64,000 nt of DNA. Origin: Sphaerisporangium perillae (GTDB taxonomy: Bacteria > Actinomycetota > Actinomycetes > Streptosporangiales > Streptosporangiaceae). Shown one piece after another: positions 1 to 64,000 of the stretch. The position numbers and the translations under genes were made by a program. The DNA is taken from NCBI RefSeq assembly GCF_023276435.1, contig NZ_JALLPO010000023.1:1-64000 (forward strand). The letters run 5' to 3'. Below the pieces are notes generated by a model. That model saw only the letters and a program-made list of their open reading frames with translations, was not told where the DNA came from and did no database searches. The first letter of the stretch is position 1; every line of letters starts with the position of its first letter.

Positions 1-2
1 TG

Positions 3-218
3 GCCTCGGGTCCGGCGCAAGCCCTGGCCATGGTGGACGAGCTGATCGCCTTGGACCGGCTCCCCGGTTCGCATTTGGTTCCGACCGTACGCGGGGAGCT
101 GCTGGCCCGCCTCGGCCGGCGACCGGAAGCGCGCGCCGAGCTGGAGCTAGCGGCCCGGCTGTGCGCCAACCAGCGCGAACGCTCAGTACTGCTGCGCAAG
201 GCGGCCGCGCTGGGCTGA
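3..218 (+). CDS. ECF42-type RNA polymerase sigma factor, C-terminal fragment (5' end outside window)
   Basis: The reading frame is open from the window edge to TGA at 216-218 and gives about 71 residues. The sequence (ALAMVDELIALDRLPGSH, then VPTVRGELLARLGR, then ARAELELAARL and a final basic/hydrophobic helix) matches the tetratricopeptide-like tail found on ECF sigma factors of the SigI/ECF42 type. The same tail ends the complete sigma gene at 9360-10592. Only the tail is visible, so promoter-binding regions cannot be checked. Identification rests on the similarity of the tail and its position at a gene end. Confidence 0.75.
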   Translation, partial: ASGPAQALAMVDELIALDRLPGSHLVPTVRGELLARLGRRPEARAELELAARLCANQRERSVLLRKAAALG

Positions 219-542
219 CTTCTCCACAGTCCCAGACGGTTCGATCCTTCAGTTCAGCTGGCCGATTTCGGACCGGGGGCAGATGCTGACCGGTCTGTCC
301 GTTTGGGAAACAACTCCGTCTCATCGAAGTTGGCGATTCTCAAAGGATCAACGGCGCACGGGCACGTGGACCTTGGGCAGCCGCGCGACCTGCGGCAGAA
401 GAGTGCGCTGTCAGCAGCCTCAGGCCAACGGGCGGTCAACCGCCTGGCCAGGCGGGAACGGCGGCAGGTCAGCGTCGTCGACTGCCTCCCGGCGGTGACG
501 GGACGACCAGGGACTGTCGGCCCCGCGTGTCATGCTGAGCTC

Positions 543-845
543 GTGGTGGTCGTATTCGATGCCGAGCTGTGGATATGGGATGCCCGGCGCGATGACAGTT
601 GGACGTTCGTCAGTCTGCCGGCCGAGGCGTCCGAGGAGATCCAGGACTTGGCCCGCGGGCCGCGACGCGGCTTCGGTTCGTTGCGGGTGCGAGTCACGAT
701 CGGCGCCACCACATGGACGACCTCGATCTTCCCGGACACCGCGCAGGGCAGCTACGCGCTGCCCATCAAGCGCGCCGTCCGCACGGCCGAAGCCCTCCAG
801 GTCGGCGACATCGCGACCGTGACCGTCGAACTGGTCGACTTTTGA
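543..845 (+). CDS. DUF1905 domain protein
   Basis: About 100 residues starting at GTG 543 (or GTG 546). It contains FDAELWIW near the start, then a central GPRRGFGSLRVRVTIG block and a terminal SYALPIKRAVRTAEAL segment, the hallmarks of DUF1905 proteins, which fold as small beta-barrels. A longer in-frame extension back to 303 exists, but its codon use and sequence look non-coding, and family members begin just before the FDAELW motif. The role is unknown; DUF1905 proteins are often paired with YdeI-type proteins. No neighbour supports a pathway. Confidence 0.8.
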   Translation: MVVVFDAELWIWDARRDDSWTFVSLPAEASEEIQDLARGPRRGFGSLRVRVTIGATTWTTSIFPDTAQGSYALPIKRAVRTAEALQVGDIATVTVELVDF

Positions 846-951
846 CCTCGGGACAAGTCAGGATCAGCGCACGATCTGCGATGGAAGCGGATGTTCAGCG
901 CCGTCAGGGCGGGCAGTCCGTTGCGCGTGGCGACGATCACAATCCGCGACG

Positions 952-1320
952 CTACCCGGCCTGCCCGTTCACCTCGAGGGTGACGCCTGCCTTCTCGGCC
1001 CAGAAGGCGAGCAGGCCGGCTATCTCCGCGACCCTCGGGAACGGCGCCGGGTAAGACCAGACCACGTCCTCGGCCACACCGTCACCGGTCTGAACCGACC
1101 AGTAGACGGCGTCGCCCTTGAACGGACAGTGCGACGTCGTGGTCGATGATCTGAGCAAATCCGTATGTACGTCCGCCGGCGGCAGGTAGTACCGCGATGG
1201 ACAACCCGTCTCGGTGAGCACGACCGGCCGGGAGGAGGTCGCGACAACCACGTCCTTGACCCGCACCACGACCTGATCCGATATAGGCGTGACCTCTATG
1301 TCATGTCCTCGTGTCTTCAT
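952..1320 (-). CDS. DUF427 domain protein
   Basis: A 122-residue protein with the DUF427 pattern: an ETGCPSRYYLP block at about residues 38-50, HCPFKGDAVYWSV near 64-76, and a C-terminal VAEDVVWSYPAPFPRVAEI segment. The family is a small cytoplasmic beta fold of unknown biochemical function, common in actinomycetes. The start ATG at 1320 fits the family length. It is convergent with the DUF1905 gene, with about 100 bases between them. No operon partner is evident. Confidence 0.85.
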   Translation of the reverse strand: MKTRGHDIEVTPISDQVVVRVKDVVVATSSRPVVLTETGCPSRYYLPPADVHTDLLRSSTTTSHCPFKGDAVYWSVQTGDGVAEDVVWSYPAPFPRVAEIAGLLAFWAEKAGVTLEVNGQAG

Positions 1321-1461
1321 AGACCGATTCCATCAGACGTTTCCCTGCGGCAACGAGCGGAACGCTTCACGGCATGTGAGTGAAGCGGCATTGTTTTATG
1401 GGGACTGATCATCGGTGGTCGCGTTGCGGGAAGCGCTCCTGGACGGATCGTATCGAGAGAT

Positions 1462-2490
1462 TCAACGGAGCCAGTCTTCTGTGGTTCCCTCTGCCGTGGG
1501 CGTCTCGCGTGTTGCGGGGTCCCCGATGAGGTTCATTGAGACCGTCCATAGCTTCCGGGCGGCGCCGGGGTCGAGTGCCCATTCCTTGACGCCGTGGCTG
1601 TGGTCGAACAGATCCGCATCGTCGGCTGCCGTGTAGGCCTCGCGTCCGTCGTCAAGGTAGTGGCCGCCGGTGTGGGCAAATTCGGGGGCGACCGCCGCGA
1701 CGAGCGTGGTGGCGGCGCCCTGCTGGACAGTTTTGTAGACGAAGGCCCCGGAAGCCTCGGCCGCGGCCAGATAGTCTTTTTGCTTTTGTGTGAAGTCCCT
1801 TTGCAGTCCCGTAGAGACGCCGCCGGGGTTGACTGCGTTCGCGACGATGCCGTCGGTGGCCCAGCGGCGCGAGGCTTCGACCGCGAAGAGCGAGTTGGCG
1901 GTCTTGGACTGCGCGTACGCGGCCTGAGGGTCGTATTCGCGCCGCTCGAAGTGGATGTCGTCGAATACGACCGGCGACCTCATATGTGCCGTGGAGCTGA
2001 GCGAGACGATACGGGCCCCGCCCCGTTCGCGGGCGCCTGCGGCGAGGGCTTCGTGCAAGCCGAGGCTCAGGGCGAAGTGGCCGAGATGATTGGTGGCGAA
2101 TTGAAGTTCCCAGCCCTCTGGGGTTCGGATCAGGTTGCTGACGATGACGCCGGCGTTGTTGATCAGGACGTGCAGCGGTTCGGTCCACCGGTTGGAGAAC
2201 TCGGCGATGGAGGACCTGTCGACGAGATCGAGTGCGCTGACGTGAATGTTGCCGTTGCCGGTCGACTGTGCGATGTCCTCGGCTGTTTTGATGCCGGCGT
2301 CGGTGTTGCGGACCGCAAGGGTGACTTCAGCACCGGCGCGCGCGAGGGAGCGGGCTGTCTCCACGCCGATCCCCGACGATGCGCCGGTGACGATGGCGCG
2401 GACGCCGGTGAGGTCGAGCCCCTCCACGACGTCGTCAGCGGTGCTGCTGACGTCGAATCGAGTGGTGATCAAGCGATGGGGTGTTGGCAT
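1462..2490 (-). CDS. short-chain dehydrogenase/reductase (SDR), retinol-dehydrogenase-like
   Basis: A 342-residue NAD(P)-dependent oxidoreductase. The glycine-rich cofactor motif TGASSGIGVE lies near residues 36-45, LINNAGV at about 109-115, a serine-rich VSLSSTAH strand near 160, and the catalytic YAQSK motif near 190. It is longer than the 250-residue core SDRs and matches the extended light-dependent protochlorophyllide/retinol-dehydrogenase-like group. It is divergent from the TetR regulator at 2638, with 147 bases between starts, so TetR control is likely. The substrate is unknown. Confidence 0.9.
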   Translation of the reverse strand: MPTPHRLITTRFDVSSTADDVVEGLDLTGVRAIVTGASSGIGVETARSLARAGAEVTLAVRNTDAGIKTAEDIAQSTGNGNIHVSALDLVDRSSIAEFSNRWTEPLHVLINNAGVIVSNLIRTPEGWELQFATNHLGHFALSLGLHEALAAGARERGGARIVSLSSTAHMRSPVVFDDIHFERREYDPQAAYAQSKTANSLFAVEASRRWATDGIVANAVNPGGVSTGLQRDFTQKQKDYLAAAEASGAFVYKTVQQGAATTLVAAVAPEFAHTGGHYLDDGREAYTAADDADLFDHSHGVKEWALDPGAARKLWTVSMNLIGDPATRETPTAEGTTEDWLR

Positions 2491-2590
2491 GGAAGCCTCC
2501 TGAAGGACGGATGGTCAGAGCGATGAGGCAGGCCGGGTCCTATCCGCGTGACACTCGACCGGCAGCACCCAGCACCCAGCACTCAAGACT

Positions 2591-2631
2591 AACTATACGC
2601 GAACTGCTTATTCTATATAGTACGTTTAGTT
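2591..2631. promoter_or_regulatory. candidate TetR operator / divergent promoter
   Basis: An AT-rich island in the 147-base gap between the divergent SDR and TetR genes. An imperfect inverted repeat has outer arms AACTATACG (2591-2599) and CGTTTAGTT (2623-2631), whose reverse complement is AACTAAACG. It ends a few bases before the TetR start codon, so it would cover the TetR promoter and allow autoregulation. Function is inferred from layout. Confidence 0.5.
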
Positions 2632-2637
2632 GATGGT

Positions 2638-3285
2638 ATGCTGTCGCTCGTGAGCGACCCCGAGCCCGCGATCGGCGAAGAGAGCGCGACTGAGAGTGGT
2701 CGGCGGGAGCAGGTCCTGGGGGCCGCGCTCGTCACCTTTGCCCGCTACGGGTACAAGAAGACGTCGATGGAGGATGTCGCCCGGGCTGCGGACATCTCTC
2801 GTCCGGGTCTGTACTTCCTCTTCACTTCGAAGCAGAACCTGTTCCGGGCCGCCGTCACCCATGCCCTTGACGACGATGTCGATGCCGCGAAGCGGTCTCT
2901 GGCCGACACTCAGCGCCCACTCCGCGATCGTCTGATCGAGGCGTTCGACTTATGGACCGGGCGTTACGTCGGTCCTCTGGCGAAAGAGGTCGCCATCTTG
3001 ATGGAGACCAATCCGGAGCTACTGGGTCCTATTGTCACTGACTACCCCAAGCGTTTTGTCGAGATGGTCACGGATGCCGTCGCCGCCGACCTGCCTCCTC
3101 GGAGCGCGGGTATGGCAGAGGACGTGGCCCGGACGTTGCTGAGCACTGCCGGCGGCGTCAAGCACGAAGCGACCACTCGAGAAGAGTTTGTCGCGCGAAT
3201 GACCATCGGCGTCGACCTTTTCATGTCAGCCCTCAATTGCAGCGCACGGCATACTCCTTCTGAAGGCGGTAATCCAGGAGCCTGA
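2638..3285 (+). CDS. TetR/AcrR family transcriptional regulator
   Basis: A 215-residue regulator. The N-terminal helix-turn-helix is clear: VLGAALVTFARYGYKKTS, then MEDVARAADISRPGLYFLF and TSKQNLFRA, at about residues 22-65. A ligand-binding C-terminal domain of all-alpha character follows. ATG 2638 is used; another ATG five bases upstream is out of frame. Gene order (divergent from an SDR over a shared AT-rich operator region) suggests it represses the SDR and itself, probably in response to a small hydrophobic substrate of that enzyme. Confidence 0.9.
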   Translation: MLSLVSDPEPAIGEESATESGRREQVLGAALVTFARYGYKKTSMEDVARAADISRPGLYFLFTSKQNLFRAAVTHALDDDVDAAKRSLADTQRPLRDRLIEAFDLWTGRYVGPLAKEVAILMETNPELLGPIVTDYPKRFVEMVTDAVAADLPPRSAGMAEDVARTLLSTAGGVKHEATTREEFVARMTIGVDLFMSALNCSARHTPSEGGNPGA

Positions 3286-3559
3286 CATTTACGCCAGCCG
3301 GAAGCTGGCAGCGGCTGGTGGGCAGGCTCGACCCGACGTATTGGCCACCACCTTCCGCAGGTCCCGTCAGGCACACTCGCCCATGGCCGTCATGCACTCA
3401 ATTCGGCAATGTGGTGCTCCCGTACGCGCGGTTCAGCGGTATGAGTGAGCGTTACCGTGCGTAGAACCTTGCCCGCTTAGGAGCTGTGCCGCGGTCCACG
3501 GGTGGTCGTTGCGCTACCCGGTTAAGCCGAGGCATGGTCTGACCGCCTACGGTAGTGGA

Positions 3560-4669
3560 GTGACATCGGAGGCAGGGGCAGCGGCCGATCGCCGTGCAGC
3601 CGCACGACGCGGCTGCACGAGGTGGCTCGTCGGGCACGGTGACGTCACTCCCCGGGCCTGGCTGCAGGAGCTCGCCGACGCGGCGACCGAGCCCGACCTT
3701 GACCGTTACGGGGGCGGGGGTGAGGTCGAGCTGCTCGAGCGCGAGGTGGCCGAGCTGCTCGGCAAGGAAGACGCGGCGTTCATGCCCAGCGGTGTGATGG
3801 CACAGCAGGCCGCCCTGCGTTCCTGGGTCGAGCGCTCCTGCACCGACGCGGTGGCCGTGCATGGGCTCTCGCACCTTGCTCTGCGCCAGCTCGATGCGCT
3901 GTCCGAGTTGCACCACCTGCGCGTCCAGCACCTGACGCGCGACTCACGCCCGGTCACCGCTGCCGACCTCGACCACGTCGCCGGACCCCTTGCTGCGGTG
4001 AGCATCGAACTGCCGCTGCGCGACGCCGGCTATTTGCTCCCGACCTGGGAGGATCTCGTCACGTTCAGCAGCAGGGCCCGCGAGCGTGGCGTGCCTGTGC
4101 ATCTCGACGGGGCGCGGCTGTGGGAGAGCCGGCCGTTTTACGGCCGGCCGCATGCAGAGATCGCCGCTCTCGCCGACTCCGTTTACGTCTCGTTCTACAA
4201 GGGGCTTGGCGGGATGGCCGGCGCGGCATTGGCAGGTCCCGCCGACCTCGTGGCGCAGGCTCGTCGCTGGCGCTTGCGGCACGGCGGCACGCTCTTCACC
4301 CTGCTGCCGTATGCCGTTGCGGCACGCGACGGGCTCGCGAAGCGGTTACCGCGTATGGGCTCGTACGTAGTCCGCGCTCGCGAGCTCGCCGTCGGCCTAG
4401 ACACGCTCGACGGCGTGCGCGTGCTACCGCAGCCACCGCACACCAACGCGTTCCGCGTCTTCGTAGACCTCCCGGCCGATCGCCTTGAGGAGGCGACGGT
4501 ACGCATGATGGAGACCGACAGAGTCGCCCTGGCGTCCTGGTGGCGCGAAGCCGACGTGCCGGGGTGGGCGATGACCGAGCTCACCGTCGGCGACGCGACG
4601 CTCGACTGGGACGTGAAAGAACAGCTCGCGGCCCTGAGCACCTTGTACGCCAGCGCTCGGACGCCCTGA
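3560..4669 (+). CDS. threonine aldolase / beta-eliminating lyase family PLP enzyme
   Basis: A PLP-dependent fold-type I enzyme of 369 residues from GTG 3560; the frame stays open to 3509, but family members start near here. Recognisable blocks are AAFMPSGVMAQQAALR, the conserved HGLSHLAL region, the cofactor aspartate in VPVHLDGARLWE, and the Schiff-base lysine in SFYKGLGG at about residue 214. The family cleaves beta-hydroxy amino acids to glycine and an aldehyde. It stands alone. Its 3' end abuts an IS256-type transposase fragment 20 bases away, so sequence downstream of it may have been lost. Confidence 0.85.
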   Translation: MTSEAGAAADRRAAARRGCTRWLVGHGDVTPRAWLQELADAATEPDLDRYGGGGEVELLEREVAELLGKEDAAFMPSGVMAQQAALRSWVERSCTDAVAVHGLSHLALRQLDALSELHHLRVQHLTRDSRPVTAADLDHVAGPLAAVSIELPLRDAGYLLPTWEDLVTFSSRARERGVPVHLDGARLWESRPFYGRPHAEIAALADSVYVSFYKGLGGMAGAALAGPADLVAQARRWRLRHGGTLFTLLPYAVAARDGLAKRLPRMGSYVVRARELAVGLDTLDGVRVLPQPPHTNAFRVFVDLPADRLEEATVRMMETDRVALASWWREADVPGWAMTELTVGDATLDWDVKEQLAALSTLYASARTP

Positions 4670-4690
4670 CGCGCCATTAATCTCGGGGGT

Positions 4691-5295
4691 TTGACCTCGT
4701 CCATCACCTGTTCGGTGATCCGGGAGACCGTCTCGGCCGACAGTTCGGTGCCGTACACCTGGGCCAGGTGGTGGACGATGTCGCGGACCGTCATGCCGTG
4801 GGCGTACAGGCTGATGACCATGTCGTCCAGCCCGCCGGCGACCCGGCCGGCGCGTTTGGGCACCAGCACCGGCTCGAAGGTGGCGGCCCGGTCACGCGGC
4901 ACCGCCAATTCGATCGGCCCGACGCCGGTCTGGACCCGCTTGCGGATCGTGCCGTTGCGGGAGTTACCAGAGTTGTAGCCGGCCGGGCTGTGCCGGTCAT
5001 AGCCCAGGTGCGCGGCCATCTCGGCTTCCAGCGCCCGCTCCAGCACGGCTTTGACCAGGTCGCCCAGCATGCTGCCCTCGCCGGTCAGGCGTAGCCCGCC
5101 GGCCTCGTCGCGGGATCGTGCCAGCAGCTCGTCCAGTAGCCGGTCGTCGATCAGCTCACGCAGCGGACGCTTGACCATGCGCGTCAGCGTAGACGAACGA
5201 TCACTGCCGGTAGTCGATGCTGGATCGTCGACACTCTCGATCACTGACACGATGATTGTTCTCCCCCCGAAGAAGTGGGTGTTCCCACAGGTCAC
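4691..5295 (-). pseudogene. IS256 (mutator)-family transposase, truncated
   Basis: The minus-strand reading gives the first half of an IS256-type transposase: LIDDRLLDELLARSRDE, LVKAVLERALEAEMAAHLGY, NSGNSRNGT, then IELAVPRDRAATFEPVLVPK, MVISLYAHGMTVRDI and ITEQVMDEVK. The likely start is ATG 5178, with an in-frame extension to 5295. Similarity stops at about 4691, just before the first catalytic aspartate region of the family. The frame then runs on as nonsense antisense to the threonine aldolase. The DDE catalytic core is therefore missing and the protein cannot be active. The left junction lies within 20 bases of the aldolase stop codon. Confidence 0.85.
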
Positions 5296-5299
5296 TTGC

Positions 5300-5499
5300 T
5301 TCCCTGAAGATCACTCCTTACACACCTGGAGAGATACCCCCGTCATAGCTTTCCGGGTAGGGGTCGGTGGCCTCGATGCGGTACACGTCGCAGATGATGA
5401 GGTCGCGGATCTTGCGGGGGTCATGGCGGTGATTCCGGTCAGCAGGGCGGCGCGCAGGATCGTGCGGCGCCGGGGTGAAGTGCGGTCCTGCTGGTACAC
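5300..5499 (-). pseudogene. short frameshifted coding remnant, unknown product
   Basis: From ATG 5499 the minus strand reads MYQQDRTSPRRRTILRAALL, then TGITAM, a twin-arginine-like basic and hydrophobic start with strongly GC-biased third positions. After about residue 27 that frame loses codon bias. A neighbouring frame then carries a coherent, strongly biased stretch, RKIRDLIICDVYRIEA, then TDPYPESYDGGIS and a TAA stop. This pattern suggests one frame shift near 5415-5420 in a small secreted or exported protein gene, next to the IS256 remnant. I do not recognise the family. It could instead be two unrelated short frames. Confidence 0.35.
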
Positions 5500-5586
5500 A
5501 GATAGGCCCTTCTCTCAGGGATCTGGCAGCGGGACGGCGAGCGGCCGGCGATGCGGCTGCTCGCCCCTTGGGGTGGCGGGTTCGGG

Positions 5587-6438
5587 TCAGGCGTCCAGGC
5601 GACGCTTAGCAAGCCAGGTGACGATCTCGGGGTCGTGGTGGTCGAAGAACAGGGAGCTGCCGGTGTCGAGGGTGGCGATCTGGGCCATCTGCTCGTCGGT
5701 GAGCTGGAAGTCGAAGACGTCGAGGTTCTCCGCCATGCGCTCGGCGCGCACCGACTTGGGGATGGCGACGACGCCGCGCTGGGTCAGCCAGCGCAGCACG
5801 ACCTGCGCGACCGACTTCCCGTACTCCTTGCCGATCTCGGCCAGCAGCGGGTTGGTGAACAGGTCGTTCTTGCCCTCGGCGAAGCCGCCCCAGGACTGGA
5901 TCTGCACGCCGTGCTCGCGCATGAGGTCCTGGTAGTCGGCGCGCTGGAAGAAGGGATGGGTCTCGATCTGATTGACCTGCGGGGTGATCTCGTTGTTGAC
6001 GATCAGGTCGATCAGGCGGTCGGGGTAGAAATTGGCGACGCCGATCGCTTTGGCCGTCCCCTCGCGGTTCAGCGCCTCCATGGCGCGCCACTGGCCGTAG
6101 ACGTCGCCGAAGGGCTGGTGCATCAGGTAGAGGTCGAGGTAGTCCAGTCCCAGCTTGTTCAGGGAGGTCTCGAACGCTCGCTTGGTGTTGTCCTCGGCGG
6201 GGGCGTCCTGGACCCACAGCTTGGTGGTGACGAACAGGTCCTCGCGGGCGATGCCGCTGGACTCGATGGCGCGGCCGACGGCTTCTTCGTTGCCGTAGGC
6301 GGCGGCGGTGTCCAGCAGTCGGTAGCCGGCGGCGAGCGCGTCGGAGACGGCGCGTTCGGTGCCCTCGGCGGGGATCTGGTAGACGCCGAAGCCGAGGAGC
6401 GGCATCTCGACGCCGTTGTTGAGGGTGACGGTCTGCAT
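5587..6438 (-). CDS. aldo/keto reductase (AKR5-like, 2,5-diketo-gluconate reductase type)
   Basis: A 283-residue NADPH-dependent reductase. ATG 6438 has an AAGGA ribosome-binding site about ten bases upstream; the in-frame extension to 6534 lacks one. The AKR signature is complete: [12 protein letters not shown] at the N-terminus, the catalytic tetrad region [15 protein letters not shown] (Asp and Tyr), VTTKLWV (Lys), YLMHQPFGD (His), and the cofactor motif [13 protein letters not shown] near residue 235. It reduces an aldehyde or ketone sugar-like substrate that cannot be specified. Directly upstream on the same strand are the remnants of a zinc-alcohol-dehydrogenase and a second aldo-keto reductase. 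Confidence 0.92.
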
Positions 6439-6476
6439 GAGCGGTATGTCCTTCGCTGTGCTCGTGGGAGGGGAGG

Positions 6477-6635
6477 TCAGGGGCGGATGAGGGCCTTGAG
6501 GACCTGGCGGTCGGCCATGGCCCGGTAGGCGCACAGGCCGACCGCGCCGTCGCCGACGACGAGCACCGCGTCGCCGCGGCCGACGCCGGCGGTGACGGCG
6601 CCGTGGTGGCCGGTGGTCGGTACTACTCCAAACAG
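6477..6635 (-). pseudogene. zinc-dependent alcohol dehydrogenase, internally deleted remnant
   Basis: The minus strand reads [18 protein letters not shown], then [12 protein letters not shown], then [16 protein letters not shown] and a TGA at 6477-6479. The first two pieces are the zinc-alcohol-dehydrogenase segment that enters the Rossmann GxGxxG loop. The last piece is the typical extreme C-terminus of the same family. They are joined in frame with the roughly 150 residues normally between them missing, and the N-terminal catalytic domain is absent too. This is an eroded gene caught between two aldo-keto reductase genes; no product is expected. Confidence 0.7.
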
Positions 6636-6657
6636 GAGAGTCTGGGGGTGCGGGAGG

Positions 6658-7627
<970 letters not shown>

Positions 7628-7843
7628 CTCGCCTTCTCCGGTTGGTGGCGTTGCTCGATTCTTCACTCTCGCCCGGTCCGGCAGGTCGCGCCGGGTAGAG
7701 CCTGGGCGACGGCGAGGGGTCGGCGTCTCCCTCATTCACCTTCGCCCGGATTGCTCCGGTGTGGCAGGGCGGGCTCTTCAGGGGTAATGACAGGGCCCCC
7801 CTCCCGCCCGGGCAGCGGGTGCCCAGCGGGTGAGACTGGAGTC

Positions 7844-8755
7844 ATGGCATCCGAGAGCGCGCACAGCGAGGGCGCCGAGCTGGGCCGCTACCTGCGCGCC
7901 CGCCGCACCCAGACCAGCCCCGAACACGTCGGCCTCACCGTCGGCGCCGGCATTCGCCGTACCCCCGGTCTGCGCCGCGAGGAGCTGGCCACCCTCGCCG
8001 GGATCAGCATCGACTACTACGTGCGCCTGGAACGCGGCAAGGAGACCCGCCCCAGCCCTGCCGTCCTCGACTCCCTCGCCCGCGCCCTGCACATGGACGA
8101 TCAGGAACACCAGCACCTGCGCGAGCTCGCCGCCCGTGCGGCCCGCTACGCGCCCGAACCGCCCCCGGCGCCAAGCCGCACCGTGCGCCCCCACCTGAAG
8201 CTGCTGCTGGAGTCGCTGCGCCCGAACCCCGCCTACGTAATCAGCCGCAGCATGGACATGCTGGCCTGGAACCCCGGCGGCCTCGCCCTATACGCGGGCC
8301 TGGAAGACTGGCCGGCCAAGCACCGCAACCTCGCCCGATACCTCTTCCTCCACCCGGCCGCGCGTGATCTGTTCCCGGACTGGGACCGCCAGATCACCGG
8401 CTGCGTCGCCCGGCTGCGCGCCGTCGCCGGCACCGCCCCCGACGCTCCCGACCTGACCAACCTGGTCGGTGAGCTCCTCCTCAAGAGCCCCGACTTCGCC
8501 CGGCTGTGGGAGCGCTACGAGGTCACCGGCCGCAAGCCCGCGCAGAAGACCTTCCACCACCCCCGCGTCGGCACGGTCACGCTCACCTCCCAGTCCATGC
8601 AGCTGGAAGGCACCCCCGGCCAGCGCATCGGCGTCTACACCGCCGAACCCGGCACCCCCGACCACGACGCCCTGCTCCTGCTCGACATGACCGCTCCCCA
8701 AGCTGAACAGCGCTCGGCGCGGTCGGACGCGGAACAGCACCGCCAGCGGCCGTAA
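7844..8755 (+). CDS. XRE-family regulator with MmyB-like ligand-binding domain
   Basis: A 303-residue regulator from ATG 7844. The N-terminal helix-turn-helix (residues about 12-85) contains LGRYLRARRTQTSPEHVGL, RRTPGLRREELATLAGIS and YYVRLERGKETRPSPAVLD, the strongly conserved MmyB/SCO4944-like arrangement. The C-terminal half has the family MDMLAWNPGGLALY and RYLFLHPAARDLF blocks of the MltR-type ligand-binding fold, which binds fatty-acid-like ligands in characterised members. It is divergent from the frameshifted aldo-keto reductase, with 216 bases between starts. Such pairs are common, and it likely controls the reductase cluster. The family relation is certain; the target is inferred. 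Confidence 0.92.
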   Translation: MASESAHSEGAELGRYLRARRTQTSPEHVGLTVGAGIRRTPGLRREELATLAGISIDYYVRLERGKETRPSPAVLDSLARALHMDDQEHQHLRELAARAARYAPEPPPAPSRTVRPHLKLLLESLRPNPAYVISRSMDMLAWNPGGLALYAGLEDWPAKHRNLARYLFLHPAARDLFPDWDRQITGCVARLRAVAGTAPDAPDLTNLVGELLLKSPDFARLWERYEVTGRKPAQKTFHHPRVGTVTLTSQSMQLEGTPGQRIGVYTAEPGTPDHDALLLLDMTAPQAEQRSARSDAEQHRQRP

Positions 8756-8957
8756 GCGAAGCACCCGGCTCGATCAGCGGATGCAGCATCTGGTGCACGC
8801 ACCTGTTGGGCGGCCATAGAGGCGAACCCGACGCCGAAGCGCCACACTGCGGCCATCGGCGTCTGCGTTCGCCCACGAAGCCGTCCCGGATTGTGCGAAC
8901 CCGCGCGCTTCTGCTCGAGGCGTACCAGAAGATCCTCGAAAGAAATCTCGGAGTCGG

Positions 8958-8984
8958 TGTCGGATCGGGGCAGAGGTGTTCGTA
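8958..8984 (+). promoter_or_regulatory. candidate ECF42 promoter upstream of YCII gene
   Basis: TGTCGG at 8958-8963 is followed after 17 bases by CGTA at 8981-8984, ending 55 bases before the YCII start codon. This resembles the promoter reported for ECF42 sigma factors (TGTCGA in the -35 and CGTC/CGAC in the -10), with one mismatch in each box. It would allow the downstream sigma factor to control its own operon. The match is suggestive only. Confidence 0.3.
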
Positions 8985-9039
8985 GTAGGGGTGAGCGGCC
9001 GCCCACGAGGGTGCCCCGAAACACAGGAGATGATCCGAG

Positions 9040-9363
9040 ATGCAGTACATGGTTTCCGTGATCTTTGACAAGGCCGGCATGGCCACCCCGGACGAGCAGG
9101 CTGCGATCGACGTGTTCAACGACCGGCTCGTGGCCGAAGGCCACTGGGTCTTCGCCGGCGGTCTCGGGGCGCCCACCACGGCCACTGTGATCGACAACCG
9201 GGGTGGGGAGGCGATGTTCACCGATGGGCCCTTCCTGGAGTCGAAGGAGTTCCTCGGCGGCTTCTGGATCATCGAGGCCGCGGACCTCGACGTGGCGCTC
9301 AAGCTGGCCGCCGAGGGGTCGAAGGCCTGCAATCGGAAGATCGAGGTGCGGCCGTTCCGGTGA
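9040..9363 (+). CDS. YCII/DGPF-domain protein
   Basis: A 107-residue YCII-related protein with the diagnostic DGPFLESKEFLGGFWIIEA motif at about residues 67-85. ATG 9040 is preceded by an AGGAGATGAT region. DGPF proteins of this size are the usual genomic partner of ECF42 sigma factors, and here the stop TGA overlaps the GTG of the sigma gene. Their biochemical role is unknown; the ferredoxin-like fold is the established property. Co-translation with the sigma factor is expected from the 4-base overlap. Confidence 0.9.
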   Translation: MQYMVSVIFDKAGMATPDEQAAIDVFNDRLVAEGHWVFAGGLGAPTTATVIDNRGGEAMFTDGPFLESKEFLGGFWIIEAADLDVALKLAAEGSKACNRKIEVRPFR

Positions 9364-10592
9364 ACATGATCGACGTCCGCGAGGCGGTCACCCAGGCCCA
9401 CCACGAGGAGTGGGCACGGGTGGTCGCTGCCCTGACCAGGCGTTTCGGTGACCTCGACATCGCCGAGGAGGCGGCGGGCGAAGCGTTCGCGACCGCCGTC
9501 CAGCGGTGGTCGGCCGACGGCGTACCGCCCAACCCCGGCGCCTGGCTGACCACCACCGCCACCCGCAGGGCCATCGACCGGATCCGGCGCGAGAACAAAC
9601 GCGACGACAAGCACAGGGAGGCTCAGCTGTTGTACGACGACGACCCGCCCGAGCCTCTCGGCGCCATCGACGACGAACGGCTCCGGCTGATCTTCACCTG
9701 CTGTCACCCGGCGCTGGCGATGGAGGCCCGCGTGGCGCTGACGCTGCGCATGGTCGCCGGCCTGACCATGCCCGAGATCGCCCGTGCCTTCCTGGTGCAG
9801 GAGAGCACCATGGGGCAGCGGATCACCCGCGCGAAGGCCAAGATCAAGGCGGCGCGCATCCCCTATCGCGTGCCGTCCGGGGAGGATCTCCCGGCGCGCG
9901 TCTCCGGCGTACTCGCCGTCCTCTGCCTCGTCTTCAACGAGGGCTACCTGGCCACCGGCCCCGACACCGATCCCGTACGCCACGACCTGACCGCCGAGGC
10001 GATCCGGCTCACTCGCCTGATCCGTGCCCTCATGCCACAGGACGGTGAAGTGGCCGGGCTGCTGGCGCTGATGCTCCTGACCGAGGCCCGCCGCACCGCC
10101 CGGGTTTCGGGCAGCGGCGAACTGGTCACCCTCGACGAGCAGGACCGTGGGGCCTGGGACGCGGCGCTGATCGCCGAGGGTCACCGGCTGGTGCGCGGGC
10201 GCCTGGCCTCCGGGGTGGCCCCGGGTCGCTACCAGATCCTCGCAGCGATCAACGCCGTGCACACCTCAGCCCCCGACGTACGCGACACCGACTGGTCGCA
10301 GGTCGTCGCCCTCTACGACCAGCTCGTCCACCTCGACCCCTCGCCGATCATCGCCCTCAACCGGGCCATCGCGGTCGCCGAGCTCGACGGCCCGGAGGTG
10401 GCACTGGCAGCCGTCGACCGTCTTGACGACAAGTTGGCCGGCTATCACGCCTACCACGCGACCCGCGCCGACCTGCTGCGCCGGCTGGGCCGCAGTCAGA
10501 ACGCACGCGCGGCATACGACAAAGCCATCGAGCTCGCAGGCAACACCGCCGAGACCGCCTACCTGACACGCCGCCGCGACCAACTGAGGTAG
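9360..10592 (+). CDS. ECF42-group RNA polymerase sigma factor with C-terminal TPR domain
   Basis: A 410-residue extracytoplasmic-function sigma factor. Region 2 is visible as LTRRFGDLDIAEEAAGEAF and PGAWLTTTATRRAIDRIRR (residues about 15-75). Region 4 is VALTLRMVAGLTMPEIAR with FLVQESTMGQRITRAKAKI (about 125-160). The rest is the large helical, TPR-like extension seen in ECF42 (GYLATGP, GEVAGLLALMLLTEARRTAR, then NRAIAVAEL and YHATRADLLRRLGR). GTG 9360 overlaps the YCII stop, with ATG 9366 as an alternative. No anti-sigma gene is present, consistent with the group, in which the C-terminal extension is thought to control activity. Confidence 0.93.
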   Translation: MNMIDVREAVTQAHHEEWARVVAALTRRFGDLDIAEEAAGEAFATAVQRWSADGVPPNPGAWLTTTATRRAIDRIRRENKRDDKHREAQLLYDDDPPEPLGAIDDERLRLIFTCCHPALAMEARVALTLRMVAGLTMPEIARAFLVQESTMGQRITRAKAKIKAARIPYRVPSGEDLPARVSGVLAVLCLVFNEGYLATGPDTDPVRHDLTAEAIRLTRLIRALMPQDGEVAGLLALMLLTEARRTARVSGSGELVTLDEQDRGAWDAALIAEGHRLVRGRLASGVAPGRYQILAAINAVHTSAPDVRDTDWSQVVALYDQLVHLDPSPIIALNRAIAVAELDGPEVALAAVDRLDDKLAGYHAYHATRADLLRRLGRSQNARAAYDKAIELAGNTAETAYLTRRRDQLR

Positions 10593-10719
10593 TGACCCAG
10601 CCGCCACCTAAAGCTGGGAACCGCCGGCTGAAACGGGGAGCCACACTACCGAGACCCGCAAAGTTGATCTTGGTGACGGTTATTTCTGGCAGGTGACAAC
10701 CATCTCTGGGAGTCTCAAT

Positions 10720-10767
10720 CGTCAACCCAGGGTTGACGAAAGCCAGATCGTCAACCTACCGTTGACG
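10720..10767 (+). promoter_or_regulatory. two tandem CGTCAAC-N5-GTTGACG operators
   Basis: Two 19-bp inverted repeats share identical arms and spacing: CGTCAAC-CCAGG-GTTGACG at 10720-10738 and CGTCAAC-CTACC-GTTGACG at 10749-10767. Centres are 29 bp apart. The second ends one base before ATG 10769, so binding would block transcription or translation initiation directly. TTGACG inside the first copy (10733-10738) could be a -35 box. The layout suggests autoregulation by the downstream protein, which has a helix-turn-helix-like N-terminus. Confidence 0.7.
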
Positions 10768-10768
10768 C

Positions 10769-11521
10769 ATGCAGCCACAACCCGTCCGCCTGGACGATCT
10801 GATCAACTACATCAGGAGCCAGCACGCCGAAGGCGGCGCACTCCAGCAGCTTTCGGGGGCCGTCCTGCTCTCCGAACATCTCGGCGAGGTCGCCGACCAC
10901 CTCATCGGCCACTTCGTCGACCAGGCCCGCAAGGCCGGCGCGTCCTGGACCGAGATCGGCCAGAGCATGGGCGTGACCAAGCAGGCCGCGCAGAAACGGT
11001 TCGTCCCCAAGTCCGGCGAGCCGTTCGACCTCACCACCTTCGCCCGCTACACCGACCGGGCGCGCCACGTCGTCGTGGCCTCGCGGCAGGAGGCCCTCGA
11101 CAGCGGGCATGGCTACATCGGCACCGAGCATCTCCTGCTCGGCCTGCTGCACGAGCCGGAGGGCCTGGCCGCCCGCGCGATGGAGGTGCTCGGCGCGCCG
11201 CTGGACAGGGTGCGCCAGGCGGCCGTCGCGGCCCTCGGCCCGGTCGTCGCGCCGGCCGTGAGCGGGCAGGCCGCGGAAGAGGTCGCGTTCACGGCCGACA
11301 GCAGGAAGGTGTTCGCGCTGAGCGTGCGGGAGGCGCTGCGCCTCGGGCACAACTACATCGGCACCGAGCATCTGCTGCTGGCCCTGCTCAGCACCGAGGA
11401 CGTCGCCGCGGCCCAGGTGCTGACCTCGCTGGGCGTCACCAAGGAGGGCGTCGAGGCGTGGACCCTCGAGATCCTCGCGGACATCGTGCGGGCCAGGGAG
11501 GCGAACCCCGCGGAGGCGTGA
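10769..11521 (+). CDS. Clp N-domain protein with N-terminal helix-turn-helix-like segment
   Basis: A 250-residue protein. Residues about 1-85 form a helical segment whose WTEIGQSMGVTKQAAQKRF stretch looks like a helix-turn-helix. Two Clp_N repeats follow: FARYTDRARHVVVASRQEAL with YIGTEHLLLGLL (about 92-145) and VFALSVREALRLGHNY with IGTEHLLLALL (about 178-230). No AAA+ ATPase module is present, so this is not ClpC itself. It may bind substrates or adaptors of the Clp protease, or act as a stress regulator that senses them. The two operators immediately upstream favour a DNA-binding, autoregulating role. The family is certain, the function inferred. Confidence 0.85.
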   Translation: MQPQPVRLDDLINYIRSQHAEGGALQQLSGAVLLSEHLGEVADHLIGHFVDQARKAGASWTEIGQSMGVTKQAAQKRFVPKSGEPFDLTTFARYTDRARHVVVASRQEALDSGHGYIGTEHLLLGLLHEPEGLAARAMEVLGAPLDRVRQAAVAALGPVVAPAVSGQAAEEVAFTADSRKVFALSVREALRLGHNYIGTEHLLLALLSTEDVAAAQVLTSLGVTKEGVEAWTLEILADIVRAREANPAEA

Positions 11522-11561
11522 GGGCGACCGGGGCACCTGGCGCCGGCGGAGCATCCCTTGC

Positions 11562-11587
11562 CGATATCGTGATATATCAGGATATCG
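11562..11587 (+). promoter_or_regulatory. 26-bp palindrome upstream of the dehydratase
   Basis: CGATATC, then G, TGATATATCA, G, then GATATCG: a perfect 10-bp central palindrome flanked symmetrically by GATATC arms, imperfect only at the two spacer bases. It ends eleven bases before the GTG start and overlaps the AGGAGG ribosome-binding site region. This is typical of an operator for a GntR-, IclR- or LacI-type repressor. No regulator gene is adjacent, so the controlling protein lies elsewhere. Confidence 0.65.
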
Positions 11588-11597
11588 AGGAGGACTC

Positions 11598-13322
11598 GTG
11601 CAGCGCCTGACCCCTGATCAACTGAGAAGCCACCGCTGGTACGGCGCCGAAGGGCTCCGGTCCTTCGGCCACCGTTCGAGGACCCGCCAGCTCGGCCTGT
11701 CCGCCGAGGAGCACATGGGCAGGCCGGTCATCGGCATCCTGAACACCTGGAGCGAGCTGAACCCCTGCCACATCCACCTGCGCGAGCGCGCGCAGGACGT
11801 CAAGCGCGGGGTGTGGCAGGCGGGCGGCTACCCGGTGGAGCTCCCGGTGATGTCGCTGTCGGAGTCCTTCCAGAAGCCGACCACCATGCTCTACCGCAAC
11901 CTGCTGGCCATGGAGACCGAGGAGCTCCTGCGCTCCCACCCCGTGGACGCGACCGTGCTCATGGGCGGGTGTGACAAGACCACGCCCGCCCTCCTCATGG
12001 GCGCCATCAGCATGGACATACCTGCGATCTTCGTACCGTCGGGGCCGATGATCCCCGGCAACTATCGCGGCGAGGTGCTCGGCAGCGGCAGCGACGTGTG
12101 GCGCTACTGGGCCGACAAGCAGGCCGGGCTCGTCGGCGAGGCCGAGATGACCGGCGTCGAGGAGGGCATCGCCCGCTCCCCCGGCCACTGCATGACGATG
12201 GGCACCGCCTCCACGATGACCTCGGTCGCCGAGGTGCTCGGCATGACCCTGCCGGGCGCCGCGTCCATCCCCGCCGTGGCCTCCGCCCACAACCGGATGG
12301 CCGCCGCCACCGGCCGGCGCGTCGTCGAGATGGCCTGGGAGGACCTGCGGCCCGCCACGATCCTCAACGCCGAGGCCTACGCGGACGCGGTCACCACCGT
12401 CCTCGCCCTCGGCGGGTCCACCAACGCCGTCATCCACCTCATCGCCATGGCCCGCCGCAGCGGCGTCGAGCTGACGCTCGACCACTTCGACGAGGCCTCC
12501 CGGCGCGTCCCGGTGCTCGCCGACCTGCGCCCGAGCGGCACGTACGTCATGGAGGACTTCTACCTGGCGGGCGGCCTCCCCGGCCTGCTCCACCGGATCT
12601 CCGACCTGCTCCACCTCGACCGGCCCACCGTCACCGGGCACGCCTTGGGCGAGGTGATCGAGGGCGCCGGCGTGTACGACAACAAGGTCATCCGCACCCG
12701 CGACAACGCCCTGTCGGAGGAGGGCGGCCTGGCCGTCCTGCGCGGCAACCTGGCGCCGGCCGGGGCGGTGATCAAGCATGTCGCCGCCGAGCCCCGGCTG
12801 CTCAAGCACACCGGGCCCGCGGTGGTGTTCGAGGGGCACCGCGACCTGATGCGGCGCATCAACGACGAGAGCCTGCCGATCACGGCCGACTCGGTGCTGG
12901 TGCTGCGCGGCGCCGGCCCGCGCGGAGGCCCCGGGATGCCCGAGCACGGCATGCTCCCCATCCCGAACCGGCTCCTGAAGATGGGAGTCCGCGACATGGT
13001 GCGCATCTCCGACGCGCGGATGAGCGGCACGAGCTACGGCGCCTGCGTGCTGCACGTCGCGCCGGAGTCCCACGTCGGCGGGCCCCTCGCCCTGGTCAGG
13101 GACGGCGACCCGATCACCCTCGACGTCGAGGCCCGCCGCCTGTCCCTCGACGTCCCCGAGGACGAGCTGGAACGGCGCCGGGCCGCCTGGCAGCCCCCCG
13201 CGCCGGTGTTCCAGCGCGGCTACGGAACCCTCTTCGACGCCCACATCCTCCAGGCGGACGAGGGCTGCGACTTCGACTTCCTCCTCGGCGCCGGCGGCGC
13301 TCCCGAACCCGACATGGGCTGA
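11598..13322 (+). CDS. IlvD/Edd family dehydratase, probably sugar-acid (arabinonate/xylonate-type)
   Basis: A 574-residue dehydratase starting at GTG 11598 behind an AGGAGG site. The three iron-sulphur-cluster cysteines of the IlvD/Edd family are in place: C57 (WSELNPCHIH), C125 (MGGCDKTTPA) and C198 (SPGHCMTMGTAST). Also visible are the substrate-lid motif ALGGSTNAVIHL, the GPRGGPGMPEHGM block and the C-terminal SDARMSGTSYGACVLH. The sequence TWSELNPCHIHLRERA and the monocistronic setting with its own operator favour a sugar-acid dehydratase over biosynthetic IlvD; the substrate is not determined. It removes water from an aldonic acid to give a 2-keto-3-deoxy acid. Confidence 0.9.
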   Translation: MQRLTPDQLRSHRWYGAEGLRSFGHRSRTRQLGLSAEEHMGRPVIGILNTWSELNPCHIHLRERAQDVKRGVWQAGGYPVELPVMSLSESFQKPTTMLYRNLLAMETEELLRSHPVDATVLMGGCDKTTPALLMGAISMDIPAIFVPSGPMIPGNYRGEVLGSGSDVWRYWADKQAGLVGEAEMTGVEEGIARSPGHCMTMGTASTMTSVAEVLGMTLPGAASIPAVASAHNRMAAATGRRVVEMAWEDLRPATILNAEAYADAVTTVLALGGSTNAVIHLIAMARRSGVELTLDHFDEASRRVPVLADLRPSGTYVMEDFYLAGGLPGLLHRISDLLHLDRPTVTGHALGEVIEGAGVYDNKVIRTRDNALSEEGGLAVLRGNLAPAGAVIKHVAAEPRLLKHTGPAVVFEGHRDLMRRINDESLPITADSVLVLRGAGPRGGPGMPEHGMLPIPNRLLKMGVRDMVRISDARMSGTSYGACVLHVAPESHVGGPLALVRDGDPITLDVEARRLSLDVPEDELERRRAAWQPPAPVFQRGYGTLFDAHILQADEGCDFDFLLGAGGAPEPDMG

Positions 13323-13349
13323 CGCCGTGCTCCTCCCCTCGGACGTACG

Positions 13350-13377
13350 GGCGGCCGCCACCGGGCGGCCGCCTTTA
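13350..13377 (+). terminator. rho-independent-like terminator after the dehydratase gene
   Basis: GGCGGCCGC (13350-13358), a six-base loop, and GCGGCCGCC (13365-13373) form a perfect 9-bp GC stem followed by TTTA, 28 bases after the stop codon at 13322. Confidence 0.7.
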
Positions 13378-13414
13378 CATTGTAGATCACAAGCATGGAG
13401 GCGGGAGGCAGGGG

Positions 13415-13645
13415 TCAGGGGCGGCCCGGGGCATTGCGGGGGTGGCGTTTGGCGGTGCGCTCGTTGCCGCGGCGGTAGTTGCCGGTCCAGCGGGCCATGA
13501 CCTGCTGCGGGTCGCCGCTCGCCACCTCCTCGAGGAACTCGGCCGCCCGGCTGCCCCTCAGTGTGGCCGCAGGACGGCCTCGATGGGTGATTCGGACGGT
13601 TCCGTCACCGAACTCCGCATAGCCGAATCCCTCTGGTGTCGCCAC
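13415..13645 (-). CDS. small conserved actinobacterial protein, function unknown
   Basis: A 76-residue protein from ATG 13645. It begins MATPEGFGYAEFGDGTVRI and contains RGRPAATLRGSRAAEFLEEV, DPQQVMARWTGNYRRGNERT and a basic tail. Proteins of this size with the RHGRPAAVLRG and MARWTGNYRRGNE motifs recur in actinomycete genomes, though no function is known to me. It is probably cytoplasmic; no signal or membrane segment is visible. It converges on the dehydratase gene, whose terminator lies between them. Confidence 0.75.
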   Translation of the reverse strand: MATPEGFGYAEFGDGTVRITHRGRPAATLRGSRAAEFLEEVASGDPQQVMARWTGNYRRGNERTAKRHPRNAPGRP

Positions 13646-14100
13646 AGTACCGCCCCTTCATCCTGTTCCACCGCATGACGCAACTTTAGGGATGCCGAGC
13701 GTTTGTCATGGTGACAACCACTCAAGAGCCCTTCATGCCCATTGTCGGGTAATTTCCGGATACGCGGTTTCGGCCGGTCGCAAAGTGCGCGATGACGTTG
13801 AACTATTGAAATTTAAATCAGGTATGGGGGCGTTTACATGACGTCCGGTATGTGACTAACGATCCTAGTTAGGGCGGTTTGTCGTTGTAAAGGTTGATTG
13901 ACGCTGCCGTTGCGCGTGCCTTACGGTGACGTCAATCTGAGGCTTTGACGGGAAATGCGAGTTGCCTCACTCAGCCGCGCTCTTCGGAGTGAGGTCGCAG
14001 GGGGACGTGGGAGCGGTCCGACTCCATCGGGCCGGCATAACAGGGGGATTGGGTTGTCTTTAGCACGCGCCCTGACCGGGCGACGTTATGAGAAGTGCCT
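13646..14100 (+). promoter_or_regulatory. long leader and promoter region of the biosynthetic operon
   Basis: About 455 bases without a gene and less GC-rich than its surroundings; an AT-rich stretch lies near 13800-13815. A plausible sigma-70-type promoter is TTGACG at 13898-13903, an 18-base spacer, and TACGGT at 13922-13927, which would leave a leader of about 165 bases before ATG 14101. No further coding frame or clear riboswitch was seen. Confidence 0.5.
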
Positions 14101-15087
14101 ATGAGCCGCCCGACCATGGCCATTACCGGCGGCGCCGGATTCCTCGGATCGCATCTCTGCGAACGATTCCTGCTCGAGGGATATCGGGTCATCTGCGTTG
14201 ACAACTTCCTCACCGGCTCGGTCGCCAACGTCGAACATCTGATGGCCGAGGACGGCTTCCGGCTGATGCGCGCCGACGTGTCGCAGCACCTCTCCGTTCC
14301 CGGCGGCCTGGAGGCCGTCCTGCACTTCGCGTCGCCGGCATCGCCGTCGGACTATCTCCGGTTGCCGATCGACACGCTGCGGGTCGGTTCCAACGGGACG
14401 TTCAACGCGCTCGAACTCGCCCGGGAAAAGGGGGCACGATTCGTGCTCGCCTCGACCTCCGAGACCTACGGCGACCCGCTGGTCCACCCGCAGCCGGAGA
14501 GCTACTGGGGCAATGTGAACCCCATCGGTCCCCGCGGGGTGTACGACGAGGCCAAGCGGTTCGCCGAGGCGATGACCATGGCCTATCGCCGCGCCCACGA
14601 CGTCGATACGGCGATCCTGCGGATCTTCAACACGTTCGGCCCCCGGATGCGGCCCTTCGACGGACGGGCGATCCCGACGTTCGTCCGGCAGGCGCTGCTC
14701 GGCGAGCCGATCACGGTGTCCGGAGACGGCAGCCAGACCAGGTCCATCTGCTATGTGGACGACCTGGTCGAGGGGATCGTCCGGCTGTTCAACTCCAACC
14801 TGGACGGCCCGATCAACATCGGCAATCCGCACGAGGTCTCCATGCTCGCCCTGGCGGAGTGGATCAAGGAGCTCACCGGGTCCTCCTCGGAGATCGCGTT
14901 CATCCCGCGGCCGCAGGACGACCCCACGGTGCGCCGTCCCGACATCACGCTGGCCAGGACCCGGCTCGGATGGGAGCCGCGCGTCCCCATCGAGGAAGGG
15001 CTGCGGCGCACCATCGCCTGGTTCGAGGAGCATTCTCCGCTGTGGAGCGCTCAGGACCAGGCCGACCTCGCCACCACGGCCCTCTAG
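14101..15087 (+). CDS. NAD-dependent nucleotide-sugar decarboxylase/epimerase (UXS-like)
   Basis: A 328-residue extended SDR. The cofactor motif [15 protein letters not shown] is at about residues 8-22; the catalytic triad is Thr/Ser of ASTSETYG with Tyr-x-x-x-Lys in [11 protein letters not shown] near residue 150. The sequence around SPASPSDYL and [11 protein letters not shown] follows UDP-glucuronate decarboxylases (UDP-xylose synthases) more than simple 4-epimerases. It would supply a UDP-pentose for the operon's glycosyltransferase. ATG 14101 (GAGAAG site upstream) is preferred over GTG 14095. It is the first gene of the operon, and the next start follows 8 bases after its stop. Confidence 0.88.
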
Positions 15088-15095
15088 GCCGCCCC

Positions 15096-16649
15096 GTGGA
15101 CACGCTGGCACGGGCCGGCTATGCCGACCTGTTCAGACAAGACCCGAGTCATCCGCACTGGGCCTACGACTACGCCGAGCGGCTGGTCCGGCGCCATGGA
15201 CCGGACCGGCAGGTGGTGATCCAGACCAGCATGTCGCCGAGCGGCCGGTTCCACGTCGGGAACTTCCGTGACACCGCCTGCGCCTACCTGGTGCACCGGG
15301 CGCTGCTGCGGCGCGGCCGCGATTCGGTGATCCTGCTCAGCTTCGACGACTACGACCCGATCCGTCCCAGCCAGGCGGCGGAGCAGCCGGACCTGGCCGG
15401 TTACGGCGCCCGACCGCTCGGGGCCGCCACCGGACGCAGCACCCGGATCTGCCGGCGGTACATCGCCGAACTCAAGCGGATGGGCATCTGCCCCGCCGAC
15501 GCGGACGCCGACGGCCGCACCGCGCCGGAGTCCCTCTGGCAGACCCACTATCAGCACGAGCGGTACCTGGCCGGTTCCTACCGCTCCCTGCAGCGCCGGT
15601 ACCTTCGCGCCTCGGGAAAGCTCGCCAGGCTCCTCGGCGTGCGAAGGCCCGAGAACCTGTTCAGCGTCTACTGCGAGCAATGCGGCCGGGGCACCACGCG
15701 CAACCTGAAGCTCGGGCGGAAGCGGGTGCGCTACGCCTGTGAGTCATGCGGCGCGGTCACGACCACCGACCGCGTCGAACCGGTGAAGCCGTCGTGGGCG
15801 CTGGACTGGACTCTGCGGGTGACCCACGAGGGGATCTGCTGCGAGCCCGCGGGCCAGGACCACTGCAGCGCCGGCAGCACCATGGACCGCACCCGGGCCA
15901 TCTACCACGGGTTCCTGCGCGCGCCGCAGCCGGTCATCGTGCCCTACGGACTCGTCCGCCAGTTCGGCGACCTCGGAAAGGTGTCGGGCTCGCGGGGCGG
16001 CGGGATGACGCTCAGCGATCTGATGGCGGTGATGTCACCCCAGATGATCCTCTGGCTCTACGGCCGGCCCAACTGCCTCTCCGACTTCCGGATCAGCCTG
16101 GAGCGCTCCGCGTTCCTCGGGTACTACGACGAATACGACCGGTTCCTGGCCAGGGTGGCGGCCGGTGACCGCCGCGCGACGGCGCTCTACGAGCTCATCC
16201 GCGGCGAACGCGGTGAAGGTGATCGGCCGCCCGCCGCACCGCCGCCCCGGATGCGCGCCGTCCTCGGCCTGCTGCACGGCAACTGCTACGACGCCGCGCG
16301 AGTGACCGCCATCCTCGGCCCGGCCGCCGCGGCGCGGGTCGCGCGGGGCCGCGCGTGGCTCGCCGCGCACGGGCGATGCTGGATCGACCAGGTCAGGGAG
16401 GCCGAGCCGGAGGCCGGCACGCTGCTGGCCGGCGGGAGGTTGCCCGAGCGGTGGAGCCGCGTGTCCTACCGCCGGCTCTACCTGACCCTGTTCGGCACCG
16501 AGGACGGGCCGCCGCTGAGGCGGCTGGAGGAGATCTTCGGCACCGCGGAACTCGTCGCCGCGATCCGGGCGTACCTCGACCACGCCGAACGCCCGTTGCG
16601 CGAGCGGGTGCTCGCCCTGCTCAGGCCGGGTGATCGCGATGCAGGCTGA
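15096..16649 (+). CDS. class I lysyl-tRNA synthetase-like protein
   Basis: A 517-residue protein from GTG 15096, close to full length for class I LysRS. The HIGH-type signature is HVGN at residues 53-56 within SMSPSGRFHVGNFRDTA. The KMSKS-type loop is GKVSGSRGG near 294-302, and two CxxC pairs (CEQCG 193-197, CESCG 215-219) form a zinc-ribbon insertion. The C-terminal half keeps the helical anticodon-binding region but is divergent. Established role of the family: ATP-dependent charging of tRNA with lysine. Its place in a biosynthetic operon, followed by an overlapping FemX-like gene, suggests it provides aminoacyl-tRNA for product assembly rather than translation, perhaps with a modified lysine. 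Confidence 0.88.
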   Translation: MDTLARAGYADLFRQDPSHPHWAYDYAERLVRRHGPDRQVVIQTSMSPSGRFHVGNFRDTACAYLVHRALLRRGRDSVILLSFDDYDPIRPSQAAEQPDLAGYGARPLGAATGRSTRICRRYIAELKRMGICPADADADGRTAPESLWQTHYQHERYLAGSYRSLQRRYLRASGKLARLLGVRRPENLFSVYCEQCGRGTTRNLKLGRKRVRYACESCGAVTTTDRVEPVKPSWALDWTLRVTHEGICCEPAGQDHCSAGSTMDRTRAIYHGFLRAPQPVIVPYGLVRQFGDLGKVSGSRGGGMTLSDLMAVMSPQMILWLYGRPNCLSDFRISLERSAFLGYYDEYDRFLARVAAGDRRATALYELIRGERGEGDRPPAAPPPRMRAVLGLLHGNCYDAARVTAILGPAAAARVARGRAWLAAHGRCWIDQVREAEPEAGTLLAGGRLPERWSRVSYRRLYLTLFGTEDGPPLRRLEEIFGTAELVAAIRAYLDHAERPLRERVLALLRPGDRDAG

Positions 16650-17628
16650 GATCATCGACCCGACCGCGGAGTCGGTGCCCGCCGACTGGGACCTGTTCCG
16701 CAAGCAAGAGGGTCTCCTCGCCGCCTGGCAGGCCGCCGCCCTGACCGCCGTCGCCTGGTGCGCCCCCCGCCCGGTCTTTCTCGGGCTCGTGCGGGACGGC
16801 GGGCAGGTCGCGGGCATCTTCGCCGGTGATCTGGCCGGGCCGCCGCGACGCCATGGCGGGTACTGCGAGCCCGGATCGCCGCCCCTGACGGGCTGGTTCG
16901 AATGCCGGCTGCTCCTCGGCTTCACCAGCGGTTTCGCGTTCGCGTCGCGGCTTGACGCGAAGGACAGGATCGCCGTGCTGGCCGCGTTCGAGAAGGCGCT
17001 CCGCCGCAGGCTGGGCCGGCACTGCCTGGGCATCCTCTACCGGCAGGTCACGGCCGACATGCTGCCGATGGTGGGCCGCCGTTTCCGGCCGAGGATCGCG
17101 ACCGCGCCCAACACGCTCCTGCCGAATCGCTGGTCGGATCTGGAGGAGTACTTCGCGGGCCTGCCGCGGGACCGCCGGCGAAGGCTGCGGCGCATCCATG
17201 CCGAGGCGGCCGAGCAGACCCAGGTACTGCGGGACGGCGACGCGATCGACCCCGAGCAGGCGAGCCTGCTCGCGCACCTCACCCGGCTCAAACACGGCGA
17301 CCGCGTCCCGCCCATTCCGCCGCGCTATTTCCGGTCCCTCAACGGGGAGGACGGGGTGCGGTACTTCGGGCATCGCGACCAGGAGCGGCTGCTGGCCTTC
17401 GACCTGGCCTTCGACGACGGCCGCCGGCTGGTCACCACCGTCACCGGCTCGCTGGACGTGCGGGACGGCGGCCGCCGGAACCTCTACTTCGACCTGTATC
17501 TCCAGGAGATCGAGCACATGATCGCGCGCGGTCGTGCGGCCTGCGAGTTCGGCAAGGGGATGGCCGAGCTGAAGCAGCGTTTCGGCTGCGAGCTCATTCC
17601 GCAGGCGCTGGTCGTCGCCGCGTGGTGA
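16639..17628 (+). CDS. FemX/GNAT-like aminoacyltransferase (BioF2-type acetyltransferase fold)
   Basis: A 329-residue protein from ATG 16639 (GTG 16630 also possible), overlapping the synthetase gene. The C-terminal part has the pattern of Fem-like/GNAT transferases: YFRSLNGEDGVRYFGHRDQ, LLAFDLAFDDGRRLVTTVTG, then LYFDLYLQEIEHMIARG and CEFGKGMAELKQRFG. The N-terminal half carries a GNAT-like SPPLTGWFECRLLLGF stretch. Fem-type enzymes use aminoacyl-tRNA to form amide or ester bonds on an acceptor outside the ribosome. Direct coupling to a LysRS-like gene makes lysyl-tRNA (or a chlorinated analogue) the likely donor. This substrate assignment is inference. Confidence 0.7.
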   Translation: MQAEIIDPTAESVPADWDLFRKQEGLLAAWQAAALTAVAWCAPRPVFLGLVRDGGQVAGIFAGDLAGPPRRHGGYCEPGSPPLTGWFECRLLLGFTSGFAFASRLDAKDRIAVLAAFEKALRRRLGRHCLGILYRQVTADMLPMVGRRFRPRIATAPNTLLPNRWSDLEEYFAGLPRDRRRRLRRIHAEAAEQTQVLRDGDAIDPEQASLLAHLTRLKHGDRVPPIPPRYFRSLNGEDGVRYFGHRDQERLLAFDLAFDDGRRLVTTVTGSLDVRDGGRRNLYFDLYLQEIEHMIARGRAACEFGKGMAELKQRFGCELIPQALVVAAW

Positions 17629-17654
17629 ACACCCGACATCCGAAGGGACCGGCA

Positions 17655-18017
17655 ATGGAGTTCTCGCAGGCGCTCGCCGCGCATCTGAAGGCGATCGACG
17701 CGCGCGACCTGGACGGGTTTTTGGCCACCGTCCATCCGGACGCGTCGGTGATCCTGCCGAGCGGCACCCTGCTCGAGGGGAAGGACGCGATCGCGCGGTT
17801 CCACACCGCCTGGTTCGACGACCCGGACTGGTCGCTGCGGGCGGAGACCGTCCGGGTCCAGACCGCGGGCGACTCCGCGTTCGCGGTGCTGTCGGTCGTC
17901 TACGACGACCTGGACCCCGACGGGCGGCCCTACCAGAAGACCTACTACCTCACGTTGCTCTTCACCCGTGACGGCGAGCGCTGGCTGCTCGTCCACGACC
18001 AGAACACCTACGCCTGA
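17655..18017 (+). CDS. NTF2-like / SnoaL-type small protein
   Basis: A 120-residue protein of the nuclear-transport-factor-2-like fold. It begins with a helix AAHLKAIDARDLDGFLATV and has HPDASVILPSGTLLEGKDAI and the terminal DGERWLLVHDQNTYA strand typical of ketosteroid-isomerase-like (DUF4440-type) proteins. Members act as small cyclases, isomerases or lyases, or simply bind ligands. ATG 17655 follows the FemX-like gene by 26 bases. Its role in the pathway is not evident. Confidence 0.8.
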   Translation: MEFSQALAAHLKAIDARDLDGFLATVHPDASVILPSGTLLEGKDAIARFHTAWFDDPDWSLRAETVRVQTAGDSAFAVLSVVYDDLDPDGRPYQKTYYLTLLFTRDGERWLLVHDQNTYA

Positions 18018-18018
18018 C

Positions 18019-18837
18019 ATGACGGTACGGGGCTATTCGCAGCGGGCCTGGGAGCGGGCGTACCGGGCCGTGCTCTCGCACGCGTTCGCGACCGTGCCGT
18101 ACTACCGGGAGATGTGGGCCGACGCGGGCGCCAGGCTCGAGGAGCCGGTGACCACCGAGGCGTCGCGACTCGACCGCCTGCTGGGCAGGCTCTACCCGGT
18201 GGCCGACCCGCACGAGCCGCGGCGGGAGCCGCCGGCGTGGCTCGGCGAGCCCGGTGAGCTCTTCGAGGCGCTCCTGCTGACCGGAGGCTACCGGGGCGAC
18301 CGCCCTCTGTTCGAAGTGCGGGAGGCGCTGCTGGACTGGGATCGGATCGCCCCACGCAAGGCCCGGTACCACGTCGTGCTCAGCGGGCGCGCCGAAGTCG
18401 CCGACCCGGCCCTGCGCGCCGCGAGCGTACGGGCCTTCCGTGCCGCTCACGAACCGGATCTGCTCGGAGACGGCGAGCAGGTCACGGAACTGGCCGGTCA
18501 CCCCGGCCGGGTGCGCGTCTTCCTGCGGCGTTCCCCGGCCGAACTCACCAGGACGCCGGCCGGAGGCGGCGAGCCGGCGACGGCGGTTCCGGCGGCGGAG
18601 GTGCTGCATGACGCCCACCTCGGCTATCTGGGCGCCCGGCACCGGGACTGCGGCCAGGTCCACGTGAACTGGCGGCGCGTCCACGTCCACCAGGGGCCGG
18701 CCGGGCCGCTGTTCACGAGCCTGCGGCGCAGGCCGGTCCTCGCGCACGTCAGCCTGCCGGGCACCGCGCACCTTTCGGCCGGCCGTTGCCGGCTGCACGG
18801 CACGCCCATCCTGGCCGCCCGCGAGGAGGCCCCGTGA
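18019..18837 (+). CDS. operon protein of unknown function, PaaK-like N-terminus
   Basis: A 272-residue protein starting at ATG 18019, one base after the previous stop codon. Its first 40 residues (AWERAYRAVLSHAFATVPYY, then REMWADAG) resemble the opening helix and VPYYR motif of the PaaK/CapK-type ligases encoded at 18834 and 23892. After that no ATP-binding loop (TSGSTG) is present, and the remainder, rich in Arg and His with HRDCGQVHVNWRRVHVH near residue 214, is not recognised. It may be a reduced relative or an accessory partner of the adjacent ligase, with whose GTG its stop overlaps by 4 bases. Confidence 0.7.
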   Translation: MTVRGYSQRAWERAYRAVLSHAFATVPYYREMWADAGARLEEPVTTEASRLDRLLGRLYPVADPHEPRREPPAWLGEPGELFEALLLTGGYRGDRPLFEVREALLDWDRIAPRKARYHVVLSGRAEVADPALRAASVRAFRAAHEPDLLGDGEQVTELAGHPGRVRVFLRRSPAELTRTPAGGGEPATAVPAAEVLHDAHLGYLGARHRDCGQVHVNWRRVHVHQGPAGPLFTSLRRRPVLAHVSLPGTAHLSAGRCRLHGTPILAAREEAP

Positions 18838-20177
18838 GCCGCCTGCGCTCAACGATCAACCTGGCGCCGGTCGCCTACCACCTGGCCCGGATCCGGCGGC
18901 GCGAGCGCCTGGGCCATGCCGAGCAGCTGCGGCTCCAGTCCCTCCTGCTGCGCGGCCTGGTCCGGCACGCCTACGACAACGTGCCCCACTACCGGCGGGT
19001 CCTCACCCCGGCACTGGTCGGGGGGCTGCGGACCGCGCACGATCTGGCCGGATTCCCCGTGCTCGACCGGGTGGACCTGCACAACGCCTCGGCCGGCGGC
19101 GAACTGCTCGCCTCGGGGTTCACCGCCGGGAACACCCGCGCGGCCACGACCAGCGGTTCCTCGGGCATCCCGATCACGATCCGCAACTCCGAACGGGACC
19201 TGGGCTACCTGCGGGCGACGTATCTGCAGGACATCCTCACCAGCGGGCTGCGCCCCACCGACCGGATCGCCTACTTCCGGGTCAACCCGTTCCTGCGCCA
19301 TCCACTGGAGCGGCTGGGTGTGCTGCGCAACTTCCACATCCCGACCGGCCGGCCGCTGGACGAGCAGGTGGCGGCGTTCCTCTCGGCCCGGCCCACCTTC
19401 CTGGTCGGGTTCCCCAACGTCATCAGCAGCATCGTCGAGGAACTGCAGCGGCGCGGCATCAGGTACCAGGGCGTCCGCACCGTGCTGTTCGGCGGCGAGC
19501 GGCTGACCCCGACCGCGCGTGCGCACCTCCTCGCGTACTTCGGCGCGGCCCATCGTGAGGTGTACGCCTCCGTCGAGGTCTTCACCATCGCCCGCACCTG
19601 CCCGGAGGGGACGATGCATCTGCGGTCGGCCGATCTGGTGGTGGAGGTCGAGCACGCGGACGGGACCGTCTCCGTCGAGGACGGCGAGGGCGACATCCTC
19701 GTCACCCGGCTGCACAGCGAGGCGATGCCCCTGATCCGCTATCGGCTCGGCGACCGGGTGCGGATCAGCCCCAACGACTGCCCGTGCGGGGTGGCGCGGA
19801 CTCCCATCCTGCGGGAGGTGGTCGGCCGGGACCAGGACCGCATCTCCGGCGCCGACGGCAGGCGCTACTACGGCGACTTCATCACCTATGCCGTGCAGGA
19901 CTTTCCCGAAGTGAACCGGATGCAGCTGATCCAGCGGCGGCCTGGGGCGATCGAGGTCCTGGTGGTGCTGACCGAGGGCGCCCGCCTCGGCGTGCCGGCC
20001 GACATCGAGCGCGCCGTCCGGCGTAAGGCGCCCGGCCTGGACGTCGCCGTCCGCCAGGTCCGGGAGATCACCCCCGAGGCCAACGGAAAGATCAAGATCG
20101 TGAAGGTGCTCGCTCCTTCCGGGGCGCCTTCCGCCGACACACCGTCAACTGAGAAGGGTCATGTGGCAGATGTCTGA
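18834..20177 (+). CDS. PaaK/CapK-type adenylate-forming enzyme (1)
   Basis: A 447-residue member of the phenylacetate-CoA-ligase-like group often found in polysaccharide and natural-product clusters. Features are AYDNVPHYRRVL near residue 45, the phosphate loop TTSGSSGIPITIR near 102-114, FGGERLTP and YASVE motifs near 220-250, and LIRYRLGDRVRI near 300. A cysteine pair NDCPCG follows, and the C-terminal subdomain ends EANGKIKIVKVL with the hinge lysine. It activates a carboxylate as acyl-AMP. GTG 18834 overlaps the upstream stop. The substrate is not evident. Confidence 0.87.
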   Translation: MSRLRSTINLAPVAYHLARIRRRERLGHAEQLRLQSLLLRGLVRHAYDNVPHYRRVLTPALVGGLRTAHDLAGFPVLDRVDLHNASAGGELLASGFTAGNTRAATTSGSSGIPITIRNSERDLGYLRATYLQDILTSGLRPTDRIAYFRVNPFLRHPLERLGVLRNFHIPTGRPLDEQVAAFLSARPTFLVGFPNVISSIVEELQRRGIRYQGVRTVLFGGERLTPTARAHLLAYFGAAHREVYASVEVFTIARTCPEGTMHLRSADLVVEVEHADGTVSVEDGEGDILVTRLHSEAMPLIRYRLGDRVRISPNDCPCGVARTPILREVVGRDQDRISGADGRRYYGDFITYAVQDFPEVNRMQLIQRRPGAIEVLVVLTEGARLGVPADIERAVRRKAPGLDVAVRQVREITPEANGKIKIVKVLAPSGAPSADTPSTEKGHVADV

Positions 20178-20922
20178 CTCCCCCCTGAAGGAAAAGATCG
20201 ACCAGCGGCTCGCCGCGCATCTGGAGACCGCGTACGCGGACGAGCACGTCGTCCGCAAGCTCTCCCAGCACTACCGCCGCGAGGGATACGTGAAGCTGCG
20301 CGGACTGGTACCCGACGACCTGTTCAAGGAGGTCAGCGACGAGGTCCACCGGCTGCTTGACCTGCACGAACGGCGCATCGACATCCACCTCGCCGAGACC
20401 GGCAACTCACCCCGGTACATGAGCACCATCAGCCAGCAGGCGATCGCCAAGGACAGCGAGCTCATCCCCGCCATCTACGAATCCCAGGCGATGATGGGCT
20501 TCTTGTCGCGGCTCGCGGCGCAGCCGGTCGTCCAGTGCCCCTGGGAGGAGGAGAAGTACATCGCCATCCGCCAGCACAAGAAGGGCGACACGCACGGCTG
20601 GCACTGGGGCGACTTCAGCTTCACCGTGATCTGGATCATCGAGGCGCCGGCGGCGGAGTTCGGCGGCCAGCTCCAGTGCATCCCGCACACCGACTGGAAC
20701 AAGCAGGATCCGCGGGTCGAGGAGTACCTCCAGGCGCACCCGATCAAGACCTACGGGCACGCGACCGGGGACCTCTACTTCCTTCGCTCCGACACCACCC
20801 TGCACCGCACCATCCCGCTGAACGCCGACAGGACCCGCATCATCCTCAACACCTGCTGGGGCAGTGAGACGGACGCCAAGAAGGCGCCGTCCCACGAGAC
20901 CATGCACGCGATGTTCGACTGA
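20170..20922 (+). CDS. Fe(II)/2-oxoglutarate BesD-family amino-acid halogenase (predicted)
   Basis: A 250-residue protein from ATG 20170 (ATG 20161 is possible, but the GAGAAGG site suits 20170 better). The metal motif is H145-W146-G147 with distal His212 in TTLHRTIPL. A glycine stands where hydroxylases carry the Asp/Glu ligand, as in radical halogenases such as BesD. The spacing from the first to the second histidine is 67 residues, the same as the H137/H204 I recall for BesD. At a constant offset of eight, R82, E128, H142, D148 and N227 match BesD residues I recall as lysine-binding. BesD chlorinates free lysine at C4. Predicted role: lysine chlorination for this operon. The numbering is from memory and should be checked. 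Confidence 0.8.
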   Translation: MSDSPLKEKIDQRLAAHLETAYADEHVVRKLSQHYRREGYVKLRGLVPDDLFKEVSDEVHRLLDLHERRIDIHLAETGNSPRYMSTISQQAIAKDSELIPAIYESQAMMGFLSRLAAQPVVQCPWEEEKYIAIRQHKKGDTHGWHWGDFSFTVIWIIEAPAAEFGGQLQCIPHTDWNKQDPRVEEYLQAHPIKTYGHATGDLYFLRSDTTLHRTIPLNADRTRIILNTCWGSETDAKKAPSHETMHAMFD

Positions 20923-20924
20923 CG

Positions 20925-21956
20925 ATGTCGAGCACGCATACGACGGTCGCGCATGCGGGCAGCAAGGATGCCCGCATGCCGCGGCCCGGCATCACCGCGA
21001 TGATCCCGTGCTACAACGAGGCCGACTGCGTCGAGCGGGCGTACCGGGAGATCCGGTCGGAGCTGGTGAGCTACGACGACGTCGAACTGCTCTTCATCGA
21101 CGACGGCAGCACCGACGGCACCCTTGAGGCCATCAAAGGCTTCGCGGCCGAGGACCCGCTGGTGAAGTACATCTCCTTCGCCCGCAACTTCGGCCTGGAG
21201 GCCGCGTTCTCGGCCGGCTTCAAATACGCCTCCAAGCCGTGGACGGTGCAGTTCGACGCCGATCTGCAGTCTCCGCCGCACGAGATGCACCGCCTGGTGC
21301 AGAAGGTGCTCGAAGGCTACGACGTCGTCTTCGCGGTCCGCGAGGACCGGCGGGATCCCTGGTACCGGCGGCTCGGCACCCGCGGGCACCAGATGATCGC
21401 GAGCCGCTGGCTCGGCATCGAGCTGCCGCTCGGGGCGTCGGTGTTCCGGATCGTCAGGACCAGCGTGGCGCGCAAGGTGGTGGACAGCCGGCTCTCCACG
21501 CCGTACTTCATCGCCACCGCGCCGCTGCTCGGCGCCCGGTACACGACGCTGCCCACCTCGCACCGTCCGCGCGTCGACGGTCAGGGCAAATGGAACCTGC
21601 GCAAGCTGTTCGGGCACGCCCTCGAGCTCTTCGTCGGATTCTCGTTCCGGCCGCTGGTCTGGCTGAACGGCCTCGCCGCCGCCATGGTCACGGCCGGAAT
21701 CGTGATCTTGGGACTCGCCTCGGCGGGACGGCTCGGCCCGGCCGAGGTGGCCGCCGCGAGCCTGGTGACCGGCCTGGTCACGCTGACCCTGCTCGCGGTG
21801 GCCGCCCGCTATCTCGTACGGGTGATGCGCGTGCAGGCGATCGGCGTCCCCCGCTACCAGATCCGGGAGGCCAACATCCCGATCCGCGCGGACGAGGCCC
21901 TGTACGGCCACGAGACGCCCTACGCCATCGCCGACATCTGGGAGAACGCAAGTTGA
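20925..21956 (+). CDS. polyprenyl-phosphate glycosyltransferase (GT2, GtrB/ArnC/DPM1-like)
   Basis: A 343-residue membrane glycosyltransferase from ATG 20925. The GT-A domain contains ITAMIPCYNEADCVERAY, LLFIDDGSTDGT, SFARNFGLEAAFSAGF and the metal-binding FDADLQSPP motif near residue 110. Two transmembrane helices lie at about 245-265 and 275-300, the layout of enzymes that load a sugar onto polyprenyl phosphate at the membrane. It would take the sugar made by the UXS-like or epimerase enzymes of the operon and create a lipid-linked donor. It starts 2 bases after the halogenase stop, and its own stop overlaps the next start. Confidence 0.92.
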   Translation: MSSTHTTVAHAGSKDARMPRPGITAMIPCYNEADCVERAYREIRSELVSYDDVELLFIDDGSTDGTLEAIKGFAAEDPLVKYISFARNFGLEAAFSAGFKYASKPWTVQFDADLQSPPHEMHRLVQKVLEGYDVVFAVREDRRDPWYRRLGTRGHQMIASRWLGIELPLGASVFRIVRTSVARKVVDSRLSTPYFIATAPLLGARYTTLPTSHRPRVDGQGKWNLRKLFGHALELFVGFSFRPLVWLNGLAAAMVTAGIVILGLASAGRLGPAEVAAASLVTGLVTLTLLAVAARYLVRVMRVQAIGVPRYQIREANIPIRADEALYGHETPYAIADIWENAS

Positions 21957-23161
21957 GGAACCTCATCGTGCTCGGCGGAGGCGAGGACCAGATCCCCGCT
22001 TACCGCGAGGGCCGCAGGCTCGGTTACCGGGTGATCGGCGTGGATCAGCGGCCCGACGCCCTCGGGGCCGCCGAGGCCGATCAGTTTCTCTGCATGACGA
22101 GCAGAGATCCCGAGGGGATCGCCCACGCGCTGGGGCCGATCGACGTCGCCGCGGTCATCTCGCCGGCCAGCGACGCGGCCCAGGAGTCGGTCGCCGAGCT
22201 GAGCAGGATCTACCGGACCGCTCATCAGCCCGCGCCCGGCGCCCTGCGGTGCTCGGTGGACAAGGGGTTCTTCCGCGAGGTGATCGATCGGCTGGGGCTG
22301 CCCGCCTACCGCTACGCCCAGTGCGACAGCGCCGAAGAGCTCGTCAAGGCGGCGGCGGGCATGGACTACCCCCTGATCGTCAAGCCGGCCGACTCCTCCG
22401 GCAGCAAAGGGATCACCGTGATCGACGGTCCCGCCGAGCTGCCGGGCGCGATCGAGCATGCCTGGAAGTACTCCTTCTCCCGCCAGGTGATCATCGAGGA
22501 GCTGGTGGCCGGCCGGCACTGCGCCGTGGAGTCCTTCTTCGCCGACGGCCGGCTCGCCTTCATGGCGGTCACCGACCGCACCATCACCGGACCGCCGTCG
22601 ATGATCAGCATCTCGCACGTGGTGCCCGCCGACCTCGACGAGGCCGTCTACGCGCGGCTCGGAGAAGCGGTCACCGCGATCTGCGCGGAGGTCGGCCACC
22701 AGCGGGGGCCGGTCAACTTCGACTTCGTGCTCACGGCCGCGGGCGAGATCCTCTTCATCGAGATGGGCGCGCGGCTGGGCGGCAACGGCATGCCGCTGAT
22801 GGTCCGGCACGCCTTCGGGCTGAACACCGTCGAGGCGGCCATCCGGCTGGCCCTGGGCGAGCCTCTGCGGATCACCACCTCGCATCGGCGCACCGCGGCC
22901 CTGCGGATCCTGACCGCCGACGTCGACGGCGTGCTCACCGCCATCGAGGGGCTGGACGACCTCAAGCGGATGCCCGAGGTCGTCGAGGTGCAGGTGTTCA
23001 AGTCGGCGGGCGACCGGGTGCGCGCCTACACACAGGCGGGCCACAAGCTCGGCTACCTGGTGATGGTCGCCGACACCAGGCGGCTGCTGGAAAGCGCTCT
23101 CGACGAAGCCCTGCGCACGCTCCGTTTCGTGATCGAGCCGGATACGAAAGGTTCCGAATGA
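21953..23161 (+). CDS. ATP-grasp ligase
   Basis: A 402-residue carboxylate-amine ligase beginning at TTG 21953, which overlaps the previous stop (TTGA). NLIVLGGGEDQIPAYREGR forms the N-terminal Rossmann-like domain. DYPLIVKPADSSGSKGIT is the ATP-binding grasp loop near residue 145, FSRQVIIEELVAG follows, and GEILFIEMGARLGGNGMP near 280 holds the magnesium-binding Glu and Asn. Members join an amine to an acyl phosphate. In the known BesD pathway the ligase BesA is also an ATP-grasp enzyme, so a peptide or amide bond to the predicted halogenated lysine is an attractive but unproven role. Confidence 0.9.
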   Translation: MRNLIVLGGGEDQIPAYREGRRLGYRVIGVDQRPDALGAAEADQFLCMTSRDPEGIAHALGPIDVAAVISPASDAAQESVAELSRIYRTAHQPAPGALRCSVDKGFFREVIDRLGLPAYRYAQCDSAEELVKAAAGMDYPLIVKPADSSGSKGITVIDGPAELPGAIEHAWKYSFSRQVIIEELVAGRHCAVESFFADGRLAFMAVTDRTITGPPSMISISHVVPADLDEAVYARLGEAVTAICAEVGHQRGPVNFDFVLTAAGEILFIEMGARLGGNGMPLMVRHAFGLNTVEAAIRLALGEPLRITTSHRRTAALRILTADVDGVLTAIEGLDDLKRMPEVVEVQVFKSAGDRVRAYTQAGHKLGYLVMVADTRRLLESALDEALRTLRFVIEPDTKGSE

Positions 23162-23889
23162 CCCTCCGACGACACCTCGGCTTCCTGGTTTTCGTGGCGC
23201 TGGCGGTGGCCGCCGCCGCGTTCGTCTGGTTCGGCCTGCCGCACGATCGGGAGGTGAAGTCGCTGTGGATCTTCCTGGTGAAGCTGCTGCCCTTCGTCTT
23301 CGCGACCGAGGCCGTGGCCCGGCTCGACGTGGACCTGGCCAGGCGGCTCCGGCTTCCCCTGTTGCTCGTCCCGGCGGCCTTCCTGGTCTACTTCCTCTAC
23401 TTCGTCCCCAAGATCTTCTTCTATGGGGCCGTGGAGTCCGGGACCAGGGACGCCTACTACAACCTGTACTACAACGTCCTGACGCTGACGCCGCTGATCA
23501 TCCTGTCGCTGGTCCTGGCCTACCGGCTGGGCCGCGGGGACGCGGCGACGGTCCGCAGGCTCGCCTACGGGATGCTGCTGCTGATGCTCTCGGGCCTTGA
23601 GGACCTGGCCTTCCTCACCGTCAACCACCACACCGACCCGGCCTACAGCACCATCCCGGCCGTGTGGGAGTGGGCCTCGCACATGACCGTGTTCATCGGC
23701 CACCCGCCCACCAAGTACGAGGCGTACGCCTTCATCACGGTCCACGTGCTGCTGGCGCTCGCCGTCTTCCTCAGCCCGCAGCGCTGGTGGGACGCGCTGG
23801 CCCGCAAGGTGGTCCCCTCGAGGCCGCCCGAGGCCGGCGAGACCCCTGACAGCAGGGACGCCCGCCCGGTCCAGCACGAGAGCGTCTAG
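23158..23889 (+). CDS. polytopic membrane protein of unknown function
   Basis: A 243-residue integral membrane protein whose ATG overlaps the ATP-grasp stop (ATGA). Hydrophobic segments are near residues 7-27, 38-56, 68-88, 108-126, 137-155 and 198-216, giving about six helices. A soluble C-terminal tail rich in Pro/Glu/Arg follows. The stretches DAYYNLYYNVLTLTPLIIL and EDLAFLTVNHHTDPAY hold polar and histidine residues inside the membrane zone that could form an active or binding site. No family was recognised. Context suggests a role at the membrane stage of product assembly. Confidence 0.75.
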   Translation: MTLRRHLGFLVFVALAVAAAAFVWFGLPHDREVKSLWIFLVKLLPFVFATEAVARLDVDLARRLRLPLLLVPAAFLVYFLYFVPKIFFYGAVESGTRDAYYNLYYNVLTLTPLIILSLVLAYRLGRGDAATVRRLAYGMLLLMLSGLEDLAFLTVNHHTDPAYSTIPAVWEWASHMTVFIGHPPTKYEAYAFITVHVLLALAVFLSPQRWWDALARKVVPSRPPEAGETPDSRDARPVQHESV

Positions 23890-23891
23890 CG

Positions 23892-25184
23892 ATGCTGATC
23901 CGCGAGGCGGCCTACGTCCCGCTCACCATCGCGCGCCAGTACGGCGGCGTCGCGGGACTGCGGCGCCGTCAGCTCCGCGAGATCAACAAGATGCTTGAGC
24001 TGGCCCGCACCCGGGTGCCGTACTACCGCGACGACCCCCGCTACGCCCGCGGCCAGCTCGGCGGCCTCGCCGAGCTGGCCGAGCTGCCCCTGGTCGACAA
24101 GCAGGTGCTGCGCGAGCAGCCACTGGACCGCATGCTCGCCGACGGCGTCGATCCCGGCCGCTGCCTGTCCTTCCAGACCAGCGGCAGTACGGGGCGACGG
24201 GTCCGGATCATGCACGACCAGGACAGCCACGACTACCACATGGCGGCCTGCGTGCGCCGGTTCCTGGCCACCGCCCGCTACCTGCCGACCGACCGGCTCA
24301 GCCACATCCGCCCGTTCGCCCCGCCCGCCAGGCTGTTCGAGCGGTTCAAGCTGTTCCGGCGGCACGTGATCCTCTCGCATCGGCCGATGCGGGAGATCAA
24401 GGCGGAGCTGCTGGCCAACCGGCCCAAGGTCCTCATCGGCTACCCCGTGCACCTGCGGGCGCTGCTGCGCGAGCTCACTCCCGCGGAGCTCGCGCTCCTG
24501 AAGCGGACGCTCCGGATCGTCATGACCGAATCGGAGCTGCTGCTTCCCGAGCATCGGGCGATGTTCGCCGAGCGTTTCGGCGCGCCGGTCTTCGACGAGT
24601 ACTCGGCGTTCGAGGTGCTCAACGTCGCCTACGACTGCCGGTACGGCCGCGCGCACCTGGGCGAGGACCGTATCTACTGCGAGATCGTGGACGAGCACGG
24701 CAAGCCCGTCCCGGACGGGGAGCCCGGGCAGGTGGTCGTCACCGCCTTCCTGGAGCGGGCCATGCCACTCCTGCGCTACAGCCTCGGGGACATCGGGCTC
24801 ATCGAACCCGGCCGGTGCCGTTGCGGGCGCCGGTTCCGCACCCTGCGGCTCACCACGGGGCGCAGCAACGACTTCGTCACGCTCCCGTCCGGCGAGCGGC
24901 TCTACCCCGACGCCTTCCTGCACCTGGCCGCCACCCATCCGGGGATCAGCGAATGCTTCGTGCACCAGGACGCCGAGGGGCTGGTGCGCGTGCACGTCGT
25001 CCCCAGCGGCGGCCTCTCCGGCGGCGAGGAGGAGAGCAAGGTCTTCGCGACCGTTCGCGACAAGCTCTTCGCCCTGGCCGACGGCGAGTTCCCGCTGGAG
25101 GTCGTGGCCGTCGAATCGGTGGAGATCACCCCGGGAGGCAAGGGCAGGTTCGTCACCTCCGACTACGCCGCGCCGCCCGCATGA
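23892..25184 (+). CDS. PaaK/CapK-type adenylate-forming enzyme (2)
   Basis: A 430-residue second ligase of the PaaK/CapK group, starting at ATG 23892 two bases after the membrane-protein stop. It has LELARTRVPYYRDDPR, the ATP loop SFQTSGSTGRRVRIMH near residue 95, VFDEYSAFEVLN, LLRYSLGDIGLIEPG near 295 and a CRCGRRF cysteine pair. It ends with EITPGGKGRFVTSDY, in which lysine is the catalytic C-terminal residue. Having two distantly related enzymes of this type in one operon suggests that two different acyl groups are activated, or one chain is activated twice. Confidence 0.87.
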   Translation: MLIREAAYVPLTIARQYGGVAGLRRRQLREINKMLELARTRVPYYRDDPRYARGQLGGLAELAELPLVDKQVLREQPLDRMLADGVDPGRCLSFQTSGSTGRRVRIMHDQDSHDYHMAACVRRFLATARYLPTDRLSHIRPFAPPARLFERFKLFRRHVILSHRPMREIKAELLANRPKVLIGYPVHLRALLRELTPAELALLKRTLRIVMTESELLLPEHRAMFAERFGAPVFDEYSAFEVLNVAYDCRYGRAHLGEDRIYCEIVDEHGKPVPDGEPGQVVVTAFLERAMPLLRYSLGDIGLIEPGRCRCGRRFRTLRLTTGRSNDFVTLPSGERLYPDAFLHLAATHPGISECFVHQDAEGLVRVHVVPSGGLSGGEEESKVFATVRDKLFALADGEFPLEVVAVESVEITPGGKGRFVTSDYAAPPA

Positions 25185-26410
25185 GAGTGCGGGCCCCGGC
25201 GCCGAAGCTCATGGCGGCGCTGGTCGGCGGGCGCGCCGCCTTCCGGGGGACCACCCTGCTGGTCAACATCGCGCTGCTCGCGGCCTGGGGCTCCGCGGGG
25301 TACTCCGAATACGCCCAGGCGATGGGGGCCGCCACGTTCCTCACTCCCCTCGCCTCGATCGGGATCGAGAAATGCGCCCTGAAGCTGATCCCGCGGGTCC
25401 GGCACACCGGCCCCCTGCTGGTCGGCATCTACGTGGCGCTGGCCGGGGCGCTCCTGCTGGTGGCGCTCGCCGTGCTGGCGGCCGTCCTGTTCTTCCGCCA
25501 GGACGGCCCCGGCCCGCCGGCCGCCCTGGCCGGGCTCTACGCGATCTTCCTGGGCGGCAACCAGGTACTGGTCGGCCTGTGCCGGGCGGTCGGCAGGCCG
25601 GGCAGGGACGTCGCCAACCATCTCGTGCTGGCCGCGGCCCTGGCCTGCTGGACAGGGGTGGCGGTGCTGTACGCCGCGCCGATGGTGTTCCTGGCCCTGT
25701 GCGTCGCGACCCTGGCCGTGCTCAACGCGGTGTTGCTGGCCGGCCTGCGGCCCCGCTTCGGCGGCCTGCGCCGCCGCACTCTGGTGCGCGCCGCGGTCGG
25801 GACATCCCTGCTGATGGCGGTCCCCGATGTGGTCGGCGGCCTGTCGACGAGCCTGCTCTTCCTGGCGCTCTCGGTGAGCGGCGCGGACGCGGAGAGCAGC
25901 GGGCTGTACATGGCCTTCGTCGCCTCCTCGACGTTCCTGAACGCCTTCGGCTACCTGCTCCGCATCGTGCAACCCGACGTCTCCCGGGCGTTGCACCAGC
26001 GTGACCTGACCGGCGTGCACGACCGGCTGGCCCGCTGGCTGCGCCTGCTCATGCTGACCGGGACGCCGTACCTGCTGGTCGTCCTCGGCGCGGCGCTGCT
26101 GTCGCTGCGCCCGCTCGGCGGCGTGGGGGTCGTCATCCTCTACGCCGCCTGTGTCCCGATCATCTTCGCGATGGGCAGCGCGAACTACCTGATGGAGAAC
26201 GCCACCCCCGAGGCGCTGGCCGCCACCGCCACGGGCGCGGCGATCTCGCTGGTGGCGGTCGGGGCGCTGGCCTTCCTCGTCGTGCCCTGGGCCGGAGCCC
26301 TCGGCGCGGTGGCCGTGCTCGCCGCGGGCGAACTCGTGCACGCGGCGGCCGTCCTGCGCTGGCTGGGACCACGGCGCGCGCTCTCCCATCAACCGATCCC
26401 CGGGGTCTGA
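25181..26410 (+). CDS. flippase-like polytopic membrane protein (polysaccharide exporter type)
   Basis: A 409-residue protein whose ATG 25181 overlaps the preceding stop. About twelve hydrophobic helices run through the sequence. The paired arrangement and the start (LMAALVGGRAAFRGTTLLV) followed by YSEYAQAMGAATFLTPLASI resemble Wzx/MurJ-type lipid-linked oligosaccharide flippases, though no strict motif exists for this fold. It would move the lipid-linked product across the membrane. Preceding an epimerase and following the assembly genes, it fits an export step. The assignment is by topology and context. Confidence 0.75.
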   Translation: MRVRAPAPKLMAALVGGRAAFRGTTLLVNIALLAAWGSAGYSEYAQAMGAATFLTPLASIGIEKCALKLIPRVRHTGPLLVGIYVALAGALLLVALAVLAAVLFFRQDGPGPPAALAGLYAIFLGGNQVLVGLCRAVGRPGRDVANHLVLAAALACWTGVAVLYAAPMVFLALCVATLAVLNAVLLAGLRPRFGGLRRRTLVRAAVGTSLLMAVPDVVGGLSTSLLFLALSVSGADAESSGLYMAFVASSTFLNAFGYLLRIVQPDVSRALHQRDLTGVHDRLARWLRLLMLTGTPYLLVVLGAALLSLRPLGGVGVVILYAACVPIIFAMGSANYLMENATPEALAATATGAAISLVAVGALAFLVVPWAGALGAVAVLAAGELVHAAAVLRWLGPRRALSHQPIPGV

Positions 26411-26476
26411 GCGGCACATGCCCGCCCCCACCTCAGCGCACCACGCCGTCACGGCTGGTGGATAGGAGTTTCTGTG

Positions 26477-27493
26477 ATGACCCCCACCTCACTGGTCACC
26501 GGCGGCGCCGGGTTCATCGGCTCGCACGTCGCGGCCGACCTGGTCCGGGCCGGCCACCGGGTCGTCGTGCTGGACGACCTGTCCGGAGGGGACGCGGCCA
26601 ACGTGCCAGGCGGCGCCCACTTCCACCAGGGCAGCGTCTGCGACGCCGAGGTGGTCGACGCGCTGTTCGCCGAGTGGAGGTTCGACTACGTCTTCCACCT
26701 GGCCGCGTACGCCGCCGAGGGGCTGAGCCATTTCATCAAGCGCTACAACTACACCAACAACGTGATCGGCAGCATCAACCTCATCAACGCGTCGGTGAAC
26801 GCCGAGACGGTACGGTGCTTCGTCTTCACCTCCTCCATCGCCGTCTACGGGCACGCCGAGCCGCCGATGACCGAGGACCTCGTGCCGGCGCCCGTCGACC
26901 CGTACGGGATCGCCAAGTACGCGGTCGAGCAGGAGCTGAAGGTCACCCACGAGATGTTCGGCCTTCCGTACATCATCTTCCGCCCGCACAACGTCTACGG
27001 CGAGCGGCAGAACATCGGCGACCGCTACCGCAATGTCATCGGCATCTTCATGAACCAGATCCTGCGCGACGAGGAGTGCACCATCTTCGGGGACGGCGAG
27101 CAGACCAGGGCGTTCAGCCACATCGACGACGTCGCGCTCCCGATCGCCCGGTCGATCGGCAACCCGCGGGCGTACGGGGAGACCTTCAACATCGGCGGCG
27201 ACACTCCGTACACGGTCAACGAGCTGGCCGCCGCGGTCGCCTCGGCCATGGGCGCGCCCCTGCGGGTGCGGCACCTGCCGGCCCGCCACGAGGTGGTCCA
27301 CGCCTACTCCTCCCACCAGAAGGCGCGCGACCTCCTCGGCGTCGGGGCCGACGCGATGCCGCTCGCCGGCGGGCTCGCGCAGATGGCCGCCTGGGCCAAG
27401 AAGCACGGACCGCAGGAGCCGTCGGTCTTCTCCGGGATCGAGGTGGCCCGCAACATGCCCCCCTCGTGGCAGGCCCTGATCGTCCCCTCCTGA
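26477..27493 (+). CDS. NAD-dependent nucleotide-sugar 4-epimerase (GalE-like)
   Basis: A 338-residue extended SDR from ATG 26477 (GTG 26474 also possible; TAGGAG site upstream). TGGAGFIGSHVAADLVRAGH binds NAD, FTSSIAVYGHAEPP carries the catalytic Ser/Thr, and DPYGIAKYAVEQEL holds the Tyr-x-x-x-Lys pair near residues 146-150. The body is that of UDP-hexose 4-epimerases and dTDP-sugar dehydratases (RPHNVYGERQNIGDRYRN). It is the last gene of the operon, 66 bases after the flippase gene. It makes an epimerised or decorated nucleotide sugar; the exact sugar is unknown. Confidence 0.9.
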   Translation: MTPTSLVTGGAGFIGSHVAADLVRAGHRVVVLDDLSGGDAANVPGGAHFHQGSVCDAEVVDALFAEWRFDYVFHLAAYAAEGLSHFIKRYNYTNNVIGSINLINASVNAETVRCFVFTSSIAVYGHAEPPMTEDLVPAPVDPYGIAKYAVEQELKVTHEMFGLPYIIFRPHNVYGERQNIGDRYRNVIGIFMNQILRDEECTIFGDGEQTRAFSHIDDVALPIARSIGNPRAYGETFNIGGDTPYTVNELAAAVASAMGAPLRVRHLPARHEVVHAYSSHQKARDLLGVGADAMPLAGGLAQMAAWAKKHGPQEPSVFSGIEVARNMPPSWQALIVPS

Positions 27494-27563
27494 CCGGTTC
27501 GCCATCGGCCGCGGGCGTCCGCCTCCGCCTCTCGCAGTGCGCCGTTAACGCGCACCCGCGGAG

Positions 27564-28265
27564 GTGCGGGACGATATACCGGTGTACAACATCTCAGAGG
27601 AACCGGTTCTGCGGCCCGTGGCACGGTCGATCACCCGCACCGACCTCGTCGCCGACTCGATCAGGACCGCGATCCTGTCCGGCCGGATCAAGCCGGGCGA
27701 GACGCTGGTCGAGCGCCGGCTCGCCGAGCAACTCGGGGTCTCCAAGACCCCCGTGCGCGAGGCGCTGATCGGGCTCGCCTCGACCGGGCTGGTGGTCATC
27801 AGCCCCAACCGGGGCGTCAGCGTCCGCGTGCTGGACGCCGCCGACCTGCGCAAGGCCCAGGAGCTCCGTCTCCTGCTCGAGCCGTGGGCGGTGGCGTCCT
27901 CCACGCGCATGGGCCGCCCGGCCACCGTGGCGGACGCCCGGCAGGCGCTCGGCGAGGCCCGCGAGCTGCTGTCGGGAGAGGACCCGACGGCCCTCAGCCT
28001 GGCCAACCGCCGCTTCCACCGAGCGCTCTACTCCGGCTGCGACAACGAGCTTGTCACCACCCAGCTGGACAACCTGCAGGACCTCACCGCGCTCGGCACG
28101 GTGACCGTGCTGTGGCGGCACTGGCCGACCTGGCGCGAGGAGTTCGCCGAGCACGAGGACATCCTCGCCGCCGTTGAACAGGGCAACGCCACCCTCGCCG
28201 AACGCCTGATCAGATCGCACGTCAAGCGCAGCGTCACCCACCTCAGCCGCCCCCGCAAAGCCTGA
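27564..28265 (+). CDS. GntR-family regulator, FCD subfamily
   Basis: A 233-residue regulator from GTG 27564 (GTG 27582 is an alternative start, which would put the operator upstream of the coding region). The winged helix is SIRTAILSGRIKPGETLVE, RRLAEQLGVSKTPVREAL, then GLVVISPNRGVSVRVL, at about residues 30-95. The all-helical FCD domain follows, with LLEPWAVASSTRM and the metal-binding-type NRRFHRALYSGC (Asn/His) near 152. It converges with the RraA-like/DHDPS genes, and its start region shares an 18-bp motif with the promoter of that operon. It probably represses sugar-acid catabolism and responds to the substrate. Confidence 0.92.
   Translation: MRDDIPVYNISEEPVLRPVARSITRTDLVADSIRTAILSGRIKPGETLVERRLAEQLGVSKTPVREALIGLASTGLVVISPNRGVSVRVLDAADLRKAQELRLLLEPWAVASSTRMGRPATVADARQALGEARELLSGEDPTALSLANRRFHRALYSGCDNELVTTQLDNLQDLTALGTVTVLWRHWPTWREEFAEHEDILAAVEQGNATLAERLIRSHVKRSVTHLSRPRKA
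27570..27587 (-). promoter_or_regulatory. GntR operator candidate, copy 1
   Basis: Read on the minus strand this is GTACACCGGTATATCGTC. It differs at only three C/T positions from 29994-30011 upstream of the DHDPS-type gene, giving the consensus GTAYAYCGGTAYATCGTC, itself two GTAYAYCG half units. It overlaps the 5' end of the GntR gene, suggesting autoregulation. Confidence 0.65.
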
Positions 28266-28267
28266 GC

Positions 28268-28293
28268 GCGGGGAGCCGCGCGCGGCTCCCCGC
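28268..28293. terminator. bidirectional hairpin between convergent genes
   Basis: An 11-bp perfect stem GCGGGGAGCCG / CGGCTCCCCGC with a CGCG loop sits exactly between the GntR stop (28265) and the RraA-like stop (28293-28295). It serves as a shared terminator for the two converging genes. No T-tract is present on either side. Confidence 0.65.
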
Positions 28294-29057
28294 TAGGCGC
28301 CCGGGGGACCGGAGCGGTAGCGGCGCAGGGTCTCCTCGTCCGGAGGGTAGGTGCCGCGGAGCGGGGCGCCCGCTTCGATCTCCGACTGGATGAACTCCTC
28401 CAGCCGCTCCTGCTCGAGGGCGTCGCGGGCCACCTCGGCCGCGAGGTGGCGCGGCACGCAGACGACGCCCTCGGCGTCGGCGACGATGACGTCGCCCGGG
28501 TACACCGGAACCTCCGCGCAGCCGATGGGCACCTGCAGGTCGATCGCGTGGTGGCGCGCGAGGTTGGTGGTCGCGCAGACGCCGGCGGCGAAGGCGGGCA
28601 GCTCCAGCTCGGCGAAGAACGGCGAGTCGCGGACCGCGCCGTCGGTGACCAGCCCGGCGGCGCCGCGGCGCAGCAGGCGGGTCGCGAGGATGCCGCCGAT
28701 CGAGGCCGCCCGCGTCTGGCCCCGGCAGTCCATGACGAGCACCTGCCCGGGCCCGACCGACTCGACCGCGAGCCGCTGCGGGTGGTCGTAGTCCTTGAAC
28801 ACCGACAGCACGTCGAGGTCCTCGCGGGCGGGGATGTGCCGCAGCGTGAACGCCTCCCCCACCATGCGGGTGCGGGCGGGGTTGAGCGGGCGCAGCCCGG
28901 CCAGGAAGGTGTTGCGCAGCCCGCGGGAGAACAGCTGCGTGGTGACCGTCGCCGTGGAGACCCGGCGCAAGGCGTCGAAGACCTCCGGCCCGAGCGCGTC
29001 CTCCCCCGCCTGCCCGTTCACGCCTTCCCACCCGCTCACGTCTTCCCGCCCGCTCAT
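28293..29057 (-). CDS. RraA-like / HMG-CHA aldolase family protein
   Basis: A 254-residue protein from ATG 29057, overlapping the DHDPS-family stop by 4 bases. The RraA/MenG-like fold is seen in VSTATVTTQLFSRGLRNTF, GPGQVLVMDCRGQTRAA, IGGILATRLLRRGAAGLVTDG with VRDSPFF, PVYPGDVIVADAEGVVCVP and the final helix LEEFIQSEIEAG. RraA relatives include RNase E inhibitors and 4-hydroxy-4-methyl-2-oxoglutarate (HMG/CHA) aldolases, which use the GGxxxxR and D metal site visible here. Because it is co-transcribed with a DHDPS-family aldolase under a GntR gene, sugar-acid or pyruvate-aldol metabolism is more likely than RNA regulation. Confidence 0.88.
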   Translation of the reverse strand: MSGREDVSGWEGVNGQAGEDALGPEVFDALRRVSTATVTTQLFSRGLRNTFLAGLRPLNPARTRMVGEAFTLRHIPAREDLDVLSVFKDYDHPQRLAVESVGPGQVLVMDCRGQTRAASIGGILATRLLRRGAAGLVTDGAVRDSPFFAELELPAFAAGVCATTNLARHHAIDLQVPIGCAEVPVYPGDVIVADAEGVVCVPRHLAAEVARDALEQERLEEFIQSEIEAGAPLRGTYPPDEETLRRYRSGPPGA

Positions 29058-29959
29058 GCGGCACCGACCGGGAGGCGCAGGGAACGGAGGATGGCGGTGA
29101 CCTCGTCGCGTTCGCCGTCGGGGAGGACGGAGATCGGGGGGCGCACGTCGCGGCGGCACAGGCCGAGCTGGGCCAGTGCCTCCTTGAGCACCGAGACGTT
29201 GTTGGCGTTGCCGCGCCTGGCGCGCAGGTCCTCGATGGGCTTGAGCCGCCGCCACAGCCGCATCGCCCCGCCGGCGTCGCCGGCCTGGAGCAGGCCGTGC
29301 AGTTCGAGCGACAACTCGGGCACGATGGCGACCAGGCCGGAGGTGAACCCGCGCGCGCCGCCCATCCAGTAGAACGGCGCCCAGCTCTCGGCGAGCCCGC
29401 ACACCCAGGTGACCTCGGGGACCTCGGCCGCCATCTCGGCGAACCGCACCGGGTCGGGCAGCGCGTACTTGACCCCGACCACGTTCGGGCACGCGTCCAC
29501 CAGGGCCTTCACCGTCCTGGGGATGATCAGCGGGGACCGGAGGTAGCACACCACGCCGAGCCCGGGGACGGCCTCGGCGACGTCCCTGTGGTAGTCGACC
29601 CAGCCTTCCTCCGACTGGTAGGGATGCACGGGCTGGTGGACCATGACGGCGTGCGCGCCGAGGTTCGCGGCCTCGGTGGCGAGCCGGACGGCCGAGCCGG
29701 TGTCATGCCCGACGCCGGCGATGACGGTGGCCTCGCCGGCCGACTCCAGGGCGAGCGCGACCACGTGGTTCAGCTCGGCGACGGACAGCGAGTAGAACTC
29801 TCCGGTGTTGCCGTTGGGCGTGACCGCCGTGATCCCCGCCGCGACCACCCGCGACACCACGGCGGTGTAGGCCGGCTCGTCGATCCGCCCGAACCCGTCG
29901 AACGGCGTCACCGGTATGGACACCACCGACGAAAGCGCCCGCCTCACGTCATCCAACAT
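29054..29959 (-). CDS. dihydrodipicolinate-synthase-family aldolase/dehydratase
   Basis: A 301-residue TIM-barrel enzyme from ATG 29959 (GGAGGGAAG site upstream). It has SIPVTPFDGFGRID near residue 15, the GNTGEFYSLS loop near 50, and the catalytic region VCYLRSPLIIP and VGVKYALPDP, in which the Schiff-base lysine follows GV. The family cleaves or condenses pyruvate-containing keto acids (DapA, KDG aldolase, keto-deoxy-aldonate dehydratase). The absence of lysine-biosynthesis neighbours and the GntR operator upstream point to sugar-acid catabolism, possibly the step after the IlvD/Edd-type dehydration. The exact substrate is open. Confidence 0.9.
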   Translation of the reverse strand: MLDDVRRALSSVVSIPVTPFDGFGRIDEPAYTAVVSRVVAAGITAVTPNGNTGEFYSLSVAELNHVVALALESAGEATVIAGVGHDTGSAVRLATEAANLGAHAVMVHQPVHPYQSEEGWVDYHRDVAEAVPGLGVVCYLRSPLIIPRTVKALVDACPNVVGVKYALPDPVRFAEMAAEVPEVTWVCGLAESWAPFYWMGGARGFTSGLVAIVPELSLELHGLLQAGDAGGAMRLWRRLKPIEDLRARRGNANNVSVLKEALAQLGLCRRDVRPPISVLPDGERDEVTAILRSLRLPVGAA

Positions 29960-29993
29960 CACGATCTTCCCTCCACGGCGAATCCTGATTCTG

Positions 29994-30011
29994 GTATATC
30001 GGTACATCGTC
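29994..30011 (+). promoter_or_regulatory. GntR operator candidate, copy 2
   Basis: GTATATCGGTACATCGTC, matching 15 of 18 positions of the copy at 27570-27587 (all three differences are C/T). It begins 34 bases upstream of ATG 29959, where a repressor would block the minus-strand operon. It also lies beside a TTGACA box (30023-30028) facing the decayed LacI gene. Confidence 0.65.
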
Positions 30012-30059
30012 GTGCTGACCTATTGACATATCACACACGTTTTCATTCTGGTGTGCGCC

Positions 30060-30170
30060 ATGGACATCGCTTCCGAGACCCCCGACGCTCCCCGCCCCAC
30101 CACGATCCACGCGGTCGCGGCTCTGGCCGGGGTGTCACCCTCGACGGTCTCACGCGCGCTGATGGCAAGG
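30060..30170 (+). pseudogene. LacI-family regulator, DNA-binding domain remnant (1)
   Basis: From ATG 30060 the frame reads a short leader then TTIHAVAALAGVSPSTVSRAL, the complete LacI helix-turn-helix. After about residue 36 the hinge and the ligand-binding domain are missing and the frame runs into Arg-rich nonsense. A good -35 box TTGACA at 30023-30028 stands upstream, so the fragment may still be transcribed. It was probably the regulator of an adjacent transporter whose permease remnant follows at 30250. Confidence 0.75.
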
Positions 30171-30249
30171 GCGCGTGACCGTACTCGCCGCACACCGCTC
30201 CGGACCGCCATCGGCGGAGGGCGACCGAACATGACCGCGCTGACCCCTT

Positions 30250-30568
30250 GCCTGGTACGCGGACGCCTGGCGGGAGTTCGGGCTGGCCGACGTGCTGCAG
30301 GTGACGCTGCTGGTCGCGCTCGCCGTGGTCGGGCTCGCGCTGCTCCTCGGCGTGCCGGCGGCCTACGCGCTGGCGCGGCGCGACTTCGCCGGCAAGCGGG
30401 CACCGCGCCGCCCAGGCGATCGACGCGATGGCCGTCGTCTACACCCTGCTCTCCTCGGCCCTGCTCGTCCTCGCCCTCATGTTCGTCAACCCCACGCAGA
30501 TCGTCGCGCAGGTGAAGGAGGTCACGCCGGACCGACCCCGGCGAGGTGCGCTCAGCGGGCGAGGCGGA
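30250..30568 (+). pseudogene. ABC transporter permease, internally deleted and frameshifted
   Basis: Two pieces of an inner-membrane permease are recognisable. The first is WREFGLADVLQVTLLVALAV then GLALLLGVPAAYALARRDF, the classic start of a spermidine/sugar-type permease. After GKR the frame shifts by one, and a second piece reads AQAIDAMAVVYTLLSSALLV, ALMFVNPTQIVAQVKEV and stops at about 30568, a typical C-terminus. About two thirds of the protein is missing between them. Together with the LacI stub this marks a deleted transporter operon. Its end overlaps the stop region of the convergent GH51 gene by a few bases. Confidence 0.7.
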
Positions 30569-32054
30569 TGACGTTCCAGGAGACCGGGGGCAGGAGGACC
30601 CTGAGCGGGCCTGCCTGGACGTCGGGGTTGGGCCGGGGGGTGACCCGGCCCGGGTCGTCGGCGGTGTTGGTGGCGTAGACGTCGAGGTCGGTGAGCGTGG
30701 TGGCCTCGACGACGCGGACGTCGCCGAGGGCGCGGGCTTCCAGGGTCAGCTCCAGGGGCCCGTCGGTGGAGCGGTTCACCGCGAAGACGGTGGTGACGTC
30801 CTCGTCGCGGGTGGCGACCGCGTGCAGCAGCGGCACCTCGCCGTACTCGGCCGTCTCGTGCACCGGGGAGACGGGCTCGACGCGCAGCACGTCGCCGGAG
30901 GCGTACCGGGCCGCCTGGGCGAACGGATGGAAGATCGTCTGCCGCCACGCGCGCCCGCCTGGCTCGGTCATGATCGGCGCGATGACGTTGACGAGCTGGG
31001 CCTGGCAGGCGGCGGTGACCCGGTCGCTGTTGCGCAGCAGGGTGATGAGCAGCCCGCCGACGGCCACGGCATCGGCCAGGTGGTAGCGGTCCTCCAGCAG
31101 CGGAGGCGCCACCGGCCAGCCCCTCGGCGGCTCCTGCGACTGCCGCGCCTGGAAGCGGCTCAGGTACCAGACGTTCCACTCGTCGAAGGACACGTTGATC
31201 CGCTTGGTGGCCCGGACCTTGGCGCGGACGTGGTCGGCGGTCGCGACGACCGAGGCGATAAAGTTCTCCATGTCGGTGGAGCAGGCGAGGAAACTCGCGA
31301 GGTCGCCGTCCTTCTCCTCGTAGTAGGCGTGGCAGGAGATGTGGTCGACGTGGTCGTAGGTCTCCTCCAGGACGGTGGCCTCCCAGGAGCCGAACGTCGG
31401 CATGGAGGAGCCCGAACTGCCGCACGCCACCAGCTCCAGGCCCGGGTCGATCATGCGCATCGCCCTGGCGGTCTCGGCGGCGAGCCTGCCGTACTCGCGG
31501 GCGGTCTTGTGGCCGATCTGCCAGGGACCGTCCATCTCGTTGCCCAGGCACCACATCCTGATGGCGTGCGGCTCCTTGGACCCGTTGGCGATCCGCAGGT
31601 CCGACCAGTGGGTGCCGGACTCGAGGTTGCAGTATTCGAGGAGGTCGAGAGCCTCCTGCACACCGCGGGTGCCGAGGTTGACCGCCATCATGGGCTCGAC
31701 GCCGGCCTTGCGGGCCCAGCGGACGAACTCGTCGACGCCGACCTGGTTGGGCTCGGTGCAGTGCCAGGCCAGGTCGAGCCGCGCGGGGCGGGAGGCGAGC
31801 GGGCCGATGCCGTCCTCCCAGCGGTAGCCGGAGACGAAGTTGCCGCCCGGGTAGCGCACGGTGGTGGCCCCCAGCTCGCGGGTCAGGTCCAGGACGTCGC
31901 GGCGGAAACCGTCCTCGTCGGCGGTGGGATGGCAGGGCTCGTGGATCCCGGTGTAGACGCAGCGGCCGAGGTGCTCGACGAAGGTGCCGAAAGTGCGCCG
32001 CCGTACGGAGGCGACGCGGAACGCCGGATCGATCGTGAGGGACGCCTGGTACAC
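30552..32054 (-). CDS. alpha-L-arabinofuranosidase, GH51
   Basis: A 500-residue retaining glycoside hydrolase from GTG 32054, which has an AGGAG site six bases away; the longer frame to 32129 lacks one. The GH51 signatures are complete: TFGTFVEHLGRCVYTGI, TTVRYPGGNFVSGYRWEDG, acid/base Glu173 in CLGNEMDGPWQIGH, and nucleophile Glu292 in VSFDEWNVWY. The beta-sandwich C-terminal domain ends LLPPVSWNVIRL. No signal peptide is seen, so it acts in the cytoplasm on imported arabino-oligosaccharides. It is divergent from the sugar ABC transporter at 32503, and LacI-type operators lie between them. Confidence 0.93.
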   Translation of the reverse strand: MYQASLTIDPAFRVASVRRRTFGTFVEHLGRCVYTGIHEPCHPTADEDGFRRDVLDLTRELGATTVRYPGGNFVSGYRWEDGIGPLASRPARLDLAWHCTEPNQVGVDEFVRWARKAGVEPMMAVNLGTRGVQEALDLLEYCNLESGTHWSDLRIANGSKEPHAIRMWCLGNEMDGPWQIGHKTAREYGRLAAETARAMRMIDPGLELVACGSSGSSMPTFGSWEATVLEETYDHVDHISCHAYYEEKDGDLASFLACSTDMENFIASVVATADHVRAKVRATKRINVSFDEWNVWYLSRFQARQSQEPPRGWPVAPPLLEDRYHLADAVAVGGLLITLLRNSDRVTAACQAQLVNVIAPIMTEPGGRAWRQTIFHPFAQAARYASGDVLRVEPVSPVHETAEYGEVPLLHAVATRDEDVTTVFAVNRSTDGPLELTLEARALGDVRVVEATTLTDLDVYATNTADDPGRVTPRPNPDVQAGPLRVLLPPVSWNVIRLAR

Positions 32055-32109
32055 GAGTGCTCCTGCCCGCCTTCGCGAAGGTCTATAACGGTCGACCTGA
32101 TTGCGCCGA

Positions 32110-32125
32110 TTGTTAGCGTTATCAA
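32110..32125 (-). promoter_or_regulatory. LacI-type operator candidate upstream of GH51 gene
   Basis: TTGTTAG-CG-TTATCAA, an imperfect palindrome centred on CG with five of seven arm positions matching, lies about 55 bases upstream of the GTG start of the arabinofuranosidase gene, in an AT-rich promoter zone. It resembles the element at 32430-32443 in front of the transporter genes. Confidence 0.5.
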
Positions 32126-32230
32126 CCATGCCGTCAAGGACTCACGACGGTAACGTTTCGATCTCATCAGCGGCTGCCCGCCTCGGCGCACGGACCGGCA
32201 AGCCGCGAAAGTCGGGCCTTGACACTGATG

Positions 32231-32246
32231 GTGTTATCGCAAACAC
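32231..32246 (+). promoter_or_regulatory. LacI-type operator candidate in divergent region
   Basis: GTGTTAT-CG-CAAACAC: perfect GTGTT/AACAC outer arms about a central CG. It lies midway between the GH51 and transporter starts. It is weaker than the two flanking candidates. Confidence 0.35.
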
Positions 32247-32429
32247 TCGGGAAACCTCCGCGAAACACAACCGAGGGCGTCGCACGTGATCACAACGCAT
32301 CGGCCAGGCGACACCCGCCCGGACACCCGAGACGGTGCGGCGGCCGGCGCCGGCGAGAACCCTGGATCGCCCCCTCCCCCACCTCCCCCGCCACCGTGAC
32401 GACCTCGCCCTCCGCCGGCCCGGTCGCCC

Positions 32430-32456
32430 TGTTAGCGCTCACAACGAAGCGCTTCG
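32430..32456 (+). promoter_or_regulatory. paired LacI-type operators before the sugar ABC genes
   Basis: TGTTAG-CG-CTCACA (32430-32443) is followed directly by a perfect 12-bp palindrome CGAAGCGCTTCG (32445-32456), 46 bases before ATG 32503. Central CG and 12-16-bp palindromes are characteristic of LacI-family operators. The gene set (arabinofuranosidase, sugar importer) is the probable regulon; no intact regulator is adjacent. Confidence 0.55.
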
Positions 32457-32502
32457 ACAGCCTCCACCTGTACTGGCAGCCCCCGCTCCTCCTGGAGGAC
32501 AC

Positions 32503-33798
32503 ATGGCCGACGGCCCCCCGCGACCGTCCCGGCGAGCCGTGCTCGGCGCGGCACTCGCCCTTGGGACACTCACACTCGCCGGATGCGGCGGCGAAGGCGG
32601 CACCACCAAGGTGCGCTACTGGAACCTGTTCGGCGGCGGCGACGGCGCGCTGATGCTGACGATGCAGGACGAATTCAGGAACAACAACCCCGGTATCGCG
32701 CTGGAGGCGGTGACGCTCGCCTGGGGCGCCCCGTACTACACCAAGCTCGCCATGGCCGCCGCCGGCGGGCGGGCGCCCGACGTCGCCGTCCTGCACCTGT
32801 CCCGGCTCACCGGCTACGCCCCCGGCCACCTGCTCGACCCGTTCGACGAGAAGCTGCTCGCCGAGTTCGGCGTCACCAGGGACCAGTTCCCGCCCGGGCT
32901 CATCGAGCGCGCCACGGTGGACGGCAGGCTGTACGCGCTGCCGCTCGACACCCACCCGTTCGTCATGTACTACAACACCGACATCGCCCAGAAGGCCGGG
33001 CTCCTCGGCCCCGACGGCAAGCTCGCCCCGATCAGCGGGCCGGACGCGCTCATCGACGCGCTCACCAAGGCCAAGCAGGTCACCGGGGCCTACGGGCTGG
33101 CGCTCGACAACCTCGACGTGATGCCCTGGCGGCTGTTCTGGGCGCTCTACCGCCAGCAGGACGGCGACATCACCCTGCCCGCCGGCGGCAGCGTCGGCAT
33201 CGACGACGTCAAGGCGCTCAAGGTGCTGAACTTCATGGGACAGCTGACCGCCGAGGGCCTGGCCACCCGGAACGTCGACTACCCGGGCGCGGTCGCGACG
33301 TTCGCCGGCGGCAAGGCCGGCTTCCACTGGAACGGCGGCTGGGAGACCGCCACCTTCACCACCGCCAAGATGCCCTACAGCATGACCCGCCTGCCCAACA
33401 TCTTCGGCAACGCCCGCACCTCCGGCGACGCGCACTCGTTCGTCCTGCCCCACCAGCGCGCCCGTGACCCCATCACCACCAGGGCGTCCTACCGGTTCAT
33501 CACCGAACTGCTGAAGTCCAGCGTCACCTGGGGCAGGGCAGGGCACGTGCCCGCCTACCAGCCGGTCGTCGCCGAGCCGGCGTACCTCGCGCTCAAGCCG
33601 CAGTCGGAGTACCGCGACGTGACACCCGATGTGCAACTCGACCCGCCCGCCTGGTTCAGCGGGTCCGGCTCCGACTTCGAGAACCAGGCGGGCTCGGCGT
33701 TCCAGAGGGTGCTCGCCGGGTCGCTCACCCCCGAGCAAGCGCTCGCCCAGTTCAAGGCGGCCGTCGACAAGCTGCTGTCCACCCCCAGCCCCGTATAG
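32503..33798 (+). CDS. sugar ABC transporter substrate-binding lipoprotein
   Basis: A 431-residue extracellular binding protein from ATG 32503 (GGAGG site upstream). The N-terminus has twin arginines (SRRAVLGAALALGTLTLAGC) with a lipobox LAGC, so it is likely a Tat-exported lipoprotein. The body is a family 1 solute-binding protein: VRYWNLFGGGDG, FRNNNPGIALEAVTL, YALPLDTHPFVMYYNTD near residue 145, and FHWNGGWETATF. It delivers an oligosaccharide to the two permeases encoded downstream. The ATPase (MsiK-type) is not encoded here and would be supplied by a shared subunit. Confidence 0.92.
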   Translation: MADGPPRPSRRAVLGAALALGTLTLAGCGGEGGTTKVRYWNLFGGGDGALMLTMQDEFRNNNPGIALEAVTLAWGAPYYTKLAMAAAGGRAPDVAVLHLSRLTGYAPGHLLDPFDEKLLAEFGVTRDQFPPGLIERATVDGRLYALPLDTHPFVMYYNTDIAQKAGLLGPDGKLAPISGPDALIDALTKAKQVTGAYGLALDNLDVMPWRLFWALYRQQDGDITLPAGGSVGIDDVKALKVLNFMGQLTAEGLATRNVDYPGAVATFAGGKAGFHWNGGWETATFTTAKMPYSMTRLPNIFGNARTSGDAHSFVLPHQRARDPITTRASYRFITELLKSSVTWGRAGHVPAYQPVVAEPAYLALKPQSEYRDVTPDVQLDPPAWFSGSGSDFENQAGSAFQRVLAGSLTPEQALAQFKAAVDKLLSTPSPV

Positions 33799-33806
33799 GA
33801 GACCCG

Positions 33807-34745
33807 ATGGCGACGATCACCACCCAGGCGCCCGCGGCCGTCCCCGTGACCGAGGCCAGGCCCGCGCTGTGGCGCCGCGTCCCGACCGGCGTGCTGTTCA
33901 CCCTGCCGTTCTTGCTGTTCTACGCCGCCTTCCTCATCTGGCCGACCATCTCGGCGTTCGGCCTCAGCTTCTTCAACGAGAGCCTCACCGGCACCCGCGG
34001 CGAGCTGGTCGGCCTGCGCAACTGGACCGAGATGCTCGGCGACGCCGCGATGTGGAGCGCGCTCGGCAACACCCTGTACTTCACGGTGCTCAGCACGCCT
34101 CCGCTGGTGCTGCTCGGGCTGGTCATGGCGCTGCTCACCAACCGCGTCATGCCGCTCCGCTGGCTGTGGCGGCTGTCGTTCTTCATGCCGTTCCTGCTCC
34201 CCGCCAGCGTGATGTCCCTCATCTGGCTCTGGCTCTACCAGCCCGGCTTCGGCCTGCTCAACGGGGCGCTCACCAGCCTCGGGATCTCGGAGGTCGGCTG
34301 GCTCAGCGACCCCTCGCTGGCCATGATCTCGGTGGTCATCGCGACGCTCTGGTGGACGGTGGGCTTCAACTTCCTGCTCTACCTGGCCGCGCTGCAGCAG
34401 ATCCCCGAGCAGCTCTACGAGGCGGCGTCGATCGACGGCGCGGGCTGGTGGCAGCGCCTGTGGTCCATCACCCTGCCCATGCTCGGCCGCACGACCGGCC
34501 TGGTCATCGTGCTGCAGCTGCTCGCCAGCCTGCGGCTGTTCGACCAGGCCTACCTCATCTACCAAGGGTCGGGCGGTCCCGCCTTCTCGGCGCGCCCGGT
34601 CCTGGAGTACGTCTACGACACCGCCTTCACGAGCTTCCGCTTCGGGTACGCCTCGGCCATCTCGTCGTTCTTCTTCGTGCTGATCGTCGTGGTGTCGGTC
34701 ACCCAGCTCAAGCTGTTCCCTTCCCGCCGAGAGGACGAGCGATGA
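33807..34745 (+). CDS. sugar ABC transporter permease (MalF/UgpA-type)
   Basis: A 312-residue permease, 8 bases after the binding-protein stop. Six hydrophobic helices are seen (for example LFTLPFLLFYAAFLIWPTI and LSFFMPFLLPASVMSLIWLW). The ATPase-coupling EAA loop is YEAASIDGAGWWQRLWSITL, with the conserved EAAxxDGA pattern near residue 205. It forms the membrane channel with the next gene product. Its stop overlaps the next start (ATGA). Confidence 0.93.
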   Translation: MATITTQAPAAVPVTEARPALWRRVPTGVLFTLPFLLFYAAFLIWPTISAFGLSFFNESLTGTRGELVGLRNWTEMLGDAAMWSALGNTLYFTVLSTPPLVLLGLVMALLTNRVMPLRWLWRLSFFMPFLLPASVMSLIWLWLYQPGFGLLNGALTSLGISEVGWLSDPSLAMISVVIATLWWTVGFNFLLYLAALQQIPEQLYEAASIDGAGWWQRLWSITLPMLGRTTGLVIVLQLLASLRLFDQAYLIYQGSGGPAFSARPVLEYVYDTAFTSFRFGYASAISSFFFVLIVVVSVTQLKLFPSRREDER

Positions 34746-35602
34746 CCGCCGTAGCCACACCGGACAGATCGCCCCGGGCGACGGCGCGCGCATGGAACGT
34801 CGCCGGGCTGATCGTGACGGCGATCATCGCGCTGCTGTGGCTCGTCCCCCTGCTGTGGGCGGTGGACACCGCGCTCAAACCCGAGGGCGAGACCACGAAG
34901 ATCCCGGTGACGTGGTGGTCGGACAACCTCGGCTTCGAGGCGTTCCGCAAGGTCTTCACCGAGAGCGACCTGGTGCGGTGGTTCCTCAACAGCACCGTGG
35001 TCGCCGCCGGCGTCACCGTGCTGGTGCTCGTCACCGCCAGCATGGCGGCGTACGGCTTCGCCAGGACCGAGTTCCGCGGCAGGAAGGTGCTGCTCGCGGT
35101 CGTCGTCGCCGGCATCATGGTGCCCCCGCAGGTCCTGGTCGTGCCGCTGTTCCGCGAGATGCTCGGCCTCGGCCTGGTCGACACCTACTGGGCGATGATC
35201 CTGCCCCAGGTGGCGGCCCCGGCGATGGTGTTCATCCTGAAGAAGTTCTTCGACGGGCTGCCGCGCGAACTTGAGGAGGCCGCGCGGGTGGACGGGGCCT
35301 CGCCGTGGCGGCTCTACTGGCAGATCGTGCTGCCGCTGTCCCGCCCCGTGCTGGCCGCCGTCGGCATCTTCACGTTCATCTTCACCTGGAACAACTTCTT
35401 CTGGCCGTTCCTCGCCGTCTCCGATCCCGACCTCATGACGATCCCGGTGGGGCTCGCGACGGTCCAGAGCTCCTACGGCCTGCGCTACGCGCAGATCATG
35501 GCGTCGGCCGTGCTCGGCGGCCTGCCCCTCCTGGTCGCCTACGTCTTCTTCCAGCGCGACATCATCCGCAGCGTCGCCCACACCGGCCTGAGCGGCACCT
35601 GA
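34742..35602 (+). CDS. sugar ABC transporter permease (MalG/UgpE-type)
   Basis: A 286-residue second permease starting at ATG 34742 inside the stop of the first. Helices include AGLIVTAIIALLWLVPLLWA and VLLAVVVAGIMVPPQVLVV. The EAA loop LEEAARVDGASPWRLYWQIV lies near residue 180. The WWSDNLGFEAFRKVF and FLNSTVVAAGVTVLVLV segments are typical of the MalG half. With 33807-34745 it completes the translocation pore. A hairpin follows 27 bases after its stop. Confidence 0.93.
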   Translation: MTAVATPDRSPRATARAWNVAGLIVTAIIALLWLVPLLWAVDTALKPEGETTKIPVTWWSDNLGFEAFRKVFTESDLVRWFLNSTVVAAGVTVLVLVTASMAAYGFARTEFRGRKVLLAVVVAGIMVPPQVLVVPLFREMLGLGLVDTYWAMILPQVAAPAMVFILKKFFDGLPRELEEAARVDGASPWRLYWQIVLPLSRPVLAAVGIFTFIFTWNNFFWPFLAVSDPDLMTIPVGLATVQSSYGLRYAQIMASAVLGGLPLLVAYVFFQRDIIRSVAHTGLSGT

Positions 35603-35628
35603 CCGCCAGCGCGCCCCGGACCTGCGCC

Positions 35629-35671
35629 CACGGCGCCGTGCCCTCCCCTCGGGAGACCGCACGGCGCCGTG
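35629..35671 (+). terminator. hairpin after the sugar ABC operon
   Basis: The self-complementary 12-mer CACGGCGCCGTG occurs at 35629-35640 and again at 35660-35671, able to pair with each other across an intervening 19-base loop. No T-run follows. It probably terminates or processes the operon transcript. Confidence 0.5.
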
Positions 35672-35797
35672 TTCGCGCGGTGGGACGGCCACCGTGCCCG
35701 TGTCCCCCGCGTGACGGATGAAAAAATGGTTTGAACCGGCTCTCAGGGCGCCGCGTACCTCCGTCCGTACGCACATGCAGACGACATAGGAGGCCTG

Positions 35798-36988
35798 ATG
35801 CGGTCACGCATCGTCACGCTCTGCGCTGCGGCACTCGTCCTGGGCATTTCCACCGGCACGATCCCGGCGCACGCTGAGTCCACGCAGTCCAAGGAGTCCA
35901 CCAGGTCCACCACCACTTACACCAAGAACCGGTTCGCCGAGATCCCCCTCATCTCGGACGTGGCAGGCAAGGCGGACGTCACCGACCCCAAGCTGGTCAA
36001 CCCCTGGGGTCTCGCCATGGGCAAGACGCTGTGGGTCTCCAACGCCGGCACCGGATCGGCGACCGTCTACTCGGGCGGCGCGGGACTGCTCACCAAGGAG
36101 AAGACCGAGGTCGCCATCCCCGGCGGCACGCCGACCGGCCAGGTCTTCAACGGTGAGGAAGGGTTCGAGGTCTCCAGCAAGGGCGTGACGGGGCCGGCGA
36201 CGTTCATCTTCGCCAGCCCCAGCGGCGCCATCAGCGGCTGGAACGCGGAGGTCAGCCCCGGCAACGCGATCATCGCGGCGTTCACCCGGCGCGCGGACTA
36301 CAAGGGCCTCGCGATGATGCGGACCAACCGCGGGTCGTTCCTCCTCGCGGCCGACTTCGCCCACAACCGGATCGACGTCTTCGACGACGACTTCCGCCGG
36401 GTGCGCCTGGCGAAGGGGGCCTACCAGGACGGCGGGCTGCCCCGTGACTACTCCGCCTACAACGTCGAGATCGTCGGCAACGCCGTCTACGTCGCCTACG
36501 CCAAGCGCGACTCCGAGACCGGCAAGTCGATCGCCGGCAAGGGCTTCGGCTTCATCAGCCGGTTCACCGCCTCCGGCCGGTTCGCCGGGCGGGTCGCGGC
36601 CCGAGGCGCCCTCAACGCGCCGTGGGCGATGATCGCCGCTCCGCAGGGCTTCGGCGCCTACGCCGGAGCGCTCCTCGTCGGCAACTTCGGCGACGGCTGG
36701 ATCAACGCCTACAACCCGCGGAACGGCCGCTACCTCGGCCCGCTGCGCAAGGCGGACGGCAAGGCGATCGCCATCGAGGGTCTGTGGGACCTGGAGCAGG
36801 GAACCGCCGCGAGCGGCGGCGAGAACGCCCTGTGGTTCTCCGCCGGCATCCAGAAGGCCCAGCACGGCCTGGTCGGCCTGATCATGCCGGCCGACGCGGC
36901 CAGCACCACGGCCCAGCCGAGCGCGTCGGCGAGCCCGACCGCCTCACCGACTTCCTCCTCCAATTCCAACAACAACTCCGGCTACTAG
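35798..36988 (+). CDS. secreted TIGR03118-type beta-propeller-like protein
   Basis: A 396-residue exported protein with an AGGAGG site and a clear signal peptide (IVTLCAAALVLGISTGTIPA followed by HA-E). The mature part has the TIGR03118 pattern: KADVTDPKLVNPWGLAMGKT, LWVSNAGTGSATVYSGG, VFNGEEGFEVS, FIFASPSGAISGWNAEV, YKGLAMM, FAHNRIDVFDDDFRRV, GFISRFTASGRFAG and GLWDLEQG. The C-terminus is low-complexity Ser/Thr/Pro/Asn, a likely wall-spanning or linker region. Function is unknown; the fold is expected to be a beta-propeller. It is monocistronic. Confidence 0.88.
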   Translation: MRSRIVTLCAAALVLGISTGTIPAHAESTQSKESTRSTTTYTKNRFAEIPLISDVAGKADVTDPKLVNPWGLAMGKTLWVSNAGTGSATVYSGGAGLLTKEKTEVAIPGGTPTGQVFNGEEGFEVSSKGVTGPATFIFASPSGAISGWNAEVSPGNAIIAAFTRRADYKGLAMMRTNRGSFLLAADFAHNRIDVFDDDFRRVRLAKGAYQDGGLPRDYSAYNVEIVGNAVYVAYAKRDSETGKSIAGKGFGFISRFTASGRFAGRVAARGALNAPWAMIAAPQGFGAYAGALLVGNFGDGWINAYNPRNGRYLGPLRKADGKAIAIEGLWDLEQGTAASGGENALWFSAGIQKAQHGLVGLIMPADAASTTAQPSASASPTASPTSSSNSNNNSGY

Positions 36989-37101
36989 AACAGTAGGGAG
37001 GTGGACGACCACCGAGCCCGGCGATGGTAACGGGCTCCTGCCAACCGAGGATTCACCATCTTTCCTGAAGACCAGCACGACCCGCCCGAATGAGCGGAAG
37101 T

Positions 37102-37136
37102 CGGCTGCGGGGTGGCGCGCCCCGCAGCCGGCTTTC
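37102..37136 (+). terminator. intrinsic terminator after the TIGR03118 gene
   Basis: CGGCTGCGGGG (37102-37112) and CCCCGCAGCCG (37120-37130) form a perfect 11-bp stem with a seven-base loop followed by GCTTTCGGTTG. Confidence 0.75.
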
Positions 37137-37274
37137 GGTTGTTCGGACATCCCCGCCCCTTCCCCCCACGGCGTGCGCCAGGAGGCGGGGAGGTCCGCTC
37201 CGCCACCGGGAAGCCCCGGTCACGCCGCCCGTCAGCGGGTGCCGGGACCCCCAGGTGAGGAGAGCGTCCGCCCG

Positions 37275-38603
37275 TCAGGCGACGGAGCAGGCCGTCCCGT
37301 TGAGGCTGAACGAGGCCGGCTTGCCGGTTCCGCCGGTGTGGGTGGCCTGGAAGCCGAAGTTCTGCGAGCTCCCCGGAGCGATCGTTCCGTTGTAGCTCAC
37401 GTTCTTGGCGGTCACCTGGCCGCTGGAGGGCGAGATGGTCGCGTTCCACGCAGAGGTGATCGTCTGCCCGCTCGGCAGGCCGAACGCCAGCGACCAGTTG
37501 CCGATCGTGGTGGTGCCGGTGTTGGCGATCGTCACCGAGGCGGTGAAGCCGGTGTTCCACGACTGCATCGTGTAGGTGACCCGGCAGCCGCCGGCCGGCG
37601 GGCTCGGCGAGGTCGGCGGAGTCGGGGTGACCGGCGGGGTGGGCGTGACCGGCGGCGTCGGCGTCACCGGCGGGGTGGGCGTCCCGCCCGCGAGGCCGAA
37701 GAACTGGATTGCCGCTTCGGCCATGCCGCTCTGCGGGAGGTCATGCCCGACGCCCTGCACGCTGATCGCCTCCACCGGCGGCTGGGTGCCGGTGTTGCCG
37801 TAACGGGTGCGCGTCCAGTTCGACTGCGGGCGGTCGGTGAGCACGGCGGTCTGCGAGACCCCGAGGACGTTGGTCCACTGCTTGATCTCTTCCTGGAAGT
37901 TCGGGTAGCGCAGCGTGCCGTCCTCGGTGCCGTGCCACACCTGCATGCGGGGGCGGGCGCCGCTGTAGCCCGGGTACGCCGCGCGCACCAGGTCGCCCCA
38001 CTGCTGCGGGGTCTTGGTGACCTGGCCGTTGGCGCAGGCGCTGTTCCAGCTGGACCCGTCGGTGGTGGCGAAGCACCCGAACGGCACGCCCATGAACGCC
38101 GCGCCCGCCTTGAAGACGTCCGGATAGTCGCCGAGCAGGACGTTGGTCATCATGCCGCCCGAGGACGCGCCGGTGACATAGACCCGGTCGGGATCGCCGT
38201 TGTTGTGCTGCTGCACGTACTTGACCATGGAGATGATGCCGACCGGGTCGCTGCCCCCGTCGTGCTTCAGCGCCTGCGGCGAGGAGACGTCGAAGCAGCT
38301 GCCGCTCCGCGTCGCGGACGGGTAGATCACGATGTACCCGTACCGGTCGGCGAGGGAGGCGAACTGCGTCCCTGAGTAGAACGCCGGACCCGAGCCCGTG
38401 CAGTAGTGCACGGCGACCAGGATCGGCGGGCGCGAGGACACCGAGTTCGGCACGTACAGGTGCATCCGCAGGTTGCTGGGATTGTTCCCGAAGTTGGTGA
38501 CCTCGGTGAGCGAGGCCGGCGACGCCGGGGACGCCGTGACGAGCCCCGCGACGATGAGCGCCGCGGCGGCCGCCACGGCGCCGAACATTGTCCTTATCCT
38601 CAT
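37275..38603 (-). CDS. secreted PHB-depolymerase/CE1-type esterase with C-terminal CBM2
   Basis: A 442-residue secreted carbohydrate esterase. ATG 38603 starts a signal peptide (FGAVAAAAALIVAGLVTASP). The alpha/beta-hydrolase has the oxyanion segment PPILVAVHYCTG and nucleophile Ser147 in TGASSGGMMT, followed by FMGVPFGCFA and the catalytic His in GVGHDLP near 325. A Pro/Thr linker with repeated TPTPPV units joins a CBM2-type cellulose-binding module (CRVTYTMQSWNTGFTASVTI, WSLAFGLPSGQTITSAWNA, ending SFSLNGTACSVA). It likely removes acetyl or feruloyl groups from plant xylan. Confidence 0.93.
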   Translation of the reverse strand: MRIRTMFGAVAAAAALIVAGLVTASPASPASLTEVTNFGNNPSNLRMHLYVPNSVSSRPPILVAVHYCTGSGPAFYSGTQFASLADRYGYIVIYPSATRSGSCFDVSSPQALKHDGGSDPVGIISMVKYVQQHNNGDPDRVYVTGASSGGMMTNVLLGDYPDVFKAGAAFMGVPFGCFATTDGSSWNSACANGQVTKTPQQWGDLVRAAYPGYSGARPRMQVWHGTEDGTLRYPNFQEEIKQWTNVLGVSQTAVLTDRPQSNWTRTRYGNTGTQPPVEAISVQGVGHDLPQSGMAEAAIQFFGLAGGTPTPPVTPTPPVTPTPPVTPTPPTSPSPPAGGCRVTYTMQSWNTGFTASVTIANTGTTTIGNWSLAFGLPSGQTITSAWNATISPSSGQVTAKNVSYNGTIAPGSSQNFGFQATHTGGTGKPASFSLNGTACSVA

Positions 38604-38647
38604 GTGTTGTCCTGTCCTCCGGCCCGTAGCGCAGATCGCGGGCGCTT

Positions 38648-38773
38648 CTGAAACATTCCGGAGTATCGGCCGATATATTTCGGCAAACAAGGCGGCCGGT
38701 CCGCCGGTCGCGGGCCAGTGCGTCGACCAGGTGAGTCCCGGGCATCGGCCCGGCGGGCCCCTGAAACTTTCCA
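38648..38773 (-). promoter_or_regulatory. candidate carbohydrate-response elements upstream of the esterase
   Basis: Two similar elements, CTGAAACATTCCGG (38648-38661) and CTGAAACTTTCCA (38761-38773), recall the CGAAACTTTCG boxes of actinomycete xylan regulators. A perfect 12-bp palindrome TATCGGCCGATA lies at 38664-38675. All are upstream of the esterase ATG at 38603. The assignment is tentative. Confidence 0.35.
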
Positions 38774-38933
38774 CGCCGGCCCGCCCGCGACCACCGCAAA
38801 CGCGTGGCGTGAGTCCAGTCGGAAAGGCATGGCGGAAGGCGGCCCGGGGGGCCAGGCGGAAGGCGCCCGGAAAGGCGGCCCCGGGGAGCGAGGCCGATGG
38901 CGGCTCGGTGGGCCGGTCGGAAGGGCGCCCGGT

Positions 38934-39041
38934 TCAGGCGCGGGACGGCGGCGCGGTGCTCTCGCGGACGACCAGTGTCATCACCCTGGACACGGTCGGC
39001 GCGGACACGCCCGCCGGCTTCGCGATCTCGCCGCCCGGCGG
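38934..39041 (-). pseudogene. LacI-family regulator, internally deleted remnant (2)
   Basis: The minus strand reads EIAKPAGVSAPTVSRVM, the LacI helix-turn-helix, directly followed in frame by TLVVRESTAPPSRA and TGA at 38934-38936, the usual last residues of a LacI ligand-binding domain. Nearly 300 residues are missing between. The initial methionine is also not evident. This is the second decayed LacI gene in 9 kb and lies beside CAZyme genes. It may be the lost regulator of the esterase. Confidence 0.7.
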
Positions 39042-39121
39042 CCACGTCCCGCCACCGGCCGGCGGGGGGACGGCGGCCAGGTGGCGAGGCGGGCGGCGCG
39101 TCAGGCGAGGCGGGCGGCGCG

Positions 39122-39688
39122 TCAGCGGATGGTGCCGAACGCCAGGCCCGCGACCAGGGCCACGACCAGCGACAGGACCACCAGGACCATCACCGTCGCC
39201 AGGGGATTGCGGCGGCGGGGAGGCGGGACGTCCGCCCGGAGCGCGTGGACGCCGGCGGACGGCGTCACCGCCGGCGGCGTCGGCCGGTGCTCCACCGGAG
39301 GCGGCGTCGGCCGCGCCGGAGGCGGCGCCGTACGGGGTGCGGCCTGAGGACGGGCCGGGCCTTGCGCCACAGGCGGGGCCGGGGAGGCGGGCCGCGACAC
39401 GGTGGGCGACGGGGACGGAGGAGCCGTCGGCGTGGGCGGCGGGGACGGCGTGGGAACCGGCACGGGCTTCGGCGGATACGCCGGGTGCCGGCAGATCGGC
39501 GGCCCCCCGATCGTGATGCCGACCCGCAGGCTCACCACCACGTCCACGTCGAGACAGAGGGCGACACCGGGCGCGACGGACAACCGCTGAGGCTCGGGAT
39601 CGGCCGGCTGGATCATCGCACCGGCCAGCGACAGGGACGCGAAGGGCACGGCCAGGAACGCCGTGGCGCGTGGAGCGGCCGGCATCAT
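39122..39688 (-). CDS. exported proline-rich protein with C-terminal membrane helix
   Basis: A 188-residue protein starting at ATG 39688, overlapping the stop of the DUF4239 gene (ATGA). An N-terminal hydrophobic segment (AFLAVPFASLSLAGAMI) suggests secretion, followed by GVALCLDVDVVVSLRVGITI and a long Pro/Thr/Ser-rich tract. It closes with a strong membrane helix ATVMVLVVLSLVVALVAGLAF. The layout is that of a surface protein anchored by its C-terminal helix, with a Pro-rich wall spacer. No known family was recognised. Co-translation with the membrane protein upstream suggests a common function. Confidence 0.75.
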   Translation of the reverse strand: MMPAAPRATAFLAVPFASLSLAGAMIQPADPEPQRLSVAPGVALCLDVDVVVSLRVGITIGGPPICRHPAYPPKPVPVPTPSPPPTPTAPPSPSPTVSRPASPAPPVAQGPARPQAAPRTAPPPARPTPPPVEHRPTPPAVTPSAGVHALRADVPPPRRRNPLATVMVLVVLSLVVALVAGLAFGTIR

Positions 39689-40464
39689 CCGCTCCACGGG
39701 ATGCGCTGGAACTCCGTCAGCGCCGCGCGGAACGCCTCCGGCCCAACGGACAGGCCGCTGGCGAACACGTGGGAGATCTGCCAGGTGAGAAAGACGCCGA
39801 ACCCGAGCATCGCGGCCATCACGAACAGCGGCACCAGCGTCCTGCCGCGGGGCCGGGCACCCGCCAGGAACGGGAAGAGGATGACGATCGCACCGGTCAG
39901 GATCGTCAGAGGGAGCACTCCCGCGGGCGGCGCGGCCTGCGCGTCCGCCGCCCTCTGGCGCCGGGCCGCCGATAGGTCCTTCATGTCCTCCAGGGTCTCG
40001 CTCTTGGCGCTCTTGGCCTCGTCGCCGGTCACGATCAGGCCTGCCACCTGAGTGCGCAGCGCGTCCAGGCGAGAGGCCCCCTCCAGGCTGAGCCGGCCGT
40101 CCGCCATGAGCGGCCACTCCTTCTGCAGGACGTACTGGACGTAGTCGCGGACCTGCTGCTGCACCTGGGCGCCCGCGGGGGCGGGCAGCCGCGCCGCGGA
40201 CCAGTAGGTCTCCACGGCCGCGCGGCTCTCGGCGTAGGTGTTCTGGCGGGCGGAGTCGGCCGTGGTCCAGGGCACGATGATCGCGATGGCGAACACCAGC
40301 AGGAACAGCGACGACAGCATGGATCCGGCATGGCCGGCGGTGGGGCCGTCCGGGACCACGTCGTCGGTGCCGTGATCGAGCCTGCGGAACAGAAAGGCGG
40401 CCGTGGCCACCACACCGACCGCCGCGGCAACCGCGAGTACGCAGACGAGCATTACCATCTCCAT
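39685..40464 (-). CDS. DUF4239-type membrane protein
   Basis: A 259-residue membrane protein from ATG 40464. Helices lie near residues 4-26, 46-66, 178-200 and 206-228. The soluble middle region carries SARQNTYAESRAAVETYW and VRDYVQYVLQKEWPLMADG, the pattern of bestrophin-like DUF4239 proteins. The function is unknown; some relatives form anion channels. The gene just downstream overlaps its stop codon and encodes a Pro-rich anchored protein, so the two are probably made together. Confidence 0.8.
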   Translation of the reverse strand: MEMVMLVCVLAVAAAVGVVATAAFLFRRLDHGTDDVVPDGPTAGHAGSMLSSLFLLVFAIAIIVPWTTADSARQNTYAESRAAVETYWSAARLPAPAGAQVQQQVRDYVQYVLQKEWPLMADGRLSLEGASRLDALRTQVAGLIVTGDEAKSAKSETLEDMKDLSAARRQRAADAQAAPPAGVLPLTILTGAIVILFPFLAGARPRGRTLVPLFVMAAMLGFGVFLTWQISHVFASGLSVGPEAFRAALTEFQRIPWSG

Positions 40465-40559
40465 AGCTGTATGTGGGCAGCCGCGCACCGCCCGTTACCG
40501 ATCGCATGCCGTCACATAGCTATCACATGAAGTAACGACCATGGGCGGTCATTCAGGGA

Positions 40560-40628
40560 ACCCACGGACGGTCATCGAATCTCCTTGAGTGTGGAGTCCC
40601 CGGGCTTCAGCCGTGGGGAGGAGGTCAA
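40560..40628 (-). mobile_element. IS200/IS605-type right-end remnant
   Basis: CCCCGGGCTTCAGCCGTGGG lies at about 40597-40616 and is followed by GAGGAGGTCAA ending at 40628. This hairpin-plus-GTCAA is the right-end pattern seen at 58379-58409 next to the TnpB gene. No transposase or TnpB frame accompanies it. It abuts the stop codon of the sugar-dehydrogenase gene, whose CBM2 module is cut off after about 15 residues, so this element or its deletion probably removed the 3' part of that gene. The outer boundary toward 40560 is uncertain. Confidence 0.55.
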
Positions 40629-41864
40629 TCAGGAGATGTCCGCAGGTTCGCCGGGCACAGGGGCGACCCGGTAGGCGGCGGCGCAGCTTCGAGGGCCGCC
40701 CGAGGGCGACGGGCCGACGGTGGGCGTGACACTGACCGTGGGGGTCACGCTGACGGTGGGCGTCGGGGAGGTGGTGGTCCCCGTCCGGGGGACGCGGATG
40801 ATGCGGTCGTCGGTGGCGGCGGGGGTGCCCCTGCCGTCACGGTTGCTCGTCGTGACCCAGAGCCAGCCGTCCGGCCCGGCCGCGACGGCGCGCAGCCGCC
40901 CGTACGTCCCCTGGAACTCGGCGACCGGGGCGGACGCGGGCGCCCCGCCGCTCACCGCCACCGTCCACAGCCGCGTCCCGCGCAGCGCGGCGGCGAACAG
41001 CGTGCCGTTGGCGTACGCCAGGCCGCTCGGCGACGCCTCGGCCGTCGTCCAGACCACGAGCGGATCGCGGAAGGAGGAGTTGCCGCACCTGCCCTCGCAC
41101 GTCGGCCAGCCGTAGTTGGCGCCGGCGACGATGAGGTTGATCTCGTCGTAGGTGTTCTGGCCGAACTCGGTGGCGTACAGCCGCCCCTGCTCGTCCCAGG
41201 CGAGCCCCTGGACGTTGCGGTGGCCGTAGCTGTAGACCAGCGAGTTGGAGAACGGGTTGCCCGACGGCACGCCGCCGGTGGGCGTCATGCGCAGTACCTT
41301 GCCGCCCAGGCTGCTCAGGCTCTGGGCATTGGAGGAGGTCCCGCCGTCACCCGTGGTGACGTACAGCATGCCGTCGGGGCCGAAGGCGATGCGCCCGCCG
41401 TTGTGGAAGCTCGCCTTGGGGATGCCGGACACGATGACCTGCTGCGTGCCCGGCGAGCCGAGGCGGAACCGGACCACGCGGTTGTCCGAGCCGCCGGTGA
41501 AGTAGGCGTAGACCCACTGGTCCTGAGCGTAGGTGGGCGAGACGGCGATGCCGAGCAGCCCGGCCTCGCCGGACGGCGAGACGCCCGGCACGGTCGCCAC
41601 CTGCACCGGCGAGGCGCCCGGGCGCACCTGCATGATCCGGGCGGTGTCGCGTTCGGAGACCAGCGCGCTGCCGTCGGGCAGGAACGCCAGCCCCCAGGGC
41701 ACCTGCAGCCCGGTGGCGGCGACCTCCGCCCGGGTGAAGTCGAAGCCGCCGGTCGCCTGGGCTCCGGCGGCGGGCGGTCTGGTCACGACGAGCGCCGCCG
41801 CCACGGCGACCGCGGAGAGGGCGACGACCAGGGCGGAGGCGAAGCGCTTACGCATGACAGACAT
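40629..41864 (-). CDS. secreted PQQ-dependent sugar dehydrogenase (GSDH/sorbosone-type), CBM2 truncated
   Basis: A 411-residue exported protein from ATG 41864 (GGGAG site upstream). A signal peptide (ASALVVALSAVAVAAALVV) is followed by the glucose/sorbosone dehydrogenase beta-propeller: LQVPWGLAFLPDGSALVSER, EAGLLGIAVSP, SFHNGGRIAFGPDGMLYVTT, YSYGHRNVQGLAWDEQGRLY and YDEINLIVAGANYGWP. After a Thr/Pro/Val linker the C-terminus begins a CBM2 module (SCAAAYRVA) but stops after about 15 residues, right at an IS605-type end. The enzyme domain should work; the cellulose-binding module is lost. Confidence 0.9.
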   Translation of the reverse strand: MSVMRKRFASALVVALSAVAVAAALVVTRPPAAGAQATGGFDFTRAEVAATGLQVPWGLAFLPDGSALVSERDTARIMQVRPGASPVQVATVPGVSPSGEAGLLGIAVSPTYAQDQWVYAYFTGGSDNRVVRFRLGSPGTQQVIVSGIPKASFHNGGRIAFGPDGMLYVTTGDGGTSSNAQSLSSLGGKVLRMTPTGGVPSGNPFSNSLVYSYGHRNVQGLAWDEQGRLYATEFGQNTYDEINLIVAGANYGWPTCEGRCGNSSFRDPLVVWTTAEASPSGLAYANGTLFAAALRGTRLWTVAVSGGAPASAPVAEFQGTYGRLRAVAAGPDGWLWVTTSNRDGRGTPAATDDRIIRVPRTGTTTSPTPTVSVTPTVSVTPTVGPSPSGGPRSCAAAYRVAPVPGEPADIS

Positions 41865-41959
41865 AACGTGCTCCCTACGCAAAGTAAGGATCGCTGTCAG
41901 AATAGATGCCGGTGACCAACAGCGCCCAGGCGGCCCCGGGCCGCCGTGAAGGGACCGCG

Positions 41960-42793
41960 ATGCGACACGCCACAGGCGAACACACGCCCGGCACCAGCGG
42001 CTACGACGCCGAACTACGGCGGCACAACGAGGTACTGCGCCGGGCTGTTGGCGTCCAGTTCCACGACCGCGTCCTCGACATCGGCTGTGGGACCGGGCAG
42101 ACGACCCGACAGGCCGCGCGTACGGCCCGGGCGGGCAGTGCGCTCGGGGTCGACGTCTCGGCGCCCGCGATCGAGCGCGCCCGCGAGCTGGCCCGGCCGG
42201 AAGGACTCCGCAACGTCACCTTCGAGCATGCCGACGCGCAGGTCCACCGCTTTCCGCAGGAGCGCTTCGACCTGGCGATCAGCAGGTTCGGCACGATGTT
42301 CTTCGACGACCCCGTCGCCGCGTTCGCCAACATCGGGCGGGCGCTGCGCCCGGCCGGGCGCCTGGTGATGATGGTTTGGCAGGCCCACGAGCGCAACGAG
42401 TGGGACGTCGCCATCCACCAATCCCTCGAAGCAGCCGAAGGGCCAGTAGCCGCCGCTTGCGACGGACCGGATCCGTTCTCGCTCGCCGACCCGCCGACCG
42501 TGAAGGAGATCCTGCAGGCCGCAGGGTTCGCCGGCGTCGCCTTCAGCGACGTCCACGAACCGGTCTACTACGGTCCGGACGTGGCCGCCGCCCTCGACTG
42601 GATCCGCGGCTTCACGTGCACCAGCGAAGTCCTGAAGCGGCTGGATCCCGCCGCCGCGACGCGCGCCGTCGAGCGTCTGCGCGTGGCGCTCGCCGCGCAC
42701 CTGAGCGACGACGGTGTCTGGTTCAACTCCCGCGCCTGGATCATCACCGCTCATCGCCACCGAGAGGGAACACAACCGCGCCCAGTCAGTTGA
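41960..42793 (+). CDS. class I SAM-dependent methyltransferase
   Basis: A 277-residue methyltransferase from ATG 41960 (AAGGG site upstream). Motif I is VLDIGCGTGQTTRQAAR near residue 37, followed by GVDVSAPAIERARE (acidic loop binding the ribose), FEHADAQVHRF and FDLAISRFGTMFFDDPVAAF. The C-terminal part has a domain typical of UbiE/MenG-like small-molecule methyltransferases. The substrate is unknown. It lies next to the nested insertion-sequence region and its downstream sequence is IS-derived. Confidence 0.88.
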   Translation: MRHATGEHTPGTSGYDAELRRHNEVLRRAVGVQFHDRVLDIGCGTGQTTRQAARTARAGSALGVDVSAPAIERARELARPEGLRNVTFEHADAQVHRFPQERFDLAISRFGTMFFDDPVAAFANIGRALRPAGRLVMMVWQAHERNEWDVAIHQSLEAAEGPVAAACDGPDPFSLADPPTVKEILQAAGFAGVAFSDVHEPVYYGPDVAAALDWIRGFTCTSEVLKRLDPAAATRAVERLRVALAAHLSDDGVWFNSRAWIITAHRHREGTQPRPVS

Positions 42794-42862
42794 TCAACCG
42801 AAAACTGTCAGCACCATCGCATAACCTGACCATGAACCGCGCCTATCGATTTACACCGGATT

Positions 42863-42902
42863 TCGGACGCCGCCCGAGAGGCTGAAGGACGTCGACTATG
42901 TG
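42863..42902 (+). pseudogene. mutator (IS256)-type transposase fragment, interrupted
   Basis: The plus strand reads PERLKDVDYV up to the 8-bp duplication ACTATGTG (42895-42902) and continues after the inserted element with YLWVGGIVA and a stop at about 44475. Joined, LKDVDYVYLWVGGI matches the region around the first catalytic Asp of mutator-type transposases (usual form DVDYVYLWVDGI). Only a few dozen residues remain. It is the target in which the ISL3 composite is inserted. Confidence 0.6.
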
Positions 42903-42905
42903 GGC

Positions 42906-43470
42906 TCATCGCATTTGGGGGTGTAGTTGGGGTCTGAAGCCTCCGGCTTCGAGCAGCGATCTGGCGACGTAGTTCGTCAGGTTGCGGAACCCGAGGGCGG
43001 AGCCGCGGAGGTGCTCGAGCCGGCCGTTTATCGCCTCGGTCGGGCCGTTGCCGATGCCGGGGTGGTCGAAGAACGCGAGCACGTCGGCGGCGCGCAGCTT
43101 CAGCGTCCGGGCCGAGCTTGCGGATCTCCTTCAGAGCGGCCGGGACGCCGCTGGCGACGGAGTCGATCACGGCCCGCATCATCTGCTTGCCCCTCTTCTT
43201 GCCGGGTTCGCGGTAGGCGGCGATGGCGCGCTGGTAGACGCCCCAGGTCGCCTCGACCTCGACATGGTCCTCGTCGGCGAACAGCGCCTCCAGCCGGGCG
43301 CGCTGCTTGTCGGTGAGCAGGCTCTCTCCGCGACGCGGCACTCGATCACCGCCCGGCCCGGCTCCAGCCGCTGCCCGACGGCCTCCAATCCGAGCTCCTC
43401 GAGGCGGCAGAACGCGGTCAGGTCAGGGGCGTCGAAGGTAGCGTGGGGGACGTCGAGGTCCTCCGTCGGA
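42906..43470 (-). pseudogene. ISL3-family transposase, internally deleted and frameshifted
   Basis: The minus strand begins near 43470 with PHATFDAPDLTAFCRLEEL and GLEAVGQRLEPGRAVIECRV. It jumps to SLLTDKQRARLEALFADED, EVEATWGVYQRAIAAYREP and AVIDSVASGVPAALKEI, then after a one-base shift near 43111 continues ADVLAFFDHPGIGNGPTEAI, HLRGSALGFRNLTNYVARS and GGFRPQLHPQMR with a stop at 42906-42908. The zinc-finger and most of the DDE core are gone. It forms the left copy of the composite. Confidence 0.85.
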
Positions 43471-43620
43471 CGATGAGCGTAGGAACCTGGAAGACCTCGA
43501 CACCCACCCCGCGATCGCCGCGCGCACCCCGACTCCACCCTCAACTGCGAAGAGCCGCTTTCCCTGCCCCACACTTCAGGAGCCGACGATGGATAGCTGC
43601 ACCCGACCACGTCCCGGGCT

Positions 43621-43893
43621 TTGGTGCATTCGAGCAACCATGTCGCGATCGCCGTCGTTGACTTCCACGGACGGCTCGGGATCGAGCGCGGTCGACAGTC
43701 ATTGGAGGCGAGACGATGGGTGGACGCGGCCGCGGAGATGAGGGACAAGGTGCTCGAGACAGGAGCAGAGGGCGTCGATGCCGCCAGGCACCTCGGTAAC
43801 GAGACCCTCGACCGGGCCAGATCGGTGACGGGCAAGCTCTCCAGCGGGATTGCCAAGCGAGCGCTCCGTCAGCGCGGCGACGAGGAAGGCTGA
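43621..43893 (+). CDS. short hypothetical protein inside the composite element
   Basis: A 90-residue frame (GTG starts at 43621 or 43726). From residue 36 it reads AAAEMRDKVLETGAEGVDAA, RHLGNETLDRARSVTGKLSS and GIAKRALRQRGDEEG, a helical, charged sequence with GC-biased third positions, so the last 55 residues may be truly coding. No family is recognised; the style recalls small phasin- or YtxH-like stress proteins. It would be cargo of the ISL3 composite. It could also be a chance frame. Confidence 0.35.
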   Translation: MVHSSNHVAIAVVDFHGRLGIERGRQSLEARRWVDAAAEMRDKVLETGAEGVDAARHLGNETLDRARSVTGKLSSGIAKRALRQRGDEEG

Positions 43894-44204
43894 GTGAGCG
43901 CCGACCGTCAGCCACGTGGGCTCTCCGGTTGGACTGGACCAGTGAGCGTCTCGAGCTCGGTGTGCCTCGACAGGCTTCACTCGAGCCGTTCTGGCCACGT
44001 CAGCGGCCACCTCGTCTGAGGTCCTCCCGGTGCTCTCGACCTACAGGACTTCAAGGCCGAGCGCCGGGTAGGACCGCGACTGTTCCTCTGCGGTCCTGAG
44101 CACTGCCGCCTGAACCTGGGGGGTGGCGCCCTCTGTCCCGTGTCACGGTTTCTGGCATGCCGGTTAGGAGAGGCGTGATCGGCTGAGCCAGGGAGGTGGC
44201 CATC

Positions 44205-44435
44205 GTGCCGAGACCGCCGCAGATCGCGCCGGAGAAGAAGATCAGGATCGTGCTGTCCGTGCTCGCCGGGGAGGTGACAATCGCGGAGGCGGCCCGCAAC
44301 GAGGGCGTCGCGGAGGTCTCGATCTCGAAGTGGCGAAACGAGTTCCTCGACGCCGGCAAACATGCGCTGACGGTGGGCCGGTCGCTGCTGGCGGCAGGCG
44401 GATTCAGGCCCCACCTACACCCTCGATTGCCATGA
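44205..44435 (+). pseudogene. chimeric transposase remnant: IS3-type HTH fused to ISL3 C-terminus
   Basis: From GTG 44205 (or GTG 44196) the frame reads APEKKIRIVLSVLAGEVTIA and EAARNEGVAEVSISKWRNEF then LDAGKHAL, a complete IS3/IS481-style helix-turn-helix start. It switches in frame to SLLAAGGFRPHLHPRL and a stop, the extreme C-terminus of an ISL3 transposase and part of the right inverted repeat of the composite. One IS inserted into or recombined with another; neither catalytic domain remains. Confidence 0.75.
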
Positions 44436-44475
44436 GCCACTATGTGTACCTGTGGGTCGGCGGCATAGTCGCGTG

Positions 44476-44506
44476 ACACGCTGATCCACACGTGTTGACT
44501 ATTTCT
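44476..44506 (+). repeat. 31-bp direct repeat, left copy
   Basis: CACGCTGATCCACACGTGTT followed by GACTATTTCTC. It matches 45267-45297 at about 27 of 31 positions in the same orientation. The two copies bracket the methyltransferase gene 44566-45261. Confidence 0.75.
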
Positions 44507-44565
44507 CGCCAATGAGTCATGAGTGACGGCACGGAATCGCTCACCGGGCCGACCAGTCCCGCAGT

Positions 44566-45261
44566 CTAGATCCGTTTGATTGTCGCGAACCAGGCCGGTG
44601 CCCCGTCGTCGTGGTATCTCGTCTGAACCCGGTCTGGTTCGATGGCGGCGACATTCCATCCATTGCTGGGGTTGAACGCCGCTCTCAGCTCTTCCTGACT
44701 GATGGGGTGCGGGCCAGTATCGGGACCATCGTCACTGAAGCACAACACATACAGGGTTCCATCGTGCTCGGTCACCGACGCTAGACTCGCCACGTATCCT
44801 GGTCGCTCGTCGCCGTCGAAGGTGTGGAACAGTCCACAGTCCAGCACTGTCTCAAACCTGCGCCCCAAACGCTCCAGCTGGAACGCGTCAGCCGCAGCGA
44901 ACTCAACCTCGATCCCACGGTCGCCGGCCTTCGCTCGGGCGATCACCAGTGCCGTCTCAGCCACGTCAACGCCCAGAACCGACAATCCCAGCGAGGCGAC
45001 GTGAAGAGCGTTCTCGCCGGTCCCGCAGCCCGCATCGAGCACCGCTCCGGCGAATCCGCCTTCGGATGCCAAACGCACTATCGCTGGCTGCGGCCGGCCA
45101 ATATCCCAAGGCGCAGGGCCGTCGTGGTACGACGCGTCCCAGGGCAGTCCCGTCAGCCGTTCGTGACTGGTTGGGTGCCGACCACTGAACGGATCGTCAG
45201 CGAGGGTTCCTGGTCGCTCCGACAACTCGTCCCCTTCCTTCAACCGATCTTGCCACCTCAT
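44566..45261 (-). CDS. class I SAM-dependent methyltransferase (thiopurine/tellurite-resistance-like)
   Basis: A 231-residue methyltransferase from ATG 45261 (ATG 45279 is possible). The fold markers are YHDGPAPWDIGRPQPAIVRL, motif I VLDAGCGTGENALHVASLGL, GVDVAETALVIARAKA, FAAADAFQLERLG and VLDCGLFHTFDGDERPGYV. The PWDIGRPQPA block is typical of actinomycete methyltransferases annotated as TehB- or UbiE-like. It is bracketed by 31-bp direct repeats, suggesting movement or duplication as a cassette. The substrate is unknown. Confidence 0.88.
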   Translation of the reverse strand: MRWQDRLKEGDELSERPGTLADDPFSGRHPTSHERLTGLPWDASYHDGPAPWDIGRPQPAIVRLASEGGFAGAVLDAGCGTGENALHVASLGLSVLGVDVAETALVIARAKAGDRGIEVEFAAADAFQLERLGRRFETVLDCGLFHTFDGDERPGYVASLASVTEHDGTLYVLCFSDDGPDTGPHPISQEELRAAFNPSNGWNVAAIEPDRVQTRYHDDGAPAWFATIKRI

Positions 45262-45266
45262 CGTGG

Positions 45267-45297
45267 CACGCCGATCCACAGGTCTTGACTATTCCTC
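45267..45297 (+). repeat. 31-bp direct repeat, right copy
   Basis: CACGCCGATCCACAGGTCTT followed by GACTATTCCTC. Compared with 44476-44506 the differences are single scattered bases, so the repeats are old. It lies just upstream of the methyltransferase start and would form part of its leader. Confidence 0.75.
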
Positions 45298-45460
45298 AGC
45301 GACTCCACGAAAGCCGGTGAACATCAGTTATGTGCCTCAAGTCTGCCGGACGGCGACCCGCTAGCTCTCATTAGATTAGCTGCCAGTTAGGCGCGATGAA
45401 GTTGTTCTCCGGCGCGGGTGATGATCAGCTCGGGTACGACGGCTCGAGCGGACAGCCTGA

Positions 45461-45903
45461 TCATCCGATCTCGACGCCGCCCCATCCATAGTGGACGACG
45501 TTGCCGTCGACCTGCGCGGGATGACCGACCGGGAGAGCCGCGTTCGGCAATGGCGGGATCGGCACGCTGTCCCAGTTCAGCAGACCGTCACCACCCTCGA
45601 CCACAGGAGCCAGGTCGGCGGCGCCCAAACGCTCGCCCGAGGCGCAGGTGGTCAGCAGGTAGCCACTGAGATGACCGAACATCCGGTAGGAGCCCTCGCA
45701 GGCCCACCGTAGTTCGCCGGGATCGGTCACGATCAACTGCTCAAGTGTGCCAGCAGAGCCGCCCCAATGCTCTGCCTCGATCAGGTAGAAGCTGAATCCG
45801 TCCGCCAGCGTCGGATCGAACTCGCCCCACAGCGCGGCGAGGCCGGCGCGCGCCGCCGGATGGGCCGGGTGTGCGCGCAAAACGCGCTCGTACAGTTCAG
45901 GGA
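45461..45903 (-). pseudogene. truncated conserved protein of unknown function (5' end lost at IS junction)
   Basis: The minus strand reads PELYERVLRAHPAHPAARA at the broken end, then GLAALWGEFDPTLADGFSFY and LIEAEHWGGSAGTLEQL, then GSYRMFGHLSGYLLTTCASG, ending YGWGGVEIG. There is no stop between the break near 45903 and the end at 45461. The open frame begins inside helix-like sequence next to the IS5 transposase remnant, so the true N-terminus is missing. The family was not identified. A TTG at about 45880 could restart translation. Confidence 0.55.
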
Positions 45904-45908
45904 CTGAA

Positions 45909-46184
45909 GATCACCTGCGGGTGCTGGGTGATCTGGGCTACGAGGGTGAGGCCGACACCATCACGGTGGCGTTCAAAAAGCCCAAGGGTGGCGAACTCAC
46001 CGACGTCCAGAAGACCTTCAACAAGGCCCACAACGGCGTCCGCGCCATCGGCGAACGCGGCAACTCCCTGCTCAAGACCACCTTCAAGGCCCTACGCAAC
46101 GTCAGCCTCTGCCCATGGAAGATCGGCAAGATCGCCGCAGCCGCTCTCGTGCTTTTGCACTTCGAGCACGACCGCACCACCTGA
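45909..46184 (+). pseudogene. IS5-family transposase, C-terminal fragment
   Basis: The plus strand reads EDHLRVLGDLGYEGEADTI, VAFKKPKGGELTDVQKTFNK, RAIGERGNSLLKTTFKAL and ends LLHFEHDRTT with TGA at 46182-46184. This is the final third of a DDE_4 (IS5/IS112-like) transposase including the last acidic region (RAIGERGN, with catalytic Glu). The N-terminal two thirds are absent, the break coinciding with the truncated gene on the other strand. Confidence 0.85.
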
Positions 46185-46348
46185 TCACCCAACGCCACAG
46201 ATCGTTACGCGGAAAGGCTCAGTGGGTCCCCGCCGAGAGCACGAAGTAATGGGCAGCGGCTCGACACGCCCAACCGCCGGAACTAAAGCATGCAAATCAA
46301 CATCGATGGACGCTGGGCGGACGCGGGTCCCCCCGGTCTGTGCGGGCG

Positions 46349-46399
46349 CGTCCCGGCGGGCGCGAGGCGTCCCGGCGGGCTCGGCGCGTCCCGGCGGGC
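46349..46399. repeat. three tandem copies of a 19-bp GC repeat
   Basis: CGTCCCGGCGGGC starts at 46349, 46368 and 46387, an exact 19-bp period. It lies in the noncoding gap between the IS5 fragment and the kinase gene. Confidence 0.75.
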
Positions 46400-46414
46400 T
46401 CGGGGGTGTTCCTC

Positions 46415-47413
46415 CTACATCGAGCCGAGATAGCGCTCGGCCAGCTCGCAGCTTCCCTCGGTGTAGCCGGCGCCCAGCTCTCTGGCGATGTCGACGGCGG
46501 GGTGGGAGCCGACCCAGGCGACGAGCAGGAGCCGGCGCATCATGATGAAGGTCCAGATCTCCTTCTCGTCGTCCCCCGGCAGGCCGAGCACGGTGCGGTA
46601 GCCGCGCAGCCAGGAGTCGATCAGCTCAGGGACCCGGGGATGATGCTCGATGAAGCTGACGGCGGCGGCGAGGTCGTAGAGGTACCAGCCGAGGCCGCAG
46701 TCGTCGAAGTCGATCACCGTGGTGCCGCCCGCGCCGTCGACGAGCAGGTTGGCGAGGCGCAGGTCGGCGTGGATCAGCCCGTACCGCCCGGGCCCCTTGC
46801 CGAACGCGGCCAGCCGGTCGCGCAGCGCGCGCTCCAGCCTGGACAGCACGGCGCGCGCCTCGCGGTCGACGCCGGCGCCGTCCCGCCACCTGCCCCAGCG
46901 GGGCGCCGGGCCGAACGCGGCGTCCTCGTCCCAGTGGAACCGGGTGAAGGCGGCCGGCCGCGTCCAGTTCCGGGCGTGCCGGTGCATGCGGGCGGTGATC
47001 GCGCCGAGCCGCTCGAAGTGCTCGTCCAGGCGGTCCTCGGCCGGCTCGGTTCCGGGGACGTAGGCGAACATCACGCAGTCGCGCGGCGCCGAGCCGGGAT
47101 CGGCGACGGTGAGCACCCTCGAGCCGTCCCGCGCGGGGATCACCGCCGGGGTCGGCACGCCGGCCTCCTCACGCAGCGCCGCCAGCCAGTCCAGCTCGGA
47201 GACGATGGCCTCGCGCGAGTGGTAACCGAGCCGGTGTACGCGCAGGATCGTGCGCCTGTCGTCATCGGTGACGAGGAAGGTGGCGTTCTCCGACACGTTG
47301 ATGAGCTTCAGGCCGGCCTCGGGCGGCAGGTCGTAGTGCCGCAGGGCCCGCCGGGCGGCCCGCTCGACGCGCGCGAGCACCTCGTCCCCGCCCGACAGGT
47401 CGTGGACCTCCAT
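46415..47413 (-). CDS. aminoglycoside-phosphotransferase-family kinase (homoserine/choline-kinase type)
   Basis: A 332-residue kinase of the APH fold. LINVSENATFLVTDDDRRTI contains the nucleotide loop, ILRVHR the ATP-positioning lysine/arginine region, YGLIHADLRLANLLVDG near residue 215 the catalytic HxDxxxxN, and TVIDFDDCGLGWYLYDLA the metal-binding aspartate. This type phosphorylates small hydroxylated substrates such as homoserine-like or amino-sugar compounds and is not necessarily a resistance gene. ATG 47413 is well placed. It is divergent from the SDR at 47665. Substrate unknown. Confidence 0.9.
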   Translation of the reverse strand: MEVHDLSGGDEVLARVERAARRALRHYDLPPEAGLKLINVSENATFLVTDDDRRTILRVHRLGYHSREAIVSELDWLAALREEAGVPTPAVIPARDGSRVLTVADPGSAPRDCVMFAYVPGTEPAEDRLDEHFERLGAITARMHRHARNWTRPAAFTRFHWDEDAAFGPAPRWGRWRDGAGVDREARAVLSRLERALRDRLAAFGKGPGRYGLIHADLRLANLLVDGAGGTTVIDFDDCGLGWYLYDLAAAVSFIEHHPRVPELIDSWLRGYRTVLGLPGDDEKEIWTFIMMRRLLLVAWVGSHPAVDIARELGAGYTEGSCELAERYLGSM

Positions 47414-47664
47414 GCGTTCTCCTTGCGGTCGCGGCCTCCGGCCGCCGGGGTAGGGCGGGCGGCGGATCCGATCCTAAGGACGTCCCCGAGCGGGATGCGC
47501 CAAGAGCCCTGCGCCGCGACGGCCACCGGCGCGGAAGCCGCCTCGGGCCGGCGCCCGTGGCGGCGCCGACCCGAGAGGGGTGGCCGGACCGCCGGCAAGA
47601 AGCCCTCCACATAGCGGCCTCCCTCCTGCCAAGGCTGCCCGGCGGGCTTGTTAGCCTCTGCGAA

Positions 47665-48411
47665 ATGAACGGACGAAAGGTACTTATCACCGGGGCGTCG
47701 CGGGGGATCGGGCGGGCGGTGGCCGCCGCGTTCGCGGCCGAGGGAGACCGGGTCGCGATCCACCATCGGGGCTCCGCCGAACTAGCCGAGCAGGTGCGCG
47801 CCGAACTGCCCGGAGACGGCCACGTCGTCGTCCAGGCCGACATCGCCGACCCCGAGCAGGTGCGGCGCATGGTCGACGAGGCGGCTGAGGCGCTGGGCGG
47901 CATCGACGTGCTGGTCAACAACGCCGGGGTCTTCTTCCACCACCCCATCACGGAGATCACATACGAGGAGTGGCAGGCGGCCTGGAAGCGGACACTCGAT
48001 CTGAACCTGGTCGGCGCGGCCAACGTCACCTGGTGCGCCGTACGGCACATGTCGCCCGGCGGCCGGATCGTCAACGTGTCCTCGCGAGGCGCGTTCCGCG
48101 GCGAACCGGAAGGCCCCGCGTACGGGGCGAGCAAGGCGGGCCTGAACGCCCTCGGCCAGTCGCTCGCCATCGCCCTGGCCCCGCATGGCATCGCCGTGGG
48201 CACCGTGGCGCCGGGCTTCGTCGAGACCGACATGACCAACGAGCACCTCAAGCCACCACGCGGCGACGCGATCCGCGCCCAGAGCCCCTTCGGCAGGGTC
48301 GCCCGGCCCGAGGAGATCGCCACCGCCGTCCTCTACCTCGCCTCACCGGGAGCCGAATGGGCCAGCGGCACCATCATCGACCTTAACGGCGCCTCCTACC
48401 TGCGCAGCTGA
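47665..48411 (+). CDS. short-chain dehydrogenase/reductase (FabG-like)
   Basis: A 248-residue classic SDR from ATG 47665. VLITGASRGIGRAVAAAF binds NAD(P), GIDVLVNNAGVFFHHPI follows, the catalytic Ser is in NVSSRGAF near 140, and YGASKAGLNALGQSLA carries Tyr-x-x-x-Lys near 155-159. The end GASYLRS marks the C-terminus. The last 60 bases of the gene are repeated imperfectly just beyond the stop. Substrate unknown; it is divergent from the kinase gene. Confidence 0.9.
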   Translation: MNGRKVLITGASRGIGRAVAAAFAAEGDRVAIHHRGSAELAEQVRAELPGDGHVVVQADIADPEQVRRMVDEAAEALGGIDVLVNNAGVFFHHPITEITYEEWQAAWKRTLDLNLVGAANVTWCAVRHMSPGGRIVNVSSRGAFRGEPEGPAYGASKAGLNALGQSLAIALAPHGIAVGTVAPGFVETDMTNEHLKPPRGDAIRAQSPFGRVARPEEIATAVLYLASPGAEWASGTIIDLNGASYLRS

Positions 48412-48479
48412 CGACCGTGGGCGAGCGGCACCAACGTCGACCCGAACAGCGCTTCTGCCTGCAGAGCTGACGACCGTGG
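48361..48479 (+). repeat. imperfect 59-bp tandem duplication of the SDR 3' end
   Basis: Bases 48361-48420 (the last 17 codons, the stop and nine more bases) recur at 48421-48479 with several substitutions and one single-base loss. Shared landmarks are AGCGGCACC, TCGACC and AGCTGACGACCGTGG. The downstream copy has diverged and is not translated. Confidence 0.75.
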
Positions 48480-48933
48480 GCGGCCACCGCGCTGCCGGGG
48501 CGGGCTCGTCGCTTCCATGGTTCGACATGCGTGCGGGCGGCCATGCCTGTTCGCCGGGTATCGATCGCTTGCTGTTCGGCGGGTATCGATTGCTCGACGT
48601 TCTGTGGATGGTCACAACCTGGGTGGGTCGCCTTGCTCGCCCACCCAGGTGCATGCCGGGTGGGCCATTGAGCCGTTCCTCGACGGCCTACCGTTCTCTA
48701 CATCAGGGCAGAGCTTGAGAATCGCGCCGCCCAAGAACGTGCACCGGTTTCCCGCCATACCCCGGCGCCGGCTTCGCCGTACCTCTTCTCGCCGCCTCGG
48801 CGCCGGATATACGTCCATCACCACGGGCGGGACGAGAAGCCCAGCGGTGAAGCAGGGGGTACCGCGTTAATGGTGCCTGCGGCTCGGTCGTCGATTCCTA
48901 CCCGTCCTCTTGATTCTGCGTGGGCACCGTCCG
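48412..48933. other. 522-base noncoding gap between SDR and CoA-lyase genes
   Basis: No convincing gene is present; the frames that exist lack codon bias. It holds the second copy of the SDR tail duplication and a perfect 11-bp hairpin, ACCTGGGTGGG (48617-48627) with CCCACCCAGGT (48640-48650), 12-base loop, no T-run, which may terminate one of the converging transcripts. Confidence 0.6.
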
Positions 48934-49758
48934 CTAAACGGCCGGCGTGGAAGCGACGCCAGGGGCGCGGACGGCGTCGGTGAGGACGCTTCTGGCTTGG
49001 CGGACGACGGCCTCGTCGACGAAGCGGCCGTCAGGGAGGGCGACCGCGCCGACTCCGGCGGCGGCCACGACCTCGTTGGCCGCCGCGACCTCCTCCTCGG
49101 TGGGACGGTACGCGGCTTCGATGACCGCGAGCTGGGCCGGGTGGATCGCCGCCCGGCCGCGAAAGCCCATGGCTCGACCGGCGCGGCAGGACTCGGCCAG
49201 CCCCTCCAGGTCACGGAAGTCGGTGTAGACGGACTGGGCGGGGGCGGGCAGCCCTGCGGCGCGGGCGGCGACCACGACGCGGGACCGCGCCCAGGCAAGG
49301 CCGGCCTCGTCGCTCACGCCAAGGTCGGCCCGCAGGTCGGCCTCCCCAAGGCCGACGCTCGCCACGGCCGGGTCGGCCGAGGCGATCTCGTACGCCCGTT
49401 CCAGGCCGAGGGCGGACTCGATGAGGGGGTGCAGGGCGACGCCGGGGACGGCCCGCGCGATGTCGCGTATCTCGTCGGCGGACTCGGCCTTCGGCACCCG
49501 GATCCCGGCCGTGCTCACGCACAGGGCGCCGATGGCGTGCAGGTCGGCCTGGCCGTACGGGGTGCGCACGTCGTTGATCCGGATCTGCACGCGAGGCTGC
49601 GGGGTGGCGAGCAGCGCGACGACCTCGGCCCTGGCCTGACCCTTGTGCTCGGGCGCGACGGCGTCCTCCAGGTCGACGATCACGACGTCGGCGGGACCGG
49701 CGAGCGCCTTGGCCACGAGCGCGGGCCGGTCGGCGGGCGCGTACAGCCAGGTGAGCAT
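48934..49758 (-). CDS. CitE-like CoA ester lyase (HpcH/HpaI family)
   Basis: A 274-residue TIM-barrel lyase from ATG 49758, which overlaps a TGA (TGATG). The CitE/MCL features are WLYAPADRPALVAKAL, DVVIVDLEDAVAPEHKGQAR (metal Glu/Asp), GIRVPKAESADEIRDIA, LIESALGLERAYEIA and the flavoured terminal region GFRGRAAIHPAQLAVIEAAY. These cleave or condense acetyl-CoA or propionyl-CoA with keto acids (malyl-CoA or citramalyl-CoA type). It is co-directional and almost contiguous with a class III CoA-transferase, which could supply the CoA thioester. Confidence 0.9.
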   Translation of the reverse strand: MLTWLYAPADRPALVAKALAGPADVVIVDLEDAVAPEHKGQARAEVVALLATPQPRVQIRINDVRTPYGQADLHAIGALCVSTAGIRVPKAESADEIRDIARAVPGVALHPLIESALGLERAYEIASADPAVASVGLGEADLRADLGVSDEAGLAWARSRVVVAARAAGLPAPAQSVYTDFRDLEGLAESCRAGRAMGFRGRAAIHPAQLAVIEAAYRPTEEEVAAANEVVAAAGVGAVALPDGRFVDEAVVRQARSVLTDAVRAPGVASTPAV

Positions 49759-49841
49759 CAGATCACTCCCTTGGCGGACATGGAGGGGAAGCGCGGCGTG
49801 ACTTCGTCGCCATGACCGGCCGGCATCAGATCACTCCCTTG
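49755..49841. repeat. 19-bp direct repeat bracketing the CoA-lyase start and the CoA-transferase stop
   Basis: GCATCAGATCACTCCCTTG occurs identically at 49755-49773 and 49823-49841. On the minus strand each copy reads KGVI then TGA, so the final codons of the CoA-transferase are duplicated in front of the lyase gene, creating TGATG coupling at the lyase start. Confidence 0.7.
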
Positions 49842-50998
49842 TCGCGCAGCGCCTCGACGTCCGTGGCGGACAGGCCGAGTTCGGTGAGGACGGCGGCCGT
49901 GTCGGCACCGTGGGACCGCCCGGTCCAGCGGATCTCGCCGGGCGTCTCCGAGAGACGGAACATGACGTTCTGCATGCGCAAGGCGCCGAGTTCGGGGTCC
50001 TCGACGGTGGTCACGGCGTCCAGGGCGGTGAGTTGGGGGTCGGCCAGCACGTCGCGCACGTCGTAGATCGGTGCCACCGCGGCCTGCGCCTCTTCGAACG
50101 CGGCGAGCACCTGCTCCCGGGTGCGCGCGGCGACCCACGCGGCGACGGCCTCGTCCAGTTCGTCGGCGTGCTCGACCCGTCCCGCACCGGTGGCGAACCA
50201 GGGCTCGTCGATGAACTCCGGCCGGCCGACCAGGCGCATGACCCGCTCGGCGATGTTCTGCGCGGAGGTGGAGACGGCGACCCAGGAGCCGTCCGCGCAC
50301 CGGTAGGTGTTGCGCGGCGCGTTGTTGACCGAGCGGTTGCCGGTGCGCGGGGGCACGACGCCGAGCCGGTCGTAGATCGTCGGCTGTGCGCCGAGCACGG
50401 TCAGGAGGGGCTCGATGATCGACATGTCGACCACCTGCCCCTCTCCGGTCGTTTCACGCGCACGGAGCGCGGCCATGACGGCGTAGGCGGTCGCGAGGGC
50501 GCAGATGCCGTCCGCGAGCCCGAACGGGGGCAGGGTCGGCGGTCCGTCGGGCTCGCCGGTCATCGCGGCGAAGCCGCTCATCGCCTCGGCGAGGGTGCCG
50601 AACCCGGGACGCTTCGCGTACGGGCCGAACTGGCCGAATCCGGTGACGCGGGCGAGCACCAGGCGCGGGTTGGCCTCGCGGAGCCGGTCGTAGGAGAGGT
50701 TCCAGCGCTCCAGTGTTCCCGGCCTGAAGTTCTCGATGACGACGTCGGCGTCACGCGCGAGCGCGACGAGCAGGTCTTGGCCTTCTGCCGTCGAGAGGTT
50801 CAGGGTCATGGTGCGCTTGTTGCGGCCTAGCATCTTCCACCACAGGCCACCGGGCCCGTGCCCGCGCGACGGGTCGGGCTTGGCCGGATGCTCGACCTTG
50901 ACCACCTCGGCGCCGAAGTCGCCGAGCAGCATGGCCGCCATCGGCCCCGCGAACAGCGTCGCTAGGTCGAGGACGCGGACGCCTTCCAGGGCTTTCAT
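49826..50998 (-). CDS. class III CoA-transferase (CaiB/BaiF family)
   Basis: A 390-residue enzyme from ATG 50998 with a GGAGG site seven bases away. Family III features are ALEGVRVLDLATLFAGPMAA, LGDFGAEVVKVEHPAKPDPS, NKRTMTLNLSTAEGQDLL, DVVIENFRPGTLERWNLSY, and YKKP-region counterpart YAKRPGFGTLAEAMSGFAAM with the likely nucleophilic Asp in LPPFGLADGICAL. It moves CoA between carboxylic acids. Together with the CitE-like lyase it forms a short degradative route for a dicarboxylic or hydroxy acid. It is downstream of the PfkB gene and separated from it by a repeat array. Confidence 0.92.
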   Translation of the reverse strand: MKALEGVRVLDLATLFAGPMAAMLLGDFGAEVVKVEHPAKPDPSRGHGPGGLWWKMLGRNKRTMTLNLSTAEGQDLLVALARDADVVIENFRPGTLERWNLSYDRLREANPRLVLARVTGFGQFGPYAKRPGFGTLAEAMSGFAAMTGEPDGPPTLPPFGLADGICALATAYAVMAALRARETTGEGQVVDMSIIEPLLTVLGAQPTIYDRLGVVPPRTGNRSVNNAPRNTYRCADGSWVAVSTSAQNIAERVMRLVGRPEFIDEPWFATGAGRVEHADELDEAVAAWVAARTREQVLAAFEEAQAAVAPIYDVRDVLADPQLTALDAVTTVEDPELGALRMQNVMFRLSETPGEIRWTGRSHGADTAAVLTELGLSATDVEALRDKGVI

Positions 50999-51119
50999 CG
51001 CTGTTCCTCCAGGGTGACTGCGGGTCAGGCGGCGCCGGCTTCGCCGTACCACGACCCACCGACCCGGCGCCGTCGCTCCGAGCACACTCCCGACGAGGAA
51101 GAGACGGCATCGGGGCGAA

Positions 51120-51240
51120 GGGCATCACGGACCGTGGGGTGAAGGGCATCACGGACCGTGGGGTGAAAGCGGGCATCACGGACCGTGGGGTGAAGGGCAT
51201 CACGGACCGTGGGGTGAAAGCGGGCATCACGGGGCGAAGG
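51120..51240 (-). repeat. five-copy alternating 24/27-bp tandem repeat
   Basis: GGGCATCACGGACCGTGGGG units start at 51120, 51144, 51171, 51195 and 51222, so the period alternates 24, 27, 24, 27 (a 51-bp higher-order unit). All are multiples of three. On the minus strand a frame starting at ATG 51254, overlapping the PfkB stop, reads MTSLALRPVMPAFTPRSVMP with repeated FTPRSVMP/AFTPRSVMP units. The array separates the PfkB and CoA-transferase genes. Confidence 0.8.
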
Positions 51241-51250
51241 GCAAGGGAGG

Positions 51251-52126
51251 TCATTGTAGGGCGGCGTCTATTTGGGGGCGGGTGGGCATGGAGGTGGTGG
51301 CGCCCTTGCGCTGGACCGAGAGGGCCGCCGCCGTCGCCGCGAAACGCAGGGCCTCCTCCTGGGGCCGGCCCTCGGCTCTGGCGACGGCGAGCGCGCCGAC
51401 GAAGGTGTCGCCCGCGGCCGTGGTGTCGACCGCCTTCACCGGTACGGCGGGCACGCGCAGCCGCTCGCCGGACCGCGAGCCGTACAGCGCGCCCTTGGAC
51501 CCGAGGGTGATGACCGCTTCGGGCACCAGGTCGAGCAGCGCCTTGAGCGCCGCGCCGGGGTCGGTGAGGCCGGTGATCGCCGCGGCCTCGTGCTCGTTGG
51601 GCACGATCAGGTCGACGGCCTCGAGCAGCTCGTACGGCAGGTCCCTGGCTGGGGCCGGGGTGAGGACGACGGGGACGCTCGCCTGGCGGGCCGCCGCCAC
51701 CACGGCCTCCATGGGCAGCTCCAGCTGCAGGAGCAGGGCGTCCGATCGGCCGATGACGGCGAGGTCCTCCTCGGAGGGGCCGGTGAGGGTGCCGTTCGCA
51801 CCGGGGATGACGATGATCGAGTTGCCGCCTTCGTCGTCGACGACGATGTGGGCGATGCCCGAGGATCCCGGCACGACGCGCAGGCGGCTCACGTCGACGC
51901 CGGCCGAGGCCAGGGTGTCGCGCATGACCGGCCCGAAGGCGTCGTCTCCCACGGCGCCGACGAAGGCGACGGCGGCGCCGGCACGGGCCGCGGCGATGGC
52001 CTGGTTGGCGCCCTTGCCACCGGGGACCGTGCTGAACGCCCGGCCGGTCACGGTCTCGCCGCGCCCGGGGACGACCGAGGTATAGGCCACCAGGTCCATG
52101 TTGGCGCTGCCGAAAACCGAGATCAT
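51251..52126 (-). CDS. PfkB-family ribokinase-like carbohydrate kinase
   Basis: A 291-residue kinase from ATG 52126. ISVFGSANMDLVAYTSVVP and VPGGKGANQAIAAARAGA (substrate loop), SIIVIPGANGTL, VPNEHEAAAITGL and the ATP/anion-hole motif VDTTAAGDTFVGALAVA near residue 245 define a RbsK-like enzyme. It would phosphorylate ribose or a related sugar after release by the adjacent ADP-ribosylglycohydrolase-family enzymes. Its stop overlaps the ATG of the repeat-containing frame at 51254. Confidence 0.93.
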   Translation of the reverse strand: MISVFGSANMDLVAYTSVVPGRGETVTGRAFSTVPGGKGANQAIAAARAGAAVAFVGAVGDDAFGPVMRDTLASAGVDVSRLRVVPGSSGIAHIVVDDEGGNSIIVIPGANGTLTGPSEEDLAVIGRSDALLLQLELPMEAVVAAARQASVPVVLTPAPARDLPYELLEAVDLIVPNEHEAAAITGLTDPGAALKALLDLVPEAVITLGSKGALYGSRSGERLRVPAVPVKAVDTTAAGDTFVGALAVARAEGRPQEEALRFAATAAALSVQRKGATTSMPTRPQIDAALQ

Positions 52127-52247
52127 CTTCTGTCCTCTTCCCTGCCTGACGGCCTTGGCGTTCCCGGCCGGTCGCTCCTCACCTCGGCACGACCGGCCTC
52201 CGGCGCGGGGGCGGCCCGCACCGGCTCGCATCCAGGGGTTCGGGACC

Positions 52248-53630
52248 TCATCGAGGGATCCCCACCGCGAGGGTGCGGCGGGTGAGCTCGTCGAACCCGA
52301 TGCCGTCGAAGCCTCTCATGCTGCTGGAGAGCCGGTTCTTCAGCGCCCAGCGGGCCGGGATGCCGGAGGCGCCGAGCAGGCCGCCGGCGATCGATCCCAC
52401 CGTGGCCCCGGCCGAGTCGGTGTCCCAGCCTGCGGCGACGGCGCCCGCTATGGAGGCGGTGAAGTCGCCGCGCGCGTGCGTCAGGGCCGCCGCGACCAGC
52501 GCCGCGTTGTTGATGGTGTGCACCCAGTGCAGGTCGCCGTGCCGCTCGTACAGCCGGTCCACGACCCGCTCGAAGTCCGGCTCGGCGCGCGCGTCCGCGA
52601 CCGCTTCCCGTACGGCTCGCGCCAGCCGGGATCCGGCGGGCACGACGGACAGGCCCGCGGCGACGACCTCGTCGACCGCCGAGGCCGGGTCGCCTGCGGG
52701 GACCACCAGGGACCGGGCGCACATGGCGGCGACCATCATCGCGCCGTAGACGCCGTTGGCCGTGTGGCTCAGCCGGGCGTCCCGCCAGGCGAATTCGGCC
52801 GCCGTGCGCGGGTCTCCGGGGTTGGCCCAGCCGTACACGTCGGCCCTGATGAGCGCGCCTATCCACTCCCTGAACGGGTTGCGAAAGGTGGCGGTGGCCG
52901 GTGGTTCGGCGCCGCCGAGCAGGTTGCGGTAGGCGACCCGCTCGGCGGTGAAGACGCGGCCGGCGGGTAGCTCGTCGAGCCACATCGCCGCCACGTCGCC
53001 GGTGGTGAAGCCGCGGCCGAAGCGCTCCAGCAGGGACAGCGCGAGGAGCGGGAAGTTCAGGTCGTCGTCCTCCGGCACGCCGTCGATGTTCTCGGCCAGC
53101 GAGTTGACCGCGCTGCGCCTGTTCCACGGCCAGCGGGCCGCCACGTCCTGCGGCAGGCCGGCGGCGGTGAACCAGCCGCGGATGGGCCAGTTGCCGGTCG
53201 CCTCGGCGATCTCCCGGATGCCCTCGCGGGGGATCTTCTCGACCGGTTTGCCGAGCACGCACCCGGCCGCCCGCCCGAGCCAGGCCCCGAGCAGCCGCTC
53301 GCGCAGCCCGTCGAGGTCGACGTCAGTGGCGCTCCTCATGCCTCCGGGGGCGCTCGCCTGGATCTCGGTGAGACCGGACGGCTCGGGAAGCGGGGACGGG
53401 ATCGCCGCCAGCTCGTCGAGCAGCTGGGCCGCCAGCGCGCGCAGCTCCGGGGCAGGCGGCTCGGGCGAGGCCCCGGCGCGCGGCGGCGCGTCGTGCCCGC
53501 CGGCGGCATGCCACCGTGCCGCGATGGGGGCCGCCTCGGCGGATCGCCCGTCCTCGGCGGCCTGCCGCAACTCGTGACCCACCAGATCCTCGGGCTGCAC
53601 CCAGGTCAGCCGGATCAACCGGGAGGTCAT
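52248..53630 (-). CDS. ADP-ribosylglycohydrolase-family protein (copy A, with N-terminal extension)
   Basis: A 460-residue member of the DraG/ARH family from ATG 53630. An N-terminal extension of about 120 residues (MTSRLIRLTWVQPEDLVGHE, then Pro/Ala-rich) precedes the catalytic fold, which begins LRERLLGAWLGRAAGCVLGK. Metal-binding acidic motifs are PEDDDLNFPLLAL and AAGWDTDSAGATVGSIAGG, with helical NRRSAVNSLAEN and TANGVYGAMMVAAM between. These hydrolyse N- or O-glycosidic bonds to ribose; in this cluster the substrate is probably a small ribosylated compound, not a protein. The ATG overlaps the stop of copy B. Confidence 0.88.
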   Translation of the reverse strand: MTSRLIRLTWVQPEDLVGHELRQAAEDGRSAEAAPIAARWHAAGGHDAPPRAGASPEPPAPELRALAAQLLDELAAIPSPLPEPSGLTEIQASAPGGMRSATDVDLDGLRERLLGAWLGRAAGCVLGKPVEKIPREGIREIAEATGNWPIRGWFTAAGLPQDVAARWPWNRRSAVNSLAENIDGVPEDDDLNFPLLALSLLERFGRGFTTGDVAAMWLDELPAGRVFTAERVAYRNLLGGAEPPATATFRNPFREWIGALIRADVYGWANPGDPRTAAEFAWRDARLSHTANGVYGAMMVAAMCARSLVVPAGDPASAVDEVVAAGLSVVPAGSRLARAVREAVADARAEPDFERVVDRLYERHGDLHWVHTINNAALVAAALTHARGDFTASIAGAVAAGWDTDSAGATVGSIAGGLLGASGIPARWALKNRLSSSMRGFDGIGFDELTRRTLAVGIPR

Positions 53631-54799
53631 GCCGGGTCTCCTGCGGAGTTGTCCCAGGTGAGGGCGGTGAAGGCGGTCTCGTGGGCGCGGCGGGTGGCGA
53701 GGTCGGCGGTGTGGACGCGGCGGGCCACCTCCGCGATGGACAGGCCCGGGGCGACCAGGTCGATCCTGCTGGCCTCCGTGATCGGTTCGAGCCACTCGGA
53801 GGGCACCGCCTTGGCGCCGGCGAGGGCCCCGGCGATCGCGCCGCCCATGCTGGCGATCGAGTCGGCGTCGCGCCCGTAGTTGACGCCTCCGAGGATGGTG
53901 TCGCGGTAGTCGCCCTTGGCGATGAGCAGGAAGGCGAGCGCCAGCGGCAGCTCCTCGATGCTGTGCAGGCGGCTCGGCCTGCGGGCCCCGAGGCCCTGGT
54001 CGCGGTAGGTGTCGGCGACCGTGTCGTACGGCGCGACGGCCTGGCGCAGGGCGGCGAAGGATCCCTCCCAGTGGTCGAGGCCGAGCGCCCGCTCGCAGAC
54101 GGCCTCGATGGCGGCGCGCGTGCCGTCCCGCGCGAGCCGCAGGCAGGTGCCGACCACGGTGTCGGCGGTCGCGCCGGGCCGCATCGCCTCGGCGACGGCC
54201 GCGGCGAGCACGCCGGCGGCCTCCCGGCCGTAGCTGGACTGGTGGGCGCCCGCGAGGTCCACGGCCTCGGCGTAGGCGCCGTCGGGGTTGGCCGCGTTGA
54301 CGATGCCGACCGGCGCCATGTACATCGCGGCGCCGCAGTTGACGATGTTGCCCACGCCGGCTTCGCGCGGGTCGACGTGGCCGTAGTGCAGGCGCAGGAC
54401 CAGCCACTTCTCGGCGAGGAAGACCCGTTGCAGGGGAAGCGCCTCGGCCTCCAGCTCGGGGATCCAGCGCTTCTCGCCCATCATCTCGGGCACCAGGTGG
54501 TCGGCCGCCGCGTAGGCGTCCAGGTGCCCGCCGACCTTCTCGTACACCCGGATGAGCGCGTGCGTCATGAGGGTGTCGTCGGTGACGTGGCCGTCGCCCT
54601 TGTGGTACGGCGCGATGGGGCGGGCGTTGCGCCAGTCCTCGAAGTACGGCGGGACGATGCCCGTCACGTACCCGTTGTAACGTTCCTGGATCTGCTCGGG
54701 CGTCCAGCCCTCGGTGGCGCCGCCGATGGCGTCGCCGACCGCCGCGCCCGTCACGCATCCGACGGCCTTGTCGGTCAGCAGGTCCTCGAGCGGCGTCAT
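53627..54799 (-). CDS. ADP-ribosylglycohydrolase-family protein (copy B)
   Basis: A 390-residue DraG-type enzyme from ATG 54799. The first metal motif is GDGHVTDDTLMTHALIRVY (residues about 69-87), preceded by KAVGCVTGAAVGDAIGGATE. The second is NYGRDADSIASMGGAIAGAL. The whole length is well conserved with family enzymes, including NIVNCGAAMYMAPVGIVNAA. It is the most canonical of the four copies. It overlaps copy A at its stop and copy C at its start by 4 bases each, so all are probably co-translated. Confidence 0.9.
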   Translation of the reverse strand: MTPLEDLLTDKAVGCVTGAAVGDAIGGATEGWTPEQIQERYNGYVTGIVPPYFEDWRNARPIAPYHKGDGHVTDDTLMTHALIRVYEKVGGHLDAYAAADHLVPEMMGEKRWIPELEAEALPLQRVFLAEKWLVLRLHYGHVDPREAGVGNIVNCGAAMYMAPVGIVNAANPDGAYAEAVDLAGAHQSSYGREAAGVLAAAVAEAMRPGATADTVVGTCLRLARDGTRAAIEAVCERALGLDHWEGSFAALRQAVAPYDTVADTYRDQGLGARRPSRLHSIEELPLALAFLLIAKGDYRDTILGGVNYGRDADSIASMGGAIAGALAGAKAVPSEWLEPITEASRIDLVAPGLSIAEVARRVHTADLATRRAHETAFTALTWDNSAGDPA

Positions 54800-55926
54800 G
54801 CCAGTCCTCCAGCGATGTCGATGAGATCGGTTCCGGCCAGCTCGGGCAGGCCGCAGCCGGTGAGCGTACGTGCCGCGGCGCGCCAGCCCTCCGGCAGCGC
54901 CCGGTAGCCGGTGAAGGCCCCGGTGAGCGCGCCGGTCAGAGCGGGGGCGGAGTCGGCGAGCGACGGCAGGCACGCGGCGGCGGGGACGGCGGCGCTCAGC
55001 GAGCCGCCGGACACCTCCGCGAGCGCGAGCGCGACGGGGACCGTATGGGCCGCCGCGACGCCGTAGCTGTAGACGTGGTCGAGCAGGGCGGCGTCCAGGG
55101 CGGGGACCGCCGCGAAGGGGTCGCCGGCCCGCCGGGCCACCACGAGGGCCGTCCTGCTCGCGTGGCCGATCGCGGTGTCCTCGGGCAGTTCGGCGAGGGC
55201 CGCCTCGACGGCCGCGGCCATCGTCCCGCCCGCGACGAGGACGGCGATCGCGACGGCCATCGCGAGGGCGGCATGGACGCCGTCCCCCGCGTTGGTGACC
55301 GACGCGTCGGCCCGCACGACGGCCCGCAGGCCGGCTTCCGCAGTGGCCGCCGCTCCATCGGCCGGGACGGCCGCGCGCCGCCCATCGGCCGGAACCGCTG
55401 CGTGCGGGCCATCGGCCGGGACGGCCGCACGCCGCCGACCGGCCGGGACGGCTGCGCATGGGCCATCGGCCGCGGCGTTACCGGCGGCGGCGCCGAAGGC
55501 CACGGCGCGGATGGCGGCCGCGTCGTCGAAGTGGTGCGGGTTGTCGTGCCCGCTGGCCGGGGGCGCCTTGCCCGCCGCCAGGTTGTCCAGCGCCGCGCGC
55601 ACCGAGATGCGCACCCGCAGGTCGGTGCGTCCCGCGAGGCCGCCGAACGCCTCGGCTCGGTCCTGGTGGATGGTCAGCGCGGTCCAGGCGAGCCATTCGG
55701 CGTCGTCGGACGGCCCGATCGCGAGCGGCTCGACCGGCTGGTTCAGCGTGAACGGCACGGGGAGCGTCGTGACGCGGTGCTCCTCGGCGAAGGCGTCCAG
55801 TTCCCTTTCCAGCCGCCTGCTCCACGGCGCGAGCAGCGCGGAGCGGTGACGCGCGGCCGGCCAGCCGGCAGCGTCTCCGATCGCCAGGCCGATGAAGGCG
55901 CCCTGGATCCTGTCCCCCGATGACAT
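54796..55926 (-). CDS. ADP-ribosylglycohydrolase-family protein (copy C, degenerate, repeat-bearing)
   Basis: A 376-residue copy from ATG 55926. It keeps RIQGAFIGLAIGDAAGWPAA and the first metal motif as GPSDDAEWLAWTALTI. The second DxD motif is degraded: LADSAPALTGALTGAF has only the second aspartate, where copies A, B and D read DTDS, DADS and DADT. A loop near residues 150-195 is expanded by a 27-bp repeat (AAVPADG units). It may be structural or inactive, possibly a partner subunit for B or D. The gene is intact, with no frameshift. Confidence 0.85.
   Translation of the reverse strand: MSSGDRIQGAFIGLAIGDAAGWPAARHRSALLAPWSRRLERELDAFAEEHRVTTLPVPFTLNQPVEPLAIGPSDDAEWLAWTALTIHQDRAEAFGGLAGRTDLRVRISVRAALDNLAAGKAPPASGHDNPHHFDDAAAIRAVAFGAAAGNAAADGPCAAVPAGRRRAAVPADGPHAAVPADGRRAAVPADGAAATAEAGLRAVVRADASVTNAGDGVHAALAMAVAIAVLVAGGTMAAAVEAALAELPEDTAIGHASRTALVVARRAGDPFAAVPALDAALLDHVYSYGVAAAHTVPVALALAEVSGGSLSAAVPAAACLPSLADSAPALTGALTGAFTGYRALPEGWRAAARTLTGCGLPELAGTDLIDIAGGLA
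55355..55473 (-). repeat. 27-bp intragenic tandem repeat in copy C
   Basis: CCATCGGCCGGGACGGCCGC-type units start at 55355, 55382, 55409, 55436 and 55463, an exact 27-bp period, coding for 9-residue AAVPADG repeats on the minus strand. Substitutions between units show it is not a very recent expansion. Confidence 0.85.
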
Positions 55927-55936
55927 GTCTCTCCTT

Positions 55937-55978
55937 TATCCCTCGGACCGGCTCCGCTATCCCTCGGACCGGCTCCGC
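55937..55978 (-). repeat. two tandem 21-bp units at the copy D stop
   Basis: TATCCCTCGGACCGGCTCCG plus C is repeated exactly at 55937-55957 and 55958-55978. The stop codon of copy D (55957-55959 read on the minus strand) falls at the junction; on that strand each unit reads RSRSEG plus a stop. Confidence 0.8.
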
Positions 55979-57033
55979 GAACTTCCCGCGGACCGGTCCA
56001 CCGCCACGGCCCTTTCCGGCACGCCCGCCGCGGGCCGGGCCCCCGCCACGGCCCGGCCCCGCGCGCCCCCCGCGGCCCGGTTCTCGGTCGCCGCCACGAG
56101 TTCGGTGGCGACGTCGAGCACGTGCCGTCCCGCGACGACCGGGAGGCACCTTCCGGTGACCGGCCCGATCTCCCTGGCCCACCGTTCCGGTACGGCGATC
56201 TCCCCGCGCCCCGCCCCCGCGAGGGCGCCGGCGATCGCCGCGGTGGTGTCGGCGTCCCTGCCGAGATTGGCCGCGGAGACGACGGAGTCCTCGACCTCGC
56301 CGGCGCCCATGAGGTAGCCGGCGAAGGCGAGCGCGACCGCCTCGGGAGCGAGGTCGGTCCACGGGTAGTGGCGTACGACGACGGCCTGGTAGAGCCGCTC
56401 GACGGATCCCGCGGCGACGGCCGAGACGGCGGCCCGCAGGTTGCGGGAGGTCCAGGAGTCCTCGGGGACGGCGGCGATCCCCGCCTCGACGACGTCGCCG
56501 GGCGAGGCGCCGGTCATCGCGACGGCCACGGCCGCCGCCACCGCCTGGCCTCCGTAGACCCCCTCGACACTGTTGCTGACCACGCCGTCCACGGCGACCA
56601 GCCGGGCCGCCTCGCCGGGGTCCCCGGTGGCGAAGATGCCGTACGGCGCGGCGCGCATGGCCAGGCCGTCGGACCAGCCGTGCTGGTGCCACATGCCCGA
56701 CATCGGTGGCTCGAGGCCGCGGCGCAGCGCCTGGACGGCGCCGAGCTCGGAGAAGCCGGCGCCGCGCATCGGGCCGTCGATGTTCGGGATGATCTGCTCG
56801 CGGTACTCCCTGGCCACGTCGGCCGGGGTCATCGCCGGGCCGTACCTGCACAGCAGCGACGCGGCGAAGATGGTGTACTCGGTGTCGTCGGTGCCGCCCT
56901 TGCCCGGTTCGATCTCTGTTAGCCGGCCATGACGCCGGGCGATCTCCTCAGGAGAGAGGTTCTCGACGGGCCGCCCGAGGGCGTCGCCGGCCGCCAGGCC
57001 GAGCAGGCACCCCCGGGCTCGGGTCAGCTTCAC
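55957..57033 (-). CDS. ADP-ribosylglycohydrolase-family protein (copy D)
   Basis: A 358-residue copy from GTG 57033. LTRARGCLLGLAAGDALGRP opens the fold. The first motif is GGTDDTEYTIFAASLL (TDDT at residues 48-51) and the second NLGRDADTTAAIAGALAGAG, both complete. The SNSVEGVYGGQAVAAAVAVA and SWTSRNLRAAVSAVAAGSV helices match copy A. The C-terminus has a low-complexity Ala/Arg tail ending SRSRSEG. The upstream side, including its ribosome-binding region, is formed by the left end of an IS605-type TnpB element inserted one base before the start codon. Confidence 0.88.
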   Translation of the reverse strand: MKLTRARGCLLGLAAGDALGRPVENLSPEEIARRHGRLTEIEPGKGGTDDTEYTIFAASLLCRYGPAMTPADVAREYREQIIPNIDGPMRGAGFSELGAVQALRRGLEPPMSGMWHQHGWSDGLAMRAAPYGIFATGDPGEAARLVAVDGVVSNSVEGVYGGQAVAAAVAVAMTGASPGDVVEAGIAAVPEDSWTSRNLRAAVSAVAAGSVERLYQAVVVRHYPWTDLAPEAVALAFAGYLMGAGEVEDSVVSAANLGRDADTTAAIAGALAGAGRGEIAVPERWAREIGPVTGRCLPVVAGRHVLDVATELVAATENRAAGGARGRAVAGARPAAGVPERAVAVDRSAGSSRSRSEG

Positions 57034-57188
57034 CGAGACCTCGGGAGGATGCCCCGGCCTTCGGGCCGGGGACGAATCCGGATCCCGTCAGGGGTGGTCC
57101 GGCGGAGCCGGGACAGCCCAGAGTGCGAAGCGCTCATGACGTTCCCGTTTCGCTGAACGATCAGACGGCGGTGCGGCAGGATACGAAC

Positions 57189-58391
57189 ATGCGTACGGCT
57201 TACCGGGTGCGGGTCTACCCCACCCCCGAGCAGGCTGCGGTGCTGCACCGCACGTTCGGGTGCGTACGCCTGGTGTGGAACCGGGTGCTGGCGTGGCGGC
57301 AGGCCCGCTACCACGCCGAAGGCGTGAAGACCTCCTACGCGCAGACCGACCGGTATCTGACCGAGGTGAAACGCGACCCGGAGTTCGCCTTCCTGTTCGA
57401 GGTGTCCTCGGTGCCGTTGCAGCAGACGCTGCGGCACCAGTACACGGCGTTTGTGAACTTCTTCGCCGGACGCGCCCGCTATCCGCGTTTCAAGTCCCGG
57501 CACGGCAGGCAGTCGGCGACCTACACCCGGTCGGCGTTCCGCTGGCGCGAGGGCCGATTGCACCTGGCCAAGATGGACGCCCCGCTGGAGTTGGTGTGGT
57601 CCTGGCCCGGCATCGACCCGGCCACACTGGACCCGTCCATGGTGACCGTCTCCCGCGACCCTGACGGCCGCTGGTACGCCTGCCTGGCGGTCGAGACCGC
57701 CGACGAGCCCGAGCAGGCCCCGGCCACCGGTTCGGCGGTCGGCATCGACCTGGGCGTGAACCACTTCGCCGTCCTGTCCACCGGCGAGAAGGTCGCCAAC
57801 CCGCGCCACCTGGAACGCAAAGCCAAGAACCTGGCCCGCTACCAGCGGCGGATGGCCCGCAAGCAACGCGGCTCGAACAACCGGGTCAAGGCCAGGGCGA
57901 AGGTCGCCCGCGCCCACACCAAGGTCCGCGACGCCCGCGCCGACTTCCTGCACAAAACCTCCGCCCGGCTGGCCGTCGAGCACGACCTGATCGTGATCGA
58001 AGACCTGAACGTGCGCGGCATGGTCCGCAACCGGTCCCTCGCGCGGGTCATCTCCGACTGCGGGTGGGGCGAGTTCCGCCGCCAACTGCAGTACAAGACC
58101 GCGCGGGCCGGCCGGCACCTGATCGTGATCGACCGCTGGTACCCATCCACCAAGACCTGTTCGATGTGCGGGCATCTGCTCACCGAACTCTCGCTCTCCA
58201 CCCGGACGTGGCAATGCCCGTCCTGCGGCACCCGGCACGACCGGGACATCAACGCCGCCAAGAACATCGTGGCCGCTGGTCGAGCGGTGTCCGCCTGTGG
58301 AGCTGATGTAAGACATTCCGGGTCCTCCCGGGTGCGGTCGGCTATGAAGCAGGAAACCCAGCCTGCGAAGGCTGGAATCCCTCGCCTTTAG
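57189..58391 (+). CDS. tnpB: TnpB RNA-guided nuclease (IS200/IS605 accessory protein)
   Basis: A 400-residue TnpB from ATG 57189. The N-terminal helix-rich region begins TAYRVRVYPTPEQAAVLHRT and FGCVRLVWNRVL. The RuvC-like catalytic residues are Asp in AVGIDLGVNHFAVL (about residue 187), Glu in LIVIEDLNVRGMVRN (about 275) and Asp in HDRDINAAKNIVAAG (about 355). The zinc finger CSMCGHLL and CPSCGTRH lies between the last two. All catalytic residues are present, so it is probably active as an RNA-guided DNA nickase/nuclease. The guide RNA would come from the right end of the element, overlapping the 3' end of this gene. Confidence 0.92.
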   Translation: MRTAYRVRVYPTPEQAAVLHRTFGCVRLVWNRVLAWRQARYHAEGVKTSYAQTDRYLTEVKRDPEFAFLFEVSSVPLQQTLRHQYTAFVNFFAGRARYPRFKSRHGRQSATYTRSAFRWREGRLHLAKMDAPLELVWSWPGIDPATLDPSMVTVSRDPDGRWYACLAVETADEPEQAPATGSAVGIDLGVNHFAVLSTGEKVANPRHLERKAKNLARYQRRMARKQRGSNNRVKARAKVARAHTKVRDARADFLHKTSARLAVEHDLIVIEDLNVRGMVRNRSLARVISDCGWGEFRRQLQYKTARAGRHLIVIDRWYPSTKTCSMCGHLLTELSLSTRTWQCPSCGTRHDRDINAAKNIVAAGRAVSACGADVRHSGSSRVRSAMKQETQPAKAGIPRL

Positions 58392-58409
58392 GCAGGGGGA
58401 GGAAGTCAA
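58280..58409 (+). ncRNA. predicted omega RNA (reRNA) scaffold of the TnpB element
   Basis: TnpB guide RNAs derive from the element's right end and the adjacent flank. Here the last about 130 bases hold two stacked hairpins (58358-58375 and 58379-58398) and end GTCAA at 58409. A guide would begin at 58410 (TGTTGTACCGCTCC). The 5' limit is not visible from sequence. Confidence 0.45.
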
Positions 58410-59716
58410 TTGTTGTACCGCTCCAGCACCTTGTTGCCCTCCTCGACGAGCGTCTTGGCCGCCTGGTCGAGGGTGATCTTGTCGGCGAAGTACTGCTGCA
58501 GGGTCGGGGTGGCCACCTTGCTCTTCCACTCGTCGAAGCCGTTGACCTTGAGGTACGGCGCGACCACCAGGTTCTTGGCGGAGGCGGTGGCGACGTCCCA
58601 GCCGTTCTCCGTGGTGGTCATGGACGGGTCGCTCGCGGCCTTGACGCTGGTCGGCAGCAGCCAGTCACCCTTGGCCAGTTTGGCCTGGTTGGCGCTGTTA
58701 AGGAAGAAGGAGATGAACTTCGCCGCCTGGTCGGGGTACTTGCTGTCTGCCGCGACCGACAGGGTCTGGGAGGTGGCGCCCTGCTCCGCGCTGGTGCCCT
58801 TCAGCGGCGGGACGGTGATCCACTCGAAGTCCTTCGGAGCCTGCTCGACGACCTGCTGGCGCAGGTAGACGCCGGCCGGGAGCAGCGCGTACTTGCCGGC
58901 GTAGAAACCGGGCAACGGGTCGGCGGTGCCCATGCCGAGCGCGGACGGGTCGGCCGACTTGTCCTTGTAGAGCTGGTCGTGGATGCGCCGCATCACCTCC
59001 TGCTCCTCGGGCCCGACCTTGACGGTGGCCTTGGTGCCGTCGACCTGGAAGAAGGTGCCGCCGAAGTTCAGCGCCAGGTTGAGCACCTTGTTGACCGGCG
59101 ACTTCAGCGGCCAGGCCACCCCGAAGGAGCCTTCCTTGGTCAGCTTCTTGCTGATCTCGGCGAACTCGTCCCACGTCCAGGGGTTGTCGGGGGTCGGGAT
59201 GCGGACCTTGGCGGCGTCGAGGAGCTTCTTGTTGCCGATCAGGACCTGCGACTCCTGCAGGAACGGCACGCCGTACACGCCCTGCCCGCCCTTGCCGTCG
59301 CCGAAGGTGACGGTGTCCCAGGCGGGCTTCGGGATGTCCCCGGTGAGCTCGGCGGGCAGCTTCCCGGTGAGGTCGAGCAGGTAGCCGCGCGAGGCGAACC
59401 CGGCGAGTGCCGGGGAGTCGTCGTGGATGACGTCCGGCGGGTCGCCGGCCTCGAAGGAGGTGACGAGCTGGTCGTTGACGTTGTCCCAGCTTCCCTGGAC
59501 GTACTCGACCTTGATGTTGGGGTTGGCCTTGTTCCATTCGTCGACGATCTGCTTGTTCGCGGCGATGGACTCCTTCTGCCAGGCGAGGCTGAGGAACTTC
59601 AGGCTCACCGGTCCGTCGGCCTTGTCGCCGCCGGCGCCGCCGCCGCCGGACGAGCAGCCGGCCGTCAGCGCGACGATCGCTGCCGCCGCCACCGCGAGTG
59701 CGGTTCTGGTACGCAC
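58406..59716 (-). CDS. sugar ABC transporter substrate-binding lipoprotein
   Basis: A 436-residue extracellular binding protein from GTG 59716. The signal peptide LAVAAAAIVALTAGCSSGGG has a lipobox TAGC. The family 1 body includes VSLKFLSLAWQKESIAANKQ, IVDEWNKANPNIKVEYVQGS, WDNVNDQLVTSFEAGDPPDV and WTWDEFAEISKKLTKEG. It feeds the two permeases at 59818 and 60638. The stop codon lies in the right end of the TnpB element, so the final residues (VLERYNN) border an insertion site. The natural C-terminus of such proteins ends in a similar helix, so loss is minimal. Confidence 0.92.
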   Translation of the reverse strand: MRTRTALAVAAAAIVALTAGCSSGGGGAGGDKADGPVSLKFLSLAWQKESIAANKQIVDEWNKANPNIKVEYVQGSWDNVNDQLVTSFEAGDPPDVIHDDSPALAGFASRGYLLDLTGKLPAELTGDIPKPAWDTVTFGDGKGGQGVYGVPFLQESQVLIGNKKLLDAAKVRIPTPDNPWTWDEFAEISKKLTKEGSFGVAWPLKSPVNKVLNLALNFGGTFFQVDGTKATVKVGPEEQEVMRRIHDQLYKDKSADPSALGMGTADPLPGFYAGKYALLPAGVYLRQQVVEQAPKDFEWITVPPLKGTSAEQGATSQTLSVAADSKYPDQAAKFISFFLNSANQAKLAKGDWLLPTSVKAASDPSMTTTENGWDVATASAKNLVVAPYLKVNGFDEWKSKVATPTLQQYFADKITLDQAAKTLVEEGNKVLERYNN

Positions 59717-59817
59717 GAGATTCTCCTATCGGGGGGTGCTATGGCTGTGGCTCCGCCGCGCACGGCTCGGCTCGTTCGCTATTTGTGCGGATGTCCGCGG
59801 GTCGGTCATAGGAGGTC

Positions 59818-60636
59818 TCATCCCTTGACGGCGCCGGCCATGAGGCCGGATCTGAGCCGTCTCTGGATGATCGCGAAGAACACCAGGCTCGGGATCGTGG
59901 CGAGCAGCGAGGCCGCCGCGAGCGGGCCGAGGCGCACGACCCCCTCCGCGCCGGTGAACTTGACGAGGGTCAGGGGCAGGGTGGCCACGCCGGGGTCCTT
60001 CAGCACGACCAGCGCGAACAGGAACTCGTTCCAGGAGGAGATGAAGGCGAACAGCGCCGTGGCGACCACTCCCGGGGCGAGCAGCGGCGCGACGACCCGC
60101 ACGATGGCGCGGACGCGTCCCGCGCCGTCGACGGCGGCTGCCTCCTCCAGCTCGCGCGGCACGGCGCGCACGTACCCCTGGAGCATCCACAGCGCGAACG
60201 GCAGCACGAAGGTGACGTGCACGATCATGAGCCCGGGCAGCGTGTTCACCAGGTCCAGGCTCCGCAGCACCATGAACAGCGGGATGATGATCAGGATGAA
60301 CGGGAAGACCTGGCTGACCAGCACCCACCCCACGGCGAGCCGGTTGACCAGCGAGCGGTAGCGGGCCATCGCGTACGCCGCGGGCAGCGCGAGCACGATC
60401 GTCAGCGCGGAGGTGGCGACGGCGACGACCAGGCTGCGCAGGGCGCTGCCGACGATGTCCTGCTCGGTGAAGGCGTCGGCGAAGTTGGTGAGCACCGGGT
60501 GGCGCGGGATCCACGTCGGGGTGAGGCTCGCCATCTCCTGGGAGGTCTTGAGCGCCGTGGACAGCAGCCAGACCAGCGGGAATGCCAGGAAGACCATGTA
60601 CGCCACGAGGGCGAGGTACTGCAGTGGCCTGCGCAT
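59818..60636 (-). CDS. sugar ABC transporter permease (MalG-type)
   Basis: A 272-residue permease from ATG 60636. LQYLALVAYMVFLAFPLVWL starts the first helix; LTIVLALPAAYAMARYRSLV and VSQVFPFILIIIPLFMVLRS are further helices. The EAA loop is LEEAAAVDGAGRVRAIVRVV near residue 170. It pairs with the adjacent MalF-type permease. It is followed by a 100-base gap and the binding-protein gene. Confidence 0.93.
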   Translation of the reverse strand: MRRPLQYLALVAYMVFLAFPLVWLLSTALKTSQEMASLTPTWIPRHPVLTNFADAFTEQDIVGSALRSLVVAVATSALTIVLALPAAYAMARYRSLVNRLAVGWVLVSQVFPFILIIIPLFMVLRSLDLVNTLPGLMIVHVTFVLPFALWMLQGYVRAVPRELEEAAAVDGAGRVRAIVRVVAPLLAPGVVATALFAFISSWNEFLFALVVLKDPGVATLPLTLVKFTGAEGVVRLGPLAAASLLATIPSLVFFAIIQRRLRSGLMAGAVKG

Positions 60637-60637
60637 G

Positions 60638-61573
60638 TCAGTTCGCCTCCCGCATCTGCCGGCCGATGTAGATGCTCAACAGGGCCAGCACGACGATGAC
60701 GAAGGCGACGCCGAGCGTGGCGGCGTACCCGAAGAAGCCGTAGCGGAACGCCTCCTCGTAGGCGAAGAGCATCGGCAGCCGGGTCTGGCCTCCGGGGCCG
60801 CCCTGGGTGAGCACGTACACCAGCCCGAACTGGTTGATGTTCCAGACGAAGTCCAGCGAGGTGATGGTGACGATGACCGGGCGCAGCTGCGGCAGCGTGA
60901 TGCTCCAGAAGCGGCGGAAGGTCGAGGCGCCGTCCATGTGGCCGGCCTCGTGCAGTTCCTTGGGCACGTTCTGCAGCCCGGCGAGCAGCACGACGGTCGT
61001 CTGCGGCATGCCCGTCCAGATCCCGACGACGATCACCGCGGGCAGGGCGAGGGAGAAGTCGTTGAGCCAGTCGACGTTGTGGTCGAGCAGCCCGGCGTCC
61101 TGCAGGACGCTGTTGAGGATGCCCGCGTTCGGGTGGTAGACCAGGCGCCACATCAGGCCGATGACGACCGGCGGCATGGCCCAGGGCACCAGGGCCAGCA
61201 CCCGCGCGAACGACCGGAACCGCAGGTTCTCGTTGAGCAGCAGGGCCAGGCCGAGCGAGGCCAGGAACTGCAGAACGGTGACCGACACGGCCCAGACGAG
61301 GCCGATGCGGAACGACGCCCAGAAGTCGCCGTCGGCGAGCAGGTCGCCGAAGTTCGACAGCCCCACGAACGAGGTCACGGCGTTGCGCCCGGACCTCGCG
61401 TCGGTGAAGGCGAGGAAGATGCCGTAGAGCAGCGGGCCGACGCTGAAGACCAGCACCGGCACGAGCGCGGGCAGCATCAGCATGAGCGTCTCGCGCCGCT
61501 GCCATCCCCCGCCCCTGCCGCCGCCGCGATGCCCCGCGGCGGGCCTGTGGGTTCTCTCCGCCGTCAGGGTCAT
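60638..61573 (-). CDS. sugar ABC transporter permease (MalF-type)
   Basis: A 311-residue permease from ATG 61573, overlapping the LacI stop (ATGA). A Gly/Arg-rich cytoplasmic leader is followed by six helices (LMLMLPALVPVLVFSVGPLL; FLASLGLALLLNENLRFRSF). The EAA loop is LHEAGHMDGASTFRRFWSIT near residue 205. It has the TxTDARSGRNAVTSF periplasmic loop common in this family. It forms the pore with the MalG-type partner encoded two bases downstream. Confidence 0.93.
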   Translation of the reverse strand: MTLTAERTHRPAAGHRGGGRGGGWQRRETLMLMLPALVPVLVFSVGPLLYGIFLAFTDARSGRNAVTSFVGLSNFGDLLADGDFWASFRIGLVWAVSVTVLQFLASLGLALLLNENLRFRSFARVLALVPWAMPPVVIGLMWRLVYHPNAGILNSVLQDAGLLDHNVDWLNDFSLALPAVIVVGIWTGMPQTTVVLLAGLQNVPKELHEAGHMDGASTFRRFWSITLPQLRPVIVTITSLDFVWNINQFGLVYVLTQGGPGGQTRLPMLFAYEEAFRYGFFGYAATLGVAFVIVVLALLSIYIGRQMREAN

Positions 61574-62583
61574 GGAGTCTCCTCCCCGATGGTCGAGGCG
61601 CGGGTGATGAGCCGGGGCTCGACGGTGACCACGCGCGGGGCCCGCTCGCCCTCGCCGAGCCGGTCGAGCAGCAGTTCGGCGGCGGCCCGGCCGCGTTCGG
61701 CCGAACCGAGCGAGACGCTGGTCAGCGGCGGCCAGGCGAGGGTGGCGAGGTCGGTGTCGTCCATGCCGGCCACGGCGACGTCCTGCGGCACCCGCCGCCC
61801 TTCGCGCCGCAGGACGTCGAGCGCCCCGAGCGCGATCAGGTCGTTGGCGCACAGCAGGGCGTCGACGTCGGGCACGCGTTCGAGCAGGCGGGCGGTGGCC
61901 CGCGCGCCGTCGGCGCGGTAGAAGTCGCCGACCTCGACGAGGTCCGCGTCGTACGGGAGCCCGGCGGCGCGCACCGCCTCGGCGTAGGCGGCCGAGCGGG
62001 CGGCGCCGGGGACGGTGTCGAGCGGGCCGTTGACGAAGCCGATGCGGCGGCGGCCGAGCCCGTGGAGGTGCTCGACGGCCAGCCGCACGCCGGCGCGCGA
62101 GTCGGCCCGCACGTTGTCGACCGGGGTGCCCTCGGGCACCGAGCCGATGACGACGATGGGCGCGCGGGCGGCGGCGAACATCTTCAGGTGCTCGCCGGTG
62201 ACGCGCAGCGGGATCATGATGAGCCCGTCGATGTAGCGCTCCCCGAGGCCGCGCAGCACGTCGATCTCGTCGGCGGCGTCGGCGTTGGTGGAGTGCAGGA
62301 CGAGCCGGTAACCGGCCGCCCTCAGCAGCGGCTGGATCTCGCGGATCATCGCCAGGTACACCGGGTTCCCTATGTCGGCCATGGCGAAGCCGAGCTGGTT
62401 GCTGCGCCGCGACTTCAGCGACCTGGCCACCGAGTTGGGCACGTAGCCGAGCTCGCGGGCGGCGCTCATCACGCGGCGCTCGGTCTCGGCCTTGGTGGGC
62501 AGGCCGTTGAGGACGCGCGACACCGAGGCGATGGATACGCCGGCGCGCTGGGCGATCGTCGTGATCGTCGGCCCGTCACTCAC
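61570..62583 (-). CDS. LacI-family transcriptional regulator
   Basis: A 337-residue regulator from GTG 62583. The helix-turn-helix is TIAQRAGVSIASVSRVLNG with LPTKAETERRVMSAARELGY; the hinge is YVPNSVARSLKSRRSNQLGF. The ligand domain contains LLRAAGYRLVLHSTNADAAD, DGLIMIPLRV and VDALLCANDLIALGALDVLR. Two GTAAACGTTTAC operators lie in its own promoter. As first gene of the regulator-permease-permease-binding-protein operon it should repress import until its sugar or nucleoside-like ligand appears. The four ADP-ribosylglycohydrolase genes and the PfkB gene lie further downstream on the same strand. Confidence 0.93.
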   Translation of the reverse strand: MSDGPTITTIAQRAGVSIASVSRVLNGLPTKAETERRVMSAARELGYVPNSVARSLKSRRSNQLGFAMADIGNPVYLAMIREIQPLLRAAGYRLVLHSTNADAADEIDVLRGLGERYIDGLIMIPLRVTGEHLKMFAAARAPIVVIGSVPEGTPVDNVRADSRAGVRLAVEHLHGLGRRRIGFVNGPLDTVPGAARSAAYAEAVRAAGLPYDADLVEVGDFYRADGARATARLLERVPDVDALLCANDLIALGALDVLRREGRRVPQDVAVAGMDDTDLATLAWPPLTSVSLGSAERGRAAAELLLDRLGEGERAPRVVTVEPRLITRASTIGEETP

Positions 62584-62608
62584 GTGTCACCTCGGTCCTC
62601 GGGAAACG

Positions 62609-62654
62609 GTAAACGTTTACTGATTGGCCCGGAAAAGCCACTGTAAACGTTTAC
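62609..62654 (-). promoter_or_regulatory. two perfect GTAAACGTTTAC LacI operators
   Basis: The same perfect 12-bp palindrome occurs at 62609-62620 and 62643-62654, 34 bp centre to centre, directly upstream of the LacI gene at 62583. Palindromes with central CG are standard LacI-family operators; binding of one tetramer across both would repress the operon and the regulator itself. Confidence 0.85.
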
Positions 62655-62764
62655 GGAGTTAGCCCATGTAACCTGCACGACACATGCAACGTCAAGTCAC
62701 GATCAGGTAAAACGATGCGGAGCGGGGCCCGCGTGCTTCCCTTGCTGCGCCGGCCCCGCAGCTC

Positions 62765-63712
62765 CTAGCGGAGCCCCTCCTGGAGAGCGCGTTGCCAGAC
62801 GTCGATGGCGAGCACCGGGCGCATGCCGACGGACAGGTACAGATCGAGCGCCGGGGTGGTATTGCCGGCGTCCACGTGCAGGTAGGTGCCGGCTCTCCCC
62901 CGGCGGGCGTCGGCGGAGAAGGCGCGCTTGAGCAGCAACCGGCCGAGCCCCCTCCCGCGGAACTCGGGCAGCACTGACAGGATGCGCACGTACCCGCAGT
63001 TCTCGTCGGCGGCGAACATGTTGGACCCGAGCAGCATCGCCGCCGGCCGGCCCTGCGCCTTGGCGAGAAGGAGCTGCGACCAGTCATGGGTGCTGGAGGA
63101 CTCGAAATCCTCCTTCCACTGGCCGAACTCCTTGGGGACGAACCCGAAGTGCTCGGCGAAACCCACTTGGTGGATCCGGTGGGCGGCCCGCATCAGCTCC
63201 TCGGAGTCGGCCGCCGGGTGGACGGTCACCCCGGGAAGGAAGCCCGGGTCCACCTCGGTGTGGTCGATGCGCAGCCGGTGGAAGCTGGTCGTGGGCGCGA
63301 AGCCGTACTTGCCGGCCAGCGCCCGCTTGGCGTCGTCCTGCCGGTAGACGGCGACCTCGGCCACCGCCTGCGGCCGGCCGGCCTCCGCGGCGATCTCCCG
63401 CGCGCGGCCCAGCACGGTGTCCCACAGCCAGGGGGTCAGCCGCGCGTCCCGGGAGCACACCTCCACCTCCACGGTGCCGGTATCGCCCTTCCGGCAGGCG
63501 TACGCGAAACCGACCAGCGGGCCGTCGCCGCCGCGCGGGTGCACCAGCCAGGCGTCGCGGCCGAGGTCAAGGTCGGGTTCGGCTAGGACGTCGGCCACGT
63601 CGTCCTCGGTCATGTCCGGGTGGCCCAGCACCTCGGTGTCGCAGGCGGACACCACCCCGTACACCGCCGGCGCGTCGCCGGCCGCCGGCCGCCGGATGTC
63701 GTATGCGCTCAT
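62765..63712 (-). CDS. GNAT-family N-acetyltransferase (two-domain)
   Basis: A 315-residue protein from ATG 63712 (a GTG at 63745 would add eleven residues). Two GNAT folds are present. The N-terminal one has SAYDIRRPAAGDAPAVYGVV and DTGTVEVEVCSRDARLTPWL. The C-terminal one holds the acetyl-CoA loop ILSVLPEFRGRGLGRLLLKR near residue 250 and VDAGNTTPALDLYLSVGMRP. The arrangement resembles mycothiol-synthase-like double GNATs. The substrate is not deduced. A 120-base gap separates it from the LacI promoter. Confidence 0.88.
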   Translation of the reverse strand: MSAYDIRRPAAGDAPAVYGVVSACDTEVLGHPDMTEDDVADVLAEPDLDLGRDAWLVHPRGGDGPLVGFAYACRKGDTGTVEVEVCSRDARLTPWLWDTVLGRAREIAAEAGRPQAVAEVAVYRQDDAKRALAGKYGFAPTTSFHRLRIDHTEVDPGFLPGVTVHPAADSEELMRAAHRIHQVGFAEHFGFVPKEFGQWKEDFESSSTHDWSQLLLAKAQGRPAAMLLGSNMFAADENCGYVRILSVLPEFRGRGLGRLLLKRAFSADARRGRAGTYLHVDAGNTTPALDLYLSVGMRPVLAIDVWQRALQEGLR

Positions 63713-63843
63713 GAAGGCGTCGTCGCCCCTCGCGTTCTCGTTCACCCTTTATTTCTAGCCCTGGGCACTTGCGCCGGACTGGGTACCGGCTTGGTTCCCT
63801 GAGGCATGATGAGGGTCACGCGACACTCGACACGGAGGCCGGC

Positions 63844-64000
63844 ATGGAACTGCGGGAGTTCTTCGAGCACCTTTCCGGAGCGCGGCGGGTGTACGGGGAG
63901 CCGTACGAGAAGGACGGCGTCACCGTGATCCCGGCCCTCTCGGTGCGCGCCGGGGGCGGGTTCGGCAAGGGCGACGTCAAGGACCAGGTGTCCGGCGGCT
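63844..64000 (+). CDS. GerW/YtfJ-type spore-protein family, N-terminal part (continues beyond window)
   Basis: A frame from ATG 63844, open to the window end (52 residues). MELREFFEHLSGARRVYGEP, YEKDGVTVIPALSVRAGG and GFGKGDVKDQ match the beginning of GerW/YtfJ-type proteins, which carry VYGEPVEKDGVTVIPV and a Gly-rich stretch. In Bacillus the family is spore-associated; the actinomycete role is not clear to me. The remainder is outside the window. Confidence 0.8.
   Translation, partial: MELREFFEHLSGARRVYGEPYEKDGVTVIPALSVRAGGGFGKGDVKDQVSGG

Follow-up and report, generated by a model that had tools for sequence, protein, structure and literature searches.

A recurrent actinomycete gene cassette encoding a HalB-type lysine halogenase and a class I lysyl-tRNA synthetase paralogue

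One operon of Sphaerisporangium perillae encodes a predicted lysine halogenase, a second class I lysyl-tRNA synthetase (LysRS), a FemX-like transferase and several proteins of sugar and lipid metabolism, which raises the question of what such a gene set might make. To our knowledge, the combination of the halogenase, the LysRS paralogue and the FemX-like protein has not been described before, and the individual parts are of known kinds. We analyzed the operon within a 64,000-nucleotide stretch of DNA (hereafter, the window), together with its relatives in other actinomycetes. The best overall explanation, to which we give about an even chance, is a mobile biosynthetic cassette that would consist of a core (g1, g4, g6 and g8-g13) and an add-on module (g2, g3, g5 and g7).

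Gene content of the cassette

Positions 14101..27493 of the window are tiled by 13 open frames, all on the + strand, as are all coordinates given below. With the chosen starts, all 12 junctions are 63 bp or shorter and 11 of them are 26 bp or shorter, with 4-base overlaps at g5/g6, g8/g9, g9/g10 and g11/g12. The third-position-GC filter was passed by 11 of the 13 genes; the frames of g9 and g10 are missing from the respective list because the script used far-upstream starts. The 13-gene operon is confirmed as real. No Rfam element was found within it, and no tRNA genes were found in the window or in 12 related stretches.

The sugar-related genes include g1 (14101..15087), a homologue of UDP-glucuronate decarboxylase (UDP-xylose synthase; 361.8 bits against UXS1 structures), g13 (26474..27493), a GalE-like nucleotide-sugar epimerase (153.9 bits against galE, short of the equivalog cut-off), and g8 (20925..21956), a polyprenyl-phosphate glycosyltransferase of the GtrB/ArnC type (125.7 and 105.5 bits). 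The membrane protein g12 (25181..26410) has no Pfam match of its own and is called flippase-like on the basis of a Streptomyces homologue that matches Polysacc_synt at 22.6 bits, below the cut-off. The glycolipid genes of the original prediction are thus borne out for sugar nucleotides and polyprenyl glycosyltransfer, and weakly so for the flippase. Another membrane protein, g10 (23158..23889), has no Pfam match over the cut-off, and a PDB search with it gave no informative match.

Three ligases are predicted. The first PaaK-like adenylate-forming ligase, g6 (18834..20177), is recognized by NCBIfam (110 bits, below cut-off) and PDB profiles, with Pfam AMP-binding below the cut-off; the second, g11 (23892..25184), matches AMP-binding above the cut-off (32.9 bits) and, with a profile, PaaK structures (E 2e-24). 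The ATP-grasp ligase g9 (21953..23161) contains an L-amino-acid-ligase C-terminal domain (LAL_C2, 75.1 bits), and its best matches in PDB are 4dim (81.6 bits) followed by the L-amino acid ligase BL00235 (63.7 bits). Of the remaining small genes, g4 (17655..18017) encodes a SnoaL-like/DUF4440 protein (47.8 bits), and g5 (18019..18837), which follows the LysRS/FemX pair, matches no Pfam or NCBIfam family; the possibility that g5 is a shortened PaaK was not borne out, with profile probabilities of 4.4% and 11.8%. As originally predicted, none of the 13 genes showed an NRPS or PKS domain in a profile search, so genome mining keyed to such modules would probably miss the cassette.

Distribution, insertion and co-inheritance

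The gene set is conserved at eight loci (class A), in Streptosporangiaceae, two Streptomyces and one Kineosporiaceae MAG; all 13 genes are present at seven of these and 11 at the eighth, with the order rearranged in Streptomyces. This recurrence implies that the clustering exceeds chance, and a chance association was ruled out accordingly. In two genomes of the same genus, the genes that flank the cassette are about 95 bp apart, which identifies the cassette as an insertion. A search for repeats common to both flanks gave nothing informative, and a plasmid location was rejected, with only two weak matches (28%).

The cassette is rare and patchy, being found in 5 of 297 genomes of the order. 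Of 295 Streptomyces genomes, two encode the LysRS-like protein, and these are precisely the genomes with the HalB cassette. Both of these cassettes are adjoined by SARP and LuxR regulators and a UDP-glucose dehydrogenase; both observations favor a mobile biosynthetic cassette.

Two further cassettes (class B) are devoid of exactly g2, g3, g5 and g7, and the other nine genes show 67-93% identity. The original prediction would be undermined by homologous operons consistently without the halogenase and the synthetase; these two are such operons, but they also lack the FemX-like gene and g5 and fall inside the class A clade. The synthetase, the transferase and the halogenase, present together at the eight loci and jointly missing in class B, are thus co-inherited as had been expected, and together with g5 they behave as a module. 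Eleven sister clusters (class C) lack the halogenase, and all 11 also lack the LysRS catalytic domain. They retain a zinc ribbon and/or a relative of the C-terminal domain of LysRS (11/11 loci), and this LysRS relative adjoins two or three FemX-like genes. The g5 gene is present in class A and at 10 of the 11 class C loci and absent from class B. Because class B is one lineage and class C one group, the joint absences amount to few evolutionary events, which counts against our preferred explanation. So does the finding that 10 of the 15 order genomes with a HalD-family halogenase have no LysRS-like protein; the class B genomes (G223 and G268) come from the order sample and are not among the matches behind this count or the 5 of 297. 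All 10 genomes were read (11 places), and in Streptomyces, where the halogenase occurs at 28 places in 27 genomes, 20 places were read.

Matches to the g10 profile (E <= 1e-5), many of them weak, were obtained in 59 of 287 order genomes. The reading covered the five class A genomes among these and 17 more loci fetched mainly by score, the other 37 lying outside it. The 17 comprise the two class B and 11 class C loci, L159, where two FemX-like copies but no adaptor were detected, L167 (class D), and two loci with g10 and little else (L168 and L169). The g10 of L013, the stretch of which contained a stop, was excluded from the alignment (A5).

Halogenase, synthetase and transferase

The product of g7 (20170..20922) matches the HalD/BesD-family profile PF23169 with 330 bits (cut-off 26). 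The halogenase of one Streptomyces cassette (L067) is HalB itself, with 100% identity over 242 residues to SwHalB of Streptomyces wuyuanensis (PDB 7u6i/7u6j), in agreement with the lysine halogenase originally predicted; g7 is 68.6% identical to HalB (406.6 bits to 7u6i, compared with 218.4 to BesD). The HGWHWGD motif is present in all nine copies that were inspected, and so are HWG and TTLHR when aligned with BesD, HalB and HalD; we take the HxG histidine and the second histidine to be iron ligands. The score of g7 against the BesD (4-chlorinase) equivalog NF042920 is 244.7 bits, below the cut-off of 450. According to the available portions of the respective articles, HalB is an L-lysine 5-chlorinase and BesD chlorinates C4 (PMC10187165), and HalB acts on free lysine (PMC8407142). 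Because one cassette copy is identical to a 5-chlorinase, 5- rather than 4-chlorolysine is expected, and g7 very probably chlorinates lysine at C5; the 4-chlorolysine of the original prediction was discarded on account of the same identity. In the tree, the cassette halogenases are not recovered as one clade, which is still compatible with one origin and nevertheless counts against our preferred explanation.

The g2 protein (15096..16649, 517 aa) is a class I LysRS paralogue (PF01921, 164 bits; PDB 1irx, E 9e-35) with HVGN and KVSGS motifs, a zinc ribbon and a C-terminal domain. The HIGH- and KMSKS-type motifs, in the forms H[VI]GN and K[VI]SGS, are found in all eight LysRS-like proteins. Against TIGR00467, g2 scores 133.9 (cut-off 147.55), compared with 303.5 for the housekeeping class I LysRS of the same genome, to which it is 28-31% identical over the matched parts. 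All eight LysRS-like proteins form a separate clade with 100/100 support and a very long branch, and cassette and housekeeping enzymes share 32 invariant positions (start Met counted) and differ at 11 fixed ones. The distinctness of the paralogue is therefore upheld, and the possibility that it is the sole LysRS of the genome is rejected. A class II LysRS in the housekeeping role was rejected as well, the only PF00152 match reading as AspRS by eye. After the KMSKS-type motif, 210-254 residues follow in the LysRS-like proteins versus 207-251 in the housekeeping enzymes. A profile comparison relates this C-terminal (anticodon-binding) domain to the corresponding region of class I LysRS: the match is 76.7% (E 2e-5) when the profile holds just the cassette proteins and 92% (E 6e-7) when those of class C are included, versus 0.1% for the reversed control. 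It is probable that g2 charges lysine or chlorolysine; that it charges chlorolysine in particular appears possible, at somewhat less than even chances.

In all eight loci, the LysRS-like gene adjoins a FemX-like gene, here g3 (16639..17628). The g3 protein is narrowly over the PF13480 cut-off (23.3 versus 22 bits); PF13480 is matched by four of the five aligned family members and FemAB_like weakly by one of five (E 0.011). The Streptomyces copy matched no family profile, g3 found no match in PDB, and its AlphaFold2 model (mean pLDDT 42.7) is too poor to use for recognizing a double GNAT fold. Lys312 is invariant in 8/8 proteins, and its match to Lys305, the catalytic lysine of FemX in the accessible part of PMC12945691, is a guess from position. 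The putative FemX assignment is weak by sequence and counts against our preferred explanation; g3 is nonetheless a likely tRNA-dependent transferase.

A possible pathway and its relation to known systems

Within a mobile biosynthetic cassette, the core would convert UDP-glucuronate to UDP-xylose, and perhaps also its 4-epimer; the GtrB/ArnC-type transferase would put the pentose onto polyprenyl phosphate, the PaaK-like and ATP-grasp ligases would attach acyl or aminoacyl parts, and the flippase would carry the product outward. The halogenase would turn free lysine into 5-chloro-L-lysine, which (or lysine) the LysRS paralogue would load onto tRNA for transfer to the core product by the FemX-like enzyme. 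The gene set suggests a ribosome-free route that places a chlorinated amino acid on a sugar-linked product, and the original prediction, taken as a whole, is partly supported. A secreted secondary metabolite appears to be a reasonably probable product. Only the gene neighbors point to a polyprenyl-linked pentose as the acceptor, which is doubtful and counts against the scheme.

The (chloro)lysine might instead decorate a polyprenyl-linked wall sugar and stay in the envelope. The glycosyltransferase, nucleotide-sugar and flippase-like genes would fit this role, as would the spread of g10 relatives, but it is improbable given the rare and patchy cassette, its insertion at a site intact in two relatives and the SARP regulators in Streptomyces. 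It is quite unlikely that g2 adenylates (chloro)lysine and hands it directly to the acceptor, with g3 an ordinary acyltransferase: PF13480 is a broad GNAT family and the portion of PMC2922099 available describes synthetase paralogues with tRNA-independent ligase activity, but the C-terminal domain of g2 keeps its length and its relationship to that of class I LysRS and is retained in class C even without the catalytic domain.

Resistance copies of other synthetases occur in antibiotic clusters. That g2 is a tolerant substitute for a housekeeping LysRS poisoned by the product or chlorolysine is highly unlikely: its catalytic and C-terminal landmarks are kept, and chlorolysine may be toxic because that made by SwHalB can be built into a peptide during in vitro translation (PMC8407142, as far as available), but g2 is strongly divergent from the enzyme that it would replace and always lies beside the FemX-like gene, and the class C relative, without a catalytic domain, cannot replace a synthetase.

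For HalB, which is structurally solved, the cassette offers a candidate for its native pathway and a partner enzyme that can be tested. Should the LysRS paralogue prefer 5-chlorolysine, genetic-code work would have at hand a natural synthetase for a halogenated amino acid. Tentatively, this synthetase could have evolved to charge 5-chlorolysine for non-translation use. It could belong to a larger group of glycoconjugate clusters that depend on tRNA; in the halogenase-free members, the synthetase would be reduced to an adaptor without catalysis, made of zinc ribbon and anticodon domain, which supplies the paired FemX-like transferases with ordinary aminoacyl-tRNA. The class C proteins would be a synthetase C-terminal domain retained without the catalytic domain. 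No published description of the SwHalB gene neighborhood was found, the primary SwHalB papers being outside the scope of the search.

Several known systems share parts of this arrangement. The bes cluster for beta-ethynylserine, which reportedly includes an ATP-grasp ligase, also encodes a free-lysine halogenase of the g7 family (BesD, 218 bits); we know of no synthetase-transferase pair in it, and no BesB or BesC relatives were recognized among the 13 genes by profile search. BesD differs from the HalB type in chlorinating C4 (PMC10187165, in the portion available). Housekeeping class I LysRS (TIGR00467) shares the catalytic fold and both motifs with g2, which in contrast is extra to the ordinary enzyme, below the family cut-off and in a clade of its own. 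A parallel in layout is valanimycin, for which the accessible parts of PMC2922099 and PMC12945691 describe the SerRS paralogue VlmL and the GNAT-fold aminoacyl-tRNA transferase VlmA: the cassette likewise pairs a dedicated synthetase paralogue with an adjoining transferase (8/8 loci) and no NRPS, but has a class I LysRS instead of a class II SerRS, a predicted halogenated amino acid, and additional sugar, polyprenyl and flippase genes. MprF/LysX exemplify lysyl-tRNA-dependent transfer by a GNAT-fold enzyme with a dedicated LysRS in actinomycetes (PMC2922099, same portion); there, the MprF part carries a fused class II LysRS, whereas the LysRS of the cassette is class I, separate and accompanied by a halogenase.

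Gene content and distribution of the cassette

In the open-frame analysis of the window, positions 14101-27493 are tiled by thirteen plus-strand frames (g1-g13), with every junction at or below 63 bp. The third-position-GC filter was passed by 11 of these; g9 and g10 were missed because far-upstream starts were taken. Family and structure searches identify a UDP-glucuronate decarboxylase (g1), a class I LysRS-like protein (g2), a HalD-family halogenase (g7), a GtrB/ArnC-type glycosyltransferase (g8), an ATP-grasp protein with a LAL_C2 domain (g9) and the second of two PaaK-like proteins (g11). Family searches yielded the SnoaL-like g4, the first PaaK-like protein (g6) and a GalE-like epimerase (g13), and matched no family for g5 or for the membrane protein g10. 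The flippase-like protein (g12) and the GNAT/FemX-like g3 were recognized from weak matches; for g3 the structure model was of no use and the FemX-like identity is a weak assignment. ARAGORN found no tRNA genes in the 64,000-nt window. Elsewhere in the window, 57379-57973 (minus strand) scores 181 bits against Rfam RF02743 (Sernc389), an antisense RNA family of Saccharopolyspora, and 46415-47413 (minus strand) encodes an APH phosphotransferase family protein (116 bits).

The LysRS-like protein is present at E <= 1e-40 in 5 of 297 Streptosporangiales genomes, including that of the window. Gene order is the same for the 13 genes in each of these five, and one of them has an additional gene after g12 and before g13. 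A scan of a named genome collection gave four loci, in Streptosporangium carneum, a Sphaerisporangium MAG, S. saharense and a Kineosporiaceae MAG, the first three of which were taken as three of the five Streptosporangiales loci. The Kineosporiaceae locus (53% identity) contains 11 of the 13 genes and one further PaaK-like gene in the stretch examined, which stops short of the g13 position; SnoaL is absent. The LysRS-like profile matches 2 of 295 Streptomyces genomes, exactly the two with the cassette, which when extended comprises all 13 genes spread over both strands. Across a phylum sample of 396 genomes, the protein was matched at E <= 1e-60 only in the genome of the window. No description of this cassette was found in the literature searched (titles and abstract openings, with subscription journals thinly covered), and priority is not claimable.

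The LysRS paralogue, the halogenase and a proposed pathway

That g2 might be the only LysRS of its genome, a possibility raised with the original prediction, is refuted by a second class I LysRS, an ordinary enzyme of 577 aa whose gene is on another contig. The ordinary enzyme passes the NCBI class I LysRS cut-off of 147.55 (303.5 bits), whereas g2 falls short (133.9). The eight cassette LysRS-like proteins form a clade apart from 12 housekeeping enzymes with 100/100 support. The branch of this clade measures 2.63 changes per site, and the tree program gave a warning about long branches that join in this tree. The two sets have 32 invariant positions in common (start Met included) and 11 that are fixed yet different. 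Ser45 of the cassette proteins is Gly in 12 of 12 housekeeping enzymes, at a position which we take to be in the lysine pocket; the literature search found no paper on this Gly.

In Streptomyces, PF23169 occurs in 27 of 295 genomes, and cassette genes surround 2 of the 20 halogenase loci examined. The halogenase of one Streptomyces cassette (L067) is identical across 242 residues to HalB of Streptomyces wuyuanensis (SwHalB, PDB 7u6i); identity to HalB is 93.8% for the other Streptomyces copy and 68.6% for that of the window. HalB is named L-lysine 5-chlorinase in PMC10187165, and a review (PMC8407142) gives free lysine as the substrate of SwHalB and describes in vitro incorporation of its chlorolysine into a peptide. 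In the pathway that we propose, the halogenase would convert free lysine to 5-chlorolysine, g2 would activate and then charge it, g3 would transfer it, and the products of the sugar, ligase and flippase genes would supply and export the acceptor, which is the least certain part. Published biochemistry covers the halogenation step only, for a protein identical to one cassette's halogenase. As general chemistry, which carries no evidential weight here, aziridine closure is conceivable for a 5-chloro-6-amino side chain, as is attack by the alpha amine to give 5-(aminomethyl)proline.

Against this pathway counts the lack of the LysRS-like protein in 10 of 15 Streptosporangiales genomes with a HalD-family halogenase; some of these halogenases adjoin long NRPS-like frames (by eye). 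Three HalB-like halogenases outside the cassette (L040, L042 and L079; 54-62% identical to HalB) also lie near long, NRPS-like-looking frames (by eye). A decayed cassette in genome G084 (locus L036, 7722-10891) retains a halogenase frame that is open and shares 81% identity with the window copy, flanked only by short pieces of the LysRS-like, ATP-grasp and flippase genes. On the halogenase tree the cassette copies and this remnant need two changes and form a single group in 2% of bootstrap trees; a single origin is nevertheless compatible with the well-supported branches.

Related loci lacking part of the cassette

The g10 profile was used as a query for places to which neither synthetase nor halogenase leads; it matches 59 of 287 Streptosporangiales genomes at E <= 1e-5, many only weakly, and loci from 17 further genomes with matches were examined. 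Two of these (G223 and G268) have nine cassette genes in conserved order (67-93% identity) and lack exactly the LysRS-like, FemX-like, g5 and halogenase genes. The original prediction would have counted homologous operons consistently lacking halogenase and synthetase against itself; these two do lack both, but FemX-like and g5 are missing as well. A g8+g9+g10 tree places both inside the Streptosporangiaceae group (100/100), with Streptomyces and Kineosporiaceae outside, although their position beside the window copy has a support of only 62/26; joint loss of the four genes is the simpler reading. In full cassettes the four occupy three separate places, so their joint absence argues for a joint function, yet in one lineage only. 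A further type of cluster, in G205 (L167, 9666-18167), has none of this quartet; it contains relatives of g10, of the flippase-like gene and of the GT2 and ATP-grasp genes, and two PaaK-like relatives.

Eleven sister loci (L155-L158, L160-L166) each encode g8, g9 and g10 together with two or three FemX-like genes; g5 and the flippase-like gene are each present in 10, and no halogenase or PaaK-like gene was matched in any at E <= 1e-6. Their LysRS-related protein, encoded beside the FemX-like genes, spans 238-333 residues, counted from roughly the zinc ribbon up to its end: the C-terminal segment of the LysRS-like protein is recognized in all 11 loci and the zinc-ribbon segment in 7 of them, whereas catalytic-domain segments give no match at E <= 1e-3 and HIGH- and KMSKS-type patterns are missing from all 11. 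For its C-terminal domain, comparison with the cassette proteins gives a match of 99.8% (E 9e-28). Against the C-terminal region of housekeeping LysRS, presumably anticodon-binding, the values are 76.7% for the cassette proteins (E 2e-5), 46.8% for the sister proteins (E 2e-4), 92% for both together (E 6e-7) and 0.1% for a reversed control, each E being for one comparison. Catalytic domain and halogenase are thus both found in 8 of 8 full cassettes and neither in 11 of 11 sister loci, a contrast that reflects few independent events, in loci gathered via g10 rather than by an even survey.

Neighbourhood and insertion site

Both Streptomyces cassettes, and that of G172, have a gene for a sodium/hydrogen exchanger between g12 and g13 (15532-17100 in L010; 2563-4488 in L067), and G093 has a fragment of it; the window cassette lacks it and has no space for it there. 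SARP and LuxR-type regulators and UDP-glucose 6-dehydrogenase are encoded near both Streptomyces cassettes, which may be synteny, the two genomes being close. The window cassette is flanked by genes for an IlvD/Edd-type dehydratase (named by eye) and a GntR regulator. The distance between these two genes, measured from tblastn ends, is about 95 bp in two genomes of the same genus (L139, L140) and about 2.2 kb in a third (L138); in a fourth (L137) no dehydratase was seen up to the contig end. In the window, the cassette interrupts an apparent pentose-use locus (11598-13322 and 27564-34745) with the dehydratase, the GntR regulator, and DHDPS-like, alpha-L-arabinofuranosidase and ABC-uptake genes.
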